Origin: Anaerolineae bacterium
Lineage (GTDB): Bacteria; Chloroflexota; Anaerolineae; Aggregatilineales; Aggregatilineaceae
Direction: 5' to 3'
Assembly: GCA_016930015.1 (NCBI GenBank)
Contig: JAFGHR010000010.1
Location: forward strand, 1 to 64,000
Length of the DNA: 64,000 nucleotides
Below, one piece after another: positions 1 through 64,000 of the stretch; position 1 is the first letter of the stretch; each line of letters opens with the position of its first letter. The position numbers were made by a program, and so were the translations under genes. The notes beneath the pieces were generated by a model. The model was not told the DNA's origin. It worked only from the letters and a program-made list of their open reading frames with translations, and made no database searches.

Positions 1-2395
1 CCACGATCAGCGCGATGTCCTGGTACACGGCGGGATGGGTGGGCACCGGCTTGATGTCGCGCCGCACGGCGATATCGGCGATCAGGGCGTCCAGGTCCAG
101 CTCAGCCGCCAGGATGGGGCGTTCGAGGTTCAGGCCGAGATCAAATGCCTGGCACACCAGCGGGTTCACCTGGCCCACTACACCGACCGCACGCCCGCCG
201 ATGCGCAGCAGCGCCACGCGCCCCGGATGGAACGAACTATGCTCGACCGGCTCAAACGTGACGGCGCCTTCCACGTGCATATCGCGCAGCATGGTTTCGA
301 TCACGCCCTTCAGGTCGTAAAAGTCCATGTTTTCGGTGCTGAAATCGCCCTGCCACTGGGGCACACCGCGTGATCCGGTCAGCAGCAGCCCCACGCGGCC
401 CGGTTCGTCGGGCAGTAATTCGCCGTCTACCGGCAGGTAAACATGCCCGATCTCGAACAGCATTTGCCGGTCGGTGTGACGCGCATTATTCGCCGCCACG
501 TCGAGCATACTTGCCAGTAGGGTATGCCGCATCACGGTTTTGTCAGCGGAAATCGGGTTAGCCAGCGTGACATACGGCACGTCCGGCCAGTCGGAGGGCT
601 GGCCGTCCGGCGTCAGCAGCGCTTCACGTTCGGGCATGGTCAGCCGGTACGTGACGATCTCGCGCAGCCCGGCGCGGGCCAGCACGTCGCGCAGTTTTTC
701 TTCGCGTTCCAGGGCAAAATTGGTGCGTTGTTCGGGCAGGGCGTCGGCAATGATCGTGTTCGGGATGCGGTCGTAGCCGTACACGCGCGCCACTTCTTCG
801 ATCAGATCGGCCTGCCCAGTAAGCCCGGCGCCGATATCCAACCGGTGATCGGGCGCGGTGACGTGCAACACGTCGCCATCCTCGACGACCTCGAATTCCA
901 GCGCGCGCAGGATCGCGACGATCTCGTCCTGCGGGATCACGATCCCCAGCAGGCGCTCGACTTCACTCAGGGGTAAATCGACGCGCACCGTTTCGGCGGG
1001 CAGCGGGTACTCGTCGATGATGCCCTGGGTGATCACGCCGCCGCTCCACTGGCGCATCAATTCGATGCCGCGCCGCAGGCCGCGCGGGGCCATTTCCGGG
1101 TGAACGCCCCGGCTGAAGCGCATCCCGGCTTCACTGTCTATTCTCTGGCTTTGCATGGTGCGCCGGATGTTGATGAAGTTCCAGTTCGCTGCTTCGAGCA
1201 GAACATTGGTTGTGGGCCGGATTTGCGCCGCCGGTGTGCCGTGCGGCAGGTCGTCCCCATCATCCTGCGCGTAAAATACCGGGTCCTGTACCTCGGTTTC
1301 CATGCCGCCCATCACGCCGCCCATGCTGTGCGCGCCCCGTTTGTCTGTCACCAGGATGTTGAAATCATCCAGCGTGTGATCGACACTATCCAGCGTGACC
1401 AGGTGCTCGCCCGGCTCTGGCAGGCGTGTGATCACGACCGGCCTGTCGCCATCGGCCCGTTCTACAAGTATATCCCAGTCGAAGGCGTGCAGCGGTTGGC
1501 CCAGTTCCAGCATCACGTAGTTCGTCGCGTCTACGATGTTATCGATCGGGCGCATCCCGGCCAGCTTCAGGCGGCGCTGCACCCAGCCGGGTGACGGTTT
1601 GAGTTCGATATCACGGATCAGCGCCAGCGTAAAACGCGGGTTGAGTTCCGGCTCGTGGATGTCCAGCGCTACCTGGCCCGCGATCGGCGGTCCTTCAGCG
1701 ACCACGTCGAGCGGCGGGTAGTGTAATTCCGCCCCAGTGAGCGCGGCCACTTCGCGGGCAACGCCCACAATGCTGAAGGCGCGGGCGATGTTGGGCAGCA
1801 TGTCGATATCCAGCACGGCATCACCCAGCACATCCTGGAGCGGGGTACCGGGCGGCACGTCGCCGAACTCGTCGTGATCGAGCAGCATGATCCCTTCGTG
1901 CTCGTTCGAGATGCCCAGCTCTTTTTCCGAGCATACCATGCTGCGGTTGGGAACCCCGCGCAGCTTACGTTCCTTGAGGATCATGCGGCTGCCGTCGTTA
2001 GCGTGCCCGTCGATGACCTCGGCGCCTTCGTGCGCAAACGGAGCCAGCAGCGGCGGGTCGAGCGGTCCCTGGTTTTTGTACGGGAACAGGTTCGGCGCGC
2101 CGGTAACGCACTGTTCGAGTTCGCCGCCGCCATAGTCTACCAATGCCAGGACCAGCCGGTCGGCGTCGGGGTGCGCTTTGATCTCGCGGATCGCGCCCAG
2201 CACCAGTTTGTCACGGTCCCACACCAGGTGATCCGACGGCGGCAGGTTGATGCCTTCCGGCGGATCGCCCTGCGGCACCCCGATGTAACGAATCTCGGTG
2301 ACTTCCAGACCGGCCAGGGTCAGGCGCTCGGCCAGTTCTTCGATCGAAAGCGTGATGTCTACATAATCTTTGAGCCAGGAAATCGGAACTTTCAT
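1..2395 (-). CDS. pheT: Phenylalanyl-tRNA synthetase beta subunit, 3' end missing
   Basis: Large subunit of the alpha2-beta2 enzyme that charges tRNA-Phe. Translating the minus strand from the ATG at 2395 gives an N-terminus starting MKVPISWLKDYVDI, the standard PheT opening. It is followed by a tRNA-binding (EMAP-like) segment with HPDADRL near residue 75 and a cysteine/glycine stretch typical of that fold. The reading frame stays open to base 1, so the gene runs out of the window on the left; roughly 798 codons are present, about the usual full length. A GGAGAG ribosome site (plus-strand CTCTCC, 2405-2410) sits at good spacing before the ATG. It is the last visible gene of a T-box-controlled operon pheS, FAD-subunit-like gene, map, pheT. 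The separation of pheS from pheT by two other genes is unusual. Confidence 0.95.
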   Translation of the reverse strand, partial: MKVPISWLKDYVDITLSIEELAERLTLAGLEVTEIRYIGVPQGDPPEGINLPPSDHLVWDRDKLVLGAIREIKAHPDADRLVLALVDYGGGELEQCVTGAPNLFPYKNQGPLDPPLLAPFAHEGAEVIDGHANDGSRMILKERKLRGVPNRSMVCSEKELGISNEHEGIMLLDHDEFGDVPPGTPLQDVLGDAVLDIDMLPNIARAFSIVGVAREVAALTGAELHYPPLDVVAEGPPIAGQVALDIHEPELNPRFTLALIRDIELKPSPGWVQRRLKLAGMRPIDNIVDATNYVMLELGQPLHAFDWDILVERADGDRPVVITRLPEPGEHLVTLDSVDHTLDDFNILVTDKRGAHSMGGVMGGMETEVQDPVFYAQDDGDDLPHGTPAAQIRPTTNVLLEAANWNFINIRRTMQSQRIDSEAGMRFSRGVHPEMAPRGLRRGIELMRQWSGGVITQGIIDEYPLPAETVRVDLPLSEVERLLGIVIPQDEIVAILRALEFEVVEDGDVLHVTAPDHRLDIGAGLTGQADLIEEVARVYGYDRIPNTIIADALPEQRTNFALEREEKLRDVLARAGLREIVTYRLTMPEREALLTPDGQPSDWPDVPYVTLANPISADKTVMRHTLLASMLDVAANNARHTDRQMLFEIGHVYLPVDGELLPDEPGRVGLLLTGSRGVPQWQGDFSTENMDFYDLKGVIETMLRDMHVEGAVTFEPVEHSSFHPGRVALLRIGGRAVGVVGQVNPLVCQAFDLGLNLERPILAAELDLDALIADIAVRRDIKPVPTHPAVYQDIALIV

Positions 2396-2443
2396 TGAAT
2401 CGAACTCTCCTGCAACATGCTGTTTGCTGGCCGGTGGCGGATA

Positions 2444-3187
2444 TCAGGCCGCCGTCGCCAGAATCGGGGTGTCGCCATCGATAATCACGGTGTGTTCGTA
2501 CTGAGCCGCGACCGCGCCGTCAATCGTGCGCAGCGTCCAGCCGTCACTTTCGGTAAAGACTCGCCCTTTACCCGGCGTCAGGAACGGTTCGATGGTGAGC
2601 ACCATACCGTCCTCGAATGTTTGTTTGTAGTGTTTGTTGTAAAAATTCGGGACATTGGGCGGCTCGTGAATATGACGCCCGACACCGTGCCCGGTCAGTT
2701 CCCGGATGATGGCATAACCACCCCGGCGGGCGACCGCTTCAACCGCTATGCCGACCCGGTTAATGGGCTGCCCGGCACGCGCGGTTTTGATCGCCTCGGT
2801 GAGCGCGTCTCGTGTGAAGGAACACAACCGCTCATAGTCGGGATTAAACGGCGGCACCAGGGCGCTGGCGCCCGTGTCTCCCCAATAGCCCTCCAACTCG
2901 GCGGACACGTCCACGTTGATGATGTCGCCCGGCTGGATCACACGCTTGCCGGGGATGCCGTGCGCCGCCTCGTCATTCAGGCTGATGCACGTACAGCCGG
3001 GGAACTTATAGGCCAGGATCGGCGCTGACCGGGCGCTGTGCTCTTTCAGAAAGGCCGCCCCAATCGCGTCCAACTCGGCGGTCGTCATGCCCGGTTGGAT
3101 GTAGGCCAGCATGTGTTGCAGCGCCTGCCCACAGATTTGACCGATGCGCAGGATACCCCGCAGGTCTTTGTCATTGTCGATGGTCAT
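2444..3187 (-). CDS. map: Methionine aminopeptidase, type I
   Basis: Cytosolic metalloprotease that removes the initiator methionine from nascent proteins. All five metal-ligand positions of the pita-bread fold can be read in order: the Asp pair in NVDVSAELEGYWGDTG, the His in TGHGVGRHIHEPPN, the Glu in TIEPF and the Glu in QYEHTVII. At 247 residues it is the usual short type I length, with no N-terminal zinc-finger extension. The ATG at 3187 is preferred over the upstream in-frame GTG at 3193 because a GGAG site lies 5-6 bases before it. It sits 48 bases upstream of pheT and 60 bases downstream of the FAD-subunit-like gene, so it probably shares the T-box transcript. Confidence 0.95.
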   Translation of the reverse strand: MTIDNDKDLRGILRIGQICGQALQHMLAYIQPGMTTAELDAIGAAFLKEHSARSAPILAYKFPGCTCISLNDEAAHGIPGKRVIQPGDIINVDVSAELEGYWGDTGASALVPPFNPDYERLCSFTRDALTEAIKTARAGQPINRVGIAVEAVARRGGYAIIRELTGHGVGRHIHEPPNVPNFYNKHYKQTFEDGMVLTIEPFLTPGKGRVFTESDGWTLRTIDGAVAAQYEHTVIIDGDTPILATAA

Positions 3188-3247
3188 AATCACTCCTGCT
3201 GCGGGCGCGGGGAGACAACCTCGCGGCCCGAATCGTAAAAAAACGGA

Positions 3248-4087
3248 TCAGCTTCTGTAGGCTTGTGCTTGTTCCCATGCCCGTATTACGGCGCGGCGAG
3301 CCACCACGCGCGCCATTTCCAGCCGGTAGTCGCGGCTGCCCCAGTGATCGCCCGGCGGATCAAGCACCAGGTAATCGAGCGCCGCGTAAATGTCGCGCGT
3401 TTCGTCAAAGACGCGCGCGGTGTCGGGCTGCGGAATAGGCGTGGACGCGATGCCGCACATCGCCAGCGTGGTATGCAGCGCGTTCGACTCCGGCTGGCAT
3501 TCGACCGACGCCACCGCCCCCACAATCGGCGCATCGGCGGGCGTTCGCGCCACTTTTTCATAGGCGACCGCTGCCTCTCGCGGCCCGCGCGTAATCCGCA
3601 CCTGGCCGATCAGGTGGCGGCGCACATCACCCGGTGTCGAAAACCAGGCAGGCATCGTCAGGTGCATGACCACGTCCAGCCGCTTGATGACGGCTCCCAG
3701 CGCCAAGAACAACGTCAGCGTGGGCGACTGGGGATCGCGCTCCATCAGCAGGTCGCCCAGCGCCATCGTGTTACGCAGCGTTTGCGGTACTTCCTGGGCC
3801 AGCATCGTCGCCACCGCACCTAACCGGGGATGCGCCTCGGCGCGTTCCTCGCAGGCAGCGCGGGCTTGTTCCAGCGTGAGCATGGTGCCCAACCGCAGCG
3901 ACGTGTCGCTGTCGATCGCATAATCCAGCTTTAAATCATCCAACTGGACCGCCGCCAGTACATGCGGGCTGGAACTTCGCTGGAGCGCGACGCCGTTGTA
4001 CAGCGGGTACGTGCCGGGCTGGGCCAGCAAGGCGGCAGCCTCTTTGACAGACTTCGGCTTGTGAAGTGTTTTTAAGTTCAGCAGCAT
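3248..4087 (-). CDS. Molybdenum-hydroxylase FAD-binding subunit-like protein (CoxM/CutM type)
   Basis: About 279 residues resembling the medium, FAD-binding subunit of CO dehydrogenase/xanthine dehydrogenase enzymes. It has the N-terminal pattern KPKSVKEAAALLAQPGTYPL, an arrangement like the family's IRN-TIGG segment (QTLRNTMALGDLL, about residue 105), and a CO_deh_flav_C-like C-terminal half. The glycine-rich FAD-pyrophosphate motif normally written AGGTDL is replaced by YNGVALQ, and the GGN motif by ALGDLL, so flavin binding is doubtful. The ATG at 4087 follows an AGAAGG site at 7-base spacing; the in-frame TTG at 4093 is less likely. No large molybdopterin subunit or 2Fe-2S subunit is nearby, but an XdhC-like gene lies about 1.6 kb upstream. 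It lies inside the phe operon. It could be a divergent paralogue with a non-redox role. Confidence 0.7.
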   Translation of the reverse strand: MLLNLKTLHKPKSVKEAAALLAQPGTYPLYNGVALQRSSSPHVLAAVQLDDLKLDYAIDSDTSLRLGTMLTLEQARAACEERAEAHPRLGAVATMLAQEVPQTLRNTMALGDLLMERDPQSPTLTLFLALGAVIKRLDVVMHLTMPAWFSTPGDVRRHLIGQVRITRGPREAAVAYEKVARTPADAPIVGAVASVECQPESNALHTTLAMCGIASTPIPQPDTARVFDETRDIYAALDYLVLDPPGDHWGSRDYRLEMARVVARRAVIRAWEQAQAYRS

Positions 4088-4172
4088 GATCAATCCTTCT
4101 CAAAAAGTATTGACGGGTTCTGGCTGCCGGTCGGGTTGACCATCACCAGCAGCCGGAACGCCGTTTGCCGGA

Positions 4173-5207
4173 CTAAAACTGCTCCAGGAAGCGGAGATCG
4201 TTACCCCAGAAATAGCGAATATCCTTGATGCCGTGTTTGAGCATGGTCGAACGCTCTGGCCCCAGCCCGAAGGCAAACCCGCTCCATTGTGTCGGATCGT
4301 AGCCGCCGTTTTGCAGCACGACCGGGTGTACCATACCCGCTCCGGCGATTTCCAGCCAGCCGGTATATTTACAGACCGGGCAGCCCTGGCCCTCGCACAA
4401 AATACACTCGACATCGACTTCGATACTCGGCTCGGTGAACGGGAAGTATGAGCCGCGAAAACGCACGCGCTTATCCGCGCCAAACAGCCGCCGCGCAAAC
4501 TCGGCCAGTGTGCCTTTGAGGTCGGTCATGCGGATATTGTGGCCCACCGCCAGCCCTTCGACCTGGTTAAATTGAATCTCGCTGCGGGCTGAAATCTGCT
4601 CGTAGCGGTAACACATGCCGGGCAGGATCACGCGGACCGGCTTGGTGCCGTTTTCGCCGTAGGCATGCATGGCCCGAATCTGGCCGGGGCTGGTGTGCGT
4701 GCGCAGGATCACGCCGGGCGTGGCCACGTGGAACGTGTCCCACATGTCGCGCGCCGGGTGGTGCGGCGGGATGTTGAGCAGCGTGAAGTTGGTGTCGTCG
4801 TCTTCAACGTCACGGCTGCGGAACACCTGAAAACCCATATCGGCCCAGATCGCGTAGATTTCCCGCAGCGTTTGCGTGGCGGGATGCAAGCCGCCGGTCG
4901 GGATGCGGCGGCCCGGCAGCGTCACGTCAATGGCACCCTCTTCCAGGTTGCGGGCGAGTTCCTGCTGGCGGATCAGGTCTTCACGCGCTTCGTACTGCGC
5001 GGTGAGGTCGTTTTTGATCACGTTCGCCCGCTGGCCAAACGCGGCCCGTTCCTCTTTGGGCAGATCGGCGGTCGAACGCAGCGCCAGCGTAATTTCCCCT
5101 TTTTTGCCGAGGTGCTGCCGGAACCATATCGTGAGCGTGTCGCTGTCGGTGATGGTATCCAGTTCGTTGAGCGCGTTGGTATAGATGGTTTCAAGCTGTT
5201 TTAGCAT
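4173..5207 (-). CDS. pheS: Phenylalanyl-tRNA synthetase alpha subunit
   Basis: Catalytic subunit of phenylalanyl-tRNA synthetase. Class II aminoacyl-tRNA synthetase motifs are clear: motif 2 around FRSRDVEDDDTNFTLLN and HTSPGQIRAM, and motif 3 in SGFAFGLGPERSTMLKHGI near the C-terminus. A CILCEGQGCPVC segment looks like the zinc-knuckle insertion seen in some PheS proteins. The N-terminal coiled coil that binds tRNA spans about residues 1-95. Two further Met codons lie upstream (5213, 5243). The ATG at 5207 is chosen because a GAGG site is spaced about 8 bases from it but only 2 from the ATG at 5213. It is the first gene after the T-box leader, whose terminator ends near 5235. Confidence 0.95.
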   Translation of the reverse strand: MLKQLETIYTNALNELDTITDSDTLTIWFRQHLGKKGEITLALRSTADLPKEERAAFGQRANVIKNDLTAQYEAREDLIRQQELARNLEEGAIDVTLPGRRIPTGGLHPATQTLREIYAIWADMGFQVFRSRDVEDDDTNFTLLNIPPHHPARDMWDTFHVATPGVILRTHTSPGQIRAMHAYGENGTKPVRVILPGMCYRYEQISARSEIQFNQVEGLAVGHNIRMTDLKGTLAEFARRLFGADKRVRFRGSYFPFTEPSIEVDVECILCEGQGCPVCKYTGWLEIAGAGMVHPVVLQNGGYDPTQWSGFAFGLGPERSTMLKHGIKDIRYFWGNDLRFLEQF

Positions 5208-5234
5208 GGGCATATCCTCGTAGCCTACCTGAAA

Positions 5235-5599
5235 CAAAAACATCCCGTCGCCAATCCAACCGGATCATGGATCCGACCGGATCAGGGACGAGATGGAATC
5301 TCGCGGTACCACCCTGCTTAGCCGACCGGCGCACAGCAACGCGGTCGACTCGCTTCATTATCACCGCCGTCACTGCCGACCAGATAATCACTGGCGTACA
5401 GGTGAGAGCGGCTGCCCCGGTAACGCTGGGCTTGCGGAGCGGACTACTGGCACCGTAAAGAACCGGCGCGTTCCCCCGTCGGCTCAGGAGCGAACTTCGG
5501 CGCGGGCCGCCTCGTCCGGGCTTGCAGTCGGTGACCCAGACTCCCTGGGAGCGAAAAACGCGCGTACTTTTCTCCGTCACGGCCTTTAACATATGTTAG
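5235..5599 (-). promoter_or_regulatory. T-box riboswitch (Phe, UUC specifier) upstream of pheS
   Basis: Minus-strand leader between the promoter and pheS. The hallmark T-box sequence AGGGTGGTACCGCG lies at 5302-5315 and is the part that pairs with the acceptor end of uncharged tRNA. The stem I specifier segment reads GAAGTTCGCTCCTGAGCC (about 5481-5498), placing a UUC Phe codon at 5494-5492. A GGGTCACCGACTGCAAGCC-like segment further 5' (about 5520-5545) fits the distal stem I loop. Downstream of the T-box, a long hairpin with arms CATCTCGTC and GACGGGATG runs into TTTTTG (5240-5235) and forms the intrinsic terminator. Uncharged tRNA-Phe would favour the antiterminator and expression of pheS and the genes behind it. 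Confidence 0.93.
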
Positions 5600-5606
5600 T
5601 GTATCT

Positions 5607-5635
5607 AGTATGCCAAACGGGCGGTTGGCTGTCAA
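5607..5635 (-). promoter_or_regulatory. Promoter of the pheS T-box operon
   Basis: On the minus strand a perfect TTGACA -35 (5635-5630) is followed after 17 bases by CATACT (5612-5607). Transcription would start near 5600, immediately upstream of the T-box leader. Confidence 0.75.
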
Positions 5636-5707
5636 CCCTTCGCAGGAAAATAAGTCGTCCCGTTTGCCGGATCGGATTCCGACCGTTTTTTGCGAGCGAA
5701 CCATGCA

Positions 5708-6739
5708 TCATCGGGCCGGAAGCACACCATCACGGCGCCCGTTTTTTACGGCGATGATCTCGGCCATGATACTTAGCGCGATTTCCTGCGTGGTTTTGCC
5801 GCCGATGTTCAGGCCGACCGGCGTGTAAATCGTGGGCAGCCGGTTCATGTCGAATCCAGCCGCCGCCGCGCGCGCCACGCGTTCTTCATGGCGGTTCCGC
5901 TGGCCGATGGCGCCAATATACCGCACCGGGTGATCGGCCAGCGCGTGCAGCATGGCATCCTCAAAGCGCGGTTCGTGGTTGAGCGACACAACAAACGTCC
6001 GGCGGTCGGCGCCCACCTGCGCGATCACGTTGGCGGGCGAGGCCGCGATCACCTCGTCGGCATCGGGGTGTTTTTCGCGGGTGGCAAAGGCCGCGCGGCT
6101 GTCGGTTACGACCGTGCGGAAACCCATCAGTTTGGCAAAACGCACCAGCGGCACGGCGACCTGTTCGCCGCCAAAGATCAACAGTGTCAGCGGCGGCTGC
6201 ACCGGTTCGAACAGCGCAACACGGCCATCCGGGTACGACACGCTGATGGGTGTGTCGGCGTCGAACGCGGCTTGAGCGTCCGGGATTACATCTGAGGGCA
6301 GGGTGGTTGTATCGTCAGCATGGTGGATCAACGCGTGGACGGGATCGGGCGCGTCGGGCTGTCCCGGCGTGCACAGCGTGACGGCGAGACAGGTCGGCGG
6401 CGTGGTCAGCATATCCAGTAAATGGTCGTCCAGCGGTTCGACCAGCACATCGATCTTACCGTCACAGTTTAAGCCGATCTCGACCAGCGAATTTTCGACG
6501 TGTTTGTAGTGCAGTATGAGCGCGTGACCGTTGGCTAACACAGCTTGTGCGGCGGCGTAAACGTCGCCTTCAACACAGCCGCCGCTGACCGCACCCACAA
6601 ACCGATTCTCGCTCGTGATCGCCATGCGTGCCCCCAGCGGCTGGCTTGACTTGCCCACAACGTGCACGATGGTTGCCAGCGCAACCGGCTGTCCGCCTTG
6701 TATCCAGGCGGCAGCCTGATCCAAAATATCTTTGTTCAT
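5708..6739 (-). CDS. XdhC/CoxI family protein
   Basis: 343-residue protein of the family that inserts or protects the sulfurated molybdenum cofactor in xanthine dehydrogenase/CO dehydrogenase-type enzymes. The N-terminal XdhC_CoxI domain is recognised from GARMAITSENRFVGAVSGGC followed by EGDVY (about residues 36-62). The C-terminal Rossmann domain starts at LLIFGGEQVAVPL (about 187) and ends with the conserved YTPVGLNIGGKTTQEIALSI stretch. The family's usual GAGHV-type glycine loop reads FGGEQVA here, so nucleotide binding may be altered. The ATG at 6739 has a modest CAGGA site. A molybdenum-hydroxylase-like FAD subunit gene lies nearby, but no catalytic subunit is seen in the window. Confidence 0.85.
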   Translation of the reverse strand: MNKDILDQAAAWIQGGQPVALATIVHVVGKSSQPLGARMAITSENRFVGAVSGGCVEGDVYAAAQAVLANGHALILHYKHVENSLVEIGLNCDGKIDVLVEPLDDHLLDMLTTPPTCLAVTLCTPGQPDAPDPVHALIHHADDTTTLPSDVIPDAQAAFDADTPISVSYPDGRVALFEPVQPPLTLLIFGGEQVAVPLVRFAKLMGFRTVVTDSRAAFATREKHPDADEVIAASPANVIAQVGADRRTFVVSLNHEPRFEDAMLHALADHPVRYIGAIGQRNRHEERVARAAAAGFDMNRLPTIYTPVGLNIGGKTTQEIALSIMAEIIAVKNGRRDGVLPAR

Positions 6740-6862
6740 GATGTATCCTGTTGCCGGTATGGGTCCCGGTTGGTGGAAACCGCCAGCCGGGAATCAAATT
6801 TATTTCACGGCGGCTATTGTGACGCAGTGAGCGGCAAAATGCCAGATCAGTTGCCCCGGCGT

Positions 6863-7010
6863 CGGGGTCATCGCATAACAAACGCCCCTCCCCCGCGCGA
6901 CCGTCGGTCGCGCACCCCCTCCCCGGCTAAGTCCAGCTTGGCTGGACGGGGGAAATAGGGGGAAGGCGTTGCTCAAAAGCCCAACCGTAAATTTGATGCA
7001 ATCACCCTGG
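6863..7010. repeat. MITE-like dispersed element, copy A
   Basis: About 148 bp of noncoding DNA filling the gap between the XdhC and rtcB genes. The left end GGGGTCATCGCATAACAAAC and the right end ATTTGATGCAATCACCCTG are imperfect inverted repeats of each other. Inside, the motif ACGCCCCTCCCC near the left end and GGGGGAAATAGGGGGAAGG near the right end are shared with the copies at 44904 and 55520. The centre holds a GTCCAGCTTGGCTGGACGGG hairpin. No ORF is present. Confidence 0.8.
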
Positions 7011-7023
7011 TCGTGGCGTGTTT

Positions 7024-8490
7024 TTAGCGGCGGCGGCCTTTTTTCGTGCGGCGTCTTTGATCGGATTTGCGATCCCGGCGCTGGGCGCGGCCTGGGTCCA
7101 TCTTGACCAGTCTGGGCTGGAACTCGGCCAGAGCCACGACCAGGTCGGACTGTTCGGCCATCACCTGGCGAATGTCTTTGTACGCGCCGGGCGCTTCGTC
7201 CAACCCGGCGGACAGCAGTTCGATTCCCTGTTCGCGCAGCCCGCGCTTGACGATATCCCAGTCAAATGTCCGGAACGCCTGTTTGCGGCTCATGCGGCGG
7301 CCTGCGCCGTGCGCCGCGCTGGAGAGTGATTCCGCGTTGCCGAGGCCGCGCACCACAAAACCCGGCGCGCTCATGCTGCCGGGGATCACGCCCAGGGCAT
7401 CTTTGCCCGCCGGAGTCGCGCCCTTACGATGCACGATCACGTCCTGCCCATCGACGGTTTCTTTCCACGCGTAGTTGTGATGGTTCTCGATGCCGCCCAG
7501 CACCGGCACGCGCAGCGCGTCCACGATCTGGCGGTGGATCACGGCGTGATTCGCGCTGGCATAGTGACCGGCCAGCGTCATCGCGGCCCAATATTCCGCG
7601 CCGGATGCGGCGTCGAGGTCCAGCCACGCCAGGTGTTTGAAATCTTTGGGCAGGGTGGGGCGCTGCTGCATGGCGACGTGGGTGTAGTGGTCGGCCATTT
7701 CCAGCCCAAAACGACGGCTCCCGCTGTGGCTGAGTACGGCGAGGTACGTGCCGGGCGGGATCGTGCCCTGCGGCGAGTCGATCTGTGTGTGGACGTTAAG
7801 CGCGCCGAACTCGACAAAGTGATTGCCGGAGCCGCTGGTGCCGAGCTGGTGCCACGCCGTATCCTTGAACTGGCGGGCGACCGGGTGTTCATCCCATGCG
7901 GGATCGTCCATCACGGGGTGATCGCGGGGTACGTCCCAGGTGTGACCGGGGCCAAAACGGGTATTTTCTTCGAGCACGGAACGGAAACGCTCGCGTTTCT
8001 GGTCCAGCACGTGCGGCGAGGCGTTGAACACCGTCATACGCATCCGGCAGGCAATGTCTACGCCGACCGCATACGGGATCACGCTGTTTGACGTGGCGAG
8101 CACACCGCCAATCGGCAGGCCGTACCCCTGGTGCGCATCGGGCATCAGGGCGCCGCGTACAGCCACCGGCAGACGGACCGCGCGTTTCATCTGGTCCAGC
8201 GCGCCAACCTCGATTCCCTCCGCGCCCCAGACGCGGTACGGCGCGGCAGTGGTCAGATCATAACTGCTGGTTCGCTCGCGGTGATGTTCATAGGCGGTCA
8301 GGGCCGCCGCGACAGCCCCGTACACTGGGTCGTCGAGAAAGTCGCCGGGCGCATTGAGCACGTCCGCCAGGTCGCTCAGGATCGCGTCGTCGTCCAACCC
8401 GTCAGCCTGGGCCGCATGCGCCGCCTGGAGCGCCAGTCCAACCGTTTTGCCGGGGCGGTAGCCGAGTTTTATAATGGTGTTGCCGTCCAT
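7024..8490 (-). CDS. rtcB: RtcB-family RNA ligase
   Basis: About 488 residues. RtcB joins RNA ends carrying a 2',3'-cyclic phosphate or 3'-phosphate to a 5'-OH, through a guanylylated histidine. The manganese/GTP-binding residues are in place: GVDIACRMRM (Asp and Cys), GSGNHFVEFG, LSHSGSRRFG, NHHNYAWKE, and AAHGAGRRMSR, which carries the histidine that becomes guanylylated. The translation could begin upstream at 8532, but a GGAGG site at 8500-8504, nine bases before the ATG at 8490, fixes that start. No archease or RNA cyclase gene is adjacent. The C-terminal tail is rich in Arg/Lys (RRDRKSDQRRRTKKGRRR), perhaps for RNA binding. Confidence 0.93.
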   Translation of the reverse strand: MDGNTIIKLGYRPGKTVGLALQAAHAAQADGLDDDAILSDLADVLNAPGDFLDDPVYGAVAAALTAYEHHRERTSSYDLTTAAPYRVWGAEGIEVGALDQMKRAVRLPVAVRGALMPDAHQGYGLPIGGVLATSNSVIPYAVGVDIACRMRMTVFNASPHVLDQKRERFRSVLEENTRFGPGHTWDVPRDHPVMDDPAWDEHPVARQFKDTAWHQLGTSGSGNHFVEFGALNVHTQIDSPQGTIPPGTYLAVLSHSGSRRFGLEMADHYTHVAMQQRPTLPKDFKHLAWLDLDAASGAEYWAAMTLAGHYASANHAVIHRQIVDALRVPVLGGIENHHNYAWKETVDGQDVIVHRKGATPAGKDALGVIPGSMSAPGFVVRGLGNAESLSSAAHGAGRRMSRKQAFRTFDWDIVKRGLREQGIELLSAGLDEAPGAYKDIRQVMAEQSDLVVALAEFQPRLVKMDPGRAQRRDRKSDQRRRTKKGRRR

Positions 8491-8937
8491 GCGATTTGTC
8501 CTCCACACCATGCGCCGGTGGTATATGCGCATTTTTTTATTCGACTGCGTCGATTCTTACAAGAAATAACGGGATTTTTATTGCAGCAACCTTTGCTTGC
8601 GGTTAACTTCTAGGTTATAAACAACGTATGCTTAACGAGTGGCCTATGGCGTGCGGGAATCTGTCTCCCCGGTGAACTGGTGGGATGGCATGCGAACGCG
8701 TGCAAATTTTTGCAAAGCCACATCGCGGTTGGTGACTATTTTCAAAACGCCAAGGTATTGACTAATTTGTTTACATTTGTAATATTAAATGTTATGATAA
8801 GGGATACTGGTCTGTTTTTTGCCAGGTGGTAAATAGGTTTGAATGATCGTCGGCATGGTTGGTCTATTAACGAGATTTATCGACAGGCATCGCCAATTTA
8901 CTATGACTTACACGTGGTGGCATCACAGGAGTGAAAC
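8491..8937. other. Intergenic region between rtcB and the receiver gene
   Basis: About 450 bases with no convincing ORF. The part after 8560 is clearly richer in A+T than the flanks. It contains the promoter-like site listed at 8758-8785 and a 12-bp palindrome TTACATTTGTAA (8771-8782). No tRNA or other RNA gene was recognised. Confidence 0.6.
8758..8785 (+). promoter_or_regulatory. Promoter candidate upstream of the receiver gene
   Basis: TTGACT (8758-8763), a 16-base spacer, then TAATAT (8780-8785). The palindrome TTACATTTGTAA overlaps the spacer and -10, a placement expected of a repressor operator. The gene starts about 150 bases downstream. Confidence 0.55.
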
Positions 8938-9294
8938 ATGCGCATCATTTACGTTGAAGACGACCTGTCAAACATAGCCCTGGTTGAACGTGTGATACGT
9001 CAGGCTAATGACACACTCATCACTTATTACACTGCTGAACAGGCTCTCAACAGCATTCAGCCCGGTGATGCGGACCTGATCCTGACCGATATCGATTTTG
9101 GAAACGGCATGACCGGGTTGGAACTCACCGAAGGGCTGCGCGCACGCGGAATAGACGTGCCGATTGTCGCCATCACCGCTTATGATCTACAGGAGTATGC
9201 ACGCTGGGCTAGTGATGCGGGCAGCGACCAGTATATTATCAAGCCGGTGAGCATCCCCGATTTGCTCGATCTGTTTGAAAGCTACCGGCCCTAG
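8938..9294 (+). CDS. Single-domain response regulator (CheY-like receiver)
   Basis: 118 residues comprising one receiver domain and nothing else. The acidic pocket (YVEDD near residue 7), the phospho-acceptor Asp in LILTDIDF (D51), the conserved Thr in VAITAYD and the Lys in IIKPVS are all present, so it should be phosphorylated. With no output domain it probably acts by protein contact, either as a phosphorelay intermediate or on a partner not visible here. The ATG at 8938 has a CAGGAG site. No histidine kinase is adjacent; the only kinase in the window is the giant sensor at 48919, and a link between them would be speculative. Confidence 0.9.
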   Translation: MRIIYVEDDLSNIALVERVIRQANDTLITYYTAEQALNSIQPGDADLILTDIDFGNGMTGLELTEGLRARGIDVPIVAITAYDLQEYARWASDAGSDQYIIKPVSIPDLLDLFESYRP

Positions 9295-9334
9295 CCGGAT
9301 GTTATGCCTCGCTCAACCGTCTAAGGCTGCACCA

Positions 9335-9397
9335 CTAAATTACCCCGTCCCTGGCAAGGGCAGACAAACGGGCGGTTTATTTTCTTGGTTCAGCCTA
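9335..9397 (-). repeat. Short hairpin repeat, copy 1 (beside tRNA-Gln)
   Basis: Read on the minus strand it runs AAGAAAATAAACCGCCCG, then TTTGTCTGCCCTTGCCAGGG, then ACGGGGTAATTTAG. It closely matches the plus-strand segment at 9856-9920, and its start matches a segment at 17686. Both arms can fold into hairpins. It lies just beyond the 3' end of tRNA-Gln and could act as its terminator. Confidence 0.6.
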
Positions 9398-9401
9398 ACA
9401 T

Positions 9402-9476
9402 TGGCTCGGGGGCAGGGATTCGAACCCCAACCACCTGGTCCAAGGCCAGGCGTTCTGCCGGTTAAACTACCCCCGA
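9402..9476 (-). tRNA. tRNA-Gln (anticodon TTG)
   Basis: Minus strand. Acceptor stem TCGGGGG/CCCCCGA (7 bp), D arm GTTT/GAAC, anticodon stem CCTGG/CCAGG, a 4-base variable loop and a T arm around TTCGAAT; discriminator G and an encoded CCA. The 7-base anticodon loop is CCTTGGA, giving TTG (Gln) at 34-36. The U1-A72 pair agrees with glutamine tRNAs. Position 33, almost always U, is C here. An alternative fold giving a TGG (Pro) anticodon loses the anticodon stem pairs. Confidence 0.9.
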
Positions 9477-9855
9477 ATTTAGTGATGATACCGCGCTCAA
9501 AACACAGGTTTTGAGCTTTCTTTTTTGGAGTGCTGCTGCTAAAACGAAATCAACAGCGCCCAATTGGTGAGCGTCACCAATAACCTGGACTTGATGATGG
9601 TAGTCTTCTTGATCTTAACGTGCGGCAACCGGAGCCTGGGCCGCCGGTCTGCGTAATGTACGATGAGCAGCGGCAAAAAGCCGAGCACCGCTACTAACAC
9701 AAACTCTAGATGGTCACGCTGCAACTCCCCATGGTTGGTTTTCTCCTTTTCGAGCGTATGCCGGGCGCCGGATTTTGTATCCGCGAATTGACTATCCGCC
9801 GGATTTACGATCCGCGCCCACCGGATCAACTGTGTCTTACGACGATGGTCGATTG

Positions 9856-9920
9856 AACCACGAAAATAATCTCCCGTTTGTTCGCCCTGGCCGGGGACGG
9901 GGGTAATTATTTTTCTGGCG
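9856..9920 (+). repeat. Short hairpin repeat, copy 2
   Basis: CGAAAATAATCTCCCGTTTG, GCCCTGGCCGGGGACGGGGG and TAATTATTTTTCTGG in order. It is homologous to the minus strand of 9335-9397, so the two copies flank the tRNA-Gln gene as inverted repeats. Its own ends are also mutually inverted (AAAATAATCTCCCG against ACGGGGGTAATTATTTT), giving a stable hairpin with U-rich ends. Confidence 0.6.
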
Positions 9921-9932
9921 CAGACTAACAAG

Positions 9933-9991
9933 GTCTGTGTGGGAGGGAGCCAACACCCAACTTTTGCCGCACCTCGACCTCCCACACAGAC
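9933..9991. repeat. Perfect 14-bp inverted repeat
   Basis: GTCTGTGTGGGAGG (9933-9946) and its exact reverse complement CCTCCCACACAGAC (9978-9991) are separated by 31 bases. No U-run follows on either strand, so it is not a plain terminator. It could be a structured RNA or a protein-binding site. Confidence 0.7.
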
Positions 9992-10270
9992 GACTTGATC
10001 ACCAAAACCACCTGTTAATGTGCGTGCCCATGTGTGTTCCTGGCGGGCGACACTCCCGTTACACCTCGTAAACCCTGTCGCAACGCCTGATATTCCGGTA
10101 CGGTTGGGCACAAATCTTTTTTCCGTTTAGCTCTGTTCGATGCGATTCGGTCGAGTGGCACCCGCCACCCCGACCGATATCACACAGTCCGGATGGCGAA
10201 TGCGGGATGAACTAACGACTGGCGAGCCGGTTTGGCACGGTTTCCGTCTGATATGGAACCCGCCATGATG

Positions 10271-10555
10271 TCACCTCGCTTTCTGGCTTAGCAGTTCCGC
10301 GTCCGTCAGGTTTGTTTTTGGGTAGTTGACCCTGATCTCATTGACGGTCTCTTGGGCGGTGTAGATGATGTCTTCCAACCAACCGATCATATCCGCGGGG
10401 GCCAGGGTTGAGACGGTGTTGAGAGGCTCGGTGCACACATCGTTGTGCAGTTGATCGAGCGCCGCAAACACGGTTTCGAACCACAGGGCGTCGTGTACCA
10501 CGTGCATGGTGTGACCATCTCGGTTTATCGGGAAAAGCTGGAACTGGTTCATCAT
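10271..10555 (-). CDS. Small hypothetical protein
   Basis: 94 residues, not recognised. The start MMNQFQLFPINRDGHTM is set by a CAGGAG site about 8 bases before the ATG at 10555; the longer open frame upstream of it crosses a hairpin and looks non-coding. The product is soluble, mildly acidic, and rich in amphipathic helix in its second half (MIGWLEDIIYTAQETVNEI). It is separated from the upstream small genes by a strong hairpin (10655-10691), so it probably has its own promoter. Confidence 0.6.
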   Translation of the reverse strand: MMNQFQLFPINRDGHTMHVVHDALWFETVFAALDQLHNDVCTEPLNTVSTLAPADMIGWLEDIIYTAQETVNEIRVNYPKTNLTDAELLSQKAR

Positions 10556-10654
10556 CGTCCTTGCTCCTGTTGACGAAAGAGACCGCTCTGTTCGGGACGA
10601 CAAGTCGGTTGGTCCGCGCGGTGTTGGGACGTGTTCCCCGAACATAAAACACAA

Positions 10655-10691
10655 CCGGGGCGCGAACCATTGAGCAGGTCTCGCGCCCCGG
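10655..10691 (-). terminator. Hairpin terminator after the HTH/small-gene pair
   Basis: CCGGGGCGCGA and TCGCGCCCCGG form a perfect 11-bp stem with a 15-base loop. On the minus strand it is followed by TTGTGTTTTAT. It lies just downstream of the 10726-10959 gene in transcription order. Confidence 0.65.
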
Positions 10692-10725
10692 ATAAGGGTC
10701 TGGTGTGATACAACAGGTGGGATCG

Positions 10726-10959
10726 CTACGGCGGGCCCACCGCCCATCCGGTGACATGAGACCTTACAAAAACAACATAGCCCATAACCGCCAGGTTGGC
10801 GGGGGCACACACCAAACCGTCGGCACACAAACCGGCGCCGCTCAGGCGGGCGTGTTGTTTAACTGTTAACGGTATCAACCAGCGGCGTTCGTCAGATTGA
10901 AAATCTTCGACGCTGTCGCTATCAAGTTCGCTGGACAAACACGGCGAACCGGTTTTCAT
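10726..10959 (-). CDS. Small hypothetical protein, coupled to the HTH gene
   Basis: 77 residues of unknown function. The main support is context: its ATG overlaps the stop codon of the preceding HTH gene (TAATG), a usual sign of translational coupling, and a strong terminator follows. The N-terminal half is acidic (SSELDSDSVEDFQSDERRW); the C-terminal half is more hydrophobic with three cysteines. No domain recognised. Codon evidence is weak, so this could still be a chance frame. Confidence 0.45.
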   Translation of the reverse strand: MKTGSPCLSSELDSDSVEDFQSDERRWLIPLTVKQHARLSGAGLCADGLVCAPANLAVMGYVVFVRSHVTGWAVGPP

Positions 10960-11180
10960 TACGCGTACCTTTCATTCACTGCCGTCTGTTCGAGCATCTG
11001 TAGGATGCTGGACCCCTGGATGAAGACACGCCGGACTCCGGCGGGTCGGCTGACACGCAGATAGCCCGCATCGATCAGCTTTTTGAGTGTGCTCAAGCTT
11101 ACGCCAAGCACCTCGGCGGCTTCTCGCCGCGAATAGACTGCATTAACACTGATCGCTAACTTTCCACCGTCAGACATCAT
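10959..11180 (-). CDS. HTH DNA-binding protein, excisionase/MerR-like
   Basis: 73 residues forming a winged helix-turn-helix of the excisionase (HTH_17) type: YSRREAAEVLGVSLSTLKKL, then IDAGYLRVSRPAGVRRVF covering the wing. Such proteins act as small transcription regulators or as recombination directionality factors for integrases. No integrase or recombinase gene is nearby, so a regulatory role in this small operon is more likely. The start ATG (11180) is followed in frame by a second Met; a GGAGAAACA stretch lies just upstream. Confidence 0.8.
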   Translation of the reverse strand: MMSDGGKLAISVNAVYSRREAAEVLGVSLSTLKKLIDAGYLRVSRPAGVRRVFIQGSSILQMLEQTAVNERYA

Positions 11181-11322
11181 TGTTTCTCCTAACAGTGTGT
11201 CTCAGTGTAACACGGTGGTGCGAATGTGTCAAACATTTGTGAGCTACAAGCCATTTTATGGATGTTTTGAAGCATGTTTAAGGTTCAGAAAGGGTCAAAA
11301 GTGCTGTTTGATGGACTGGCGT

Positions 11323-12213
11323 TTACGCCAGGTGCGCGTCGATCCAGGCCACAATATCCGCGATGACCGCGTGTTGTTCCGGTTCGTTATGAATCTCGTG
11401 GTACAGCCCATCATAAAATTTCACAGTGTGATCCGGCGAGCCGCACTGCTCTTGAACGCGTTTCGCGCCTTCGGGCAGAGTTAGCGGATCGTCACCGCCG
11501 TGCAAGGTCAGGTAGGGCAGGCACAGCGTGGGCAGCAGGCCGGAGCATATCTCGGCGGCGCATGCCATCTCGGCCAGCGTCCTGACCGGGATCGGACCGT
11601 GATACACCAGCGGATCGGTTTTGTAGGCGTCCACGACGGCGGGATCGCGGCTGATGCCATCGGCCAGCGAAATCGGGATCAGGCGTGCGCCCCGCAGCAG
11701 ACGCCCCAACACGTTTAACAGCGGCACGGCCAGCGGGTGTATACCGGACAGGCGCAGCGCCGTGCCGGTCGTGATCAGCCCGGCCAGTTGGTCTTGATGC
11801 TGGTCCGCGTACTGCTGCTGGTGCGCATCTTGCTGCGCGTGCGCATCTTGCTGCGCGTGCGCGTACAGCAGCGCGATCAGCGATCCCATGCTGTGACCGT
11901 AGATAAACACCGGGAGATCACCATACACGGCCCGCACCATGTCAACGTAGGCGCCCAGGTCATGCACGTATGTGTCAAAGCGGCGCACGATCACGCGCGG
12001 CCCCTCTGAGCGCCCGTGTCCCCGGTGATCAAAGGCACAGACCGCGTATCCGTGCTCGACCAGGGCGCGGGCCACGTGTTCGTAACGCGTGCTGTGTTCG
12101 GCGTATCCGTGCGCCACGATCACGACGGCGCGCGGTGTGCCGTCCGGCTGCCATGCCTGGGTAAAGAGGGATGTCTGCCCGACTCCTATTATCGATCCGG
12201 TTGTGTGCTGCAT
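11323..12213 (-). CDS. Alpha/beta hydrolase, monoacylglycerol lipase-like
   Basis: 296 residues of the serine-hydrolase lysophospholipase/monoglyceride lipase group. The oxyanion region VAHGYAEHSTRYEH, the cap-preceding DHRGHGRSEG motif, the nucleophile elbow GHSMGS (about residue 106), the acid in HGGDDPLT and the histidine in YHEIHNE complete the triad. It has no signal peptide, so it is cytosolic. Right after the nucleophile helix is an insert of Ala/His/Gln/Asp repeats (AHAQQDAHAQQDAHQQQ), encoded by an imperfect 18-bp tandem repeat at 11812-11868. Substrate unknown; monoacylglycerols or lysophospholipids are the family norm. Confidence 0.88.
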   Translation of the reverse strand: MQHTTGSIIGVGQTSLFTQAWQPDGTPRAVVIVAHGYAEHSTRYEHVARALVEHGYAVCAFDHRGHGRSEGPRVIVRRFDTYVHDLGAYVDMVRAVYGDLPVFIYGHSMGSLIALLYAHAQQDAHAQQDAHQQQYADQHQDQLAGLITTGTALRLSGIHPLAVPLLNVLGRLLRGARLIPISLADGISRDPAVVDAYKTDPLVYHGPIPVRTLAEMACAAEICSGLLPTLCLPYLTLHGGDDPLTLPEGAKRVQEQCGSPDHTVKFYDGLYHEIHNEPEQHAVIADIVAWIDAHLA

Positions 12214-12346
12214 GCGTCACCTCGCCTGTGTGCTGTCGGTTCGCGTCCATTATGCCGCAGATCGCTTGGCGCGGGGTAGCGTGTTATCATGTGAAAGGTA
12301 CCTGTGAACGACACCGTTCGTACACGTAACACAACCGGAGCAAGCA

Positions 12347-15300
12347 ATGAAGCAGTCACATATGCCCCGCTTAACGCTGATCGCGGCGATGGCAGCGGCG
12401 CTGCTGGTTTTCTGGAGTCCGGCGGTGGCGCCGGAGCTAGCGGCGGCACAAGACCCGGACGGGCACAGCCCGGACGCGATCGAAGCGCTGGCGCTGCGCG
12501 TTCATTTCCAGGATCAGCGCATCGACAACTATACGTTCTGGATCGGGGGCAACATGGGCGATCCGCGTGCCGCGCCGTCACGTGCGCCGGTCGGCGAGGT
12601 GCTCGACGGTTGGGAACTGCGCGGCCTGGGTGATAATGCCAGCCGGACCGCTGACGACCTGCGGCGGCCCACGCTGTTGAATTTCTGGGCGTCGTGGTGC
12701 CCGCCGTGTATTACCGAGTTTCCGCACCTGATGGACCTGGCGCTGAATCCCGACGCGCACGCGTTCGACGTGTTGTTTGTGAACATGTCCGACGACGAAG
12801 ACAACGCGCTAGCGTTTGTATCGCGGCTGTCCCCTGATCTTGACGTGGTGATCGATGACCTGAACCGGTTATCCAACCGTGTGAACGTGGAAGCGATCCC
12901 GACCAGTGTGTTACTCGACGCGGACGGCACGGTGTTGATCGTGCACGCGGGCCTGATGACGGCGACGGTATCCGCCTTTTTTGACGCGGTAGCCGCTCAG
13001 CCGGGCGTGGGCACATTCGACGCCGCAGTCTATGCTGATGTATCGCCCACCGCCGAACTGCTGCCGGTCGAAGCGGCCAGCGCAAGCCCCATCGAGCCGG
13101 GGACGCGGGTGCTGGGCACGCTCACACGAACCGATTTTCAGCACGTCTACCGGTTCGAAGGCCGGGCCGGTGACCAGGTGGCGATCACACTGGCAGCGGA
13201 TTCGTCCGAGCTTGATCCCTACGTGGTGCTGATGACGGCGGACGGCGAGCGCATCGCGGAAAACGACGATTTTGAGCTGGGACCGGACGCGCATGTCGAA
13301 GCCGCGCTGCCCGCCGATGGGACATACCTGATCGTGGCCACGCGGTTTTTGGAAGCGGACGGGTTTTCGACCGGCGACTACAGCCTTTCGCTGTCCAAAG
13401 GCGGCGGGCTGGCGGAGGGTGTACTCACGGTTGGCGCGGCGGTGATGGGGCGCGTCAGCGGTAACAATCCGCGCGAGTTGTATTCGCTGGCGGGGCAGGC
13501 GGGCGACGTGATCACGCTGCGTGTGACTCACGAGCCGGGCGACGTGGCGCTGCGCATCGAGATCAAAGACCCGCACCTGGACCGGCTGGCCGTCAGCGAG
13601 GAATCGGTAAACGGCGAAGCGGTCATCGAAGCGCTCGAACTGCCCGACGATGGTAATTATATGCTGGTCGTGATGCGTCCCCGCTCGCGCGATCAGGTGA
13701 ACCTGGATTACACGCTCACAATCGAAGCTGCCGAGCCAGTCGCCGCCGAAAATGGTGAGTTAGAAACAGCCATGATCGCGCCAACGGCTGTTTTGCAGCC
13801 GACGACTGTCCCGCAAGCGACCGCTTCTCCGCAAGCGACCGCTTCCCCGGAGCCGACGATTACCCCGGACGGCGTGCTGGTGCCCGGCGCGGCGGTGTCC
13901 GGCACCCTGGACGATGCCAATTATGACGATCGCTGGACGTTCGAGGGCGCTATGGGTGATGTGATCAGCCTGGCGATGACGCGAACGGTCGAAGGCCCCG
14001 GCGAGTTGGACGGCTTTTTGCGGCTCCTGGGGCCGGACGGCAGCACATTGGTTGAGGTTGATGACGTTGACGACAGCGTGATGCCTTCGCTTACCGGGTA
14101 TGAACTGCCTGCCGACGGCGTGTATACGGTGGTGGCTACACGCCTTGATTTTGCGGATGGGCTGTCGTCAGGCACGTACAGCCTGCTGCTGACGCGTGAT
14201 ACGGGTGACGCGGATCAGGCTGCTGCTGTGGAGATTCGCTGGCTGAGCGACGACACGCCCCGGCCTGTGATGCGGCGGATCGCCTACAACGAACGGCTGA
14301 TCGGCGTGATCTCAGACATCAATGTGGATGATTGGTACGTGTTCCAGGGGCGGGGCGGTGACATGATCACGATCCGCATGGCGGCGGATAACAGCGACCT
14401 GGACGCTTTTTTGCTGCTGACCGATGCTGAAGGGCGTGAATTGGCGCGCAGTGATGATACCGACGGAATCGGGGCCGCCGGAATTCTCGATTATGTGCTG
14501 CCGGATGATGCATCCTACCTGATCCGTGCGACACGCTACGGGTTTCAGAACGGCCCGTCCAGCGGTGATTATACGCTGGTGATCGAAACGGATGCCGCGC
14601 CCGTCCAACCGGCGGACCTGGATCAGCCGGTGGTGCCGCTGGTGGTTGGCGAACCTGCCGCCGGTCAACTGGACCCGGCCCATCCCGGTGATGTGTACAC
14701 GTTTTCCGGGCGTGCCGGTGACGTGATCACGGTCAGCGCCCGGCAGCGCAGCGGAGACCTGGACCCGGCGCTGTCGCTGCGTGGTCCGGATGGCATAAAG
14801 ATCGCCTTTAACCGGGATTGGGCTGCAACCGCCGAAGCGCGTCTTTCACGGGTTATGCTGCCCGCGGATGGCGAGTACACGCTGGACGTGATGCTCGACG
14901 ATCACAGCACGTCCGGCAGGTACGCAGTCCTGCTGATGGCGGAAGCCGCGCCCGATGTGCCGCCCGGTGTGACGGCCAGCGTATCACCGGCTGGTGACCT
15001 GGCCGTTGAAGTGTTCCTGCTGTGGGATTCGCCCGCCGACCTCGATCTGAGCGTGCGCGCGCCGGACGGTCCGCCCGTGAACTGGCAGAATCCGTCGAGC
15101 GCCACGAACGGCCAGCTTGTTTCCAGCGCCAACGATAACTGTACCACCAGTCTGAACGTGGTCGAGCGGGTCATCTGGTCGAAGGAAATCGCCGCGCCGG
15201 GCCTGTACACAATCGACGTACACTACGCCTTTGACTGTGCGGGAACAGGCGGCCCGGTCCCGTTTACGCTGGTCGTGGCGGCGGACGGTGTGATCGTCGA

Positions 15301-15385
15301 TGTGTTCGAGGCCCAACTCGCCCGCACCGGGGATCGTTATGTGACCGTGCTCGACTACCGGCCCGGAAGGTATAATGCGCCCTGA
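12347..15385 (+). CDS. Exported thioredoxin-like protein with PPC repeats and a YfaP-like C-terminus
   Basis: 1012 residues. A signal peptide (residues 1-35, ending LAAAQD) is followed by a TlpA/thioredoxin-like domain with the redox motif WASWCPPC (C118, C121) and a cis-Pro in AIPTSV. After this come about five beta-sandwich domains of the bacterial pre-peptidase C-terminal (PPC) type, each ending in the pattern LPADGTYLIVATR or a variant (about 245-345, 352-460, 508-620, 640-760, 772-870). A Pro/Thr/Gln linker (PQATASPQATASPEPT) lies between the second and third. The C-terminal 110 residues (VFLLWDSPADLDLSVRAPDG onward) resemble the YfaP/DUF2135 fold. It is probably a secreted surface redox protein. 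A GGAG site precedes the ATG. Confidence 0.85.
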   Translation: MKQSHMPRLTLIAAMAAALLVFWSPAVAPELAAAQDPDGHSPDAIEALALRVHFQDQRIDNYTFWIGGNMGDPRAAPSRAPVGEVLDGWELRGLGDNASRTADDLRRPTLLNFWASWCPPCITEFPHLMDLALNPDAHAFDVLFVNMSDDEDNALAFVSRLSPDLDVVIDDLNRLSNRVNVEAIPTSVLLDADGTVLIVHAGLMTATVSAFFDAVAAQPGVGTFDAAVYADVSPTAELLPVEAASASPIEPGTRVLGTLTRTDFQHVYRFEGRAGDQVAITLAADSSELDPYVVLMTADGERIAENDDFELGPDAHVEAALPADGTYLIVATRFLEADGFSTGDYSLSLSKGGGLAEGVLTVGAAVMGRVSGNNPRELYSLAGQAGDVITLRVTHEPGDVALRIEIKDPHLDRLAVSEESVNGEAVIEALELPDDGNYMLVVMRPRSRDQVNLDYTLTIEAAEPVAAENGELETAMIAPTAVLQPTTVPQATASPQATASPEPTITPDGVLVPGAAVSGTLDDANYDDRWTFEGAMGDVISLAMTRTVEGPGELDGFLRLLGPDGSTLVEVDDVDDSVMPSLTGYELPADGVYTVVATRLDFADGLSSGTYSLLLTRDTGDADQAAAVEIRWLSDDTPRPVMRRIAYNERLIGVISDINVDDWYVFQGRGGDMITIRMAADNSDLDAFLLLTDAEGRELARSDDTDGIGAAGILDYVLPDDASYLIRATRYGFQNGPSSGDYTLVIETDAAPVQPADLDQPVVPLVVGEPAAGQLDPAHPGDVYTFSGRAGDVITVSARQRSGDLDPALSLRGPDGIKIAFNRDWAATAEARLSRVMLPADGEYTLDVMLDDHSTSGRYAVLLMAEAAPDVPPGVTASVSPAGDLAVEVFLLWDSPADLDLSVRAPDGPPVNWQNPSSATNGQLVSSANDNCTTSLNVVERVIWSKEIAAPGLYTIDVHYAFDCAGTGGPVPFTLVVAADGVIVDVFEAQLARTGDRYVTVLDYRPGRYNAP

Positions 15386-15646
15386 AAACAGCCTTGTCGA
15401 AAAGGTAAAGCGATTTTTAAAAGAGGAGGGTCCAGTTTTAATCCAGTGTTTTTAAAATGGCGTTAGGGCCCGTGCAGCGGCTGGCATTTGCTGCGCTGCC
15501 GGTCCTGAAACAGCAGGCGGAAATAAGCTTGCTGCCGGGTGACCTGACCGGAAACATACGTTATAATATTAAGTGTGAGTTCACCTATACATTAGGTGGG
15601 TTCGTCCAGGCGTTAGGTGTTTGTCCAGACAAATCTGAGATGCATT
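15386..15646 (+). promoter_or_regulatory. Upstream region of the HNH gene with promoter and direct repeats
   Basis: The gap of about 260 bases carries GTGACC (15539-15544), a 17-base spacer and a perfect TATAAT (15562-15567). Between the predicted start and the gene are two similar blocks, TTAGGTGGGTTCGTCCAG and TTAGGTGTTTGTCCAG (about 15592-15630), which could be a tandem operator. Nothing else is seen. Confidence 0.5.
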
Positions 15647-16183
15647 ATGATCGAGGGGCATGTTCTACTTCTCAATGGGGGCACCTGGGAACCGCTAACG
15701 GTGGTCAGTGTCCCGCGTGCTATCAACCTTTTGTTGGCCGGAAAAGCCGTAGTGGTTGAGCAAACCGACCGGTTTTTGCGCACCGTTCGTGACAGGTTCC
15801 CGGTTCCGTCCGTGATCGCGCTGCGCCGGTACATCAATGTGCCGCGCCGACATGCGCACTGGAGCCGCCAGGGCGTGCTGGCCCGTGATGATTACACCTG
15901 CATTTACTGCGGGTCCAAAGTGGGTGATGTTGTGCGGGGCAAGGTCCTCACACGCCGTGACCTGACGGTCGATCACATCCTGCCGGTGTCGCGCCGGGGG
16001 AAAAATACGTGGTCAAATACGGCGTGCGCCTGCTTTGCCTGCAATCATCGCAAGGGCAACCGCCTGCCCGGTGAAGCCGGGATGCGGCTGCGCTGGGAAC
16101 CCAAAACGCCGCGCACCAGTTACCTGGTGATCGAGATGGGCAGCGGCCCGGATACGTGGAAGCGTTACATCGAAATCGGGTGA
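15647..16183 (+). CDS. HNH endonuclease family protein
   Basis: 178 residues. The N-terminal module (VLLLNGGTWEPLTVVSVPRA) is the one usually found in stand-alone bacterial HNH proteins. The nuclease core has the first cysteine pair CIYC, the catalytic histidine in LTVDHILPVSRRG, the Asn in NTACACFACN and the second cysteine pair, so a structural zinc and the beta-beta-alpha metal site are both intact. The ATG at 15647 starts the family-like N-terminus; the longer frame from 15617 adds residues that do not fit. The cellular role of this widespread family is not established. No methylase or phage gene is adjacent. Confidence 0.9.
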   Translation: MIEGHVLLLNGGTWEPLTVVSVPRAINLLLAGKAVVVEQTDRFLRTVRDRFPVPSVIALRRYINVPRRHAHWSRQGVLARDDYTCIYCGSKVGDVVRGKVLTRRDLTVDHILPVSRRGKNTWSNTACACFACNHRKGNRLPGEAGMRLRWEPKTPRTSYLVIEMGSGPDTWKRYIEIG

Positions 16184-16279
16184 GTGAGCCGGTCGGGCCA
16201 GCCTTGTTTTTGGCCCGGCAGCGCACGCACGGCGCGTACATCGCTTCATAACCATACACAACTGGCCCGCGTGATACAC

Positions 16280-16681
16280 TTACGAGTGAATCCGGCGCGG
16301 GTCGTGGGATAGTTTTCCCTCTAAATACGCCCCTAATGCCTCATCAACCGTTTTTTCGGCAACCGCATACAGCGCCACCCCCAAACGCTCCGCATGTGCG
16401 GCGGCAGGTTGGCCTATCCCGCGCACAATCATCATTTGGCAGTCGGCCAGCGGCGAAAACTTGCCAGGGTGGTCGTGATCGTGGCCATGCCCGCGCCCGT
16501 GACCCTGGGCGTGGTCGTGTTCATGATGTTCATGGGGCGGGTTATGCGGCTTGGGCCGGGTTTCACGCGAGACTTCGTGCCCGTCCTCGATGGTGACGAT
16601 CACCACGTGCGGCGCCTGGCCGAAGTGTGCGCTCAGGGTGCCGTCGGCATTACACACAAAACCGATCCTGATTGTTGACAT
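16280..16681 (-). CDS. NifX/NifB-type dinitrogenase cofactor-domain protein with His-rich insert
   Basis: 133 residues of the Nitro_FeMo-Co superfamily. The N-terminal strand MSTIRIGFVCNADGTLSAHF and the segment CQMMIVRGIGQPAAAHAERL match the fold, in which small RNase H-like proteins bind iron-sulfur or iron-molybdenum precursors. In the middle lies a strongly metal-binding-looking insert of His, Gly and Asp (HEHHEHDHAQGHGRGHGHDH, about residues 51-70). No nitrogenase gene is present, so a role in metal or Fe-S handling is more likely than nitrogen fixation. It is divergent from the neighbouring diheme cytochrome gene, from which it may share a regulatory region. Confidence 0.82.
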   Translation of the reverse strand: MSTIRIGFVCNADGTLSAHFGQAPHVVIVTIEDGHEVSRETRPKPHNPPHEHHEHDHAQGHGRGHGHDHDHPGKFSPLADCQMMIVRGIGQPAAAHAERLGVALYAVAEKTVDEALGAYLEGKLSHDPRRIHS

Positions 16682-16818
16682 GATAGATTCACTTTCGTAT
16701 GGTACGCGAATACGGACAGATACCAGTATACCTCACCGGGGCGGCATTTCTCGGCGGCTGGGGGCCGAAGTATAATACACAAACACTGGCGCGGCAGGAT
16801 CGACAGGAGGACCATGTG

Positions 16819-17664
16819 ATGAAACGATTAATGACAGTGCTGGCGGTGATCGCCGGTGTGATCATGGTGGTGGCAGGTGTGGCCGTGCCCCGGTTGGCCC
16901 TGGCCCAGGATGGCGACGGGGCGCATGCCGCAGAAAGTGCAGCGGGCGCAGAAAGTGCAGCGGGCGCAGAAGGGGCGGCTGAGGGCGGCGATAACCCGGC
17001 GGCGTGGGGCGCCGCGCTGTACGCAACCTACTGCCAGGCGTGCCATGGCCCGCAAGGCGAGTCGATCGGCAGCGGCCCGGCATTTTCGGCTGTCACCTAC
17101 GATCCGGACACCGCCCACGACGTGATCGCACACGGCGTAGATTCCGATCCGGCGGACGCGATCGCCATGCCCGCTTACGGTGAGGCGGCGGGTGGTGTGC
17201 TGGATGATGAGCAGATCGAGCAGATCACCGCGTACATGGCGACATGGGGCACAGGTGAAACGCCTCCGCTGCCCGAACCGAATCTCGAACACCCGGAACC
17301 CGGCGCGGTTATTTACGCCAAAACGTGTTACGGCTGTCACGGCGACCAGGGCGCGGGTTACGATACGCCCACGTTCCCCGCATTCGAGCCGGACGATCAT
17401 ACACGGCGCGTAGTACAGGACGGTCACGAGAGCATCACTGTCCCGGCGTTTGGCGTGGAGCAGGGCGGCCCGTTGAGCGATAGTGATATCGACGCGCTGG
17501 ATGTATACTTGGCGTCGTGGCAGGCGGAAGGCGATCACGACGCAGCAGACGAGGAAGACTCCGGCAGCGCGCAGGGATTAAACGCCGTGCTCGTGCTGGT
17601 GGGCGTTATCGCCATTTTGACGGTCGGCGGTGTGTATATGATGCGGTCACGGAGCAGCGAATAA
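16819..17664 (+). CDS. Membrane-anchored diheme cytochrome c
   Basis: 281 residues. An N-terminal signal peptide (MKRLMTVLAVIAG onward, to about residue 30) is followed by a low-complexity stretch of GAESAA repeats encoded by an 18-bp tandem repeat. Then come two cytochrome c domains with CQACH (C72, C75, H76) and CYGCH (C170, C173, H174), each with a downstream Met-containing segment that could give the sixth ligand. A C-terminal transmembrane helix (VLVLVGVIAILTVGGVYMM) ends in RSRSSE. It would face the outside of the membrane and carry electrons. AGGAGG at 16805-16810 sets the ATG at 16819. Confidence 0.9.
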   Translation: MKRLMTVLAVIAGVIMVVAGVAVPRLALAQDGDGAHAAESAAGAESAAGAEGAAEGGDNPAAWGAALYATYCQACHGPQGESIGSGPAFSAVTYDPDTAHDVIAHGVDSDPADAIAMPAYGEAAGGVLDDEQIEQITAYMATWGTGETPPLPEPNLEHPEPGAVIYAKTCYGCHGDQGAGYDTPTFPAFEPDDHTRRVVQDGHESITVPAFGVEQGGPLSDSDIDALDVYLASWQAEGDHDAADEEDSGSAQGLNAVLVLVGVIAILTVGGVYMMRSRSSE

Positions 17665-17685
17665 GCATGTGTGCAGCGGTAAGGC

Positions 17686-17745
17686 TTCGCCAAGAAAATA
17701 ATTACCCCATCCCCCACAACCCCTTCCCTCAGGGAAGGGGAGCAA
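17686..17745 (+). repeat. Hairpin region related to the short repeat family
   Basis: AAGAAAATAATTACCCC matches the ends of the repeats at 9335 and 9856. It is followed by the near-perfect stem CCCCTTCCCT/AGGGAAGGGG (17720-17740, one-base loop). It lies between the cytochrome gene and the GNAT gene and may end transcription or stabilise the upstream mRNA. Confidence 0.5.
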
Positions 17746-17776
17746 AAAACGCGCTGCCGTGTGCGGAGGGCTAAAA

Positions 17777-18280
17777 ATGGGAGAATTCATTTCCTGGAAC
17801 AACCTAACTGTTCGCCCGTTGAGCGACACGGATCGCACGTGGGTGCGTGATCTGCTGGCCGAACACTGGGGATCGAGCCAGATCGTGTCACGGGGGCGGC
17901 TGCATGACGGGGCCGCCCTGCCGGGGTTTGTGGCGTGGGCGGGCGGCGAGCGAGTCGGCCTGCTGACGTATTGTTTTGAGAGCGCGACTGTTTGCGAGGT
18001 GACCTCGCTCAACAGCCTGGCGGAGGGCATCGGTGCGGGCACGGCGCTGCTGGAGGCCGTGATCACGATGGCGCGTGAGGCGGGCTGTGTGCGGGTGTGG
18101 CTGGTTACGACCAATGATAACCTGCACGCGCTTGGGTTTTACCAGCGGCGCGGTTTTGTCCTGAAGGCGGTACATAATAACGCGCTGGAAACCTCGCGCC
18201 GCCTCAAACCTGAAATTCCTCTAATCGGCATGAACAATATCCCCCTCCGCGACGAGCTAGAGTTGGAAATGTTGTTATAA
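17777..18280 (+). CDS. GNAT family N-acetyltransferase
   Basis: 167 residues. The acetyl-CoA-binding signature is readable: TSLNSLAEGIGAGTALLEAV (motif A, with a less typical GIGAGT loop), followed by VWLVTTNDNLHALGFYQRRG, which is motif B and the FY-RRGF element. Transfer of an acetyl group to an amine is expected; the substrate is unknown. The ATG at 17777 is chosen because GGAGGG (17765-17770) lies 6 bases upstream; the ATG at 17759 would place that site inside the gene. Confidence 0.88.
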   Translation: MGEFISWNNLTVRPLSDTDRTWVRDLLAEHWGSSQIVSRGRLHDGAALPGFVAWAGGERVGLLTYCFESATVCEVTSLNSLAEGIGAGTALLEAVITMAREAGCVRVWLVTTNDNLHALGFYQRRGFVLKAVHNNALETSRRLKPEIPLIGMNNIPLRDELELEMLL

Positions 18281-18324
18281 TCTACCTGTAAGTCCGATCA
18301 CACATGTCCACAAGGGAGGGAATC

Positions 18325-18783
18325 ATGAAGGGTTTTGTGAAGGAGTTCAGCGAATTCATTGCGCGCGGCAATGTATTCGACCTGGCAGTCGGTATTATCA
18401 TCGGGGCGGCATTTAACAGTATTGTCGGCTCCCTGGTGAACGATATCATCATGCCACCGATCGGTATGCTGCTGGGTAAAGTCGATTTCGCAGACCTGTA
18501 TATTAACCTCACCAACACGGATTACGACTCGTTGGCAGCCGCCAGGGAAGCCGGAGCAGCGACAATCAATTACGGTTCATTCATCAATACCGTTATTAAC
18601 TTTCTCATCGTTGCATTTGTCGTGTTCCTGCTGATCAAACAGGTCAACCGCCTGATGAAGAGTCAGGAAGAAGCACCCGCCGAAGAGGCGCCCGCTGGCC
18701 CAACCGTCGAGGAGCGCATGGTCGAGACCCTGGACCGCCTGTCTGTTGCGCTGGAGTCGATGGAAAGCAAAAACTCATCCTGA
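18325..18783 (+). CDS. mscL: Large-conductance mechanosensitive channel
   Basis: 152 residues. The N-terminal amphipathic helix and pore-lining TM1 are clear ([20 protein letters not shown] then [20 protein letters not shown]), with the conserved GN-DLAVG and MPPIG motifs. TM2 ([21 protein letters not shown]) and a charged C-terminal bundle helix follow. It forms a pentameric emergency valve in the cytoplasmic membrane that opens under high tension. The ATG at 18325 follows GGGAGGG at 5-base spacing. An Ala/Glu/Pro insert ([12 protein letters not shown]) precedes the last helix. Confidence 0.96.
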
Positions 18784-18818
18784 CATCCTGAATACACACA
18801 ACACCGGAGCACATTAAC

Positions 18819-18844
18819 GCAGGGGGGCAAAACAGCCCCTCTGC
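18819..18844 (+). terminator. Hairpin after mscL
   Basis: GCAGGGGGGC and GCCCCTCTGC form a 10-bp stem (one G-U pair) around a 6-base loop. No clear U-run follows, so termination may be inefficient. Confidence 0.5.
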
Positions 18845-18890
18845 TGCGACTTACACCCTGAATCCTTACGCGCTCATTTTGTGGTATGGA

Positions 18891-18928
18891 TTGTAGAGAA
18901 AACTAAAAAAGTGTTACAATAATTGACA
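18891..18928 (+). promoter_or_regulatory. Promoter candidates upstream of ccmE
   Basis: TTGTAG (18891-18896) with an 18-base spacer to TACAAT (18915-18920). A perfect TTGACA follows at 18923-18928 with only a weak -10 behind it. The stretch is locally AT-rich. Confidence 0.4.
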
Positions 18929-19011
18929 TAATACCCAGAGTAGTTTGCATAACGCCCGCCGCCACTTTCAGGCACAACTGGGCAAATCGTCGCAGAAGCG
19001 AGTGGAACCAC

Positions 19012-19557
19012 ATGACGGATATTCAGTGGGAAAAGAACAGCGTTTTAGCAAAACGTGTGAAGGATCATCGCCGGGGACGTTGGAAGTTCCTGGTCGCCGG
19101 GGTGATCATTCTGGGCGCGGTGGCCTATCTCCTGTTTTATAGCACGGCCATCGGCGCGCGGTATTACGTCACCGTGGATGACCTGGTGAACGATCCCGGC
19201 ATGCTGGGCAAACAGGCGCGTGTATCGGGCGCGGTGGACGGTGATCCCGTGTTTTTCCCTGAGCGTAACGAACTCCAGTTTGTGATCGCCAATATCCCCA
19301 ACGATAACGACTCGATCAAGGAGCAGGGCGGGCTGGCGAAAGTGTTGTATACGGCAGTGAACAGTCCAGACACCACGCGGCTTAGGGTGGTGGCCCACGA
19401 TCAAGAGATTCCCGACCTGTTGCAGCACGAAGCCCAGGCGATTTTGACCGGCAAACTGGTGCAGGAAAACGGCGACTACGTGTTTTATGCGTCCGAGATC
19501 ACGCTGAAATGCCCGACCCGGTATGAGGAAGACGTGCCGGATCAGGTGGTTCAATAG
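19012..19557 (+). CDS. ccmE: Heme chaperone CcmE, CXXXY variant
   Basis: 181 residues. CcmE covalently holds heme on the outer face of the membrane and passes it to the CcmF/CcmH ligase. One N-terminal transmembrane helix (WKFLVAGVIILGAVAYLLFY) is followed by the OB-fold typical of the family (ARVSGAV, RLRVVAHDQEIPDLLQ, AQAILTGKL). At the heme-binding site the classical HXXXY is replaced by CPTRY (C167, Y171), aligned exactly as in K-H-D-E-N-Y of classical proteins. CXXXY CcmE proteins are known from archaea and Desulfovibrio. It lies some 7 kb before ccmF, with a P460-like cytochrome gene directly downstream. Confidence 0.92.
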   Translation: MTDIQWEKNSVLAKRVKDHRRGRWKFLVAGVIILGAVAYLLFYSTAIGARYYVTVDDLVNDPGMLGKQARVSGAVDGDPVFFPERNELQFVIANIPNDNDSIKEQGGLAKVLYTAVNSPDTTRLRVVAHDQEIPDLLQHEAQAILTGKLVQENGDYVFYASEITLKCPTRYEEDVPDQVVQ

Positions 19558-19684
19558 TCTGGACCGGTCGCGGCAGATCATCCCCAAAAGATGCTTTCAA
19601 AACAAGCGTTGGAGTAATCCGGCGCTTCTTTTTGTTTTGATTTACGCTAATTTTGTTATAAAAATACAAAAAAAGGAATATTTG

Positions 19685-19713
19685 TTGCCATCAACCCCGA
19701 ATCACCCTATACT
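19685..19713 (+). promoter_or_regulatory. Strong promoter upstream of the first P460-like gene
   Basis: TTGCCA (19685-19690), a 17-base spacer, then TATACT (19708-19713). The expected transcription start is near 19720, exactly where the nested inverted repeats of the leader begin. Confidence 0.7.
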
Positions 19714-19719
19714 GAGAAT

Positions 19720-19807
19720 CAGGTGCACAATGCTTTTCTAACGACAGCTCCTACAAAACTATCACAGCCGGTGGCGTGGAGCTGTTGTTCACCGTTTCCT
19801 GCACCTG
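19720..19807 (+). promoter_or_regulatory. Structured 5' leader of the first P460-like gene
   Basis: Two nested perfect 8-bp stems: outer CAGGTGCA (19720-19727) with TGCACCTG (19800-19807), and inner ACAGCTCC (19744-19751) with GGAGCTGT (19778-19785). Together they fold the first 88 bases of the predicted transcript. The ribosome site AGAGGAG follows about 18 bases later. No known riboswitch class was recognised. Confidence 0.6.
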
Positions 19808-19839
19808 ATAAAGTTTTACCAGCTAGAGGAGATAGTGGT

Positions 19840-21105
19840 ATGCGTCGACTATTACCCGTTTTTGCTGTTCTTATTGTGGGGCTGATGCTGGCGATAGTTG
19901 CGCTGGTTGGGGCAGAAGAAACAGACCAACCCGGCGTTATTATTGCCCAGGATGGCCCCGGACTCCCTGACGCAAACGGCGCGTCTGTGTTGGATTACGT
20001 GATCAACCAGAATCCGTATGTGGAATGGAAAACCTGGCCCGCCGACCGTTGGACCGATTTTTCAGGTGTTATTCAGAGCGGCGCGCCGCACGGTGAAACG
20101 GTGCGCATTTTTGTAAATGATATCGCGTTAGATGCCGCTGCCGCCGAGTTTGACGGCGTTCTCCCCTACGGCAGCATTGTGGTCAAAGAAAACTATGGTG
20201 GCACGGTTGACGAACCGGGCGACGTGATGGCGTTGACGATCATGTACAAGGTCGAAGGTTACAACCCGGACGCGGGTGACTGGTTCTGGATCAAGGCTAA
20301 TGGTGACGGCAGCGCGATCGATGCTGAAGGCATGGTCGAAGGCTGCATCGGCTGTCACAGCCAGGACGGCAACGCTGACTTTATGCTGCGTTATGCGTTT
20401 GGCGAAGAACCGGCCACGTATTACGGTGATCCGCTGCCTGAAGCTGACGGCGCGGCGGTGATCGACTACATGCTGAATACCAGCTCCTACACGGAGTGGG
20501 GATCGTGGCCCGCCACCGAGGACGATGATTTCAGCGGTTACCTTGCCAGTGATGCTCCGCACGGCGAAACAGTACGCATTTTTGTGAACGATCGCGCGCT
20601 GGATGCGCTGGACTACACGCATTTTGACGGCGTTCTTCCCTACGGCAGCATCGTGGTCAAAGAAAACTACGGCGGCACGGTTGACGAACCGGGCGACGTG
20701 GTGGCGCTGACGATCATGTACAAGGTCGAAGGTTACAACCCGGACGCGGGCGACTGGTTCTGGATCAAGGCTAGTGGGGACGGCGGCACGGTCGATGCTG
20801 AAGGTATGGTCGAGGGCTGCATCGGCTGCCACAGCCAGGACGGCAATTCCGATTACCTGCTGCGTTATGATCTGCCCGAAGCCGCCGGTATGATGGGCGA
20901 CGAGGGCATGGGCGCCGGGGACATGGCGATCGATGCCGAAGCGCTGATCAATGAGCGCTGCACCCAGTGCCACACGCGCGATCGGGTTGATGCGGCGGAA
21001 TATGATGCTGCCACCTGGCAGGCGACGATTGAGCGTATGGTCAGCAAGGGCGCGGTGCTCAACGAGGAAGAAATCGCCGCGCTGGTCGAATACCTCAGCC
21101 AGTAG
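19840..21105 (+). CDS. Triheme protein with two cytochrome-P460-like domains
   Basis: 421 residues. A signal peptide (MRRLLPVFAVLIVGLML) precedes two copies of a cytochrome-P460-like domain (about 45-190 and 195-345), each ending in CIGCHSQDGN. A C-terminal domain with CTQCH and a helical tail (EEIAALVEYLSQ) follows, giving three c-type heme sites. Inside each P460-like domain are APHGETVRIFVND, GSIVVKENYGGTVDEPGD and DWFWIK. Classical P460 proteins oxidise hydroxylamine using a Lys-heme cross-link; whether that happens here cannot be read from the sequence. The second halves of the two domains are nearly identical, pointing to recent internal duplication. AGAGGAG precedes the ATG. The neighbouring ccm genes would attach its hemes. 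Confidence 0.82.
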   Translation: MRRLLPVFAVLIVGLMLAIVALVGAEETDQPGVIIAQDGPGLPDANGASVLDYVINQNPYVEWKTWPADRWTDFSGVIQSGAPHGETVRIFVNDIALDAAAAEFDGVLPYGSIVVKENYGGTVDEPGDVMALTIMYKVEGYNPDAGDWFWIKANGDGSAIDAEGMVEGCIGCHSQDGNADFMLRYAFGEEPATYYGDPLPEADGAAVIDYMLNTSSYTEWGSWPATEDDDFSGYLASDAPHGETVRIFVNDRALDALDYTHFDGVLPYGSIVVKENYGGTVDEPGDVVALTIMYKVEGYNPDAGDWFWIKASGDGGTVDAEGMVEGCIGCHSQDGNSDYLLRYDLPEAAGMMGDEGMGAGDMAIDAEALINERCTQCHTRDRVDAAEYDAATWQATIERMVSKGAVLNEEEIAALVEYLSQ

Positions 21106-21139
21106 GCGCTCATTCCGGTTACCAGTTTGTCACACACAA

Positions 21140-21171
21140 CGGCCCAGGATTTCCGCCCTGGGCTGTTTTTT
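21140..21171 (+). terminator. Intrinsic terminator after the first P460-like gene
   Basis: CGGCCCAGG and CCTGGGCTG form the stem, followed by TTTTTT (21166-21171). It lies 35 bases after the stop codon. Confidence 0.85.
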
Positions 21172-21200
21172 CGTCGTGTGGATGGTTTGCGACGGGGTGA

Positions 21201-23087
21201 TCACCGCGTGATGTGCACGCGATCCACGATCAGCCAGTTTTGGTTATCGGGCGTGCCGTCCACCGGCCAGAACGCGCCGTCCGGCCCCATCACGCGCACG
21301 ACGACTTTAGCCTCACCGGTCGGCATGTCAGGATTCAGATTCAGGTCAACGTCACTGCGCCACACCTGACCGGGCTGCCACGTCGCGGGGGGAACATGGG
21401 CGAAGGTATCGCTGCCGCGTGTGAGCTGCCCGCTGTAGACTTCACCGGACGGGCCTTCGATCCGCACCTCCGGCTGAAAAGTCGTATCCGGCGCGAGCAC
21501 TTCCCAGTACAGCGTCACGTGGACCCAACCGCTGGGCGGGTGCAGGCGATAATCACGCCGCGCGACGGAATCCGCGACCACCTGGAAGCCGCGCAGGACC
21601 ACGCGCCCGCCGAACGTGATATCCAGCGGCACGGCTTCCGGCGGCAGGTGATCGGTTTTCGGACGCAGATCATACCCCTTGACCGTGACCGTGGTCGGGA
21701 AAACTTCGGTGCGCAGCGGGTAACGGTCCTGGAACCAGCCCTGTAACGCGCCCTCAGGATCACCCAGGTGCGGCACAAACAGCGCCAGCCACACCGTATC
21801 GTAACCTTCGGTCACAAACGGCAGCAGGTCATCCAGCGGCATGTCACGGTTGACGCTGTACCAGGGCGCGATGACCGTGCTGTCGCCCTCGTAATAAAAC
21901 ATAAATGTCGGCTCGCCGTAATTGCTGACCACGATCACCACGTCGCCCGCGTCGCCGTACTGCTCGATAAAACGCGCGGCAGCGGGGAAGTCATCGCGCG
22001 CGGTGGGATCGAGCTGGTAGGCCAGCCCGACCAGGGACGCGGCCAGCAGTCCCGCCAGCACCACGCCGCGACCCCAACGTGTAGGGATGGCGCTCACACC
22101 GACGCCCAGGCCGAGCACAAACAGCGGCACGACATACGCGAAAAACTTGGTTTTGAAGATATCGTTACTCAGCGCAAACCACGCCATACCCGCGCCCGCT
22201 GTGACCAGCATCAGCAGCGCGGCGGCCATCAACGGGCGGCGCGGCCCGGCCACGAACGCCCAGATCAACAGGATCACGCACACGGCCAGGATCGCCCACA
22301 GCCAGCCGTCACTCAATGGCGGCTGGTGGACCAGCAGCCCCGACCCGAAACGGCGCACAAACGCGCCCAACGTCTCCGGCGCGCGTTCGGCAATGGGAGA
22401 ATGATCGCCCCGGCGCTGCCACATGGTCCAGGCGTAGGGCAGGTAGGCCAGCCCGACCACGCCCAACGCGATCACGCCTGCCAGCCGGGCGCGTAATGTG
22501 CCTGATCCGAATACAGCCCAGGCCAGGATCGCAGCCCCGCTGGCGGCGATGGCAACCGCGCCGATGATGTGCGAGTATCCCGCGCCCAACGCGGCCAGCG
22601 CAAACGCGATCCACCACACCGGGCGGGACGTGTTCAGCGCGTGCAGCAGGCATAACCACGCCGTCCCGGCCAGCAGCGCCAGCAGCGCGTACATGCGCGT
22701 TTGCTGCGTGGCCCAGATCAACAGCGGGTTGATACTCCACAGCAGGCCCGCGATCAGCGCCGGACGGGTGCCGAACAGCCGCCGCGCCAGCGCCATCAGC
22801 ACCGCGCCCAGCAGGGCATCGGCCAGCACGCTCGACAGGCGCAGCCCGGCCTGGCTGGTGCCGGTCAGGTTGATCCACACGTGCAGCAGGACAAAATGCA
22901 GCTTGGGATGTACATCAAGCTGGTCGTCGGCAAAATGCCGCAGCAGGTCGCCCAGCGATCCCTGGGCCAACCCCATGCTGAACGTTTCGTCACCGTCCAG
23001 GCCGTGCACGTTCACCAGCGCCAGCCGGAGCATGATCCCGGTCAGCAGGATCAGCGCCAGCCCCCAGAATACAGTCTTATGTAACAT
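21201..23087 (-). CDS. Multi-span glycosyltransferase, PMT/ArnT (GT39)-like
   Basis: About 628 residues. An N-terminal helix (MLHKTVFWGLALILLTGIML) is followed by the loop VNVHGLDGDETFSMGLAQGS, whose D-E pair is the usual metal/donor site of GT-C enzymes, then about ten hydrophobic helices up to residue 390. The C-terminal 230 residues form a soluble beta-rich extracellular part (VTLYWEVLAPDTTFQPEV). Such proteins move a sugar from a polyprenyl-phosphate carrier to a lipid or protein outside the membrane. The Met at 23087 is preferred because a longer frame (from 23153) would overlap the upstream epimerase gene. It is likely cotranscribed with that gene. Confidence 0.8.
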   Translation of the reverse strand: MLHKTVFWGLALILLTGIMLRLALVNVHGLDGDETFSMGLAQGSLGDLLRHFADDQLDVHPKLHFVLLHVWINLTGTSQAGLRLSSVLADALLGAVLMALARRLFGTRPALIAGLLWSINPLLIWATQQTRMYALLALLAGTAWLCLLHALNTSRPVWWIAFALAALGAGYSHIIGAVAIAASGAAILAWAVFGSGTLRARLAGVIALGVVGLAYLPYAWTMWQRRGDHSPIAERAPETLGAFVRRFGSGLLVHQPPLSDGWLWAILAVCVILLIWAFVAGPRRPLMAAALLMLVTAGAGMAWFALSNDIFKTKFFAYVVPLFVLGLGVGVSAIPTRWGRGVVLAGLLAASLVGLAYQLDPTARDDFPAAARFIEQYGDAGDVVIVVSNYGEPTFMFYYEGDSTVIAPWYSVNRDMPLDDLLPFVTEGYDTVWLALFVPHLGDPEGALQGWFQDRYPLRTEVFPTTVTVKGYDLRPKTDHLPPEAVPLDITFGGRVVLRGFQVVADSVARRDYRLHPPSGWVHVTLYWEVLAPDTTFQPEVRIEGPSGEVYSGQLTRGSDTFAHVPPATWQPGQVWRSDVDLNLNPDMPTGEAKVVVRVMGPDGAFWPVDGTPDNQNWLIVDRVHITR

Positions 23088-23103
23088 TGATCGTGGTTTC
23101 ACG

Positions 23104-24069
23104 TCAGCCGCTGCCCGGTTCCTGTGTCGGTGTGATTTCACGCTGTGCCGCAAAACGTGGATCGCCGTTCAGCACATAACGCAGCCCTTCTTCGAGGAAT
23201 ACTTTGGGCTGGTAGCTGAGCAGGTCTTTGGCCAGCGTCAGGTCGGCGCACATGCGCAGCACGCCCGCGTTTTGATCGGCCACGTGGAGCAAATGCGGTT
23301 CGCGGTTTGTGACCTCACCGATCAGACGCGCTACACCGTTGATCGTGGTTTCGACACCGCTGCCCACGTTGATCACACGCCGGTCTACGTTCGGCGCTGT
23401 AGCGGCGCGAACCAGCGCGTTCACCACGTCGTCGATATACACAAAATCGCGGCTCTGCATGCCGTTGCCGTGAATGACCACCGACCCGTTGCCGATCACC
23501 TGGTGCATAAACTGGGGGATAACGGGCGGGTGAGCGGCGGGTAACTGCTGCCCTGGCCCGTAGGCGTTAAATACGCGCAAACTGACCGTTTCGACGTTCC
23601 ACAGGCGCCCGATCGTGTGAATGTAGTATTCGGCGGCCAGTTTGCTGACCGCATACGGCGACCGGGGATCGGGCGATAGGCTTTCGGTCATGGGCTGCTG
23701 CTTCTGGTTGCCGTAGATCGCGCCGGACGACGCGAACACCAGCCGTCCCACGCCGACATCGCGCATGGCTTCCATCACGCTGACGGTGCCGCCCACGTTG
23801 GCCGCGTTGTAATCACGCGGATAACGCACACTTTCGGGCACGCTGACCCGCGCCGCCAGGTGATACACACAGTCCACGCCTTGCAGCAGTGTCCACAGGC
23901 GCGGCACGTCGTTAACGTCCCCGCGTGAAAACGTCACGTTTTCCGGCAGGCGCGACGGATCACCTGCGCTGAGATCATCCAGCACGCGCACATCATGGCC
24001 CAGCGCTACGAGCCGCCGTACCAGGGCGCTGCCTACGAATCCCGCTCCACCGGTAATCAAAAACTGCAT
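23104..24069 (-). CDS. NAD-dependent epimerase/dehydratase (UDP-glucose 4-epimerase-like)
   Basis: 321 residues of the extended short-chain dehydrogenase family. The NAD-binding GGAGFVG motif sits at the N-terminus (FLITGGAGFVGSALV), VYHLAARVSVPES follows, then the catalytic Ser (FASSGAIYG) and the YAVSK motif carrying Tyr and Lys. RVFNAYGPGQ and the substrate-side GMQSRDFVYIDDV match nucleotide-sugar epimerases. It probably supplies an activated sugar, perhaps for the adjacent GT39-like enzyme. ATG at 24069; the longer frame adds unlikely residues. Exact substrate cannot be told from sequence. Confidence 0.9.
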   Translation of the reverse strand: MQFLITGGAGFVGSALVRRLVALGHDVRVLDDLSAGDPSRLPENVTFSRGDVNDVPRLWTLLQGVDCVYHLAARVSVPESVRYPRDYNAANVGGTVSVMEAMRDVGVGRLVFASSGAIYGNQKQQPMTESLSPDPRSPYAVSKLAAEYYIHTIGRLWNVETVSLRVFNAYGPGQQLPAAHPPVIPQFMHQVIGNGSVVIHGNGMQSRDFVYIDDVVNALVRAATAPNVDRRVINVGSGVETTINGVARLIGEVTNREPHLLHVADQNAGVLRMCADLTLAKDLLSYQPKVFLEEGLRYVLNGDPRFAAQREITPTQEPGSG

Positions 24070-24218
24070 ACAGATTGTCCTTATAGTGGATAATACCAGT
24101 CCGATAACGCACAAAATGTCGCTTGGTTGTTTGGTTTTGCCGTATTGCCTATTGTACGGCATATTAATCCTATCACCGATCCGGGGTTTGGTCAGGTTAG
24201 CGGAGGGATAGTGTTATT

Positions 24219-25094
24219 TTGACAGGTATGGAGCCGCCGCCGGGTGTCTCAAACCGGCCCAATACACACGTTTTGTCACAAAAAAACGAGCACCGCCCGT
24301 ACCGGCGACCGGTGATCTGGGCGCTGGTCGTGATAGCAGGCATCATTTTTGGCGTATGGCTGTCGGCCACCCCGCCGGGCGTGCTGGGCAAAGCGGACGC
24401 TGTCGGTTACGCGGTCTGTCACCGCATCGAGGAGCGCTCATTTCACGTTCATGACCGCCCGCTGCCGATGTGTGCGCGCTGTACGGGCATTTTTCTGGGC
24501 GTGATCACGGGCCTGATCGTGTTTATCGTGCGCGGGCGCGTCCGCGCCGGACAATTCCCACCGCTGCGCGTGTTGGGCGTGCTGGGATTGTTCGGGGCGG
24601 CATATGTCCTCGACGGCCTGAACAGCTACCTCAGCCTGTTTGATGCATACACGCCGCTCTACCAGCCGCATAACACGCTGCGCCTGGTCACGGGGGCGCT
24701 GGCCGGGCTGGCGATGATCACGATCGCGCTGCCAGCGGCTACTATCAGCACGTGGGCCGAACCGCTGCCGCTGGCGCCGGTTGTATCCCTGCGTGAGATC
24801 GGGCTGCTGGTGTTGTGCGCCGCGCCCGTGATCGGGCTGGTGCTGCTGGAACTGCCCGCCGTACTGGTGCTGGCGGGTGTGATCAGCGCGATCGGGGTGG
24901 TGTTTATGTTTGCGCTGATCGGCAGTGTGTTATTTGTTACCGTGATGCGCCGCGAAAATACCGTGTCCCGCTGGCGGGACCTGACGCTGCCGTGGTTGGG
25001 CGGCCTGGTATTTGGAATCAGCGTGATCGGCCTGATCGACCTGGTACGGTACATCACCACCGGCACATGGGGCGGCTTTGACATCACCATGTAG
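24219..25094 (+). CDS. DUF2085 membrane protein
   Basis: 291 residues. The family hallmark is plain: VGYAVCHRIEERSFHVHD then LPMCARCTGIFLG, giving a Cys-His pair and a C-x2-C pair at the outer end of a membrane helix. Five to six hydrophobic segments are predicted, including VIWALVVIAGIIFGVWL and IGLLVLCAAPVIGLVLL. The function of DUF2085 is unknown; the cysteines suggest metal or redox chemistry. The frame starts at TTG 24219, 11 bases after GGAGGG; an in-frame ATG at 24228 is possible. It lies between the two P460-like genes, on the same strand. Confidence 0.85.
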   Translation: MTGMEPPPGVSNRPNTHVLSQKNEHRPYRRPVIWALVVIAGIIFGVWLSATPPGVLGKADAVGYAVCHRIEERSFHVHDRPLPMCARCTGIFLGVITGLIVFIVRGRVRAGQFPPLRVLGVLGLFGAAYVLDGLNSYLSLFDAYTPLYQPHNTLRLVTGALAGLAMITIALPAATISTWAEPLPLAPVVSLREIGLLVLCAAPVIGLVLLELPAVLVLAGVISAIGVVFMFALIGSVLFVTVMRRENTVSRWRDLTLPWLGGLVFGISVIGLIDLVRYITTGTWGGFDITM

Positions 25095-25153
25095 CGGGAA
25101 ACCCGCGTAGGGGGTTAAAGCAGCAGCGTATAACTACATAAGGGGATGTGTCT

Positions 25154-26386
25154 ATGCATAACAAACCGTTTGCGCTTGCCGTTTTGGGAACCAGCCTTTT
25201 GCTGGCCGCGCTAGTGCTGCTTGGGGATCGATCACCCATGCCGCCGGTCGGCGCACAGGAACCCGATCTGCCGCCGCCCACAGCGGCGGGCGTGTGGGAC
25301 TATATCACCACCCAGAATCCGTACACGGCCTGGGGCACATGGCCCGCCGACCGCTGGACGGATTTTGAAGGCGTGTTTGAGAGTGCCATGCCGTATTCCA
25401 CCACGGTACGCCTGTTCGTGAACGCTATCGCACTTGACGCCGCACACGTTGACAGCACGCTGCCCGCCGGGAGTATGCTCGTCCTGGAAAGTTACGGCGG
25501 CCCGGTGGACGCGCCCGGCGATATGGCGTCGATCTCGGTTATGTTCAAGGTGCCGGGTTATGATCCCGCCAACGGGGATTGGTTCTGGCTGCAAACCAGC
25601 CCGGATGGCGCGGACGTGGCGTTTGAAGGCCGCGAACCATTGTGTTCGGGCTGCCACAGCCAGCCCGGTCACGTCGATAGGATGCTGCGCTACGCGTTTG
25701 GTGACGAACCGGCGGTGACGTCCGGGCTGCCGCTGCCGGTGGCCGAGGCTTCGACTGTGCTGGATTACGTGCTGAACGTCGATCCGTACACGACGTGGGC
25801 CACGTGGCCCGAAAACGAAACAAACGGCTTCCTGGCGGGCGTGGGCGAGGCACATGGTGAAACGGTGCGCATCACTGTTCACGAACGGGCGCAGCGTGCC
25901 GCCGCGCGGGACTCGTTCGACGGCGAGTTTCCCAACGGCAGCCTGATCGTCATGGAAAATTACGCCGGGATCGTGGATGAGCCGGGCGACCTGGTCGCGC
26001 TGGCGATCATGTATAAAGTCGATGGTTTTGATCCCGCTGGCGGCGATTGGCTGTGGATCACGACTGACATTGACGAGGGCGAACACACCATCGGCGCGGC
26101 AGGTGCGCTTGAGGGGTGTTTGAGATGTCACGGTCGGGGGGATAATGTCGATTTCCTGCTGCGTTATGATGCGCTGCAAGCCGCCCCGGCGCGTGCGATC
26201 GACGCCGAAGCCCTGGTGAATCAAGAGTGTGCGCTGTGCCATCCCATGACCACCGTAGACACCGCCCCCTACACGACCGTCGAGGAGTGGGGGCCGGTCA
26301 TCGACCGCCAGATCGGTTATGGCGCTAACCTGGATGACGAGGAGCGCGACGCGGTCGTCGAATACCTGGCGAACCGCTCCCAGTAA
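25154..26386 (+). CDS. Second triheme protein with two P460-like domains
   Basis: 410 residues, a paralogue of the protein at 19840 with the same order: signal peptide (MHNKPFALAVLGTSLLLAAL), two cytochrome-P460-like domains, and a C-terminal heme domain. Heme motifs are CSGCH, CLRCH and CALCH. Shared landmarks include ITTQNPYTAWGTWPADRW, AHGETVRITVHERAQ and GIVDEPGDLVALAIMYK. Unlike its paralogue the two domains have diverged from each other, so the internal duplication is older here. It stands 70 bases ahead of ccmF and may be cotranscribed with the maturation genes. The ATG at 25154 follows AAGGGG; a GTG at 25148 is the alternative. Confidence 0.82.
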   Translation: MHNKPFALAVLGTSLLLAALVLLGDRSPMPPVGAQEPDLPPPTAAGVWDYITTQNPYTAWGTWPADRWTDFEGVFESAMPYSTTVRLFVNAIALDAAHVDSTLPAGSMLVLESYGGPVDAPGDMASISVMFKVPGYDPANGDWFWLQTSPDGADVAFEGREPLCSGCHSQPGHVDRMLRYAFGDEPAVTSGLPLPVAEASTVLDYVLNVDPYTTWATWPENETNGFLAGVGEAHGETVRITVHERAQRAAARDSFDGEFPNGSLIVMENYAGIVDEPGDLVALAIMYKVDGFDPAGGDWLWITTDIDEGEHTIGAAGALEGCLRCHGRGDNVDFLLRYDALQAAPARAIDAEALVNQECALCHPMTTVDTAPYTTVEEWGPVIDRQIGYGANLDDEERDAVVEYLANRSQ

Positions 26387-26458
26387 ATGTGCCATATGCA
26401 CGTTAGTTAACTAAGATATGAATGTGAGAAATCGCTGTTTGTTGTGGGAGGCTGAGCC

Positions 26459-28582
26459 TTGATCGCAGAACTCGGCATTATTACAACCGGCTTGGCATTT
26501 TTGGCGGCAGGCTACGCGTTGATCGCGGCGCTGGCGGGCGTGTACCTGCGACAGAATAGACTGGTGCTCAGTGCGCGGAACGCCGCGCTGATGACGTTCC
26601 CGCTGCTGTCGGTGGCGTGCACGGTGATGGTATATGTGCTGCTCAACCACGAATACAGCATTGCTTACGTCTGGCAGACGACCGACAACGGCACCCCCGC
26701 GTTTTACCGGTATACGGCGCTGTGGGGCAGCCAGGCCGGATCACTGTTGTTCTGGTCGTGGCTGCTCAGCGCATTTGGTGCGGCGGCGTTGGTCCTCAAC
26801 TGGCAGTCGGAGCGGCGGCTGATGCCCTACGTGATCGTCGTGCTGATGGCGACACTGGGTTTCTTTTTGATCCTGAACGTGTTCATCGAAAACCCGTTTG
26901 AACGTTACTGGCTCAGTCCCGGCGATTCGGCCCCGGAAAAGGCGCTGTTCCAGCCGTCCGGTGATGCCCAGTTGTTCGAACCCATCGACGGCGCGGGGCT
27001 GAACCCGCTGCTGCGTCACCTGGGCATGGTCTTTCACCCGCCTATGTTATACCTGGGCTTCGTGGGCTTCACGATCCCGTTTGCGTTCGCGTTCGCGGCG
27101 CTGGCAACTGGGCGCCTGGGCGCGGACTGGATTCGGGCGACGCGCAACTGGGCGCTGATCGCGTGGCTGTTTTTGAGCCTGGGCTTACTGCTGGGCGGTC
27201 GCTGGGCGTATGACGTGCTCGGCTGGGGCGGTTATTGGGGCTGGGACCCGGTCGAAAACGCGGCGCTGCTGCCCTGGCTGACCGGTACGGCGTTTTTGCA
27301 CAGCGCCGTCGTGCAGGAAAAACGCGGTATGCTCAAGTTCTGGAACCTGCTGTTGATCGTGCTGACGTTTGTGCTGGTCGTGCTGGGGACGTTCGCCACG
27401 CGCAGCGGTGTTGTGAGCAGCGTACACAGCTTCGCCGAGTCGGAGATCGGCCTGCCGATGTTCACCTTTATGGGTGTTTCGACGCTGGCGAGCGTGCTGC
27501 TGCTGGTGTGGCGCCAGGAGCGCGGCGATCTGCGCGGCGCGGACGAACTCGACTCGCTGTTCAGTAAAGAAAGCCTGTTTTTGCTGAATAACTGGATGTT
27601 CCTGGGGCTGACGGTGGTTGTCCTGTGGGGCACCTGGGCCGAAGCGATCACGACTATCGCGGTTGACCTGGGCCTGCGTGACACGGTGATCAACCTGGGG
27701 CCGGACTATTTCCCGCCGGTCGTGCGCCCGTTTTTGATCGCGCTGTACATCCTGATGGGGATCGCGCCGCTGGCCGCGTGGCGGCGGTCCACGGCGGAAC
27801 GTTTGGGCCGGGCTGTCGTGATCCCGCTGGCGCTGGCGTTGATCCTGGTGGCCGTGTTGGGCGCGACCGGCACCGGCAGCCTGTGGGCGCTGGTCGGTTA
27901 TGGGTTGGTGGCGTTCGCCGGGCTGGCAACGATCACCGAAATCTGGAAAGGCATGTCGGCGCGTCATCGCCGGGGCGAACACTGGGGAGCCGCGTTTAGC
28001 CACCTCGTCGCGCGTGATCGCCGCCGCTATGGGGGGTACTTCATCCACCTGGGGATCGTGGTGCTGGGGCTGGGCGTGATCGGCAGCACATCGTTTCAGC
28101 AGATCACGCAGCAAACGCTAAACGTGGGCGAGCGGCTGGAACTGGGGCCGTACACCATGCGGTACGATGGATTGTACGGCGCTCAAGCCGAGGATGGCCG
28201 CCAGATGATGATCGCCAAAGCCACCGTGTACCGGGGCGATAACGAAGTGGCGCAGATTCGCCCGCGCCGTGATACGTTTTTCACGACGAATCCCACGACC
28301 GGCCAGCTTGAGCCGTCCACCAACATGAGTATTCCCGGCGCTCACAGCACCCTGGCTAACGATTTTTACGCGATTATCACGTTTTGGGAAGGGAATCGCG
28401 TGACGTTCCGCGTCTACCTGAACCCGCTCATTAACTTTGTGTGGCTGGGCGGATTCATCCTGATCGCCGGGACGCTGGTGGCACTGTGGCCGTCGCGGCG
28501 GTCGCCGGTCGCAGCGCGGGTATCGGTTCCGACGGGGCCCCCTGGCACGCCAGGGGCACGCGGCGCGCAGGCGGGAGATTGA
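26459..28582 (+). CDS. ccmF: Cytochrome c heme lyase subunit CcmF
   Basis: 707 residues, multi-span membrane protein that takes heme from CcmE and, with CcmH, attaches it to the CXXCH of apocytochromes. The heme-handling WWD motif is readable as LGWGGYWGWDPVENAALLPW (about residue 255), with flanking conserved segments PPMLYLGFVGF and LPWLTGTAFLHS. About 14 hydrophobic helices plus a periplasmic loop near the C-terminus are visible. It probably starts with TTG at 26459, since GGGAGG lies about 9 bases upstream and no ATG fits the family's N-terminus. It opens the run ccmF, ccmH, ccmG, ccmI-like. Confidence 0.95.
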   Translation: MIAELGIITTGLAFLAAGYALIAALAGVYLRQNRLVLSARNAALMTFPLLSVACTVMVYVLLNHEYSIAYVWQTTDNGTPAFYRYTALWGSQAGSLLFWSWLLSAFGAAALVLNWQSERRLMPYVIVVLMATLGFFLILNVFIENPFERYWLSPGDSAPEKALFQPSGDAQLFEPIDGAGLNPLLRHLGMVFHPPMLYLGFVGFTIPFAFAFAALATGRLGADWIRATRNWALIAWLFLSLGLLLGGRWAYDVLGWGGYWGWDPVENAALLPWLTGTAFLHSAVVQEKRGMLKFWNLLLIVLTFVLVVLGTFATRSGVVSSVHSFAESEIGLPMFTFMGVSTLASVLLLVWRQERGDLRGADELDSLFSKESLFLLNNWMFLGLTVVVLWGTWAEAITTIAVDLGLRDTVINLGPDYFPPVVRPFLIALYILMGIAPLAAWRRSTAERLGRAVVIPLALALILVAVLGATGTGSLWALVGYGLVAFAGLATITEIWKGMSARHRRGEHWGAAFSHLVARDRRRYGGYFIHLGIVVLGLGVIGSTSFQQITQQTLNVGERLELGPYTMRYDGLYGAQAEDGRQMMIAKATVYRGDNEVAQIRPRRDTFFTTNPTTGQLEPSTNMSIPGAHSTLANDFYAIITFWEGNRVTFRVYLNPLINFVWLGGFILIAGTLVALWPSRRSPVAARVSVPTGPPGTPGARGAQAGD

Positions 28583-28587
28583 AGACG

Positions 28588-29157
28588 ATGAATCGAACGG
28601 TGAAACGCTGCCAACGAATCATACTATGGGCTGCGCTGGCGAGCGTGATTGTGCTGGCGGGCGGGATCGGGCTGCGCGTGGATCGCGCGGCGGCGCAGGG
28701 CGGCCAGGAACAACTCCCGCCGGGCGTAACGTGGGACGAAGTGAACGCCATCGCGCACAAAATGTACTGTGACGTGTGCGAAGGCGTGCCGCTGGACGAA
28801 TGCGAAAGTATCGCCTGCCACCGCTGGCGCGAGGAGATCGCGCGCCTGATCAGCGAAGGTAAAACCGAAGACGAGATCATCGACTATTTTGTGACACGCT
28901 ACGGCACGGATGTCGCCGCGCTGCCGCGTGACAGTCAGGACCGGTTTCTGGCGTTTGCGATCCCGGCGGGACTGGTAGCGCTGCTGGGCGTGATCGGTGC
29001 GGTGCAGGTGTGGCGGATGCGCCAGCATGGACACCACGCCGGGCAGGCGGTGAGCCGTACACGCGGATTCACGCACCAGCGCCCCGTACCGGATGACGTC
29101 GATCCCGACACCCTTGACCGGCTGCTGGGCGAATTGGAGGGAATGATACATGAGTGA
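28588..29157 (+). CDS. ccmH: CcmH-type cytochrome c maturation protein
   Basis: 189 residues. A signal/anchor helix (IILWAALASVIVLAGGIGL) is followed by the CcmH thioredoxin-reducing domain: MYCDVCEGVPLDECES with the redox CXXC, then HRWREEIARLISEGKTEDEI and YFVTRYGTDV, matching the three-helix CcmH/CycL fold. A second membrane helix (AIPAGLVALLGVIGAVQVW) follows. CcmH keeps the apocytochrome cysteines reduced for heme ligation. It carries an extra pair of cysteines (DECESIAC) near the active site. It begins 5 bases after ccmF and overlaps ccmG by 8 bases. Confidence 0.88.
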   Translation: MNRTVKRCQRIILWAALASVIVLAGGIGLRVDRAAAQGGQEQLPPGVTWDEVNAIAHKMYCDVCEGVPLDECESIACHRWREEIARLISEGKTEDEIIDYFVTRYGTDVAALPRDSQDRFLAFAIPAGLVALLGVIGAVQVWRMRQHGHHAGQAVSRTRGFTHQRPVPDDVDPDTLDRLLGELEGMIHE

Positions 29158-29788
29158 GCAGCCCGAACACGACCGGCCCGAAGCGGAAGCCGATCTGCCG
29201 CGCTGGCTGCACGACATGACCGCGACCGGCGAGGATCACGCGTCGGTTCAGCGGCGTGTCTCGACGTTTGGGATCGTGGCGGTGCTGTTGATCGCGGCGC
29301 TGCTGGGCGTGATCGGCTACGCGCTGTACCAGCGTAACCAGTCCCAGCCCACCGAAGGCCCCGCCCCTGATTTCAGCGTGACGGCGTTTGATCTGGCGCG
29401 GCTGGACCGTCCCGGCGAGCGGATCACGCTCGACAGCCTCAAGGGGCAGGCGGTGGTGATCAATTTCTGGGCGAGTTACTGTGCGCCGTGCCGCGATGAA
29501 GCGCCCATGCTCGAACGCGTCTGGCGCGATTACCGTGACCAGGGTGTAGTGATGCTGGGCATCAACACCGACGATATCGAAAGTGACGCGCTGGCGTACA
29601 TGGACGAGTACGATATCACGTTTCCGAACGCGCCGGACCAGGGCGGGCGTGTCGAGGATGATTACCGCATCACGGGTATTCCGGAGACGTTTGTGATCGA
29701 TCGGGACGGCGAGATCGTGCGGCACTTCATCGCGACACCGCGAGAAAGCGACCTGCGCACCGTGATCGAACGGGCGCTGGATAGTTAG
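29150..29788 (+). CDS. ccmG: Thiol-disulfide oxidoreductase CcmG/TlpA-like
   Basis: 212 residues. A cytosolic N-terminal tail with many acidic residues leads to one membrane anchor (FGIVAVLLIAALLGVIGYAL) and a periplasm-side thioredoxin fold: APDFSVTAFD, VVINFWASYCAPC with the active CAPC, the central GINTDDIESDALAY, and the cis-Pro segment TGIPETFVIDRDG. It supplies reducing power to CcmH or directly to apocytochrome. The usual WxxC tryptophan directly before the first Cys is Tyr. It overlaps the end of ccmH by 8 bases, so the two are translationally linked. Confidence 0.9.
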   Translation: MSEQPEHDRPEAEADLPRWLHDMTATGEDHASVQRRVSTFGIVAVLLIAALLGVIGYALYQRNQSQPTEGPAPDFSVTAFDLARLDRPGERITLDSLKGQAVVINFWASYCAPCRDEAPMLERVWRDYRDQGVVMLGINTDDIESDALAYMDEYDITFPNAPDQGGRVEDDYRITGIPETFVIDRDGEIVRHFIATPRESDLRTVIERALDS

Positions 29789-29843
29789 GCTGGTGAACGT
29801 GTTTAGGGCGCATGCGTGCCAGCAGTGGAGATGAAGAGGGGCG

Positions 29844-30248
29844 ATGTCATCAGGAATGGTGTTGATGGGGCTGGTATTCACGGCGGCGGTGGCAGCGGCG
29901 GCAGTATTCCCGCTGTTGGAGCGCGACCCCGCGCGCGACCCGGCACCACCGGATCACGGTCCGCGCGGCACCCCGCGCCAGAACCAGGCGTTAGAAATGC
30001 TGCATGTCGAAAAACAGCGCGTCCTGCGCGCGCTGCGTGATCTGGATTTTGATTATGATCTCGGCAAGCTGGCCGACGATGCCTATGCCAGCCAGCGTAA
30101 CGCGCTGCTGCGGTTGGGGGTCGCGATCCTGCATGAGATCGATACGATCGAAGCCGTGATCGCGGAACAGGACGATCGGATTGAGGCGGTTGTGGCCGGG
30201 TTTCGCCAACGTGAAACCACCGGCGCCCCGCCGGATCACGTCCTTTGA
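29844..30248 (+). CDS. CcmI N-terminal-domain-like protein
   Basis: 134 residues. One N-terminal membrane helix (MVLMGLVFTAAVAAAAVFPL) is followed by a coiled coil with the pattern seen in CcmI N-termini: HVEKQRVLRALRDLDFDYDL then GKLADDAYASQRNALLRLG. CcmI presents apocytochromes to the CcmF/CcmH ligase; the TPR domain of full-length CcmI is missing, which is common in short forms. Its place right after ccmG supports the assignment. A GAGGGG site precedes the ATG. Confidence 0.75.
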   Translation: MSSGMVLMGLVFTAAVAAAAVFPLLERDPARDPAPPDHGPRGTPRQNQALEMLHVEKQRVLRALRDLDFDYDLGKLADDAYASQRNALLRLGVAILHEIDTIEAVIAEQDDRIEAVVAGFRQRETTGAPPDHVL

Positions 30249-30355
30249 GGGGTAACGAGATTGCCGCGTGGGTCGGAGCCTATTACAATAAATGCCTTAT
30301 GTGGGATTGGGGACGTTGGGCGAGCGCCTAACACGTGATAAACCGGAATAAACGT

Positions 30356-31876
30356 ATGTCAAAACAGCATGTGTTGCGTCTTTGGATCGTTTTGCTGCCG
30401 TTAGTGGCAGCCGCATGTGGGTTGAATATGTCCGGCGAGCCGGAGATCGTGTCGGAAGCCGAGATCGTGTCGCTGCCGACCCAACCGGTCACCGCGACGG
30501 TGACACTCGAAGTTGAGGCGGCGCTGGCGGCAACGCCAACCGTGGCGGGCGTGCTGCCGGTCGAAACCACGCTGACGCCCGCTGCATCGGAAACTACCGC
30601 GCCGGATGATGCCGCCGACGATACGCTGATGGTATTGGGCAAGCTCATTCAAGGCACGGCGGATGGTCCACGCATCCCCGGCGGGCTGCTCGTGGAATTG
30701 TACGTGCTGGACACTGAAGGCACGCCGGTCGCGGTGCGCCAGACCGTGACCGAAGAAGGCGGCACATTTGTGTTTGAGGATGCGCTGCGCGGGCCGGGTT
30801 TTGTCTACTTTGTACGCGTGGACTACGGTGGAATCCCGCAGGGAACACAGATTTCGCCGATCCAGGGCACCGAAGACGAGATCACGATTGACGTGACGCT
30901 GTACGAGCGAACCGCTGACCGTGTCTCAGTGGTCGTGACGCGGGCGCAGATGCTTGTGAATTTCGCGCCGATCAATGAGTTTGGGCTGGAAATCCGGCTC
31001 GACCTGGATTTGCTCAACACGGGCGATACCATTGTGGCCAGCGACGACGTTTCCGACAGCGGTTGGCCGATCTCGGTGTCGGTCGAGCTGCCGGTTGGGG
31101 CGTTTGGCATCCAGCCTATGCAGGCCCAGGGCAGCGAACGTTACCAGGTTGACGTGGTCGATTCGGTGCCGGTCGTCCGGGATACGTGGCCGCTGCGCCC
31201 GGAGCAGGCTCACACGCTCACGATCCTCTATTATTTGCCCTATACCGATGGCGCGGTGCTGGATCAGGCATTCGGTTACCCGGTTATGGATGCCACCGTT
31301 TTGCTGCCCAATGATACGGTCGAATTCGACAGCCAGCAGTTTGACGCGGAAGGTGAATTTCGCTATCGCGTGCTGGAAGGCGGGCTGCGCGTGCGCGAAC
31401 TGGAAGCCGACGAACCGATCACGCCGGAAACGGACACCACCCTGATCAAAGCTCACGACCTGATCAGCCCGCTGAACGCCGATGAACGGATGTTGTTTAC
31501 GCTGTCCGGGCGGCCCTCGCGGACGGTGAACGTGATGCGACCCACCGTGAAGCCGTCCGGTTCCGGCGAAAGTAACGCACTGTCCTTCGTGTTATTTGGC
31601 ACCGGGCTGGGCGTGCTGGGGCTGGCGGCGGCGCTGTGGTGGCGTCAGCGGATGGTCGCCGGGCCGGTCAAACGTGCGCCTAGCGCCTGGCGTCCGCCTG
31701 ATCCGGCTGCTGGCGAACAGGTGTTGTTGAGCGCGATTGCGGCGCTGGATGACGCGTTCGAAGCGGGCGAACTGGATGAAACGGTTTACCACGAGCGGCG
31801 CGACATCCTGAAAGAACGGCTGCTGCCGTACATTACCGGCGAATCCCATGATCCCGGAGCCGCGCATGATCGATGA
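30356..31876 (+). CDS. Membrane-anchored lipoprotein inside the ccm cluster
   Basis: 506 residues, family not recognised. The signal peptide ends in a lipobox-like LVAAACGLN (Cys about residue 22). A Thr/Ala/Val-rich spacer follows, then a carboxypeptidase-regulatory-like beta domain (about 95-190: GTADGPRIPGGLLVELYVL), a second beta-rich part, a single membrane helix near residue 420 (LSFVLFGTGLGVLGLAAALW), and a short cytosolic tail resembling a SHOCT segment (FEAGELDETVYHERRDIL). It is 11 bases out of register with ccmA, which it overlaps. Standard ccm operons have no such gene, so it may be an accessory to the Chloroflexota system. Confidence 0.7.
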   Translation: MSKQHVLRLWIVLLPLVAAACGLNMSGEPEIVSEAEIVSLPTQPVTATVTLEVEAALAATPTVAGVLPVETTLTPAASETTAPDDAADDTLMVLGKLIQGTADGPRIPGGLLVELYVLDTEGTPVAVRQTVTEEGGTFVFEDALRGPGFVYFVRVDYGGIPQGTQISPIQGTEDEITIDVTLYERTADRVSVVVTRAQMLVNFAPINEFGLEIRLDLDLLNTGDTIVASDDVSDSGWPISVSVELPVGAFGIQPMQAQGSERYQVDVVDSVPVVRDTWPLRPEQAHTLTILYYLPYTDGAVLDQAFGYPVMDATVLLPNDTVEFDSQQFDAEGEFRYRVLEGGLRVRELEADEPITPETDTTLIKAHDLISPLNADERMLFTLSGRPSRTVNVMRPTVKPSGSGESNALSFVLFGTGLGVLGLAAALWWRQRMVAGPVKRAPSAWRPPDPAAGEQVLLSAIAALDDAFEAGELDETVYHERRDILKERLLPYITGESHDPGAAHDR

Positions 31877-32609
31877 GGTGGCGGCCCGGCCCATGATCGA
31901 AGCGCAAAAACTGGTCAAAATTTTCGGCGTAAATCCCGTGCTGCGCGGCCTTGATCTCGACGTGCAGCGCGGCGAATTTCTCGCTTTGCTGGGGCCGAAC
32001 GGCTCCGGCAAGACCACGTTATTACGCATTCTGGCGGCGCTCGCACGCCCGACAAGCGGCACCGTTCGGATCGGCGGGTGGGAACTGCCCGGCGAGGCGG
32101 ATTATGTGCGGGCGCAGCTTGGCGTCGTGAGCCATATGCCGCTGCTGTATGACACGTTAACCGCCGAAGAAAACCTGTTGTTTTTCGCCCGGCTGTATGA
32201 CCTGCCGCGCGGCGAACGCCGTGATCGGGTGCATACCATGCTGCGGCGGGTGGGTCTGCACCGGCGGGCGCGGGATGTCGTGCGCACCTTCAGCCGGGGC
32301 ATGGTCCAGCGGTTGGCGATTGCGCGCGCCGTGCTGCACGATCCGGCGGTGCTGCTGCTGGATGAGCCGTACACCGGCCTGGATCAAGACGCCGCCGCGC
32401 TGCTCGATGACCTGCTGGGAGAAGTCGCCGCCGCCGGGCGTACCGTGATCATGACCACGCACGATCTGCGGCGCGGGCACGCGCTGGCCGACCGGATCGC
32501 GATCCTCAGCCGGGGCACGATCGTGTATGACGTGTCGTGTCACGCGGTCGCCGCCGCCGATCTGCCGGGGCTGTATGCCGACGTAACAGGAGCCGTTACG
32601 ACACGATGA
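31866..32609 (+). CDS. ccmA: Heme exporter ATPase CcmA
   Basis: 247 residues, an ABC transporter ATPase. Walker A is GPNGSGKTTLL, the signature motif is FSRGMVQRLAIARA, Walker B is VLLLDEPYTGLD, and the H-loop is MTTHD. With CcmB and CcmC it releases holo-CcmE by ATP hydrolysis. The ATG at 31866 follows CGGAG; a later in-frame ATG (31893) is possible. It overlaps the lipoprotein gene by 11 bases and overlaps ccmB by an ATGA. Confidence 0.93.
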   Translation: MIDEVAARPMIEAQKLVKIFGVNPVLRGLDLDVQRGEFLALLGPNGSGKTTLLRILAALARPTSGTVRIGGWELPGEADYVRAQLGVVSHMPLLYDTLTAEENLLFFARLYDLPRGERRDRVHTMLRRVGLHRRARDVVRTFSRGMVQRLAIARAVLHDPAVLLLDEPYTGLDQDAAALLDDLLGEVAAAGRTVIMTTHDLRRGHALADRIAILSRGTIVYDVSCHAVAAADLPGLYADVTGAVTTR

Positions 32610-33349
32610 GCGCACCGCCCGGCAATGCCCATTCGACGCCGAACAAACCATCTGCCGGACGTGTCCGCCGCCCGGTGACCGCCTACTGGCGCGCGGTGGG
32701 TGTGATCGCCTGGAAAGACCTGCGCGCCGAGATTCGCAGCCGCGAGCTGGTCACATCCATGATCCTGTTTACGCTGATGACGGTCATGGTTTTTAGCCTG
32801 GCGCTCGAACTCGACGCCGACGCCCGCCAAAACACCGTCGCCGGGGTGCTGTGGGTGACGGTCGTTTTTGCCGGGATGCTGGGCCTCAGCCGCAGCCTGG
32901 CCGCCGAAAAAGATCGGGGCAGCCTCGACGCGCTGCTGTTAGCGCCCATCGATCGCAGCGCGTTATTTTTTGGCAAGATGATCGGCAACCTGGTGTTTGT
33001 GTTGGTCGTGGCCGGGGTACTCATGTTCGCGCTGACCGTGATGTTTAATATTACGCTGATTCGCCCCCTGATCGTGCTGTTTGTGCTGCTGGGCAGCATC
33101 GGATTCACGACGGTGGGCACGTTGTTTTCAAGCATGAGCGTACACGCTCGCGCCCGTGAAACGCTGCTGCCGATCCTGCTGCTGCCGGTCGTGCTGCCGA
33201 TTCTGATCAGCGCGGTACGGGGCAGCACCGCGATCCTGAACGATCTGCCGTCCGATGACTGGCTGCCGTGGCTGCAACTGTTGGTCGTGGCCGACGTGAT
33301 CTTCCTGGCGGCGGGGTACGCGCTGTTTGATTTTGTGGTCGAGGAATAA
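32606..33349 (+). CDS. ccmB: Heme exporter membrane protein CcmB
   Basis: 247 residues with six predicted membrane helices. Conserved landmarks are IAWKDLRAEIRSRELV at the cytosolic start, SLAAEKDRGSLDALLLAPID in the first loop, and the last helix LLVVADVIFLAAGYALFDFV. It is the permease partner of CcmA in the CcmABCD complex that frees heme-loaded CcmE. The start ATG overlaps the ccmA stop (ATGA), indicating coupled translation. Confidence 0.93.
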   Translation: MSAPPGNAHSTPNKPSAGRVRRPVTAYWRAVGVIAWKDLRAEIRSRELVTSMILFTLMTVMVFSLALELDADARQNTVAGVLWVTVVFAGMLGLSRSLAAEKDRGSLDALLLAPIDRSALFFGKMIGNLVFVLVVAGVLMFALTVMFNITLIRPLIVLFVLLGSIGFTTVGTLFSSMSVHARARETLLPILLLPVVLPILISAVRGSTAILNDLPSDDWLPWLQLLVVADVIFLAAGYALFDFVVEE

Positions 33350-33441
33350 GCTCGCCGGTTGTATGTTTGAATCTGGCTGTGTTAGCATCTTTTCAGAATC
33401 GTAACCGTGAATAAGTGTTAGGGCTTGAGGAGTGTTCGGCA

Positions 33442-34158
33442 ATGACCTATTCGGTGCCGCGCGACCGTGCGCTAAAGGGCCTGACCATCGCCGCCGGGGT
33501 GTTATTTGTGCTGGCGATGCTCATGGACTTCTTTTATGTCGGGCCGGAAAAAACGCAGGGTGAAGCGCAGCGGATATTTTATATTCACCTCGGTTCGTTT
33601 CTGGGCGCGTTTATCGCGTTTGCGGCGGCGGTGGTGGCCGGTATTCGTTATTTGAGCAGCCGTGAATCACGCTGGGATATCCTGGGGCTGGCCAGCGTCG
33701 AGATCGGGCTGGGCCTGTCGGGGATCACGATTATCACGGGCATGGCGTGGGCCAAGCCGATCTGGAATACGTGGTGGACGTGGGACCCGCGCCTGACGAG
33801 CATCACGATCATGTGGCTGGCGTATGCGGCTTACCTGATGCTGCGGGCCGGGATCGATGATCCGGAGCGGCGGCGGCGCTTTGCGGCAGTCTACGGCATT
33901 GTAGCCTTTGCCAGCGTGCTGTTTACGATCATCATTATCCGTGTGCGGCCCGATACCATTCACCCGGTTGTCGCCGGGCCGACTCAGGCCGATCCAAGCG
34001 GCGGGTTTGATGTCGCGGGGCGGATTCGAGACACGTTGTTTTTTAACCTGTTTACGTTCAGCGTGATCACGGTGACCCTTGTATGGCACCGTATCCGCCT
34101 GGAAAACCTGGCGGAACGAGTCACACGGCGCAAGCTGGACGTGCTGTCGGAATTATAA
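33442..34158 (+). CDS. ccmC: Heme transporter/handling protein CcmC
   Basis: 238 residues, six membrane helices. The WWD heme-binding domain is read as WNTWWTWDPRLTSITIMWL (about residue 112), and the external histidines in FYIHLGSF and DTIHPVV frame it. CcmC forms the complex that loads heme onto CcmE. In this organism CcmE has a Cys rather than a His. The ATG at 33442 follows a GAGGAG site. It is followed by the small ccmD-like gene after 19 bases. Confidence 0.94.
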   Translation: MTYSVPRDRALKGLTIAAGVLFVLAMLMDFFYVGPEKTQGEAQRIFYIHLGSFLGAFIAFAAAVVAGIRYLSSRESRWDILGLASVEIGLGLSGITIITGMAWAKPIWNTWWTWDPRLTSITIMWLAYAAYLMLRAGIDDPERRRRFAAVYGIVAFASVLFTIIIIRVRPDTIHPVVAGPTQADPSGGFDVAGRIRDTLFFNLFTFSVITVTLVWHRIRLENLAERVTRRKLDVLSEL

Positions 34159-34177
34159 CGAGGAGAGGACCGCCATC

Positions 34178-34360
34178 ATGGCTGAGTATGCCGAATATAT
34201 GATCCTGGGTTACGCGACGATGGCCGTGATCCTGGGCGCGATGGTGTTGGCGATGGTGCTGCGCTACCGGTCACTGACGCGCGAAGCCCGCCTGATCGAG
34301 CAAATCGCTATCGAGGAAGGGCTGGCAGGCGATCGTGAACCGCGCCCGGATAGGGCATAA
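34178..34360 (+). CDS. ccmD: CcmD-like small membrane protein
   Basis: 60 residues: one N-terminal membrane helix (YMILGYATMAVILGAMVLAM) followed by a basic and then acidic cytosolic tail (RYRSLTREARLIEQIAI). The length, topology and position right after ccmC fit CcmD, which binds CcmC-CcmE and helps CcmE release; the sequence itself is too short to be diagnostic. AGGAGAGG (34161-34168) lies at good spacing before the ATG. It is the last gene of the cluster. Confidence 0.7.
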   Translation: MAEYAEYMILGYATMAVILGAMVLAMVLRYRSLTREARLIEQIAIEEGLAGDREPRPDRA

Positions 34361-34377
34361 GCGTCATCCCACGGATC

Positions 34378-34418
34378 AAAAACCGCAGCGCAGCGCCATT
34401 TTACCGGCGCTGCGCTGG
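34378..34418 (-). terminator. Intrinsic terminator of ssrA
   Basis: On the minus strand CAGCGCAGCGCC and GGCGCTGCGCTG form a 12-bp stem around GGTAAAAT, followed shortly by GGTTTTTG. It sits just past the tmRNA 3' end; the convergent ccm cluster ends on the other side. Confidence 0.8.
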
Positions 34419-34425
34419 TGTTTCA

Positions 34426-34810
34426 GGTGGAGATGCCGGGAATCGAACCCGGGTCCAGAAGATTCGCGGCCAAACATCTACAAGCTTAGTCGTCTGTTTG
34501 GTTTCGCTGCGCAGTAACCCAAGTCGACGAAGGTACACTACGCGCTAGCCGATAGTGTCTTTGCTGCCGTGGATCGGCGTAACAGCAGCGCACCCTGTTA
34601 TTTGTGACGCCTGCTTGTCGCCCGAACAGGTACGGTCGGGGCAGACGGATTACCCGCAGGTAATCTTGCCTACTTTAGCCGACTATGCGGCTAAAGCAAG
34701 GCGTGGAGTGCTTTCATTGGCACTTATTGGTTTTGCTCCGGATTTACGAGGATGGAGCACCTCGGCTTGCAGTCTGGAAACAACCTCCCCTGTCGAAGCC
34801 TGTCATCCCC
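34426..34810 (-). ncRNA. ssrA: Transfer-messenger RNA (tmRNA)
   Basis: Minus strand, about 385 bases. The tRNA-like ends are diagnostic: GGGGATGACAGGCTTCGACA at the 5' end and CCCGGGTTCGATTCCCGGCA then TCTCCACC at the 3' end, pairing as acceptor and T arm. The tag frame runs from the resume codon GCC (34721-34719) to TAG (34685-34683) and encodes ANESTPRLALAA. The stop codon lies in the loop of the hairpin TTTAGCCG/CGGCTAAA, the usual tmRNA arrangement. It rescues ribosomes stalled on broken mRNAs and marks the protein for proteolysis. The terminal CCA is only partly encoded. Confidence 0.97.
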
Positions 34811-34820
34811 TGTTGTTTTT

Positions 34821-34850
34821 ATTATACCAGAATCCTGGCGTGTTAAAATG
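34821..34850 (-). promoter_or_regulatory. Promoter of ssrA
   Basis: A perfect extended -10, TGGTATAAT (TATAAT at 34826-34821), with a weak TTTTAA-like -35 about 16 bases further upstream. The mature tmRNA 5' end begins 11 bases downstream. Confidence 0.7.
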
Positions 34851-35015
34851 GTTTAAATCCGAATAGGGGGGAACAAGTGTGCGGCTGGCAATTTATCTTA
34901 TGTGGAGTGATACTCAGTAGTGTAGGATTTATGCTCAAAAATACTTTGAACGACAGGCAGGATACGTCAACACGATCGGGTTGGCAGGAAACTTGTTTTT
35001 TGAGGCACAACAATT

Positions 35016-35873
35016 ATGATTTCTTGGAAAAATTACCACGCGATCTATCGCGGCAAAGGCCATACGGTTTCCGGCACGATCAAAGTATGCCAGGCGCTGC
35101 GCAGTCCACAGCTTAACAACGCGCGGGATATCCTTGTTTATCTGCCGCCGTCCTATGACGATGAGCAGGTATGTTACCCCGTCATTTACATGCACGACGG
35201 TCAGAACTTGTTTGACGCCGCGACCAGTTTTGTTGGCGAGTGGGGTGTTGACGAGTGTATGCAAAAACTGAGCGCCGCCGGTCTGCCTGCGATTGTGGTC
35301 GGCATATGCCATATGGGTGTGCGCCGGTTGGATGAGTACAGCGTGGTACGCAATGCCGTACTAAACACCGGGGGACAGGGTGAGGCGTACCTGGCGTTTG
35401 TGCGGGATACGGTCAAACCGCTGATCGACACCCATTTTCGCACGCTGCCGGACCGTGATCATACGCTCATGATCGGTTCTTCTATGGGGGCGCTGATCAG
35501 CCTGCGTGCTTTTTTGCTGCATGGTGATAGTTTTGGCCGGATTGGCATGTTGAGTCCGGCTTTTTGGTTTGCCGCTGACGCCATATTCGAAGCTGTCGAA
35601 GCCGCCCCGTTTATACCCGGCTGCCTGTATCTGGACGTGGGCACCGACGAAATGGCGATCATCCCGAAGGATGATCGGCGCCCTGGAATCACGTCAGCGC
35701 GGTATCTGGACGATGCGCGCCGCATGCATGATCTGCTGCGAGCCAAGGGTTACCGAAGCGGGGCGGATTTGTTGTACGTTGAGGATGCAGGAGCAGTTCA
35801 CAACGAACGCGCCTGGGGGCGGCGGCTGCCCGATGCGATCCGTTTTTTGCTGGACTACGCTGCCACTGGTTAA
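35016..35873 (+). CDS. Alpha/beta-hydrolase esterase (IroE/YieL-like)
   Basis: 285 residues of the putative-esterase family. The N-terminal beta layer NARDILVYLPPSYDD, the oxyanion stretch VIYMHDGQNLFDAATSF, the nucleophile elbow MIGSSMGALIS (Ser near 152), and the C-terminal HNERAWGRRLPDAIRFL containing the histidine complete the triad layout. No signal peptide, so it acts in the cytosol. Relatives hydrolyse siderophore esters or acetyl-sugars; the substrate here is unknown. The ATG at 35016 lacks a strong ribosome site. Confidence 0.88.
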   Translation: MISWKNYHAIYRGKGHTVSGTIKVCQALRSPQLNNARDILVYLPPSYDDEQVCYPVIYMHDGQNLFDAATSFVGEWGVDECMQKLSAAGLPAIVVGICHMGVRRLDEYSVVRNAVLNTGGQGEAYLAFVRDTVKPLIDTHFRTLPDRDHTLMIGSSMGALISLRAFLLHGDSFGRIGMLSPAFWFAADAIFEAVEAAPFIPGCLYLDVGTDEMAIIPKDDRRPGITSARYLDDARRMHDLLRAKGYRSGADLLYVEDAGAVHNERAWGRRLPDAIRFLLDYAATG

Positions 35874-35879
35874 CCGGCA

Positions 35880-36047
35880 CAGGCTGATTGCATAAGACGT
35901 TTTTCTCCCGGCGGGAAAATGTAGGGATCACGCGCTAAACAAGCGCGCACGTGCAAGTTACCCGTCCAGCTTCATAGCTGGACGGATGACTTAGGGGGAA
36001 GGCGCTGCACAAAAAAATAACCGCCACAATGGGATGCGGTGACCCTG
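35880..36047. repeat. MITE-like dispersed element, copy B
   Basis: About 168 bp. Left end CAGGCTGATTGCATAAGACG; right end CACAATGGGATGCGGTGACCCTG, an imperfect inverted repeat of it. Inside are GTCCAGCTTCATAGCTGGAC (hairpin) and CTTAGGGGGAAGGCGCTGC, shared in variant form with copies A, C and D. The left interior (TTTTTCTCCCGGCGGGAAAA) has diverged. It lies directly after the esterase stop codon. Confidence 0.7.
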
Positions 36048-36119
36048 TTAATCCGCACAAAGAAGTGGCAAAGCCGGACTCGGATTGGCAGAATTGGAAG
36101 CCGAGGAGCGATACATTAC

Positions 36120-37709
36120 ATGAAGGGCGTTATTGCAGGCGGAAGTCAACAGACGGTTGCCGCCGGGGCCGAGATGTTCCGGCAGGGTGGCAATGCCGTT
36201 GACGCGGCGGTAGCGGCGGCATTCGCCAGCTATATGGGCGAGGTGATGCTGTCCACGCCCGGCGGGGGCGGGTTTGCGCTGGTTTACGGCCCGGATCATG
36301 CGCCTGTTGTGTACGACTTCTTCTGTGCGACGCCGTGCCTGGGCAATGACCGGCGCGGTGCAGCGGACCTGGATTTTGCGCCGGTAACGGTCGTGTACGA
36401 GAGCGGCACCAGCGTGTATCACCTGGGACGCGGCAGCAGCGCGGTGCCCGGTGATGTAGCGGGCCTGACGCAGTTGCTCGAAGAGGCCGGAACGCTGCCC
36501 CTGGAAACCGTGCTCCAGCCTGCGATTCGCCTGGCCCGTGAGGGGGTGGTGCTCAACGACTACCAGGCGTACTTGATCCGGCTGGTGGACATGATTTTTG
36601 ACTATGACGCGAGCTGCCGGGCCATCTACGCGCCTGGCGGGGATTGGCTGAAAGCGGGTGAGCGCCTGGTGAATCACGCGCTGGCCAACACGCTGGAAAC
36701 GATCGCTTCTGACGGGTGGCAGGCATTTTACACCGGCGATATCGGCGCGGCGATTGTGGCCGATCAAGCCGCGCATGGCGGGCTGATCACGGCTGGCGAT
36801 CTGGCGGCCTACAAAGTGATCAAACGCGAACCGCTGCGTTTTGAATACAAAGGGAACACGATCTACACCAATCCGCCGCCGTCGGCAGGGGGCATCCTGA
36901 TCGCGTATGCGATGCGTTTGTTTGGTAACGCCGATCTCAGCGATCTGATGTATGGTGGCGGGCGGCATGTTGCCCTGCTGGCCGAGATCATGCAGCAAAC
37001 CAACATCGCGCGGCAGCGTGATCGCCCTATGCGGCTGCCACATGCTCCGGCGTGGCGGGCGTGGCTCAGTGCGCGGCGGCTCAGCAGCGATTGGGTTAAA
37101 GTGATGGCGGCCCTGATGCTGAAACGAACGCGTCCCGGTCCGAACGAGCCTGCTGGTCCCAAGAGCACTACCCATATCAGCGTGATGGATGAAACCGGGC
37201 TGTGTGTGGGGCTGTCGTTCACATCTGGCGAGACGGCGGGTTATTTTGTGGACGGCACCGGGGTCCTGATGAATAACATGTTGGGTGAGGATGAACTCAA
37301 CCCGGACGGATTCCACCATTGGAAGCCGGGCCAGCGTTTGTCATCCATGATGGCCCCGACTATCGTGGTTGAAAACGACAGCCCCCGGCTGGTTGTCGGC
37401 AGCGGTGGGGCGGCTCGTTTGCGCAGCGCGATCTTTCAGGTGCTCAGTAATGTGCTGGACTGGCGTATGCCTGTGGCCGACGCGGTGGCACGGTCGCGCG
37501 TACATTATGAAAACAACGTACTCCACCTGGAAGGCGGCAGCCACCCCGGCGCACCGCCGGTGCTGGAGGCACGCGGTTATACACTCAATCGCTGGGACAA
37601 ACGCACGTTTTACTTCGGCGGAACACATGCCGTGCAATGTGATCCGGACGGTACGTTCAGCGGCGCAGGGGATATCCGGCGCGGCGGGGCGGTCGCCGTG
37701 GTGGACTGA
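36120..37709 (+). CDS. ggt: Gamma-glutamyltransferase family protein
   Basis: 529 residues. The Ntn-hydrolase precursor cleaves itself before the catalytic Thr, here T350 in KSTTHISVMDETG. The substrate-side features AGGNAVDAAVAAAFA-like (GGNAVDAAVAAAFASYMGEV) and TPGGGGFALVYG near the N-terminus, and ARLRSAIFQVLSNVLDW plus GAGDIRRGGAVAVVD near the C-terminus, match the family. It transfers or hydrolyses gamma-glutamyl groups, for example of glutathione. No clear signal peptide is seen from the chosen ATG (36120); an open frame continues upstream into the repeat element, so the N-terminus is somewhat uncertain. Homologues include cephalosporin acylases and ywrD-like proteins. Confidence 0.88.
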   Translation: MKGVIAGGSQQTVAAGAEMFRQGGNAVDAAVAAAFASYMGEVMLSTPGGGGFALVYGPDHAPVVYDFFCATPCLGNDRRGAADLDFAPVTVVYESGTSVYHLGRGSSAVPGDVAGLTQLLEEAGTLPLETVLQPAIRLAREGVVLNDYQAYLIRLVDMIFDYDASCRAIYAPGGDWLKAGERLVNHALANTLETIASDGWQAFYTGDIGAAIVADQAAHGGLITAGDLAAYKVIKREPLRFEYKGNTIYTNPPPSAGGILIAYAMRLFGNADLSDLMYGGGRHVALLAEIMQQTNIARQRDRPMRLPHAPAWRAWLSARRLSSDWVKVMAALMLKRTRPGPNEPAGPKSTTHISVMDETGLCVGLSFTSGETAGYFVDGTGVLMNNMLGEDELNPDGFHHWKPGQRLSSMMAPTIVVENDSPRLVVGSGGAARLRSAIFQVLSNVLDWRMPVADAVARSRVHYENNVLHLEGGSHPGAPPVLEARGYTLNRWDKRTFYFGGTHAVQCDPDGTFSGAGDIRRGGAVAVVD

Positions 37710-37760
37710 GCCGGATCGCGGGGATTGGCGTGTGCCACACGCCGCGCTATACTTCGGCTC

Positions 37761-39218
37761 ATGGAAAACCTGCATCGAACGGCTGTTATCTGGATACTCC
37801 TGCTGGCGGTAGGTGTAGGGCTGGCGATCAGCGGCTGCGGCCCGGTGTCGGACGTGCTCGGCGAACGTAAGCAGCCTACACCCACACGCCAACCCTTTAC
37901 CACGGCCACGCCCGGCGGGCACCTGTCGGTATGGTTGGTCGCGCCGACCGGCCAGGCATCCGGCCTTGAGGGCGCGCTCACGCCCAGCCCATCCGGGGTG
38001 ACGGTGGGTAACCCGGTTGGCCCGGCAGCGACGGCTACCGCCGTCAAAGCGACCATCGAAGCGGCCACCCAGACCGCCGCCGCGCCGCTCGTGATGCCCT
38101 ATTACCAGCCCGACGAATGCCCCGAAACGCGCCCGATGGCCTCACCGCCCCGGCCCGCCGATTTCACCGAATACCCGATCGTGCTCGGCAGTTTTTTATC
38201 GTCCGGCGGCGCTCCGGCAGTGGTCGAGGCCACGCTCCGCAACTGGGGCGCGATCACCGATGTGGGCGGCGTGGTGCAGGCCGATACTGATATCACCGGG
38301 AACGGCGTGCTGGAAGTGATCATCACGTTGTTTAACCCGGCGGTCTATAATCCGGACGCGCTGCTCAACGCCGGTCAACTGTTCGTTTACGGCTGTGACA
38401 GCGGCGGCTACCGGCTGCTGTACCAGACGGCGTACAACCCCGGTATCGCGCTGCCGGTGCTGCTGCGCGTGGGTGATATGAACGCCGATGTGCGGAACGA
38501 ACTCGTATTTTTCACCGAAACGTGCACCACGTCGAGTTGTTACCGTGAAGCCAAAATCCTGACCTGGAACGCGGTTGTTGGCGCGTTCGAAGAACTCAAC
38601 AACGGCCAGATCGTGGCCATCAACGGGCGGTTTGGGATCGTGGACATCGACGCCGATGGTGTGTTAGAGCTAACCGCCGATATCGACGAATCCGCCGGGT
38701 CGAGTGGGCCGGGCCGCGTGGTGCGTGATACGTGGGACTGGACCGGCCTGGATTATGTGCTGGCCGTGCGCGAGCAGGAAGGCGCGCGTTACATGATCCA
38801 CGCCGTGTACGACGCCGACGACCGGCTGCGGGCCGGTGATTGGGGTGGGGCGCTGGAAGCCTACGACCAGCTTCGCAAAACATCCAATTTACAGTTGTGG
38901 GGCGTATCGGGCGAATATGAGGCGCTGCGGGCGTATGTCGCGTTCCGCATCATGACCGTTCACGCCAGCCGGGCCAACGCTCGCGCCGAAGATTGGTTGG
39001 CCGTGTTGCAAAGTGAAAATCCCGAAGGCTCGGCGGGGTACCCGTTTACGCAGATGGCGGTCGCATTCATGAACAACTACCGCGCGACCGGTGACGCCCG
39101 TGCCGCCTGCGCCGAAGCCAAAGCCACCGGGCGAACGCTGCCGGACCTGCTGCGCGTGCTGAACAGTTACGGCGGCCAGAATCGCACATACACGCTGGAC
39201 GATCTATGTACCTTCTAG
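37761..39218 (+). CDS. Secreted lipoprotein of unknown function
   Basis: 485 residues. The N-terminus MENLHRTAVIWILLLAVGVG with the lipobox LAISGC (Cys about residue 28) marks a lipoprotein. A Pro/Thr-rich linker (TPTRQPFTTATPGG) is followed by a beta-rich region with integrin/FG-GAP-like calcium-type motifs (QADTDITGNGVLEVIITLF and NGRFGIVDIDADGVLEL), then a helical C-terminal part resembling TPR-like repeats (RAGDWGGALEAYDQL). Related lipoproteins are common in Chloroflexota; function unknown. It lies 20 bases ahead of the first M20 peptidase gene, so the two may be cotranscribed. Confidence 0.75.
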   Translation: MENLHRTAVIWILLLAVGVGLAISGCGPVSDVLGERKQPTPTRQPFTTATPGGHLSVWLVAPTGQASGLEGALTPSPSGVTVGNPVGPAATATAVKATIEAATQTAAAPLVMPYYQPDECPETRPMASPPRPADFTEYPIVLGSFLSSGGAPAVVEATLRNWGAITDVGGVVQADTDITGNGVLEVIITLFNPAVYNPDALLNAGQLFVYGCDSGGYRLLYQTAYNPGIALPVLLRVGDMNADVRNELVFFTETCTTSSCYREAKILTWNAVVGAFEELNNGQIVAINGRFGIVDIDADGVLELTADIDESAGSSGPGRVVRDTWDWTGLDYVLAVREQEGARYMIHAVYDADDRLRAGDWGGALEAYDQLRKTSNLQLWGVSGEYEALRAYVAFRIMTVHASRANARAEDWLAVLQSENPEGSAGYPFTQMAVAFMNNYRATGDARAACAEAKATGRTLPDLLRVLNSYGGQNRTYTLDDLCTF

Positions 39219-39237
39219 GAGCCACACGTTTTAGCTT

Positions 39238-40398
39238 ATGAAGCTGCTGGATTTTTTCCGCGAACACAACGACGAAATCATCGATTTCACTAGAGAACTG
39301 GTCCGGTACGAATCCCCCACACACGACAAACGGGCGGTTGACGCGCTTGGTCAATTTCTCGCTGCCGAGTTACAGGCGATCGGTGCCCAGGTTGAGGTTT
39401 TCCCCCGCCGCACTGTCGGCGACGTGATCTACGCGGCCTGGAATGGGGATAGTCCGGGCCAGCCGATTTTGTTGATCGGGCACATCGACACGGTGTGGCC
39501 GGTCGGCACGCTGGCCAATATGCCGCTGTGGCAGGATGGCATGCGGCTGTACGGTCCCGGTATTCTGGACATGAAAGCCGGGATCGCGCTCATCGTCAAG
39601 GTGATCGGTTTGCTGCGCCAGAACGGCGAGCTGCCGCAGCGCCCGATCTGGGTATTGTTCACCACCGACGAGGAGGTCGGCAGCACGACGTCGCGCGATC
39701 TGATCGAACAGGTGGCGGCGAATGCCGGGCTGGTGTTGGTGTTCGAACCGGCCACCGAGGGCGAAACCGTCAAAACGGCGCGGCGCGGCATGGCGCGTTA
39801 CACGGTGCGCATTGAAGGACGCGCCGCGCATTCGGGCCGCGAGCCGGAAAAAGGCATCAACGCCATTCACGAAGCGGCGCGGCAGGTGCTCCGGTTGGCC
39901 GAATTAAACGCGCCGGAGGCCGGGACATCCGTGGCCATCAACCTGATATCCGGCGGCACAGCGGCTAACATTATCGCGCCATACGCCGAGTTTCTGGTTG
40001 ATTTTCGTTTCAGCCGCCGTGATGAGCAGCAGCACATCAAACACGTGATGCACAAACTCGAACCCATACAGGACGGGATTCGCCTGTCGGTCGAGTACAT
40101 GATCGGGCGCCCGCCGATGGAACGCGACGACGTGATGATCCGCACGTTCGACCAGTGCGCTGCCCTGGCCGGGAAACTGGGCCTGCCCATCGCCGAGGAG
40201 TTGTCCGGCGCGGGCAGTGACGCGAATTTTACGGCGGCGCTGGGTGTGCCTACGCTGGACGGCCTGGGCGCGCGCGGGGTGGGTATGCATGCCGAAAACG
40301 AACATATCATCGTCAGCAGTATTCCGCGCCGGGCGGCCCTGCTGGCGAGTATGTTGCAGCACTGGGATATGGATTCCGGGTTGGATAATGGGGCGTGA
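39238..40398 (+). CDS. M20 family metallopeptidase (carboxypeptidase G2-like)
   Basis: 386 residues. The zinc sites are readable: GHIDTVWPVGT (His, Asp), GILDMKAG (Asp), FTTDEEVGSTTSR (Glu-Glu) and the C-terminal HAENEHI (His). A dimerisation lid domain lies about residues 180-290 (GRAAHSGREPEKGINA). The closest known group is glutamate carboxypeptidase, which removes C-terminal Glu from folate-type or other substrates. No signal peptide is present, so the enzyme is cytosolic. Its paralogue at 41149 has the same landmarks. Confidence 0.92.
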   Translation: MKLLDFFREHNDEIIDFTRELVRYESPTHDKRAVDALGQFLAAELQAIGAQVEVFPRRTVGDVIYAAWNGDSPGQPILLIGHIDTVWPVGTLANMPLWQDGMRLYGPGILDMKAGIALIVKVIGLLRQNGELPQRPIWVLFTTDEEVGSTTSRDLIEQVAANAGLVLVFEPATEGETVKTARRGMARYTVRIEGRAAHSGREPEKGINAIHEAARQVLRLAELNAPEAGTSVAINLISGGTAANIIAPYAEFLVDFRFSRRDEQQHIKHVMHKLEPIQDGIRLSVEYMIGRPPMERDDVMIRTFDQCAALAGKLGLPIAEELSGAGSDANFTAALGVPTLDGLGARGVGMHAENEHIIVSSIPRRAALLASMLQHWDMDSGLDNGA

Positions 40399-41108
40399 GC
40401 GTGGAATCGGCACAGCAGATCATCAACCGGCTGTGGGCCGACGCGCTGGACGTATTTGGCGCCGGGCAGGTTCATACCGATCCGTTTTTGCTGGATCGTG
40501 CCGCCGATAATCGGCGCGCCGATAACCGGCGCGGCGTGACGCTGGTCATCCGGCCCGACGCGGCCACGTGCGCCCGTATCGCGCCCGTGCTCGACCGGCT
40601 GTGTACCTGCGCACCGGATCAATACCACTACCGGCTGGACGAACTCCATATCACCGTACTATCGCTGATCAGCGCATCCGAGGGCTATAATCCTGCTGGC
40701 GTGCCGCTGGACGCTTTCCGGGCGCGGTTTGAGTCACTGTTTCCCCGGCTGAATCCGTTTAGCATCCATTACCGGGGCGTGACCGCCAGCCCGGACAGTG
40801 TGATGCTGTGGGGCGTGTCCGGTGATGATGCGCTCAACGACCTGCGCGACCGGCTGCGCCAGGAACTCCGGGCGGTCGGGCTGGGCGACGGCCTGGATCA
40901 CCGCTACCGGGTTGTGACCACGCACACCACCGTGTTACGTTTTGTCTCACAGCCGCGTGATCTACCGGGATTAGTCAGTGAGCTAAAAGCGCTGCACGAG
41001 TTTGATATGGGCACGTTTGAGGTGAGTAGTATAGATTTTGTAGATAATGATTGGTACATGTCCCATGATCGTGTAAAACTGCTGGGTCGTTATCACCTTG
41101 GATCGTGA
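40395..41108 (+). CDS. 2H phosphoesterase superfamily protein (2'-5' RNA ligase-like)
   Basis: 237 residues. Two HXT motifs define the 2H fold: LHITVLS (H85, T87) and THTTVLRF (H177, T179), separated by about 90 residues as expected. These enzymes open cyclic phosphates or join RNA ends with 2'-5' linkages. The GTG start overlaps the stop of the M20 gene (GTGA), so they are coupled. The stop codon lies in a 19-bp tandem repeat (41092-41129), one base different between copies. A repeated NRRADNRR segment sits near residue 38. Confidence 0.82.
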   Translation: MSVESAQQIINRLWADALDVFGAGQVHTDPFLLDRAADNRRADNRRGVTLVIRPDAATCARIAPVLDRLCTCAPDQYHYRLDELHITVLSLISASEGYNPAGVPLDAFRARFESLFPRLNPFSIHYRGVTASPDSVMLWGVSGDDALNDLRDRLRQELRAVGLGDGLDHRYRVVTTHTTVLRFVSQPRDLPGLVSELKALHEFDMGTFEVSSIDFVDNDWYMSHDRVKLLGRYHLGS

Positions 41109-41148
41109 GCATCACCTTGGATTGTGAGCGCCGGAAAGTGACAGAGAA

Positions 41149-42297
41149 ATGATCGATTGGCTGGCCTATTTCAACTCACAAACAGAGCACATGGTCGAGC
41201 ACCTCGGACAACTGGTCCGCCTGGAATCGCCGACCAGCAGCAAGGGTTTTGTGGATAAACTGGGCGCAAAGCTTGTGGAGACATGCCGCGACCTGGGGGC
41301 TGCGGTCACGGTTCACCGGCGCGAGGAAGTGGGTGATATCGTGCTGGCCGAATGGAACGGTAATACGTCGGGCAAGCCGATTCTGCTGGTGACGCATATG
41401 GATACGGTGTGGCCGGTTGGCACGCTGGATACCATGCCGCTGCGCCGTGATGACGAACGGTTGTACGGGCCGGGTGCGCTGGATATGAAGGCCGGTCTGG
41501 TGATCGCCTTAACTGCGCTCCGGGGGTTGATCGAGAACAATAACCTGCCGTCGCGCCCGATCTGGTTGTTTATCAACAGTGACGAGGAAACCGGCAGTTT
41601 CCATTCCCGCGATCTGCTGTACGAAATGGCACAGCAAGCCGGGCTGGCGCTCGTGTTTGAGCCTGCCGCCGAAGGTGAAGCGTTCAAAACGTGGCGTAAG
41701 GGGATCGGGCGTTACGTGGTGCACACAAGCGGCGTGGCGTCGCATGCCGGGAACGCGCCCGAAGCCGGAGTCAACGCGGTGATCGAAGCGGCGCACCAGG
41801 CGCTGGCCGTGCACACGCTGAACGATCTCAAAAACGGTACCTCGGTGTCGGTGACGATGATCAAGGGGGGTATCACGTCCAACGTGATCCCGCCCGATGC
41901 ATCATTTGAAGTGGACGTGCGCTTTTTGAAGGCGTCCGAGGCCGAACGCATCGATACGGCGATTCGCAGTCTGACCCCGGTGCTGCCGGGTGCGGGGGTG
42001 CGCGTCGAGGGTGGAATCGACCGGGGGCCGATGGAGCGCGACGCACAAATGATCCGCGCTTTGCAACAGGCGCAGGCGGTCGGGCGCTCGCTGGGTATGG
42101 AACTCAGCGAAGCGGGCAGCGGCGGCGCCAGCGATGGTAACTTCACCGCCGCGATGGGCATTCCCACGCTTGACGGGCTGGGCGCGGAAGGTGCGGGCCT
42201 GCACGCGCATCACGAACAGCTTGTAGTACGCTCGCTGCCGCGCCGCGCGGCGCTGGTCGCCAAAATCCTGCTCGATTGGGACATGGACGCCGTCTAG
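41149..42297 (+). CDS. M20 family metallopeptidase, second copy
   Basis: 382 residues, clearly paralogous to the protein at 39238 (for example the shared HMDTVWPVGTLDTMPL, ALDMKAG, DEETGSFHSRDLL and HAHHEQLVVRSLPRRAALVA). Metal ligands are all present. The dimerisation domain includes GVASHAGNAPEAGVNAVIEA. It is probably another glutamate-type carboxypeptidase or aminoacyl-hydrolase with a different side-chain preference. The spacing of the two copies around the 2H gene suggests a tandem duplication followed by insertion or co-selection. Confidence 0.92.
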   Translation: MIDWLAYFNSQTEHMVEHLGQLVRLESPTSSKGFVDKLGAKLVETCRDLGAAVTVHRREEVGDIVLAEWNGNTSGKPILLVTHMDTVWPVGTLDTMPLRRDDERLYGPGALDMKAGLVIALTALRGLIENNNLPSRPIWLFINSDEETGSFHSRDLLYEMAQQAGLALVFEPAAEGEAFKTWRKGIGRYVVHTSGVASHAGNAPEAGVNAVIEAAHQALAVHTLNDLKNGTSVSVTMIKGGITSNVIPPDASFEVDVRFLKASEAERIDTAIRSLTPVLPGAGVRVEGGIDRGPMERDAQMIRALQQAQAVGRSLGMELSEAGSGGASDGNFTAAMGIPTLDGLGAEGAGLHAHHEQLVVRSLPRRAALVAKILLDWDMDAV

Positions 42298-42320
42298 GAT
42301 TCGTTCCCAAACGCCAAACT

Positions 42321-42334
42321 GTTTACATGTAAAC
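42321..42334. promoter_or_regulatory. 14-bp perfect palindrome
   Basis: GTTTACATGTAAAC, 24 bases after the M20 stop and directly joined to the terminator stem that follows. It could be an operator or part of the terminator fold. Confidence 0.45.
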
Positions 42335-42369
42335 GCCCGGTGAGGATATCCGCCGGGTGTCGTTTTTTT
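42333..42369 (+). terminator. Intrinsic terminator after the second M20 gene
   Basis: ACGCCCGG and CCGGGTGT form an 8-bp stem (one G-U) around a 12-base loop, followed by CGTTTTTTT. Confidence 0.82.
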
Positions 42370-42527
42370 CCCCCGTGGGGACGGTACAATTTGGGCTGTT
42401 GTCGATAAGCGTAGTATACCGCATGCGCTCACAACGCCACAAAAATTAGGTCATTTGTTCGGCGGTCCATCGTGCATAATGATCCACACCTGAACGAGAC
42501 AGAATCCGGGTGAAAGGATAGAGCACA

Positions 42528-43487
42528 ATGGATGTGAGCGACAACGTAAGACAGCAGGGCGGGGCGCTGTTCGACTTCGAAGCAGCGGCGCTGCGTTCCA
42601 TACCGGGGAGCGGTGCGCCTGACGGCGTCGTTTTTGATTATGACGACGGCGGCGCGGCAACCATCGTTAAGTTTATGCCGGTCAAGCCGGATGACCTGGA
42701 CGCGGTGCGCGACAAGATCGCGTTTGTGGATTACCTGCGCACACACGGGGTACGCACGGCGCAGTATGTGCCATCACAGTACGGTAACCTGCTGGAAACC
42801 GTCGAGGAAAACGGCGAGACTTACGCCGTGCTGAAGATGCTCAAAGCGCCGGGACGGCACCCGCATCCCCGCGCCTGGGACGAGTCATTTTACCGGGCCT
42901 GGGGGCGCACGGTGGCCCAGATTCACGTGCTCAGCCAGCAGTATGACGGCGGCGCGCATATTCCCGGCTGGGAAGACGAACACGCGTCATTTGTAAACAT
43001 GTGCCAGGATCACGCTATCCTGGAAGAGTGGCAGGCGCTGGGTGAAATTCTGCGCGAACTCCCGCAGCCGCGCGGCGCGTTCGGCCTGATTCACAACGAT
43101 CCGCACGCGTGGAACTTTCTGGTTGATGGCGACGATCTGACCGTGCTGGATTTTGACGTGTGTACGCGGTCGTGGTTTGCGCTCGATATCGCAATCGCGC
43201 TGTTTCACCCGCTCTGGGACCGGCGGCGCAAGCCGGATACGGGCGCTTTTTCACGCCGGTTTATACGCGGCTGGCTGGATGGTTACCGCGAAATCTACCA
43301 GCTTGACACAAGCTGGCTGGAACGGCTGCCGCTGTTTGTGCGCTACCGGCAGATGTTGTTTTACATCGTCAGCCGCCAGGAACAGGCCGCGCTGCCGGAA
43401 CCGTGGCGTAAACGCCTGCTGACCGATCTGCGGCACGCCATTCTGCACAATCAGACCATGCTGGACATGGCGCTGGTGCTGGGCTAG
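42528..43487 (+). CDS. APH-fold phosphotransferase
   Basis: 319 residues of the aminoglycoside-phosphotransferase/choline-kinase fold. The catalytic loop LIHNDPHAWNFLVDGDD with its conserved HxDxxxxN pattern and the metal-binding VLDFDVCTRSWFALDI are both intact. An ATP-lysine is probable in ATIVKFMPVK near residue 45. Substrates of such proteins range from drugs to sugars and cannot be told from the sequence. An AGGA site precedes the ATG. It converges with the next gene and shares a CTAG in which both stop codons lie. Confidence 0.88.
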   Translation: MDVSDNVRQQGGALFDFEAAALRSIPGSGAPDGVVFDYDDGGAATIVKFMPVKPDDLDAVRDKIAFVDYLRTHGVRTAQYVPSQYGNLLETVEENGETYAVLKMLKAPGRHPHPRAWDESFYRAWGRTVAQIHVLSQQYDGGAHIPGWEDEHASFVNMCQDHAILEEWQALGEILRELPQPRGAFGLIHNDPHAWNFLVDGDDLTVLDFDVCTRSWFALDIAIALFHPLWDRRRKPDTGAFSRRFIRGWLDGYREIYQLDTSWLERLPLFVRYRQMLFYIVSRQEQAALPEPWRKRLLTDLRHAILHNQTMLDMALVLG

Positions 43488-44833
43488 GGGCGGGCGCGGG
43501 CGTCGTCCAACGTGGCCAGAAGCTGGTCACGCGTCGTGATGCCGCGCATGGTACGCAGCCACGTCTTAAGATCGGGGCTGCGTTCGCGTAATTCCTGCAC
43601 GCCCGGCCCGATCGGATCGGTGCCGCCCGCGCCCGGTGCGCCCTGGTAGCTCCCGTAAAACGCAAAATACGCCTGGTTGAGCTTGCGGATCGTGTAGCCG
43701 TTGCGCACAAATTCGCGGCGGCGGGTTTCCATGTAAGCTTCCGCTTCCTCGACGCGGCCTTGTTCCAGCAGATCATCGACTGTCACGCGGGTTTCGTGCA
43801 GCTCGGTGTAGTAATCGAAGACCGGCGGCGCCTCAGATGACGCGTCGTCGGCGCTGGACGATTCACTGTCCGCTGAAAATGACGGGTAAACGGGCGGTTC
43901 CACGTCCGGGTAATAACGTGCGAGCACCTTGAGCGCGATCTCACGGCCCAGCAGGGTCGCCACCGTTTCGTTGATGATGCGCGTATCGGGGCGCGTGCCG
44001 TATTCCCAGCCCAGCGGGAAGAACATCAGGTAGTGGTGTGTCCATTCGTGGGCCGTGACCTCAAATGCACGCGCCGCCCCGGATGTTTCGAGAATCATGC
44101 TCGGATACAGGCTCAGGCCGCCCAGCGGCACGACCAGCGACGCGACATCCAATTCGCTGTCGATGCGGTCTTCGAGCGCCTCCCGTTCGTCCACAGACAG
44201 GCCGGTCAGGTTGATGTCAACCGCAAATTCGATGCGATCACGCGGGGAAACGACCAGCAGCGTCGGGACCTCGGTAAAGTGCATGGATACCGGCGGGATC
44301 ACCTGTCCCATCAGGTCGAATCCCTCGTCGATCAGCACGGCGGCCACCTGCCCCTCGATGATACTTTCCACCAGCGGTTGATCCTCGGCCAACCGGCGGC
44401 GCAGGGCGTCCCGTTCGGCGCGGAGTCCGGCGCTGGCAGCATCAGGATCGGCTACGTCGGGATCGCTGTACAGGCGCGTGATCTGCCATTCGAGCTGCTG
44501 CGCGGTGCCGGCATCCTGCAAATAGCGCTGCGTGATACCGGCGCGTGTGTTCTCGTCCAGGTAGGGATGAATGCCGAATAATTCCTGCTGTGTTTTGCTC
44601 CACAGCGCGTTGATCTCCCACGTGGCGTAGTCGAACAGGTAATCGCGGGACAGCGCGAGTGATCGCCCGCGCAGCGTGTGATCATCGGCTGTACCATCAT
44701 GGAGCAGGATCGCCACAAACAGAAAAAACAGCAGCCGGACGCCGTTCAGCAGCAAAAAATCGATCAGCCCGCCGATCCGCTGCCGGATCACGTCCCAGGA
44801 AAAAGAAACGGTCGTGTGTGTGGGTGCAGTCAT
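43484..44833 (-). CDS. Membrane protein with HEXXH metalloprotease-like motif
   Basis: 449 residues. An N-terminal membrane helix (FLLLNGVRLLFFLFVAILL) is followed by a long soluble part. The segment TAHEWTHHYLMFF has the HEXXH zinc motif of gluzincin-type proteases, and INETVATLLGREIALKVLARYY downstream, with its Asn-Glu, looks like the third ligand region. Family not recognised. An Asp/Ser/Glu-rich loop (SADSESSSADDASSEAPP) lies later. The ATG at 44833 is preferred to a TTG at 44854, though no strong ribosome site is seen. It is convergent with the APH-like gene. Confidence 0.78.
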   Translation of the reverse strand: MTAPTHTTVSFSWDVIRQRIGGLIDFLLLNGVRLLFFLFVAILLHDGTADDHTLRGRSLALSRDYLFDYATWEINALWSKTQQELFGIHPYLDENTRAGITQRYLQDAGTAQQLEWQITRLYSDPDVADPDAASAGLRAERDALRRRLAEDQPLVESIIEGQVAAVLIDEGFDLMGQVIPPVSMHFTEVPTLLVVSPRDRIEFAVDINLTGLSVDEREALEDRIDSELDVASLVVPLGGLSLYPSMILETSGAARAFEVTAHEWTHHYLMFFPLGWEYGTRPDTRIINETVATLLGREIALKVLARYYPDVEPPVYPSFSADSESSSADDASSEAPPVFDYYTELHETRVTVDDLLEQGRVEEAEAYMETRRREFVRNGYTIRKLNQAYFAFYGSYQGAPGAGGTDPIGPGVQELRERSPDLKTWLRTMRGITTRDQLLATLDDARARP

Positions 44834-44879
44834 AATAACGTGATCATGCGTCAAAACCGCGCGAACGACAACATTTCGC

Positions 44880-44900
44880 CAGGGTGATCGCTCTAGATGG
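44880..44900. repeat. Solo end of the MITE-like element
   Basis: CAGGGTGATCGCTCTAGATGG matches the terminal repeat of the element next to it (copy C) and stands a few bases outside it. It may mark a second, decayed insertion or a target duplication. Confidence 0.4.
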
Positions 44901-44903
44901 CCC

Positions 44904-45115
44904 CAGGGCTATCGTTTCATAATCAAAAAACGCCCCTCCCCACCGGGCTAACGCCCGGCTGCCCCTCCCCGGCCAAGCCATGGAGGGGAAAAAACAGCCG
45001 CACGCGATCAAAGTTCGCGCGTTGTCAAGTCCCCCGTCCAGCTTGGCTGGAAGGGGGATTAGGGGGAAGGCGTTGCAACACACAGCGCAACCGGCCATTT
45101 GATGCAATCACCCTG
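44904..45115. repeat. MITE-like dispersed element, copy C
   Basis: About 212 bp. Left end CAGGGCTATCGTTTCATAAT; right end ATTTGATGCAATCACCCTG, imperfect inverted repeats. The left interior AAAAAACGCCCCTCCCC and the right interior GTCCCCCGTCCAGCTTGGCT followed by GGAAGGGGGATTAGGGGG are shared with copy D in inverse orientation. It contains no ORF of its own and lies in the gap in front of corA. Confidence 0.82.
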
Positions 45116-45161
45116 CCCGAATCGCTTGCCGGGACGGTGCCAACACGCCATAATAACGACC

Positions 45162-46079
45162 ATGGCCATTCAAACGATCCAACACGGGCGCGTAGCGTGG
45201 ACCAACATCGAGCGCGTTACGCCAGAAGATATCGAACAACTGCGGGAGTCGTATCCCCATTTTCATCCACTCGACCTGGAAGACCTGCGCAGCCGGATCG
45301 AGCGTCCCAAGATCGATGAATACGACGACTACCTGTTTGTCGTGATGCAGTTCCCGCTGTGGGACCCGGTGCAGCGTGTCAGCCGGGCCAGCGAAGTTGA
45401 TATGTTTGTGGGGAGCGGTTATCTTGTCACAACCAGCGACGGGCTGCTCAAGCCGCTGCGCAACCTGTTTGAACAGTGCCAGACCAATGATGCCGTTCGT
45501 GAGGAACTGATGGGACGCGGTTCCAGTAAGATTTTTTACGCGGTGATCGACCGCCTGGTAGACTACGTCCTGCCGATCCTGTACAAGGTCGATGCCAATA
45601 TCCGCGACCTGGAGGAAGAAATCTTTGCCGAGGATTCACGGCGGGTTATGCAAGACCTGTCGTTCATCCGGCGTGATATTATCTCACTGCGGCGGATCAT
45701 TCGCCCGCAGATCGTGATTATCGAAAACCTGGAAAAAACCGATCGCCCGTTTATCCGCGAAGAGCTAGACGTGTATTTTGGCGATATCCTCGACCACCTG
45801 ATCAAAGCCTGGGAAATCGTCGATGATCACCTGGAAGTGATCAACGGCCTGTCGGATACGGCGAACGCCCTGGTCAGCTACCGGCTGAACGAGGTGATGC
45901 AGATTCTCACCGTGATATCGGTCATTATGCTGCCGCTGACGTTGATCAGTGGCATTTATGGTATGAACATCGACTTACCGTTAATGCGAGATTCGAATGC
46001 GTTCCCAGCGGTGATGGGCCTGATGTTTGCCATTGCATTCTCAATGTTGATGTATTTCCGTCACCGGGGGTGGTTGTGA
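45162..46079 (+). CDS. corA: Magnesium/cobalt transporter CorA
   Basis: 305 residues. The C-terminal membrane part carries the GMN ion filter in SGIYGMNIDLP between two helices (ILTVISVIMLPLTL and AVMGLMFAIAFSMLMYF), the signature of CorA-type Mg2+ channels. The long cytosolic funnel helices (LEEEIFAEDSRRVMQDLSFI) precede it. The start ATG at 45162 is chosen because the open frame upstream runs into repeat copy C. It overlaps the start of the RNase D gene by about 10 bases. Confidence 0.93.
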   Translation: MAIQTIQHGRVAWTNIERVTPEDIEQLRESYPHFHPLDLEDLRSRIERPKIDEYDDYLFVVMQFPLWDPVQRVSRASEVDMFVGSGYLVTTSDGLLKPLRNLFEQCQTNDAVREELMGRGSSKIFYAVIDRLVDYVLPILYKVDANIRDLEEEIFAEDSRRVMQDLSFIRRDIISLRRIIRPQIVIIENLEKTDRPFIREELDVYFGDILDHLIKAWEIVDDHLEVINGLSDTANALVSYRLNEVMQILTVISVIMLPLTLISGIYGMNIDLPLMRDSNAFPAVMGLMFAIAFSMLMYFRHRGWL

Positions 46080-47236
46080 GAAAGAACCTGCCGAAGCTAA
46101 AACGTCCGACGATGATCCGGCGCACAAAGGCGCTGCGCCAGCTTGTTGATGAACTCCGCGACCAACCGGCGCTCGCGGTCGATACCGAATCAAACAGTCT
46201 ATACGCCTACTATGAACAGGTGTGCCTGGTCCAGCTTTCGACTCGCAGCCGTGACTACATCATCGATCCCCTGGCGATCGATGATATGAGCTCGTTAGGC
46301 GTGTTATTCGCGGACCCATCCAGGGAGATCGTGTTTCACGCTGCCGAATACGATGTAATCTCGCTCAAGCGTGACTTTGGTTACACATTTGGCCGCATCT
46401 TTGATACGATGATTGCGGCGCGTATCAGCGGCTGGAAAGCAGTCGGGCTGGGGTCAATCCTGGCAAAGCAGTTCGGCGTCCAGGCCGACAAAAAATACCA
46501 GCGTGCCAACTGGACGACTCGCCCCCTGCCGCCGGAGCAGTTGTTGTATGCCCAGATGGACACACATTATTTGCTGACTCTATGTGATCTGCTGGATCAG
46601 GAACTGGCGTCACTGGGCCGCCAGGAAGAAGCGCGCGAAACGTTCGCACAACTGCTCGATTTGCGACCGGCTGAGTATCATTTTGACCCGGAAGGGTACT
46701 GGCGTATCCACGCGACGCGTGATCTCAACCGCAGCCAGATGGCGCTGGTGAGGGAATTGTACCTGATGCGCGACACGATCGCGCGCCAGCGGGATGCCCC
46801 ACCTTTTAAGGTATTTGGCGACTCGACGCTGGTTGAATTGGCGCGCTTGATGCCGCGCCGCCGGGACGACTTACACGGTGTAAAGGGGATGACATCGGGC
46901 CAGATTCAGCGCTACGGCGAGCAAATATTGGAAGCGATTGTGCGCGGTCGCCGCGCCGCGCCACCGACCCCGCCGCAGCGGTCATCACCACCCGCGCCAG
47001 ATGTGCAGGAACGGTATGAGGCGCTGCACAACTGGCGCAAACGCCGGGCGGCTAAACGCGGTGTGGAGTCAGATGTGATCGTCTCGCGTGATACCTTGTG
47101 GCGGCTGGCTCGCCGTGCGCCCACGTCGCTTGAAGAACTGGGCGACATCCCCGGTTTGGGGCCGTGGCGGCAGGCGGAGTATGGCCAGGAATTGATCGCT
47201 GTGCTGGTGCAGACCGCCGACCGGGAAACAAGCTGA
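46070..47236 (+). CDS. rnd: RNase D-like 3'-5' exonuclease with two HRDC domains
   Basis: 388 residues. The DEDD exonuclease domain (about 15-205) is read from AVDTESNSLYAY (Asp and Glu), FHAAEYDVISLKRDFGY (Asp), and YAQMDTHYLLTL (Tyr/Asp), with the GLGSILAKQFGV helix. Two HRDC domains follow: about 215-290 (LMPRRRDDLHGVKGMTSGQI) and 315-385 (IPGLGPWRQAEYGQELIAVL). It trims RNA 3' ends, as in tRNA maturation. It probably starts with GTG at 46070 overlapping the corA stop; a GTG at 46076 or ATG at 46112 is possible. Confidence 0.9.
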   Translation: MVVRKNLPKLKRPTMIRRTKALRQLVDELRDQPALAVDTESNSLYAYYEQVCLVQLSTRSRDYIIDPLAIDDMSSLGVLFADPSREIVFHAAEYDVISLKRDFGYTFGRIFDTMIAARISGWKAVGLGSILAKQFGVQADKKYQRANWTTRPLPPEQLLYAQMDTHYLLTLCDLLDQELASLGRQEEARETFAQLLDLRPAEYHFDPEGYWRIHATRDLNRSQMALVRELYLMRDTIARQRDAPPFKVFGDSTLVELARLMPRRRDDLHGVKGMTSGQIQRYGEQILEAIVRGRRAAPPTPPQRSSPPAPDVQERYEALHNWRKRRAAKRGVESDVIVSRDTLWRLARRAPTSLEELGDIPGLGPWRQAEYGQELIAVLVQTADRETS

Positions 47237-47332
47237 ATGCCCAACACGAACTGGATCGCGGCGGTGCGACAGGCAGGCCGCGAGAACGACCAATAGTTTA
47301 ATGGGTTGTAGTGCAGTGAGGAAAAGGCCACG

Positions 47333-48736
47333 ATGAAAATAACATTTCACGGCGCGGCACGGACTGTGACCGGGTCGCAGCACTTGATTCAAGTAAACGG
47401 GCACCACCTGCTGTTAGACTGCGGCCTGTACCAGGGCAAACGCAGCGAAGCCTTTGAACGTAACCGCGATTTACCGTTTGACGTGTCTGAGATCGACGCG
47501 CTGGTGTTGAGCCATGCCCACATCGATCACAGTGGTAATATCCCCAACCTGGTCAAAAACGGGTTTGACGGTGATATCTGGTGTACGTTCGCCACGCGTG
47601 ATCTATGCTCGACGATGCTGCTCGACAGCGGGTATATCCAGGAGCGCGACACGGAATTTGTCAACAAAAAGCGGGCGCGTAAAGGGGAACCGCCGGTCGA
47701 GCCGCTGTATACAACTGAGGACGCCATGCGCTGCCTCGAATATTTCAACGCCATTGGTTATCACCGCACGCGCGAGATTTTGCCGGGCGTCAACGTGACG
47801 TTCCTGGATGCCGGTCATATGCTGGGCAGCGCGATTGTGCTGCTCGACATTGAAGATCGGGATGCAGGCCGGGACGTGCGCCTGGTCTTTAGCGGCGACC
47901 TGGGGCGGGTTGGTATTCCCATTATCCGCGATCCCGAAACCGTCGAACACGCCGATGTGTTGATCATGGAAAGCACATATGGCAACCGCCTGCACGAACC
48001 GTATCCGGATGCCGAAAAGAAATTGGAACAGATCGTCAACGATACGTATAAACGCGGCGGTGCGCTCATCATCCCGTCGTTTGCTGTGGGGCGCACGCAG
48101 CAGTTGGTCTACACACTGCACCGCCTGATCGTCCAGTCTGACATCCCGTCGATTCCGATTTTTGTTGACAGCCCCCTGGCGATCAACGCGACATCGGTAT
48201 TCCGGCTGCATCCCGAAGCCTACGACGCCGAAATCCGCGAGTTTATGCTCAAAGAAGGCGATCCGTTCGGCTTTGACCAGGTGCGTTATACACGCTCGGT
48301 GGAGCAAAGCAAAGAACTGAACTTCATGCGCGAGCCGTTTATCGTGATCAGCGCCAGCGGCATGGCTGAAAATGGCCGGATTTTGCACCATTTGCGCAAC
48401 CGGGTGGAAGACCCGCGCAACACGATTTTGATCGTGGGCTGGCAGGCGCCCAATACGCTGGGGCGGTGCATCGTGGAGCGGGAACCGGTTGTCCGTATTT
48501 TTGGGGAAGAACACCGGCTGCAAGCGCATGTTGAGGTGTTGAACGGTTTTTCGGGGCACGCTGACCGCGATGAATTGTTGGCCTGGGCGCAGGCGATCAC
48601 CAAGCGGCCCCGGCGCACGTTCCTGGTACATGGCGAAGAAGAAGCCGCGCTTGCGTTGGCCGACAGTCTGAAGTCTGAGGCCGGGTACGAGCAGGTTGAT
48701 GTGCCGGAACTGCACCAGGCATTCAACCTGACGTAA
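47333..48736 (+). CDS. Beta-CASP metallo-beta-lactamase RNA nuclease
   Basis: 467 residues of the metallo-beta-lactamase/beta-CASP group (CPSF73/RNase J-type). Zinc ligands: SHAHIDHSGNIPNL, the DAGHMLGSA motif, and FSGDLGR. Motifs A-C of the beta-CASP part: IPSFAVGRTQQL, FIVISASGMAENGRILHHL, and LNGFSGHADRDELLAW. The bacterial members act on RNA as endo- or exonucleases. An AAAAGG-type ribosome site precedes the ATG. It lies about 95 bases after the RNase D gene, giving two RNA nucleases side by side. Confidence 0.92.
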   Translation: MKITFHGAARTVTGSQHLIQVNGHHLLLDCGLYQGKRSEAFERNRDLPFDVSEIDALVLSHAHIDHSGNIPNLVKNGFDGDIWCTFATRDLCSTMLLDSGYIQERDTEFVNKKRARKGEPPVEPLYTTEDAMRCLEYFNAIGYHRTREILPGVNVTFLDAGHMLGSAIVLLDIEDRDAGRDVRLVFSGDLGRVGIPIIRDPETVEHADVLIMESTYGNRLHEPYPDAEKKLEQIVNDTYKRGGALIIPSFAVGRTQQLVYTLHRLIVQSDIPSIPIFVDSPLAINATSVFRLHPEAYDAEIREFMLKEGDPFGFDQVRYTRSVEQSKELNFMREPFIVISASGMAENGRILHHLRNRVEDPRNTILIVGWQAPNTLGRCIVEREPVVRIFGEEHRLQAHVEVLNGFSGHADRDELLAWAQAITKRPRRTFLVHGEEEAALALADSLKSEAGYEQVDVPELHQAFNLT

Positions 48737-48828
48737 AACACGATCGTAGCGTTTGTTCGTAACGTTACAATATAGCGGGGAGTATGGCAACATACGCCCT
48801 ATTTTTTTAGGTGCCTGGGAAAGTAAGC

Positions 48829-48857
48829 TTGAGATTTAATGTGATACCCTTTAGAAT
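48829..48857 (+). promoter_or_regulatory. Promoter of the giant sensor kinase
   Basis: TTGAGA (48829-48834), a 17-base spacer, then TAGAAT (48852-48857). The operator-like repeat below overlaps the -10. Confidence 0.65.
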
Positions 48858-48874
48858 TAACATTGGGTTAATTC
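48854..48874. promoter_or_regulatory. Perfect 8-bp inverted repeat over the kinase promoter
   Basis: GAATTAAC (48854-48861) and GTTAATTC (48867-48874) with a 5-base spacer. Its position on the -10 and start site is that of a repressor operator. Confidence 0.55.
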
Positions 48875-48918
48875 TTTGACCGGCGCGGTAAACTCGCTAT
48901 TTCTTGAAGGGCAAGCTG

Positions 48919-51900
48919 GTGAATAACAAAAGTGAACCCGCCCACCGCTTTTGGGTAACAGTGCGGCGCTTGTGGGATCGACTCACGCAGCCTTCGGCGT
49001 TGATCACCGATCATTATGAACGATACCAGGCGCGCTTGTTATCGGCGTTGGTGCTGTTGTTGATCGTGATAAGCGCGGTGCTGGTATGCATTCAGTATGC
49101 CGGTTTACCGGATTACACGGCCTACAACGGCAGTCGTTATGTTTTGGCCGGTGGCATGGCTGTCATTTGTGTGATCTATGGTGTAAGCCGCACACGTTAC
49201 TATCGTTATGCTGTGCTGCTGTTGATCGGTCTGGTATCACTGGCCGCCCTGGTCATGATGTTCCCCGATGACAGCGCCAGTTATCCAAGCCACGTGATCT
49301 ACTTTGTGATCCCGGTCTTGCTGGCCGGGGTGTGGCTTTCACTGCGCCGGACTATGGTGTTAGCTGCCGTTCAGATCGCGGTGCTGATCAGCATGGTACT
49401 CATTGTGCCGGATGTGGACCTGGGCCACTTGTGGCTGGATTATGTTTTTGTGCTCCTCATCATACAAATTGTGTACTACCGGAGCCAGATAGAACACGAA
49501 CAACAAGCCGCACTGGCCGAAAGCGAAGCCCGCTACCGGGGCCTGGTTGACCATGCGCCGTTGATGATCGCCATTCACAGCAAAGGCACTATTGATTATG
49601 TCAACCCCTATACACTGAAACTGCTGGGCGCAGACGATGAGAGCCAGGTTATTGGCCGCCCTGTGTTGGATTTTGTACATGTGGACGACGTTGAAGCAGT
49701 CAGGCGCCGGATTGTCCAGACGCAGAAAGAGGGGCTTTCTGCCGAGCCGTTGGAGGAAAAGTTTATTCGCCTGGACGGTCAGATCATCAACATGGAAGTG
49801 AGCACCATCCCCTTTACGTTCAAAGGTGAACCGGCGTTACAGGTGGTGGCACGTGATCTCACCCGGCAGAACCAGGCGATCCAGGCGCTGCTCCAAAGTG
49901 AGCAGCGCTACCGCTACTTGTTTGAGCGCAGCCTGGCAGGCATCTATCGCTCGACCTTTGACGGGCAGATTTTGGACTGCAACAACGCGTTTGCCCGGCT
50001 GCTGGGGTACGAGTCACCCGACGACCTGGCCAGGGTGGGGACCAGGGCGCTGTATTTTAACGAAACTGACCGCGACTCGCTGCTCGACCGTTTGGAGCGA
50101 GAAGGCAGCTTGCAGCAGTGCGAAACCATGCTCAAGCGGAAAGACGGTCGCCCGGTGTGGCTGCTCGAAGAAGTACTGCTGCTCAAAGATGATGGCGAGC
50201 AGCCCATTATCCAGGGTATGGCGGTTGATATCACCGATCTAAAAACCACGTCCGACACGCTGCGGCGCAGCGAAGCGACAAACCGCGCCCTGCTCGATGC
50301 GATCCCCGACTTGATATTCAGGTTTGATCGGGAGGGTACGTTTCTTGATGTCAAGCAGTCGGCTATGGGCTTGTTGTACCCACCATACGAGTTTCTCGGC
50401 AAGCCGATCCACGATATCATGCCCGATCTGGCAGACGAAACGGTGGCCAATATCCAGCGTGCGCTGGACACCGGTGTCATGCAGCGGTTCGAATACCAGC
50501 TTAACGTTCAGGACGAGGTTTACCATTATGAAGCCCGCGTTGTGGCCAGCAGCGACGATGATGTACTGGTGATCGTTCGTGACGAAACCGAACGCAAACG
50601 CTCGGAAGCCGCCCTGCTGGAAAGCGAGTCGCGCTATCGCAGCCTGTTTGAAGACTCGCCGGTGTCGTTATGGAACGAGGATTTTAGCACGGTCAAACAG
50701 GCCGTTGACGACCTGCGGGCGTCGGGCGTGGTGGATTTGGCGGCATATTTCGAGGAACACCCCGACGAAGTCAGGCGTTTGGCCGGACTGGTCAAAATTT
50801 GCGATGTGAACCAGGCAACACTCGACCTGTTCGAGTACGACACCAAAGCGGGATTTTACGAACGGCTGAGTGATGTATTGATTTCTGAAGTATCGTGTGC
50901 GTTGTTCCGCGATGAAGTGCTTGCGTTTGCGTCAGGCGAATCCCGGTTCCAACGCGCTGATATTCAAGTGACACCTTTGGGCAAAAAACAACACATCGTC
51001 GTGTATGTGTCTATTGTGGCTGGCTGTGAGGAAACCTGGGCGAAAGTCCTGGTTTCAACGGTGGATATCACCAAACGTAAGGAAGCTGATGAAGCGCTGC
51101 GGTTGAGCGAAGAACGTTTCCGTCAGATGGCTGAAACGGGCTTGAACGGGCTGACGATCATTGAAAACGGCAAGACGGTATACATCAACGACCGTTTGTG
51201 TGAAATCTACGGGTATTCCCGCGACGAACTGCTCACCATGCCGGAGGTTGATCTGGTCGCGCCAGAAGAAAAAGCGCGGTTCCAGCGGATTAGGCTGGCC
51301 GCACAAGAAACCGGGATCGAACCCAAAGAACTCGAATTTTGGATTGTTCGGAAAAACGGTGACCGGCGCTGTGTGAATAACCGTTATTCGGTCACAGTTG
51401 ATGAAAACGACATCGCACGGTGTTACATCACAACGACCGATACGACCGACAGGCGCCATACTGAGGATGCGCTGCGCCAGAGTGAAGCCCAAAATCGGGC
51501 GCTGCTGGCGGCTGTGCCCGACCTGATGTTCCGCATGAATCGTGAGGGTCTCTACCTCGAAATTCAGGCCCATGGCCCGCCGGGTATGCTTTACCGGCCC
51601 CCTGAACAACTGCTCGGACGGTGGGTGAATGATGTTTTCGAGCCTGAGTTGGCCGAAATCATGATGACGAAAAACCAGCAGGTGCTGGATGCGGGGGTCA
51701 TGCAGGTGTTCGAATACCGGCTGCCGGTGCCGTTAGGCCTGCGGGACTTTGAGGCGCGGCTGGTGGTTAGCGGTCCCGATGAAGTGTTGTGGATTGTGCG
51801 TGATATCACCGAGCGCAAACAGGCCGAAGCCGCGATAAAACGCGAGCAGGAATTGTTCATGGCTGGCCCGCTGGTTGTTTTTCAGGGCAGCCCGCAAAAT

Positions 51901-54900
51901 GATATACCGCGTGACTACGTATCGCCCAACGTATCCCAGTTTGGTTATACTGCCGACGACTTCACCCGTGGCCGGGTGTTGTACTGCGACTTCATCCATC
52001 CAGAGGATACGGCACGCGTCCAGGCCGAAGCAGAAGTCCTGACCGCAGCCAGCGTATCATTTTACGAGCAGGATTACCGGATTGTAACGGCTGCCGGTGC
52101 GGTACGCTGGGTGTACGATTTTACGATCGTAACGCGTGACAAAGACGGCAATGCCACACATTACGATAGTTATATCCTCGACATCACCGAACGCAAACAG
52201 GCCGAGGACGCGTTGAACCGTCGAGACAGCATCCTGAAAACGCTGGCCTTGATCACCGAACAACTGCTGACTGCGCCCGATCTGGACACCATTTTGAGCG
52301 ATGTGCTCGCACAGCTCACGCGCACGATTGGTGTGCAGCGTACCTATGTGTTCGAAAATCAGGAAGCCGCGGGTACCGGGTGGGTGGCTCACTGCCGGGC
52401 GTTATGGTCCAAACCGGGGTTTGAAATTACTTCGGCTCCGCTGCAAGGGGGTTCGATCACGCATGTGTTTGAGCGCTGGGTCCAGGTGCTGCGTGACGGC
52501 AGACCCTTATTCTCACTGGTTAGCGATCTGCCTGAAGCCGAGCGGGCGGTTTTGCAGCCAATGGCCATTCGTTCAATCGCGCTTGTGCCGATCTTTGACG
52601 GTGGCCGCTGGTGGGGGTTTGTCGGGTTTGAAGATTGCGAGCAGGACCGCGAATGGCTGTCTGCGGAGATTGAGGCCCTGCGTAGTGTGGTCGGGACCCT
52701 GGGTACGGCGTTTATCCGCCAACAAACCGAGGCCGCCGAGCGTGAACAGCGTATGCTGGCTGAGGCGCTCCGGTACACCACGGCGGCGGTTAACAGCACC
52801 CTGCAACTGGATGACGTGTTAGAGCGTATCCTGACCGGTTTGGTTGACGTTTTGCCACATGATGCGGCGAACGTGATGCTGCTATCAGGTGACCGGGTGC
52901 GTTTGGCGGGCACCCGCGGATATGCTGATCAACCGGGCGGGCAAGAACTCTACGGGTTGGACGTGTCGTTAACATTGGTTCCCTTGCTGGAAAAATGTAT
53001 GCACGACCGTGAAATCCTGATCGTGGCGGATGCCCATCAAGAACCTGAGTGGCACGTCGAGGGGCAAACAACGTGGGTCCGCGCGCACATTTCAGCCCCG
53101 ATTGTGGCCGAGGATCAGGTCATTGGTTTTCTCAATCTCGACAGCACCCAGCCGAATATCTACAACACCAAACATGGTGAGTGGTTGGAAGCGTTTGCCG
53201 ATCAGGCTGCGATCGCGATTCACAATGCGCGCCTGTATGATGATCTGGCCCGTAATGCCGAGGAGTTGATGGCGCTCAACCGGGCGACATCATTCTTGTT
53301 TACATCACTTCCGGCGACAACTGAACTGCCCGATCTCTGCCAGCGGATTGCCGGATCAGTGGTCAAAGAATTTGAGAAAGCCTATTGCAGCCTGTTGTTG
53401 GTTGATATCAAAAGCGGTCAATTGGTCCGGTTGGGGGAGGCGGGTGAATATACGCCGCCAACACCAAAGAAGTTAGCAACCGAAGGGGCAGGGTTGGTAG
53501 CGGCTGCCGTCCGGTCTGGCCAAACGGTTTACGCACCGGATGTGGCGAAGGATGAGCGTTATCTAGCCAACGCACCCCGTACCCGGTCGGAACTGGCGAT
53601 CCCCCTGGTAGCTACCGAGGGGGTTATCGGCGCGATCGATCTCCAAAGCACTGAGCTTGGATTTGTCAGCGAACAGGAACAAAACGTCCTGGAAGCGTTT
53701 GCCGAACGGGTGGCGGCGACGATTGAGAATCGCCTGTTGGTTTCCGAAATTGAGGGCTATACCGACGAACTGGAACAGCGCGTCACCGAGCGAACGATTG
53801 ATCTTAGTGTGCGTAACGCGGTAGCCGAAACGCTGAGTAGTTCGCTGGACGTAAACGAAATGCTTGGTGGCGTGCTGCAAACCATAGTTGAACAGCTTAA
53901 AGTGGTCGGTGGGGCGATTTACCTGCTGCACGAAAACAGCCACACGCTGGAACTGGCGGCGCGGATGGGGGTGTCACCGGAGGCGTTAAAACTGGTGACC
54001 GGGATCACGCCTGATACAACCGACCTCGGCCTGATGCAGCGTGTACTCGGCATGTCGGACGACCGGTTGGCTAATGGACGTAAGGAAGCCGCGGTTTCCG
54101 CCGTCCTGAGTGTGCCTGTCTGGCGGCAGGGACGCATGCAAGGCGTGATCACCCTGGCGCATGACCATCCCCGTCTGTGGACCATCGAAGAACGCCGCAT
54201 GCTGGACGCGATCGGGCGGCAAATCGCCGGGGCGCTCGCTAATGCGCGCCTGTATTCTGAGACTGTCCAGCGGGAAGCGCATATCCGGGCCATTTTGCGT
54301 AATGTGGCGGATGGCCTGCTTGTGTTTGATCAGGATAACAACCTGGTGCTGATGAACCCGGCTGCTGAAGCCTTGTTTGCGTTTTACCCGGTGACCCAGG
54401 GCGGGGCGCCCGGTGCCGCCATCCGGTTATGGCGGTGGCTCCAAACCTACAGTGATCTGTCGCAAGATTCAGGCAGCACGGAATTTATGCTGCCCGCAGA
54501 AACAGTGTCTGTCAACATGTTAAACGGGGTGTTTGAACCGTGCGCGGTGGGCGGCTGTCCTTATGGTTACCCGATCGTTCCCGGCTGGCCGTGCTGGTTG
54601 ACCAGCGATGCTGCTTCCAGGGATCAGATTCGCGACTGCTCGATTTTCCAGCGGCTGCCGCGTCATGCGATCCAGGCCCACAGCGCCAAGGTGCGCGATA
54701 TGCAAGATGCCGAGATGGGAACGGTGATCGTGCTGCACGACGTGACCTATTTTCGTGAACTGGATGATCTGAAAGGGCGATTCGTTTCGACGGTGTCGCA
54801 TGAATTACGTACACCGCTGTCGGCGGTGCTGCTGCAAGTCAGCACGCTGCTGAAATACTACGAGCGTTTTGCCGAAGACGAGCGCCGCGACATGTTGGGC

Positions 54901-55482
54901 GAGATTCAACAGCAGGCGTATGTGCTCCGTGAGTTGATTGAGGACATTTTGGAACTGTCGCGGTTTGACGCCAAACGCGCGCTGCCGCACAAAGACTGGT
55001 TTGATCTGGCCGAACAATGTCGTGAGCAGGTGTTCTCGATGCGGCCCGTGATCAGTGAAAAACAGCTTGAAATTGAGCTGAAAATCCCTACCGAAGCGTG
55101 CATGATTCGCGGCGATGCGCAGCAGTTGGCGCGCGCGTATAATAACCTGTTGAGCAACGCGATCAAGTACACACCACAAGGTGGTCGGATTGCCGTACAC
55201 CTGACACGGGTGGATGATGAGTATCACCTGGAAGTGATCGATACCGGCATTGGCATCAGGCCGGACGAACAGGTTTACGTGTTCGACCGTTTTTTCCGCT
55301 CTGAAACCGCGTCGCAGATCGCGTCCGGCACAGGGTTGGGGTTGTCGATTACCAAAGAGATTGTTGATCTCCACCGGGGCCGGATCGACGTACACAGCAC
55401 GCCTGACCAGGGCAGCACATTTATCATGATTCTGCCCGTGAATGATACGCGTGGCCCAGAGCGCATCGTCACCACCTACTGA
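48919..55482 (+). CDS. Giant membrane-bound PAS/GAF sensor histidine kinase
   Basis: About 2187 residues. Up to six N-terminal membrane helices (about 30-190) precede seven PAS domains (starts near 198, 324, 449, 567, 728, 853, 975), four GAF domains (near 1103, 1289, 1449, 1633) and an eighth PAS domain near 1789. The kinase core follows: H-box FVSTVSHELRTPL (H1961), N-box YNNLLSNAIKYTP, G1 DTGIGIRPDE and G2 GTGLGLSITKEIV. The last PAS domain holds a cysteine cluster C1875, C1880, C1892, C1907. It should autophosphorylate on H1961 and pass phosphate to a response regulator that is not adjacent. The GTG at 48919, with AAGGG 7 bases upstream, is preferred to a TTG at 48904. Confidence 0.92.
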   Translation: MNNKSEPAHRFWVTVRRLWDRLTQPSALITDHYERYQARLLSALVLLLIVISAVLVCIQYAGLPDYTAYNGSRYVLAGGMAVICVIYGVSRTRYYRYAVLLLIGLVSLAALVMMFPDDSASYPSHVIYFVIPVLLAGVWLSLRRTMVLAAVQIAVLISMVLIVPDVDLGHLWLDYVFVLLIIQIVYYRSQIEHEQQAALAESEARYRGLVDHAPLMIAIHSKGTIDYVNPYTLKLLGADDESQVIGRPVLDFVHVDDVEAVRRRIVQTQKEGLSAEPLEEKFIRLDGQIINMEVSTIPFTFKGEPALQVVARDLTRQNQAIQALLQSEQRYRYLFERSLAGIYRSTFDGQILDCNNAFARLLGYESPDDLARVGTRALYFNETDRDSLLDRLEREGSLQQCETMLKRKDGRPVWLLEEVLLLKDDGEQPIIQGMAVDITDLKTTSDTLRRSEATNRALLDAIPDLIFRFDREGTFLDVKQSAMGLLYPPYEFLGKPIHDIMPDLADETVANIQRALDTGVMQRFEYQLNVQDEVYHYEARVVASSDDDVLVIVRDETERKRSEAALLESESRYRSLFEDSPVSLWNEDFSTVKQAVDDLRASGVVDLAAYFEEHPDEVRRLAGLVKICDVNQATLDLFEYDTKAGFYERLSDVLISEVSCALFRDEVLAFASGESRFQRADIQVTPLGKKQHIVVYVSIVAGCEETWAKVLVSTVDITKRKEADEALRLSEERFRQMAETGLNGLTIIENGKTVYINDRLCEIYGYSRDELLTMPEVDLVAPEEKARFQRIRLAAQETGIEPKELEFWIVRKNGDRRCVNNRYSVTVDENDIARCYITTTDTTDRRHTEDALRQSEAQNRALLAAVPDLMFRMNREGLYLEIQAHGPPGMLYRPPEQLLGRWVNDVFEPELAEIMMTKNQQVLDAGVMQVFEYRLPVPLGLRDFEARLVVSGPDEVLWIVRDITERKQAEAAIKREQELFMAGPLVVFQGSPQNDIPRDYVSPNVSQFGYTADDFTRGRVLYCDFIHPEDTARVQAEAEVLTAASVSFYEQDYRIVTAAGAVRWVYDFTIVTRDKDGNATHYDSYILDITERKQAEDALNRRDSILKTLALITEQLLTAPDLDTILSDVLAQLTRTIGVQRTYVFENQEAAGTGWVAHCRALWSKPGFEITSAPLQGGSITHVFERWVQVLRDGRPLFSLVSDLPEAERAVLQPMAIRSIALVPIFDGGRWWGFVGFEDCEQDREWLSAEIEALRSVVGTLGTAFIRQQTEAAEREQRMLAEALRYTTAAVNSTLQLDDVLERILTGLVDVLPHDAANVMLLSGDRVRLAGTRGYADQPGGQELYGLDVSLTLVPLLEKCMHDREILIVADAHQEPEWHVEGQTTWVRAHISAPIVAEDQVIGFLNLDSTQPNIYNTKHGEWLEAFADQAAIAIHNARLYDDLARNAEELMALNRATSFLFTSLPATTELPDLCQRIAGSVVKEFEKAYCSLLLVDIKSGQLVRLGEAGEYTPPTPKKLATEGAGLVAAAVRSGQTVYAPDVAKDERYLANAPRTRSELAIPLVATEGVIGAIDLQSTELGFVSEQEQNVLEAFAERVAATIENRLLVSEIEGYTDELEQRVTERTIDLSVRNAVAETLSSSLDVNEMLGGVLQTIVEQLKVVGGAIYLLHENSHTLELAARMGVSPEALKLVTGITPDTTDLGLMQRVLGMSDDRLANGRKEAAVSAVLSVPVWRQGRMQGVITLAHDHPRLWTIEERRMLDAIGRQIAGALANARLYSETVQREAHIRAILRNVADGLLVFDQDNNLVLMNPAAEALFAFYPVTQGGAPGAAIRLWRWLQTYSDLSQDSGSTEFMLPAETVSVNMLNGVFEPCAVGGCPYGYPIVPGWPCWLTSDAASRDQIRDCSIFQRLPRHAIQAHSAKVRDMQDAEMGTVIVLHDVTYFRELDDLKGRFVSTVSHELRTPLSAVLLQVSTLLKYYERFAEDERRDMLGEIQQQAYVLRELIEDILELSRFDAKRALPHKDWFDLAEQCREQVFSMRPVISEKQLEIELKIPTEACMIRGDAQQLARAYNNLLSNAIKYTPQGGRIAVHLTRVDDEYHLEVIDTGIGIRPDEQVYVFDRFFRSETASQIASGTGLGLSITKEIVDLHRGRIDVHSTPDQGSTFIMILPVNDTRGPERIVTTY

Positions 55483-55519
55483 GTGGCTTATCAGCGCCTC
55501 AAAAACGGCGGGTTTAGCC

Positions 55520-55718
55520 CAGGGCTATCGCTTCAAATGGATGGCTAGGGTTTGGTACAACGCCTTCCCCCTAAATCCCCCTTCCAGCCAAGCTGGACGG
55601 GGGACTTAACACCGCATGTTTCCTGAGCACACGCGCCCGCGACCGGTGTTTTGGCCCCGCTTTGGCTTGGTGTATAGACCGGGGAGGGGCGTTTTTGGTT
55701 TTTGAAGCGATGACCGTG
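55520..55718. repeat. MITE-like dispersed element, copy D (inverse orientation)
   Basis: About 199 bp, opposite in orientation to copies A-C. Left end CAGGGCTATCGCTTCAAATGG; right end TTTTTGAAGCGATGACCGTG, imperfect inverted repeats. Interior CGCCTTCCCCCTAAATCCCC and CCAGCCAAGCTGGACGGGGG near the left, and GGGGAGGGGCGTTTTTGG near the right, mirror copy C. It lies between the kinase and infC. Confidence 0.82.
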
Positions 55719-55792
55719 CAGGTTTAGCCGAAGACGGTTGACGAAATGGCTGCGCTATGCTACACTGCAAAGCCAAAATCGGAAGCAGTTTT

Positions 55793-56347
55793 GTGCGTGA
55801 GGAAGATAGAGAGGACAGGGCCATAAGCGCTGGAGATTACCGGATTAATGACCGCATTCGCGCTCGTGAGGTTCGGCTGATTACCGACACAAACGAGAAC
55901 GTTGGCGTGGTGTCGATTCAACAAGCACTGTCAATGGCTGCCGAGCGTGATCTTGATCTGGTGGAGGTTGCGCCAAACGCCAATCCACCAGTGTGTAAAA
56001 TAATGGATTTTGGCAAATTCTTATACGAGCGGGCCAAAAAAGATCGAGAAGCTCGTAAACAGCAGAAGCAGATCGAGGTCAAAGAAATCCGGTTGCGGCC
56101 CAAAACCGATGACCATCACCGTCAGTTTAAGGTGCGGGATGCACGACGGTGGTTATCAGACGGGATGAAAGTAAAAGTACGTATTCGCTTCCGCGGGCGG
56201 GAGATCACCTATCCGGAGATCGCACGTACCATGTTGCGCGAGGTGGCAGAAGAATTGCAGGATGTTGCCATCGTGGAGCAGATGCCCAATATGGAAGGGC
56301 GTACCATGCTCATGGTCCTGGCTCCTGCACCAGATAAAAAGCAGTAA
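55793..56347 (+). CDS. infC: Translation initiation factor IF-3
   Basis: 184 residues from GTG 55793 (GGAAG 7 bases upstream). IF-3 N-domain DYRINDRIRAREVRLITDT, the linker helix with AKKDREARKQQKQI, and the C-domain KVKVRIRFRGREITYPEI and MEGRTMLMVLAP are complete. It dissociates ribosomes and checks the initiator tRNA. An alternative start is the ATA at 55823, just before SAGDYRIND, which has a better GAGG site at 8 bases; IF-3 genes of other bacteria use rare AUU-type starts for autoregulation. infC leads the cluster infC, rpmI, rplT. Confidence 0.93.
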   Translation: MREEDREDRAISAGDYRINDRIRAREVRLITDTNENVGVVSIQQALSMAAERDLDLVEVAPNANPPVCKIMDFGKFLYERAKKDREARKQQKQIEVKEIRLRPKTDDHHRQFKVRDARRWLSDGMKVKVRIRFRGREITYPEIARTMLREVAEELQDVAIVEQMPNMEGRTMLMVLAPAPDKKQ

Positions 56348-56430
56348 GCGTGCGGGCTTGATTGTTCGGAAAAGTTCTATCCGCGCCGCACAATCGTGCG
56401 GTGCTCATATGTTTACAGGGAGTGCAGTTC

Positions 56431-56676
56431 GTGGCCAAAAAGCAAAAGAAGTACAAGATCAAAACCTACAAGGCCGCTGCCAAGCGTTTTCGGGTCACTG
56501 GTTCGGGCAAACTGCTGCGCAGCAAGGGTGGTAAGAGCCACCTGCGCCGCCGCCGGTCGAAGCGCGCCAAGCGCCAGCTCGCACGCATGCAGACGGTCGA
56601 AAATTCAGCAGAAGTGAAGCGCGTTCACCGCCTGGCGCCCTACCTGGGTAAATACAAACAAAATCCTCCGGCCTGA
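56431..56676 (+). CDS. rpmI: 50S ribosomal protein L35
   Basis: 81 residues, starting at GTG 56431 after an AGGGAG site. The basic L35 pattern KTYKAAAKRFRVTGSGKLL then HLRRRRSKRAKRQLA is complete. The C-terminus is somewhat longer than the usual 64-67 residues. It lies between infC and rplT as in most bacteria. Confidence 0.95.
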   Translation: MAKKQKKYKIKTYKAAAKRFRVTGSGKLLRSKGGKSHLRRRRSKRAKRQLARMQTVENSAEVKRVHRLAPYLGKYKQNPPA

Positions 56677-56708
56677 TGGTGGCCGCCGAGTTAAGGAGTT
56701 AAGCAGGG

Positions 56709-57059
56709 ATGACTCGTGTAAAAGGGGGCACCGTAACCCGGCGCCGCCATAAGAAAACGCTCAAGATGACCAAAGGCCAGTGGGGCACCAAGCACCGGTT
56801 GTACCGGCGCGCCAACGAGGCCATGATGAAAAGCCAGTGGTATGCGTACCGTGATCGCCGCGTGCGCCGCCGCCAGATACGCCGCCTGTGGATCACACGT
56901 ATTAACGCTGCCGCACGGCTTAACGGCATGTCCTACAGCCGTTTTATGCATGCTTTGAAACAGGCTGGGATCGAGTTGGACCGTAAAGTGTTGGCCGACA
57001 TCGCGGTGCGTGACAGCGCCACATTTACCGCGCTGGTTGAGCTGGTTCAACAGGCTTAG
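56709..57059 (+). CDS. rplT: 50S ribosomal protein L20
   Basis: 116 residues. The long basic N-terminal helix ([20 protein letters not shown]) and the globular part ([20 protein letters not shown], then [10 protein letters not shown]) are those of L20. It is required early in 50S assembly and is often an autoregulator of its own operon. ATG follows TAAGGAGTTAAGCAGGG. It is 32 bases after rpmI. Confidence 0.97.
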
Positions 57060-57086
57060 CCACCGGCCTGACACATTACAGGCAGC

Positions 57087-57127
57087 AAAAACCGGGGTTC
57101 GCTATAATTAGGTGCCGCCGGTTTTTT
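57087..57127 (+). terminator. Terminator after rplT
   Basis: AAAAACCGG and CCGGTTTTTT bracket a loop that contains a perfect TATAAT (57104-57109). It fits an intrinsic terminator usable in both directions; the TATAAT might be a promoter for the next gene. Confidence 0.7.
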
Positions 57128-57171
57128 GTTTTACCATCGTTCGGTGGTGAGAACTAAGGAGAGCGCCGGTC

Positions 57172-57810
57172 ATGCGGGGTTCGCGCATCGATTATCAGAT
57201 GTCGGCTGAACGCACATTCATTACCTACCGTCTGCCGTTTCGAATCATAACGCCGGTGGTGTGGCTGTGGGCCGCGCTGGGCGGGGTGTCGCTTGGCGTT
57301 GGGGCAGCGATGGCGCTGCTTGTGGCCGGGCTGACCACGGTTACTGACGACGGTCGGATCGATCTCCGCCTCGCATTGGTGGTTGTATCCGTGGTGAGTA
57401 CGCTGTTGTTGTATTGGCTGGTGTATGTACGGGTGGCCAGGACACGTGTGCTGCGTGTGACGTTTCACTATGAGTGGAGCGAGTTGAGTGTACGGCTGCC
57501 TGATGCTGACCACCATCCGATCCGGTTGGCTTTCGACAACGTGATCGAGTTTCGCCTGGCAGAACAGGCAGTTGGGCGGCGCACTGGCTGTGTCCTGCTG
57601 CTTGAAACCGACCATGACGAGCCATTGACCCTGGTGGCGCTGCCTGTGCCATGCCACGACAATCGCCATGAGCTGCCACAGTTGGCCGGGCGGTTAAATG
57701 CACGGCTCCAACGGGTTCACGGTGATACCAGCCCAGGCATACCACCGATGGAAATCGGCGGTCCGCTGCCGCCAACCTACCAACCCCTACGTCCCTATGT
57801 CCCCGATTAG
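57172..57810 (+). CDS. Small membrane protein of unknown function
   Basis: 212 residues. Two membrane helices (IITPVVWLWAALGGVSLGVG and LALVVVSVVSTLLLYWLVYV) are followed by a soluble domain (about 95-200) with a beta-rich, PH/YcxB-like pattern (ESDR-type LAFDNVIEFRLAEQ). No family recognised. AAGGAG lies at good spacing before the ATG. It overlaps the methyltransferase gene by 14 bases, suggesting they are made together. Confidence 0.75.
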   Translation: MRGSRIDYQMSAERTFITYRLPFRIITPVVWLWAALGGVSLGVGAAMALLVAGLTTVTDDGRIDLRLALVVVSVVSTLLLYWLVYVRVARTRVLRVTFHYEWSELSVRLPDADHHPIRLAFDNVIEFRLAEQAVGRRTGCVLLLETDHDEPLTLVALPVPCHDNRHELPQLAGRLNARLQRVHGDTSPGIPPMEIGGPLPPTYQPLRPYVPD

Positions 57811-58570
57811 CAGCCCGCATAACGACCGCGTCAAACTGGTTCGTGCGCTCCAAAACCAGGCAAAAATGCGCCGCCACCACCGGTTAGCCGTGCTGGAAGG
57901 TGTGCGCCTGGTATGTGACGTGTGGAAAGCAGGCACGCCGCCTGATGTCGTGTTTTACGTGCCGCAGGGGCCGGTCGAAGACGTGATCGCGGCGTTGCAG
58001 GCCGACGGTATTGTGTGCCTGGAAGTCACCGGCCAACTGCTGCGTGACATGTCGGCCACCGAAACCCCGCCGGGGATTCTGGGCGTGTTTCCGTGGCCAG
58101 CGCTTGAGCTACCCGAAGCGCCCGATCTGATAGTTGTGGCCGACGGCTGGCGTGATCCCGGCAACCTGGGAACCCTGCTGCGCACGGCGGCGGCGGCGGG
58201 GGTTGATCTGGTCACGCTGACACCCGGCACGGTTGATCCCTTTAACCCTAAAACGCTGCGGGCCGGGATGGGGGCGCAGTACCGTGTCCCGATCGGCGTA
58301 TGGGATTGGCCTGATCTGGTCGCCCGGTATGGTGATCGTGCGTGGTATGTGGCCGATGCGCGGGGCACAGTGTCCTATGATGGCGTGGACTGGACGCACC
58401 CATCGGTAGTCGTGATCGGCGGTGAGGCGCACGGCGCCGGATCGGACGTGCAGCGCGTGCCGCATACGGCTGTCCGGATTCCGATGGTGTCAGGTGTCGA
58501 GTCGTTGAACGCGGCGGTTGCAGCCAGCCTGGTCATTTATGCGGCGCGACGGCATACGCTGGCCCCATGA
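57797..58570 (+). CDS. TrmH/SpoU-family RNA 2'-O-methyltransferase
   Basis: 257 residues. The SPOUT knot motifs are clear: motif 1 DGWRDPGNLGTLLRTAAAAG (with the N-x-G-T-x-x-R core), motif 2 VVIGGEAHGAGSD, and motif 3 RIPMVSGVESLNAAVAASLV. An N-terminal substrate-binding domain (RRHHRLAVLEGVRLVCDV) precedes it. It methylates a ribose 2'-OH in rRNA or tRNA; the specific target is not determined. ATG at 57797; the longer open frame adds residues from the overlapping preceding gene. Confidence 0.92.
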   Translation: MSPISSPHNDRVKLVRALQNQAKMRRHHRLAVLEGVRLVCDVWKAGTPPDVVFYVPQGPVEDVIAALQADGIVCLEVTGQLLRDMSATETPPGILGVFPWPALELPEAPDLIVVADGWRDPGNLGTLLRTAAAAGVDLVTLTPGTVDPFNPKTLRAGMGAQYRVPIGVWDWPDLVARYGDRAWYVADARGTVSYDGVDWTHPSVVVIGGEAHGAGSDVQRVPHTAVRIPMVSGVESLNAAVAASLVIYAARRHTLAP

Positions 58571-58760
58571 GAACCTCATCATAGGCCCGTGACATATCCG
58601 GGAATCACCCCGCGTTTCGCCTTGCCTCAAAAAACAGCAGTGGTTGTATTCAGTTGGGCGGTTTTGCTTTTGGGAGACACGTGTATACTAATCATGGTGG
58701 GCATGATGCCTGCCATGTCTGGGAACCCGATTGTCAACATTACCCATAGGCAGGTCACGT

Positions 58761-60104
58761 ATGGCAAAGTCACCTTCTCCTGAATTGGTCCAGGCTTTAC
58801 AGTTGGTCAAAGCTGGCAACCGGCGCGAAGCCGGTGAGGTGCTTAAGGTTTATCTGAGTCAGCATGCGCAGGATGTTGATGGCTGGTGGCTGATGGCGCA
58901 TATCGTTTCCAGGCCGGATCGTGTGCAAAAATGCCTGGAACGGGTGCTGTCGCTCGATCCTAACCATGCCAAAGCGCGAAAAAAGCTGGATGAACTGCTC
59001 ACACCGCCCGGTGATGAACCGGACGACGAGTTTTTTGTAGTGGCAACAGGGGCACCGAGTGCACCGCCAGCAGCGTCCAGCCCTGCAATTGTACCCTTAA
59101 GCGCGCCAGCCGGTGCGGCACCTGATGTCGAACCGTTCGATCCATCGGCAGACTATAGCAACGATGTGCCTTACGATCCGTTTGCCGGGATTGTAGATTC
59201 ACCGAGCATTATTGATACGTTTGCCCAACAAAGCGGAGAAGCTCAGGCGGCGGGCACAGGCAGCCAACCCCAGTGGGGGCCGGGTTTGGGATTTATCCCG
59301 GATCACGCCGATCCACTGCGCCCGGCGCCACCCAAACCCAAAGGCAGGGGCAGCACGCGCGCGAGCCTGAATGCCATCGCCGAAGAAGAGCCCGTCGATT
59401 ACATGCACATGCTGCGCCCGGTGTTTGTCGTGGTGGGGGTGATTGTTGTCTTCATTATCGGGCTGTTCGTGGCGAATATGACGGGAGTCGTTCACCTGTG
59501 GGGACCGCTGCCCATGACTACCCTGGAATCGGATACATTCGAGATCGACTACCCGGTGAGTTGGGATAAACGCTGCGAGCCGGAACGGTCCGGTTACCCG
59601 GTGTGTGGTATCGCCAATCACAATGCCTATAACCAGGTCGATTGGTACGCTGGCCAGGATATCAACCTGGGCGCGCTGGTTTCTGATCTCGGTTTCGGGC
59701 TGTTGGGTGGTTATCGTAATCTTCCCGATACCCAGGTGTCGATCATTGTGATGAACGTGCCCCCCAATTCCTCGGCCTATGATGATGCAAGCTGGGCACG
59801 GACAAAAGATAAATGGCACGATGAAGGGTGGCTGTGTGACAGCATCAAAGCTACAGAAACGTACAATCGCGAGACAATGACCATCGACGGGCGCGAAGCC
59901 TGGTACTATGAATACAAGTGCGAAGACTCCGTCGAGGAGGACCAGGGCTGGCGCGGCCTGGACTATGCCTACGATATCTATATTCCGCAGGATAATGGCC
60001 TGATGTTCTGGATGACCGTGCAGGTTAGAGCCAATATTGGCGACAAAACCTACGATGACACGATCCGGAAAATGATCAAGTCGATCAACATCACCGAAGG
60101 GTAA
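58761..60104 (+). CDS. Membrane protein with TPR-like N-terminus, unknown function
   Basis: 447 residues. Residues 1-85 form TPR-like helices (KAGNRREAGEVLKVYLSQHA and CLERVLSLDPNHAKARKKL). A Pro/Ala-rich acidic linker (about 90-210) leads to one membrane helix (VFVVVGVIVVFIIGLFVANM, about residue 230). The C-terminal domain is outside the membrane and resembles PsbP/DUF1795-type beta-alpha folds (SDTFEIDYPVSWDKRC). Its Cys residues may form disulfides. No catalytic motif is seen. Similar TPR-plus-anchor proteins occur widely in Chloroflexota. Confidence 0.75.
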   Translation: MAKSPSPELVQALQLVKAGNRREAGEVLKVYLSQHAQDVDGWWLMAHIVSRPDRVQKCLERVLSLDPNHAKARKKLDELLTPPGDEPDDEFFVVATGAPSAPPAASSPAIVPLSAPAGAAPDVEPFDPSADYSNDVPYDPFAGIVDSPSIIDTFAQQSGEAQAAGTGSQPQWGPGLGFIPDHADPLRPAPPKPKGRGSTRASLNAIAEEEPVDYMHMLRPVFVVVGVIVVFIIGLFVANMTGVVHLWGPLPMTTLESDTFEIDYPVSWDKRCEPERSGYPVCGIANHNAYNQVDWYAGQDINLGALVSDLGFGLLGGYRNLPDTQVSIIVMNVPPNSSAYDDASWARTKDKWHDEGWLCDSIKATETYNRETMTIDGREAWYYEYKCEDSVEEDQGWRGLDYAYDIYIPQDNGLMFWMTVQVRANIGDKTYDDTIRKMIKSINITEG

Positions 60105-60118
60105 CAACACGCCCCGCG

Positions 60119-60988
60119 TTATCGACGGTGACGGCGGCGGCGTTCTTTGGGCGCTTCACTTTCTGGATGGCAGATCGGGCATTTGTTTGGCAGCACGATG
60201 TGGATATCGATCAACGCTTCTTCGACGCCTTCGACGGTCATGATAGTGTCGAGGGCGATTTGTTGTTCGTCGTCGTTGTGCGCGTAGCCGGTGACGATGA
60301 TATACCCGTTGGGTTGGACGATGATTTCAAGGTGGTCTTCCGGAAAAACCGTGTCGTGCACCGCGTCCAAAATCGTGTTGCGCAGCGCGTCTAGCTGGCT
60401 GATGCTGTCGCCGTTATCGGCCTCGTGGTTTTCATCGGCTTCGCCTTCCCGCATGATCGGCACGCCGATATACCACGGGTAGGCGTGCTGCGACCCGCTG
60501 CCGGGAACAACGGGGTGCGCATTCGACGGGGCTTGATGGGGGTGGGATTCGTTAAGTTCGGTTTCGGGTAGGGTTTCGACCCGGATTACCGGATAATACG
60601 GGCGTCCCACTCGCCAGGCATGAAACGCGCGCAGCAAACGGGTGAGGAACGCACGCCGGTTTTCAATTTCCCAGTAAGCGGCAGGGGTGGGGCGTCCACG
60701 GTGCCAGCCAGCCGCCAGCCGCTCGGATTGGCGTTGGCAGCGCGTGAGCGTGAGTGAGACGATCGCATCCAGCGACAGGGCATCGTCTGCTACCTGTTGG
60801 GATAGCAGCTCGGTAAGGATGTCACGTTCCAAATGTGCGTTCTGGATCATACTGTCCAGGCTGTTCGCTTCCAGTTCATTGCGGCACGATTCGCGTGCAC
60901 CTTTTAACCGCGTGGTTTTATGATCAACCAGGCTGATTTGCTCGCGTAAAAACTCGTCTGTGCGTTCGAATCGAGGTGAACCGTTCAT
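60119..60988 (-). CDS. BON-domain protein with C-terminal CXXC tail
   Basis: 289 residues. The N-terminal 130 residues are helical and basic (KTTRLKGARESCRNELEANS, perhaps coiled). A linker follows, then a BON-like domain about 190-262 (VFPEDHLEIIVQPNGYIIVT, then TIMTVEGVEEALIDIHIVL). The tail has KCPICHPE, a possible metal site, and ends in RRRRHRR. BON domains usually bind membranes or lipids; here no signal peptide is present. The ATG at 60988 has an AAGG-type site. It is convergent with the preceding hypothetical gene, 15 bases apart. Confidence 0.65.
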   Translation of the reverse strand: MNGSPRFERTDEFLREQISLVDHKTTRLKGARESCRNELEANSLDSMIQNAHLERDILTELLSQQVADDALSLDAIVSLTLTRCQRQSERLAAGWHRGRPTPAAYWEIENRRAFLTRLLRAFHAWRVGRPYYPVIRVETLPETELNESHPHQAPSNAHPVVPGSGSQHAYPWYIGVPIMREGEADENHEADNGDSISQLDALRNTILDAVHDTVFPEDHLEIIVQPNGYIIVTGYAHNDDEQQIALDTIMTVEGVEEALIDIHIVLPNKCPICHPESEAPKERRRRHRR

Positions 60989-61244
60989 TGCTGCCTTTAG
61001 TGTGTAGAGAGACATGGTGCAAAAACATAAATTGGGATTATAACGTGGTTTGATTCCGGAGGATATAGACATTCAAGACAAAAGCAGCATGCCGGATGAC
61101 ACGCGTCCCCCTGTTTTTAGGGGCAGCAGCCGCACGCACTTTGACCGATAATAAGGAAACCGACACGCGAACACGCCTGACCCGGACAAAACACGATAGC
61201 CCAGATCGATCACCGGGCGTGTGGGAGTTTTGAGGAAAAAGCGT

Positions 61245-61970
61245 ATGACCGACATCACACATAACCAAATTGTATTTGACGACCGGCATATGGCGCAGGC
61301 GATTCAAGTTGCGCCGGATGTCGATCCCCGCGCCGCGTTGGATGCCCTGGACCTGCCGCCATATAACGGCGTGATTGTGATGCACGGTGGGGCCGGTAAT
61401 ATGACACCGGCGCAGATCGACGCGGTTCGCCGCTTTTTGACGGCGGGGTTAGCGCCGTTTGCCGAGGAGCGCCGTATCCTGGTGATCGACGGCGGCACGC
61501 GGTCGGGCGCGATGCTGGCAATGGGCGATGCCCGGCAGGCGGTCAGCGGGACGTACCCGCTGCTGGGTGTGGTCCCGCACAAGTTTGTCGGCTATCCGGG
61601 CGGCCCGGCGCTGGACAGCGGGCGTTTTCCCCTGGACCCGTCCCACTCACATTTTTTGTTGGTGAGCGGCGACCAGTTCGGCGTGGAGTCTGAGCTGCTC
61701 GTGGGGCTGCTGCAAGCCAGCGGTAAACCGGGATTGGCGCTCGTCATCAACGGCGGGACTATCGTGCTTCAGGAAGTGCAAAAACACGCGGCGCTGGGCA
61801 ACACAGTGATCACGGTGCGCGGATCAGGCCGTACCGCGGATGATCTGGCCGATCCTGGCGGTGAAGCGCGTGTTTCTCTGCTGCCGGGCGCACGCCTGGA
61901 AGTTGCTAACATGGATGCGCCGGGCGCGTTCCGCGTGATGCTGGCGCGGCTGCTGCCGGGTACGGCTTGA
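61245..61970 (+). CDS. LSDAT/SLOG-type nucleotide-sensor protein
   Basis: 241 residues resembling the prokaryotic LSDAT (TRPM/SLOG) family. Landmarks are VIVMHGGAGNMTPAQIDAVR, LVIDGGTRSGAMLAMGDARQ, LLGVVPHKFVGYPGGP, and DPSHSHFLLVSGDQFG, then ALVINGG with TIVLQEV. SLOG domains bind nucleotide-derived ligands and often act as sensors in immunity or signalling. No membrane partner (such as SLATT) is nearby, so the context does not show its role. The ATG at 61245 fits; an upstream in-frame Met (61221) would add a basic extension. Confidence 0.7.
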   Translation: MTDITHNQIVFDDRHMAQAIQVAPDVDPRAALDALDLPPYNGVIVMHGGAGNMTPAQIDAVRRFLTAGLAPFAEERRILVIDGGTRSGAMLAMGDARQAVSGTYPLLGVVPHKFVGYPGGPALDSGRFPLDPSHSHFLLVSGDQFGVESELLVGLLQASGKPGLALVINGGTIVLQEVQKHAALGNTVITVRGSGRTADDLADPGGEARVSLLPGARLEVANMDAPGAFRVMLARLLPGTA

Positions 61971-61984
61971 CACGATTACGCGTG

Positions 61985-62006
61985 AAAAAACAGGGACGCC
62001 GTCCCT
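61985..62006 (-). terminator. Terminator of the GNAT-type gene (minus strand)
   Basis: On the minus strand AGGGAC/GTCCCT forms a 6-bp stem with a GGC-like loop, followed by TGTTTTTT. It lies 35 bases after the minus-strand stop codon at 62040. Confidence 0.7.
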
Positions 62007-62039
62007 ACCGGTGTAGGTGTCCGGCAATCACACGTGATG

Positions 62040-62984
62040 TTACAACTCCGCCGCGTACAGGTGCTGGGTGTACCCGTCGGATTGTGTGTCGATTTCCAGT
62101 ATGGGGATCACATAGTCCCAGGCAAACGCGGCGATCGTCTTGTAATCGTGCTGGGCGGCCCAGTCACGCAAGGCCATGATGACCAGCGCGTTAAGCGGGC
62201 GCCGGCTCCACACAAACGCGTGCACCTGGGCGGGGTCGTCACGATCCTGTTCCATGAAAGCGAAAACTTCCTGCCCGGTCAGCGTGATATGCAGCCGCGC
62301 TTTCTCCGGCTCAACCAGCAGCGGCACACAGTTCCAAAGGCCGGGCTGCATCCGGTCCCATTCTTCGCGGGCGTTCTGATAACGGCCCAGCGGCATGTGC
62401 CAGCCCGTGATCTGGCCGGGATCGAAGGTGGTTAGCTCGGAGGCTTTGTAAAACACGCGGCCTTCCTCGGCGGGGATGATCAGGCGTTGACCGCTGTGGA
62501 CTCGCCGGAAGCCGTGATGTTCGAATAAGTCAGCGTTGGGGCCGCCGTCGGCGGCGGTGATGCGGCGGGCGCGGATCGCTTCACCGATCTGGTGTATGTA
62601 GGTCAGCAGGGCCGTGCCTAAGCCCACACTCACATCGTCAGGATGAACGGCCAGCCGCGACAGGTTGACGTGATGCCCGAACGGTTCCGGTTCGTGGCTG
62701 ATGGCGATCTCGGCTTCGGCTCGAATCACGCCATTTATCGTCGCCACCAGCGGGATACGGTCGCTGCCGCGCAGCAAATTCGCGAGATGGACCGCGCCCA
62801 TTTCCACGCTGGCCCAGACACCGCCCACACACCACCGCTCAAACAGCGATAACTCGTCGTAGTCGGCGGGGATCACGTCGCCGTCGAAATCCCGGCGAGT
62901 CCATGTTTCGACCGCCGCGTTATGAATGGCCGTGATGCTGGCCGCATCGGCCAGATCAGCCTGACGCACCGTTATTTGGGACAT
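62040..62984 (-). CDS. GNAT-type acetyltransferase, two-domain
   Basis: 314 residues. The N-terminal half is a GNAT domain: ITVRQADLADAASITAIHNA, VNLSRLAVHPDDVSVGLGTA (motif A with a Gly-poor loop), then RRITAADGGPNADLFEHHGF. The second half (about 190-314) is a shorter beta-rich module (LHITLTGQEVFAFMEQD). This fits the Eis-like/tandem GNAT layout. Substrate unknown. It is on the same strand as the next gene on the right, with about 137 bases between. Confidence 0.75.
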   Translation of the reverse strand: MSQITVRQADLADAASITAIHNAAVETWTRRDFDGDVIPADYDELSLFERWCVGGVWASVEMGAVHLANLLRGSDRIPLVATINGVIRAEAEIAISHEPEPFGHHVNLSRLAVHPDDVSVGLGTALLTYIHQIGEAIRARRITAADGGPNADLFEHHGFRRVHSGQRLIIPAEEGRVFYKASELTTFDPGQITGWHMPLGRYQNAREEWDRMQPGLWNCVPLLVEPEKARLHITLTGQEVFAFMEQDRDDPAQVHAFVWSRRPLNALVIMALRDWAAQHDYKTIAAFAWDYVIPILEIDTQSDGYTQHLYAAEL

Positions 62985-63120
62985 GTTGGTTTACTCCTGC
63001 GCTATTTGGCAGCCGGATCGTTTACACGCTTCTATGATAACGGTTTTGTCGCCGGGTTTGTAGGGGCTGCGATCATGATCATAAAAGGTGTGTGCGCGGC
63101 AGGCCCCTTTTTCTTACAGA

Positions 63121-64000
63121 CTACATCAAGTCGGCCAGGGCGATTTTGGGATCGCGACGTGGAAACAACACGCGCAGCAGGTCATAATACCGTTCGTGGA
63201 AGCCGTTGTTCAGGTGATCGATCCCGTACCAGCCGGTGATCAGGCGCAGCAGGGAAGTCGAAGGAGCTTCCAACGCGACTTCTTCCAGGCTGCCCATGCC
63301 CAGCTCAACCTCAACCTGTTCGTACTCGGTGCTGACGATCAGCCGGTAGCCGCGTGACGCAAATGGGCTGTTCAGGCGGCGGGCTTCCAGCGTCGGAACG
63401 AGCAGTTCCAGGGTCAGGGGCAGGTTATGCAACCGGACGAATCCCGCGCCCGTGAAAGTGCGCAAGGACCCGCCGTGTACCAGGGCGTGTTTCATAAACG
63501 TGCTTTCCGGGTGGACAAACAGGCCGATGCGGTCTATACCAAACGCCTGGGCCGTGCGTGCGATCTCAACCAGCAGGGCGTCGATCGCGTCCGGGTGTTC
63601 CCCGGCGGCCTCGATCACGCTGAAACGGGCCGCGTCATTGTCTCGGAACCAGTTAACGGGTTCCTGTGTCACCAGCCGGGCGTAGGCGGTGATCTGGCCG
63701 TCGATCTCGGCCACCAGGAAGTCATCCGGATCGTTGCGGCCTATGCGCGTCATCATATCAAGCTGCCAGCGCCAGGTTGTTTCATCACGGGCGATCAGGT
63801 AATGGCCGCGTGCGCTTTCGGCTGTATAGAGCGCGTTCACGGCGGGCAGGTCATCGACATAAAAGCGCCGGATGGATACCGGCTGGTTGCGTGCCATAAG
63901 ACGGTCGGCGGTGCGGCGCTGGTAGCTGTGAACCATGTCCCAGTGCCCGGCTTTTAAGGCCATGTCAACCGCGATATCCGATTCATAACTGGTCAGGTAG
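63121..64000 (-). CDS. GNAT-type acetyltransferase, 5' end beyond the window
   Basis: At least 293 residues. The frame remains open to the last base of the window. The Met at 63963 lies inside coding-looking sequence (YESDIAVDMALKAGHWDM just precedes and spans it), so the true start is probably to the right. A GNAT domain is visible: ITAYARLVTQEPVNWF, EIARTAQAFGIDRIGLFVHP (motif A region), and RTFTGAGFVRLH. The C-terminal part (ELLVPTLEARRLNSPF, MGSLEEVAL) resembles the helical tail of Eis-like proteins. It looks related to the neighbour at 62040. Confidence 0.75.
   Translation of the reverse strand, partial: YLTSYESDIAVDMALKAGHWDMVHSYQRRTADRLMARNQPVSIRRFYVDDLPAVNALYTAESARGHYLIARDETTWRWQLDMMTRIGRNDPDDFLVAEIDGQITAYARLVTQEPVNWFRDNDAARFSVIEAAGEHPDAIDALLVEIARTAQAFGIDRIGLFVHPESTFMKHALVHGGSLRTFTGAGFVRLHNLPLTLELLVPTLEARRLNSPFASRGYRLIVSTEYEQVEVELGMGSLEEVALEAPSTSLLRLITGWYGIDHLNNGFHERYYDLLRVLFPRRDPKIALADLM

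Follow-up and report, generated by a model that had tools for sequence, protein, structure and literature searches.

We found that one gene of Anaerolineae bacterium, an uncultured member of the Chloroflexota, encodes a thioredoxin domain, five PPC beta-sandwiches and a further end domain in a single chain. The fusion is real, is conserved in two related families, and is a new combination of known kinds of domain. We suggest, with moderate confidence, that the product (the window protein) is an exported thiol-disulfide oxidoreductase of the TlpA/ResA type, in which the PPC and end domains would serve as a stalk and as an attachment or recognition module. The gene lies in a stretch of 64,000 nucleotides that was analysed as a whole (the window). 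The features used below are, by position in the window:

11323..12213, minus strand: alpha/beta hydrolase (Hydrolase_4), divergent neighbour; less than 100 bp from the gene in five relatives
12347-15385, plus strand: gene of the window protein, ATG to stop, 1012 amino acids
12347..12451, plus strand: signal peptide, residues 1-35, with a hydrophobic core and AAAQ at its end
12452..12652, plus strand: N-terminal extension of the thioredoxin domain, residues 36-102, with the motif H.Q..R....T.W.GG..G (17-row alignment)
12653..12997, plus strand: thioredoxin-fold domain (Redoxin/DsbE/ResA-like), residues 103-217
12698..12709, plus strand: CPPC active-site motif, residues 118-121, read from the translation and aligned in relatives
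13091..13393, plus strand: PPC repeat 1, residues 249-349 (repeat profile, Pfam; Z 13.4 to the collagenase PPC domain 5sv5)
13424..13723, plus strand: PPC repeat 2, residues 360-459, divergent (repeat profile; beta-sandwich in the model)
13733..13876, plus strand: Thr/Pro/Ala-rich linker between the two halves, residues 463-510 (translation; pLDDT below 50 at 464-507)
13880..14191, plus strand: PPC repeat 3, residues 512-615 (repeat profile, Pfam)
14279..14584, plus strand: PPC repeat 4, residues 645-746 (repeat profile, Pfam; Z 14.2 to the ColG collagen-binding domain (CBD) 2o8o)
14642..14935, plus strand: PPC repeat 5, residues 766-863 (repeat profile, Pfam; Z 14.8, 1.6 A over 95 residues to the ColG CBD 1nqj)
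14984..15364, plus strand: end domain, residues 880-1006, a beta-sandwich with the YfaP-like motif LLWDSPADLDLSVRAPDG; nearest solved fold by VIA-align, TerD
15140..15142, plus strand: Cys932 of the end domain, a cysteine in 12/12 aligned end domains
15236..15238, plus strand: Cys964 of the end domain, the second such column, also 12/12
15617..16183, plus strand: HNH endonuclease, downstream neighbour; within 1 kb downstream in nine family loci
16699..17664, plus strand: neighbour with two cytochrome c domains; within 1.6 kb in five relatives
19012..19557, plus strand: ccmE, first cytochrome c maturation gene of the window; less than 4 kb from the gene in seven relatives
26459-28582: CcmF, ccm cluster
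28441-29157: CcmH, ccm cluster
29150..29788, plus strand: thioredoxin-family gene of the ccm cluster, CcmG by its place; Pfam matches to AhpC-TSA/Redoxin, not CcmG
32537-33349: CcmB, ccm cluster

The preliminary description had proposed an exported chain with a CPPC thioredoxin domain at its front, and both points held. A signal peptide was recognised by eye in the translation, with a hydropathy peak at residues 6-29. About 977 residues follow it, and they form six domains besides the thioredoxin head. No lipobox cysteine follows the signal peptide, there being no cysteine ahead of the CPPC, and 19-residue hydropathy revealed no C-terminal hydrophobic anchor. The value rose above 1.6 only in the signal peptide, at residue 194 of the thioredoxin domain and, to a slight extent, at 969-971, which lie in end-domain strands. 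The translation has four cysteines only (118, 121, 932 and 964). A sigma-70 scan yielded three promoter-like sites where shuffled sequences averaged 0.9; none of them lies in the gap that separates the start codon from the divergent hydrolase gene. The full-length model, made from an alignment of seven rows, had a mean pLDDT of 63 and a pTM of 0.30, at which the relative placement of the domains is not interpretable; its thioredoxin part was poor (pLDDT mostly below 55) and unusable.

The head was identified by matches in Pfam, NCBIfam and the PDB. Redoxin, AhpC-TSA and Thioredoxin_8 matches fall inside residues 100-206, and the best PDB sequence matches are of the DsbE/ResA type (3gl3, 1.7e-14; ResA, 4.7e-11). 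Every NCBIfam match fell short of its curated cut-off (dsbE, 62 of 123.15 bits; ResA, 60.6 of 170; TlpA, 39.7 of 230), and we therefore do not file the head as DsbE, ResA or TlpA. The motif residues of the N-terminal extension were invariant in a 13-row alignment. CxxC was present in 16 of 17 aligned heads, among which two pairs of rows are near-identical. In the head of genome G010 the first cysteine of the active site has been lost (FWTSRYSYC). The window protein shares a CxxC head and an export signal with TlpA, ResA and CcmG (DsbE), its closest sequence matches, but differs from them in its six extra domains as well as in its scores under the curated cut-offs. TlpA, ResA and CcmG are single-domain proteins, either membrane-tethered or lipoproteins.

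The expectation of about five PPC beta-sandwiches was borne out. The whole protein scored 83.3 bits against PPC (PF04151), well above the gathering cut-off of 25.9, with three stretches matched individually. When the five repeats and their relatives were combined into a profile, it located five copies at the residues listed above, each at 4.2e-29 or better; these E-values are flattered because the seed repeats are included in their own profile, which also gave one chance match in the thioredoxin part (0.26). Taken singly, only repeat 5 exceeded the Pfam cut-off (27.7). Repeats 1, 3 and 4 fell under it (23.7, 22.8 and 15.6, the last with E 0.03), and repeat 2 alone had no Pfam match. The assignment of repeats 1-4 depends on the whole-protein score, the repeat profile and comparison of folds. 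In the model, repeats 1, 4 and 5 reached Z 13-15 to solved collagen-binding/PPC domains, and repeat 3 was absent among the best 50 fold matches listed. Repeat 2 shares its order of eight strands with the other repeats; its best fold matches were a GOLD domain (Z 11.9) and subtilase C-terminal domains (10.4-10.6).

PPC modules are otherwise best known from secreted proteases. In ColG- and ColH-type peptidases the PPC (collagen-binding) domains end a protease, whereas the five of the window protein come after a redox head, and no peptidase domain was matched in it by Pfam. The PPC/CBD domains of some collagenases bind collagen (PMC6168687). The genome of the window holds 15 PF04151 matches over 13 ORFs, the window protein included. 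One protein of this genome, of 708 amino acids, alternates PPC with an end domain of the same type as that of the window protein.

The preliminary description called the C-terminal end a different, YfaP-like fold. The difference in fold stands; the likeness to YfaP is supported in part, by a core motif but not by the family profile. A profile comparison with E. coli YfaP gave a probability of 79.6 and E 1.5e-05 over 66 columns, and the two share a W...ADLDL.V..PDG core and a later strand of the Y.I.V.Y type. E. coli YfaP as translated has no cysteine, in contrast to the two invariant cysteines of the end domains here. For the window protein's own end domain there was no Pfam match of any kind. 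DUF2135 (PF09906) matched neither this end domain nor those of four relatives, and its profile found nothing in the whole genome at E up to 1; on these profile searches we do not assign the end domain to DUF2135/YfaP.

Modelled separately, the end domain was confident (pLDDT 85). The top fold by VIA-align was TerD (Z 9.3, 3.7 A, 124 residues, 15% identity), a tentative likeness, and a shared fold shows no function. TerD is a cytoplasmic family. With Foldseek the first row was MmpS5 (0.0048), TerD 3ibz followed at E 0.019, and no row reached E 0.001. The C-terminal jelly-rolls of the subtilases KP-43 (1wmd), SubHal (5fax) and Tk-SP (3afg) also align with the end domain (26-28% identity over 76-82 residues), but their Z of 5.6-6.1 is only within the range of common arrangements, and the window protein contains no protease. 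One of the four relatives' end domains searched, that of G053, a genome of the sister family, had a PPC match under the cut-off (18.5 bits, E 0.0039), and a distant kinship of the end domain with PPC is possible on this sequence match.

Within the window's family, 12 of 18 genomes have the thioredoxin-PPC fusion among the matches listed, as do 7 of 8 genomes of a sister family. The family match list reaches E ~5e-21, and the weakest best match of any genome counted as having the fusion was 5e-59. Identity over the matching stretches within the family is 44-65% (a second G006 copy has 39%), which indicates that the architecture is more than chance. In samples of genomes from the class and the phylum, which may miss unrelated thioredoxin-PPC fusions or matches broken at a domain border, no family besides these two had it. 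From the window's family the class sample apparently drew two genomes, and from the sister family four. The phylum sample can have added no genome of either family, since sister-family matches lie far beyond 1e-25; its result, 0 of 300 other genomes with the fusion, therefore bears on other families only. Scanning genome contigs with the complete window protein turned up no relative; phyla outside the window's own were reached by two short-peptide-pattern scans of genome contigs. No paper joining PPC and thioredoxin was among those listed from the literature searched, which mostly excludes subscription journals, and the Chloroflexi papers among the matches listed contained no PPC terms. By the preliminary description, a fusion that proved common and already described would have counted against it; in the genomes sampled it is confined to two families, and the papers listed include no description of it.

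The architecture of the family is plastic. The two halves are fused in one frame in six genomes, the window's included, two of which are also represented by MAG records (L061 and L063). In L061, L062 and L063 the linker between the halves is much shorter than in the window protein. Five relatives (G002, G003, G008, G014 and G009) have thioredoxin and PPC without the end domain, and some relatives have thioredoxin and two PPCs only. The G009 protein stops soon after the start of a possible fifth PPC (27 residues) and may be the product of a truncated gene. The C-terminal half occurs without thioredoxin in G013 and G015 of the window's family and in G053, in each case with an apparent signal peptide of its own (by eye). 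Copies of PPC ranged from 2 to 8 in 20 proteins scanned, some of them cut by contig ends. The separate halves would fit an artefact of assembly or gene calling that fused two genes, but this is contradicted by the one-frame fusion in six genomes and by the MAG records of two of them, and we regard it as next to impossible.

In the reading that we prefer, the CPPC head is predicted to exchange disulfides with proteins outside the membrane, and the five PPC beta-sandwiches with the end domain would form the stalk and the attachment or recognition module and would tie the head to the cell envelope or its matrix. We infer the attachment role of the PPC repeats; surface location and adhesion, both putative, are plausible. 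TlpA, ResA and CcmG relatives are reductants. From such knowledge of the family, the direction would be reducing rather than oxidising, with electrons probably coming from a CcdA-like membrane protein. Clients could be c-type cytochromes or other secreted proteins, at which the linkage to ccm genes hints.

Among relatives' loci with flanking sequence, ccmE lies less than 4 kb away in 7 of 10, and in 6 of the 8 that have a thioredoxin head; ccmF is linked too in some. No ccmE was nearby in G009, G010 (whose flank is only 2.45 kb on one side) or G013. This linkage to ccmE, sometimes ccmF, and the gene with two cytochrome c domains, seen in relatives 45-65% identical, would fit a role in cytochrome c maturation as a second reductant that, alongside CcmG, serves apocytochromes on the outer side of the membrane, as would the DsbE/ResA-type head. 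However, the flanks of the five sister-family loci read contain no ccmE, the head scores well under the curated DsbE cut-off, and genes for MscL, GNAT and HNH proteins are carried along with the gene as well, so that the linkage may be plain gene-order conservation. The ccm cluster also has its own thioredoxin-family gene, from which the head is set apart by a 97/97 split (21-row tree, with long outgroup branches). We therefore rejected the window protein as the CcmG of this cluster; a role in cytochrome maturation may be redundant, and we consider a second reductant improbable. Another reading is that the protein mainly has a structural or adhesive role outside the cell, the PPC and end-domain half doing the work and the head being a folding aid or a relic. 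The apparently exported C-terminal halves, the variable number of PPC copies, the many PPC matches of the genome with its 708-residue PPC/end-domain protein, and the lost catalytic cysteine of G010 all fit this, and that loss together with the two family members without thioredoxin suggests that some lineages can do without the redox head. Yet five relatives keep the head without an end domain and both cysteines are retained in 16 of 17 heads, which suggests selection on the head, and we think a mainly structural role rather unlikely. We also considered a redox switch, in which the head would reduce or form a Cys932-Cys964 disulfide and so toggle binding by the end domain or the adjacent PPC with the outside redox state; its target could be the end domain of its own chain or separate end-domain proteins in the same cell. 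This reading loses weight because either part occurs without the other: G013 and G015 have the end domain but no thioredoxin, and five genomes have the reverse. We hold it to be very doubtful.

If the head of the proposed exported oxidoreductase is active, this lineage uses a stalk of several domains to carry a general thiol oxidoreductase outside the membrane. The envelope of the window's group is presumably monoderm, and such a protein would be a simple means of keeping redox chemistry within the envelope or matrix of a cell with no periplasm. The natural half-proteins (head with two PPCs, stalk and end, head without its first cysteine) make the division of labour directly testable. To our knowledge, Etrx1 and Etrx2 of Streptococcus pneumoniae have no PPC domains. 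S. pneumoniae has surface thioredoxin-fold proteins that belong to CcdA pathways, and Etrx1 and Etrx2 are thioredoxin-fold lipoproteins working outside the membrane (PMC3914529); the window protein has no lipobox cysteine. Elsewhere in the genome (locus L006), an ORF resembling CcdA plus thioredoxin was seen by eye.

We found that the window protein carries a thioredoxin domain (the head), five PPC (PF04151) repeats and a different end domain in one chain. Its features are as follows.

12347-15385, + strand: ORF of the window protein, 1012 aa
Residues 1-35: putative signal peptide (read by eye and from hydropathy)
Residues 103-217: thioredoxin-fold domain, with the CPPC active site at 118-121
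Residues 249-349 and 360-459: PPC repeats 1 and 2
Residues 463-510: Thr/Pro/Ala-rich linker
Residues 512-615, 645-746 and 766-863: PPC repeats 3, 4 and 5
Residues 880-1006: end domain, unlike the preceding repeats

The head matched Redoxin in Pfam (3.7e-12), together with Thioredoxin_8 and AhpC-TSA. NCBIfam gave dsbE (5e-17) and ResA (1.7e-16), each short of its curated cut-off, and a PDB sequence search found solved DsbE/ResA proteins (best 1.7e-14). These matches bear out the CPPC thioredoxin domain that the preliminary description had placed at the front. In the alignment, an N-terminal extension bearing the motif H.Q..R....T.W.GG..G is common to heads of the window's own family (f1) and of the sister family (f8), and part of it is kept in the stand-alone heads of the order. 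One f1 genome, G010 (locus L052, 2451-5105), has lost the first active-site cysteine of the head (FWTSRYSYC) and kept the remaining chain.

The PPC domains claimed earlier, about five, were likewise located, with a whole-chain Pfam score of 83.3 bits. Submitted singly to Pfam, repeat 5 exceeded the PPC cut-off, repeats 1, 3 and 4 fell under it, and repeat 2 had no match. The full-length model (7-row alignment, mean pLDDT 63, pTM 0.30) is usable for the beta-sandwich domains only; its first PDB row in Foldseek was the ColG tandem collagen-binding domain (CBD) 5iku (E 1.9e-11). On the predicted model, VIA-align 2 paired repeat 5 with the ColG CBD 1nqj (Z 14.8, 1.6 A, 95 residues), repeat 4 with 2o8o (Z 14.2), repeat 1 with the collagenase PPC domain 5sv5 (Z 13.4) and repeat 2 with GOLD and subtilase C-terminal domains (Z 10-12); repeat 3 was absent from the 50 rows listed.

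The end domain had no Pfam match in the window protein, and those of four relatives were not over any Pfam cut-off; the end domain of G053 (f8) scored 18.5 bits against PPC (cut-off 25.9). Modelled alone from three sequences (pLDDT 85, pTM 0.85), it gave no Foldseek row at E 0.001 or better, MmpS5 being first. A second look with VIA-align put TerD first (3ibz, Z 9.3, 3.7 A, 124 aligned) and subtilase C-terminal domains far lower (Z 5.6-6.1, 26-28% identity). Compared with E. coli YfaP, a 12-row profile of the domain gave probability 79.6 (E 1.5e-05, 66 columns). The profile of DUF2135, the family of YfaP, had no match in the end domains of the window protein and four relatives or in the whole genome. 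The earlier term "YfaP-like" is thus fair for describing a motif, and not as DUF2135 membership.

The window protein has four cysteines (118, 121, 932 and 964). The columns of Cys932 and Cys964 hold cysteine in 12/12 aligned end domains, in rows chosen by hand (the window protein, nine relatives and two copies from a 708-aa protein of the same genome, G000). That protein (contig C102, 86241-88205; locus L003, 232-2355, - strand) alternates PPC with end domains of the same kind, as PPC-end-PPC-end-PPC judging by where the matches fall. In several relatives, ~700-aa frames match PPC 5 and the end domain. From these two observations, members of this order seem to pair the end domain regularly with PPC.

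We found the thioredoxin-PPC fusion in 12/18 f1 genomes (E 1e-40, ORFs read). Six (G000, G001, G004, G007, G010, G011) run from head through end domain in one frame. In G006, two contigs each stop inside a fusion gene, one with the head and the other with the end domain; their overlap is not quite identical, so they are not simply two halves of one gene. G006 has an additional 704-aa copy (39% identity). Five genomes lack the end domain (two PPCs in G002, G003, G008 and G014; four in G009). G013 and G015 have only the PPC-PPC-PPC-end half, with its own putative signal peptide. Four (G005, G012, G016, G017) gave no match, two of them being 73 and 80% complete.

Seven of the eight f8 genomes carry thioredoxin-PPC (G024, G030, G035, G040, G045, G049, G057). 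Five of these carriers have 737-755-aa ORFs matching the window protein to about residue 750, with four PPCs in both ORFs scanned for repeats (n=2). G045 has eight PPCs, the G057 gene reaches a contig end, and the eighth genome, G053, has the C-terminal half only. The fusion was absent among the matches listed for the 35 other genomes of this search, at least five of which (G021, G022, G028, G044, G056) have the head alone in a 214-323-aa frame; G033 has two heads side by side.

Among the matches listed for a class sample (n=396), five were contiguous through PPC 1 (G000 and four f8 genomes); in a phylum sample (n=301, E 1e-25) only G000 matched. Two family peptide patterns, scanned against one genome for each of 84,980 species, hit seven loci; the scan misses members, since it did not recover the record of the window itself or further genomes with the fusion. 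Six are in MAGs labelled Chloroflexi, Anaerolineae, Thermoflexus or Anaerolinea. The labels of these relatives suggest that G000 belongs to the Chloroflexota. The seventh is at the end of a Planctomycetota-labelled contig, L065, whose last 966 bases (7413-8378) share 99.4% identity with L066, a MAG contig labelled Anaerolinea; the remainder does not match L066. Judged from its sequence, L065 is a chimeric or mislabelled contig.

In the window, the fusion gene follows a divergent alpha/beta hydrolase gene and precedes genes for an HNH endonuclease, a dinitrogenase-cofactor-type protein, a two-cytochrome-c-domain protein, GNAT, MscL, the cytochrome c maturation (ccm) gene ccmE and a P460-type cytochrome, then ccmF, ccmH, a thioredoxin-family gene (taken as ccmG by its place), an ABC ATPase and ccmB. 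Among ten other f1 loci with kilobases of flank (G001, G002, G003, G007, G008, G009, G010, G013, G014, G015; one flank short in G007, 1.6 kb, and G010, 2.45 kb), ccmE lies within 4 kb in seven and is absent in G009, G010 and G013. The contigs of G004, G006 and G011 stop too soon to be counted. For head-carrying loci the figure is 6/8. G010 has no ccm gene in its available flank (2.45 kb on one side), and none of twelve neighbours was found in G013. The same HNH gene follows the head-plus-two-PPC gene within 400 bp in G002, G003, G008 and G014, and in G015 the C-terminal half is 224 bp from ccmE. The available flank of five f8 loci read lacked ccmE.

Domain make-up, conservation and linkage are established for the window protein. 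As do its closest characterised relatives, the head would act as a reductant, with electrons coming from a CcdA-like protein, and the PPC modules would serve to space it away or to attach it. On contig C62 of G000 (locus L006, 1465-3222, - strand), a 586-aa ORF has, by eye, a CcdA/DsbD-type membrane part and a thioredoxin domain, making it a candidate electron source. For thioredoxins that work outside the membrane, the pneumococcal Etrx proteins offer a precedent (PMC3914529). Because several collagenases bind collagen through their PPC domains (PMC6168687), binding is a possible function of the repeats here; the collagenase finding has no bearing on these sequences themselves.

The ccm cluster has a thioredoxin of its own, which argues against a role specific to cytochromes. 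The heads of f1, f8 and the stand-alone proteins of the order together split at 97/97 from the thioredoxins of the ccm cluster and the CcdA-like ORF, in a 21-row tree with mostly unsettled inner order and long outgroup branches. An indispensable redox role is opposed by the G010 head and by the headless relatives. Half-proteins often occupy the locus that holds the fusion elsewhere. We infer that the two halves were ancestrally fused, or lay as an adjacent pair, and that one or the other was later lost.

The thioredoxin-PPC combination was not found in our paper searches. Each part falls in or near a known type, and the combination is kept in two families.

Other genes of the window include two between ccmE and ccmF (19723-21105 and 25148-26386), whose products each match cytochrome P460 in two stretches and end in weak matches to c-type cytochromes. 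A 513-aa ORF (30335-31876) with no Pfam match at 0.001 lies between the CcmG-like gene and the ABC/CcmB genes, and 48904-55482 encodes a sensor histidine kinase of 2192 aa that is rich in PAS and GAF domains.

Follow-up and report, generated by a model that had tools for sequence, protein, structure and literature searches.

Among the closest described systems are the cytochromes P460 (PF16694), such as NeP460 of N. europaea, McP460 of M. capsulatus and NsP460 of Nitrosomonas sp. AL212, and the cytochromes c'-beta, such as NeCP-beta (7s5o), McCP-beta (6hih) and TtCP-beta (7ead), which show a P460 fold without the cross-linking Lys. The P460s that oxidise hydroxylamine need a distal, proton-accepting carboxylate (Glu96 or Asp102), and NsP460, which has the cross-link and no carboxylate, is inactive with hydroxylamine (PMC11928373). 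The A131E variant of NsP460 does oxidise hydroxylamine. Furthermore, c'-beta proteins bind NO, and the characterised P460-fold hemes are ligand-open and have very low potentials (PMC11928373). All characterised members of P460 and c'-beta have a Phe or an Arg as the cap residue. A review of the superfamily asks why some organisms carry both cross-linked P460 and cross-link-free c'-beta (PMC11928373). No description of a tandem P460 protein was found in the open-licence papers searched, in agreement with the original prediction that the proteins analyzed here had not been described.

Two triheme proteins with tandem P460 folds

The window, a stretch of 64,000 nucleotides from an uncultured Anaerolineae bacterium of the Chloroflexota (contig JAFGHR010000010.1), contains two paralogous genes, A (19840..21105) and B (25154..26386); both are open frames and, like all features given below with coordinates, are located on the forward strand. 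They encode predicted secreted proteins of 421 and 410 amino acid residues, respectively, each with three CXXCH motifs and a predicted hydrophobic helix at residues 4-24 (putative signal peptide). Protein A contains two copies of the rare P460 heme domain, at 19975..20400 (about residues 46-187, CXXCH from 20344) and 20443..20880 (about residues 202-347, CXXCH from 20818), followed at the C-terminus by a cytochrome c module with one heme at 20929..21102 (CXXCH from 20959). Protein B shows the same arrangement, with repeats at 25274..25693 (about residues 41-180, CXXCH from 25643) and 25745..26185 (about residues 198-344, CXXCH from 26117), and a cytochrome c module at 26189..26383 (CXXCH from 26228). 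The doubled P460-like domain and third heme module originally proposed for two paralogues are seen in both; the description of these domains as ending in CXXCH was correct as to the motif, although each domain continues 15-20 residues further.

The PF16694 profile matched the repeats of A with 37.6 and 37.4 bits, and those of B with 29.2 and 25.7 bits, the last just below the Pfam cut-off of 27. Whole-protein E-values were 2.5e-20 for A and 1.7e-13 for B, and no PF16694 matches were found in 14 control genomes. A phmmer search of PDB with the A sequence found no relative; relatives were recovered by profiles only, and the family profile retrieved the solved cytochromes P460 and c'-beta (best E-value 4e-17). 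AlphaFold2 models (mean pLDDT of 78.6 for A and 83.2 for B) matched P460 and c'-beta folds with best Z-scores of 13.3 and 12.3 for the two repeats of A, and 12.8 and 11.0 for those of B; structure matches to unrelated proteins with Z below 5 were disregarded. Both repeats of both proteins show a P460 fold with a CXXCH heme c, and the domain type predicted at first was confirmed by Pfam, PDB profile and AlphaFold fold. With three hemes each and no match to PF13447, A and B fall outside the octaheme HAO family. An anatomy of extracytoplasmic triheme c-type cytochromes of the P460/c'-beta superfamily is well supported for both.

The third CXXCH motif belongs to a cytochrome c domain of class I type, QHNDH alpha- and SorB-like by sequence and fold, which in A matches PF13442. 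A Met (M400 in A, 21037-21039) is conserved in 12 of 14 modules, as it is in the solved relatives; the two B-type proteins, B (Q386, 26309-26311) and a shortened B of a related genome (G011), have Gln instead. In this bacterial family, the same C-terminal cytochrome is also fused to unrelated secreted domains, namely SnoaL, a periplasmic binding protein, PF03640 repeats and DUF7282.

Distal residues of the P460 domains

The residue alignment recovers the published positions of NeP460 (Lys70/Glu96), NsP460 (Lys106/Phe76), NeCP-beta (Met79/Ala109) and TtCP-beta (Phe61/Gly82), taken from Table 2 of PMC11928373. In A, both repeats show Lys at the cross-link position (K116, 20185-20187, and K274, 20659-20661), Thr at the carboxylate position (T133 and T291) and His at the cap position (H84 and H241). 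The corresponding residues of B are Leu and Met (L111, 25484-25486, and M267, 25952-25954), Ser and Ala (S128 and A284), and Tyr and His (Y81 and H234). In the alignment, Y81 and H234 occupy the columns of the Phe caps in NsP460 and TtCP-beta, and the loop shifts by about three residues for Arg-capped proteins. A Lys placed to cross-link the heme, which the original prediction had suggested looking for, is present in A only; both repeats of B, and neither of A, show the P460 fold without this Lys that characterises c'-beta.

Across the family, the carboxylate position lacks Asp and Glu in all 52 domains and is mostly Thr, and the cap position is His in 50 of them. Thr accompanies Lys in 41 of 47 Lys domains compared to one of the five others (Fisher p 0.003, uncorrected for kinship). 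Proton relay by the conserved His could compensate for the missing carboxylate and bring back oxidase activity, which counts against the function favored below.

Gene neighborhood, relatives and repeat history

The original location of the two genes beside ccmE and ccmF was accurate: A starts 283 nt past ccmE (19012..19557), which encodes the heme chaperone, and B ends 73 nt short of ccmF (26459..28582). Three genes separate A from B; they are glycosyltransferase-like, epimerase-like and a DUF2085 membrane protein gene (24219..25094), the latter directly upstream of B with a gap of about 55 nt. A terminator-like hairpin after ccmE (19604-19627) and a promoter-like site before A (19685-19713) are consensus matches only, the promoter count being not above chance, and a terminator-like hairpin of 11 pairs with a T tail follows A (21138..21167). 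Given hairpins on both sides, A may be a separate transcription unit. The ccmE-A order is also found in four related MAGs (G015, G011, G007 and G009; five genera in all) and the B-ccmF adjacency in two genera, the second case being the shortened B before ccmF in G011; G001 and G022 show A-type genes without ccm genes nearby.

Gene A contains a 247-nt direct repeat (20149-20395 and 20623-20869, span 20149..20869) with 91% identity, which indicates that its repeats were homogenised at the DNA level, probably through gene conversion. Second-repeat domains cluster in the trees (86/85), but AU tests rejected none of the alternative histories, and the homogenisation of A also blurs the repeat history. 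In the trees, protein B clusters with local A-type proteins, apart from the known c'-beta.

A profile search of the genome contigs from the family alignment found 38 loci, while protein A alone as query found none. Single-domain P460 relatives, found in Desulfobacterota, Bacteroidales, Marinimicrobia, Gemmatimonadota, ANME-2, Methanolobus and others, are common in anaerobes and include sulfate reducers and methanogens. They share with A and B the signature PHG...VKEN...TxMYK...DWFW...CxxCH, but have one domain and no fused cytochrome; none is characterised in the papers searched, and their neighbor genes show no context conserved across phyla. In sulfate reducers and methanogens, one would less expect NO or a cross-link that depends on O2 or peroxide, an observation contrary to the function favored below. 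P460-cytochrome c fusions are also present in other Chloroflexota. Another Chloroflexota lineage (G137) has a P460-P460-cytochrome c array like A and B, whose two repeats pair together, and an Acidobacterium (L072) has a triple P460 array, whose repeats 2 and 3 pair together; these groupings indicate separate duplications, with an origin apart from A and B, from which both also differ in cytochrome type or N-terminal region. As originally stated, the characterised P460 proteins each have one such domain, but tandem arrays have evolved more than once.

In this genome (88% complete), no member of the heme-copper oxidase/NO reductase family, NosZ or NrfA was found. Without the first two, a nitrogen-oxide pathway is not visible, which is also contrary to the favored function. 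An octaheme HAO-family protein (PF13447) is encoded on another contig.

Proposed function and comparison with known systems

A and B probably represent a known heme protein wired in a new way, rather than ordinary hydroxylamine oxidases. We favor, with somewhat less than even confidence, a reading of A as a self-wired P460-type cytochrome with two sites for a small ligand, and of B as its c'-beta-like partner without cross-link. The two tandem P460-fold heme domains of each protein would be ligand-binding sites, and the C-terminal class I-type cytochrome an electron relay. The sites of A, with a Lys able to cross-link the heme, Thr in place of Asp/Glu and a His at the cap position, would bind a small ligand, with NO or another N-oxide as the likeliest candidate, and A would exchange electrons with the cell, to or from it, via its own C-terminal cytochrome. 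B, as a c'-beta-like derivative, would more likely bind or buffer ligand than turn it over, because the cross-link Lys is lost in both repeats and the relay Met is replaced by Gln. The domain types, folds, key residues, synteny and family spread are observed; we infer cross-link formation, ligand-open hemes and a His over the iron for these proteins, as well as the ligand identity and electron direction.

The original prediction of an electron-transfer or nitrogen/sulfur-oxide enzyme is supported in part: a hydroxylamine-type activity is weakened, and the observations favor neither side for sulfur-oxide chemistry. A function as hydroxylamine oxidase, as in Nitrosomonas cytochrome P460, yielding NO or N2O while the extra heme removes electrons, would fit the P460 fold and cross-link Lys of A, the fused electron acceptor and the HAO-family protein of the genome; however, it is weakened because the carboxylate, whose lack inactivates NsP460 (PMC11928373), is missing in A and B, as in the whole family, and the Lys is missing in B. 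Furthermore, the HAO-like gene sits on another contig. That A, perhaps together with B, has such a function is quite unlikely. It is also unlikely that A and B are electron wires or surface cytochromes, with P460-fold hemes as mere redox stations without substrate. The fusion of the C-terminal cytochrome to unrelated domains does suggest a general role for it as an electron tag, and single-domain relatives are frequent in anaerobes, but ligand-open hemes of very low potential in characterised members (PMC11928373) argue against wires, and the strong distal conservation of His, Lys and Thr would be unexpected for them.

Peroxidase activity of the cross-link-free hemes of B is improbable. Guaiacol peroxidase activity is reported for NeCP-beta and NeP460 K70A (PMC11928373), and repeat 2 of B carries a Met in place of the Lys, as NeCP-beta does (Met79); nevertheless, the activity of NeCP-beta is ascribed to its Arg cap, no Arg is found at the aligned position of B, and B has lost the relay Met. 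The adjacency to ccmE and ccmF across genera would agree with a role in cytochrome c maturation, for example in maintaining the proper redox state of heme iron or CcmH/CcmF thiols or in sensing heme supply. Such a role is highly improbable, as A appears separately transcribed, G001 and G022 have A-type genes away from ccm genes, and relatives elsewhere lack a conserved gene context.

More tentatively, A may belong to a large, uncharacterised P460 clade of anaerobic bacteria and methanogenic/ANME archaea, which would combine a Lys-ready heme below a near-invariant His with the lack of a carboxylate and catalyse non-hydroxylamine chemistry; A would be its two-site, self-wired version, paired with a non-cross-linking B so that both heme types cooperate. 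Here both types are near-neighbor paralogues, each doubled and with its own electron carrier; since they share one locus, the two-type question of the superfamily is testable in one system. The retained Lys, absent carboxylate and His cap define a broad group outside Proteobacteria, beyond current mechanism work, and the family residues argue against a hydroxylamine oxidase annotation from Pfam alone.

In comparison with cytochrome P460, A and B share the fold and CXXCH placement, A also shares the Lys in both repeats, and NsP460 is nearest to them in having no distal carboxylate; however, A and B differ in their tandem domains and fused cytochrome c, A has Thr and His at the carboxylate and cap positions, and B has lost the Lys. 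The c'-beta proteins share with B the fold and missing Lys, and with both proteins the missing carboxylate, whereas B is tandem and cytochrome c-fused, with His/Tyr instead of Phe/Arg at the cap position. Finally, the C-terminal modules are not components of quinohemoprotein amine dehydrogenase or sulfite dehydrogenase enzymes, but they resemble, in sequence and fold, heme module I of quinohemoprotein amine dehydrogenase alpha, SorB of sulfite dehydrogenase and cytochrome cz, with the Met of these modules kept in A and Gln in the B-type proteins.

Domain architecture of the two triheme proteins

The reading frames of gene A (19840-21105; 421 aa) and gene B (25154-26386; 410 aa) are intact, and each protein has three CXXCH motifs. 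PF16694 has four matches in the whole genome, all of them in A and B, with 37.6 and 37.4 bits in the repeats of A and 29.2 and 25.7 bits in those of B; both are above the cut-off of 27 bits as whole proteins, and no match was found across 14 control genomes. Searching the PDB with the family profile recovered the structures of cytochromes P460 and c'-beta. In heme-free AlphaFold2 models, built from 28 sequences, repeats 1 and 2 matched c'-beta/P460 folds with Z of 13.3 and 12.3 in A, and 12.8 and 11.0 in B. These results confirm the originally predicted pair of triheme proteins with tandem P460-type domains: each repeat shows the family fold, as modeled without heme, and a CXXCH, which speaks against a different family or a repeat devoid of heme pocket.

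The repeats of A have 247 nt in common, with 91% identity. Repeat 1 of A clusters with first repeats from other genera, and repeat 2 with second repeats; support is modest and the AU tests are not decisive. The simplest reading of these sequences would be an old domain duplication that predates the A/B gene duplication, and later gene conversion within A.

By profile, the C-terminal 60 residues match both SorB (E 7e-8) and the quinohemoprotein amine dehydrogenase heme module I (E 3e-13), two structures that the predicted folds of A and B also match. Throughout the Aggregatilineaceae genomes compared, a closely similar mono-heme module of about 60 amino acids is C-terminal on unrelated secreted domains (loci L013, L014, L015, L019, L022, L031, L032 and L064): SnoaL, a Peripla_BP_6 protein, PF03640 repeats, DUF7282 and unknown domains. 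The module is therefore not P460-specific but serves as a general relay for electrons or as a docking tag. The Met kept by the solved relatives, which would be the sixth heme ligand, is found in A and altogether in 12 of the 14 modules, and is replaced by Gln in B and in the B-like protein of MAG G011.

Residues of the P460 heme site

Heme-site positions were taken from Table 2 of PMC11928373, and the alignment reproduces the reference residues of cytochromes P460 (NeP460 Lys70/Glu96, NsP460 Lys106/Phe76) and c'-beta (NeCP-beta Met79/Ala109, TtCP-beta Phe61/Gly82) (PMC11928373). NsP460 position 131 was recovered, although mutated in the chains used, and TtCP-beta Phe29 sits immediately ahead of the aligned block. 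Repeats 1 and 2 show Lys and Lys in A, and Leu and Met in B, at the cross-link position; Thr and Thr in A, and Ser and Ala in B, at the carboxylate position; and His and His in A, and Tyr and His in B, at the cap. Among 52 family domains, the cap is His in 50 and the cross-link residue is Lys in 47; the carboxylate position is never Asp or Glu. Four of the five Lys-less domains are also without Thr (Fisher p 0.003, kinship ignored and two of the five from one protein). All structurally characterised members have Phe or Arg at the cap (PMC11928373); the cap alignment is off by about 3 residues in Arg-capped proteins, therefore location of the His above the heme iron is only likely.

Locus context and distribution

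G011 and G009 share the order mscL-ccmE-A, and ccmE-A also recurs in G015 and G007. G011 shows an uninterrupted ccmE-A-B-ccmF; in the window three genes lie between A and B, and B lies near a DUF2085 gene and ccmF. Hairpins 3' of ccmE and 3' of A suggest that A may be its own transcription unit. Near the ccm cluster, 12347-15385 encodes a secreted protein of 1012 aa in which several PPC domains come after a redoxin/thioredoxin domain; upstream of the cluster, 16699-17664 encodes a diheme cytochrome c carrying a hydrophobic anchor at its C-terminus. The genome also encodes cytochrome bd and, away from the P460 genes (contig C11, L104:8484-9836), an octaheme HAO-family protein (PF13447) that has eight CXXCH motifs and begins with a hydrophobic N-terminal stretch; no heme-copper oxidase, NosZ or NrfA was detected in this genome.

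Tandem P460 genes were found in six of 18 Aggregatilineaceae genomes, five with the cytochrome tail and one (G001) without it; in a seventh, G009, the gene is truncated by the contig end. G022, from the same order, has tandem domains and no tail. Of 400 Chloroflexota genomes drawn, nine contain the clade (E <= 1e-8), and more than one P460 domain is seen in the window's genome alone; the tandem array is therefore rare. The P460-P460-cytochrome c protein of G137, from another Chloroflexota family, whose repeats group together (support 99/92), and the three P460 domains of an Acidobacterium are separate duplications; the latter lie behind an N-terminal non-heme region in a 751-aa protein (L072:8993-11245). 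Single-domain relatives with the same signature occur in Desulfobacterota, Bacteroidales, Marinimicrobia, Gemmatimonadota, Nitrospirota, ANME-2 and Methanosarcinaceae; superfamily sequences have been described as proteobacterial (PMC11928373). The strongest points are that the His/Lys/Thr signature marks a broad uncharacterised P460 clade, and that cross-linkable and cross-link-free proteins are co-located as a pair. Adjoining Lys and Lys-less paralogues are also found in G011 (A and a short B) and in Chloroflexota G118 (L061:6750-9692), where two P460-cytochrome c fusions show Leu and Lys, respectively, at the cross-link position, the Lys-type having four CXXCH motifs. In Chloroflexota G207 (L062:2684-3910), a P460 domain with Met at the Lys position precedes a C-terminal domain that, by sequence, is blue-copper (plastocyanin-type)-like.

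Proposed function and alternatives

Alongside the observed fold, heme motifs, residue states and fusion, we propose that both repeats of A would acquire a Lys-heme cross-link during aerobic maturation, and that their hemes would then be of low potential and open to ligand. A hydroxylamine oxidase is one alternative; A has no distal carboxylate, so it should be unable to convert hydroxylamine to N2O along the NeP460 pathway, NsP460 being the precedent (PMC11928373). The suggested nitrogen/sulfur-oxide or electron-transfer enzyme is partly supported: domain type, doubling and third heme stand, and a hydroxylamine-type activity is weakened. A maturation factor is another rival; A-type genes without adjoining ccm genes are found in G001 and G022, and therefore we take the ccm link as client genes beside their own maturation machinery. 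Set against a peroxidase or a plain electron wire, our proposal for A is that a small ligand, most likely NO or a related N-oxide, would bind beneath the His, where the fused cytochrome would serve to reduce or oxidise it. B probably binds ligand without turnover: like the cytochromes c'-beta it has no Lys, and its relay ligand is also changed.
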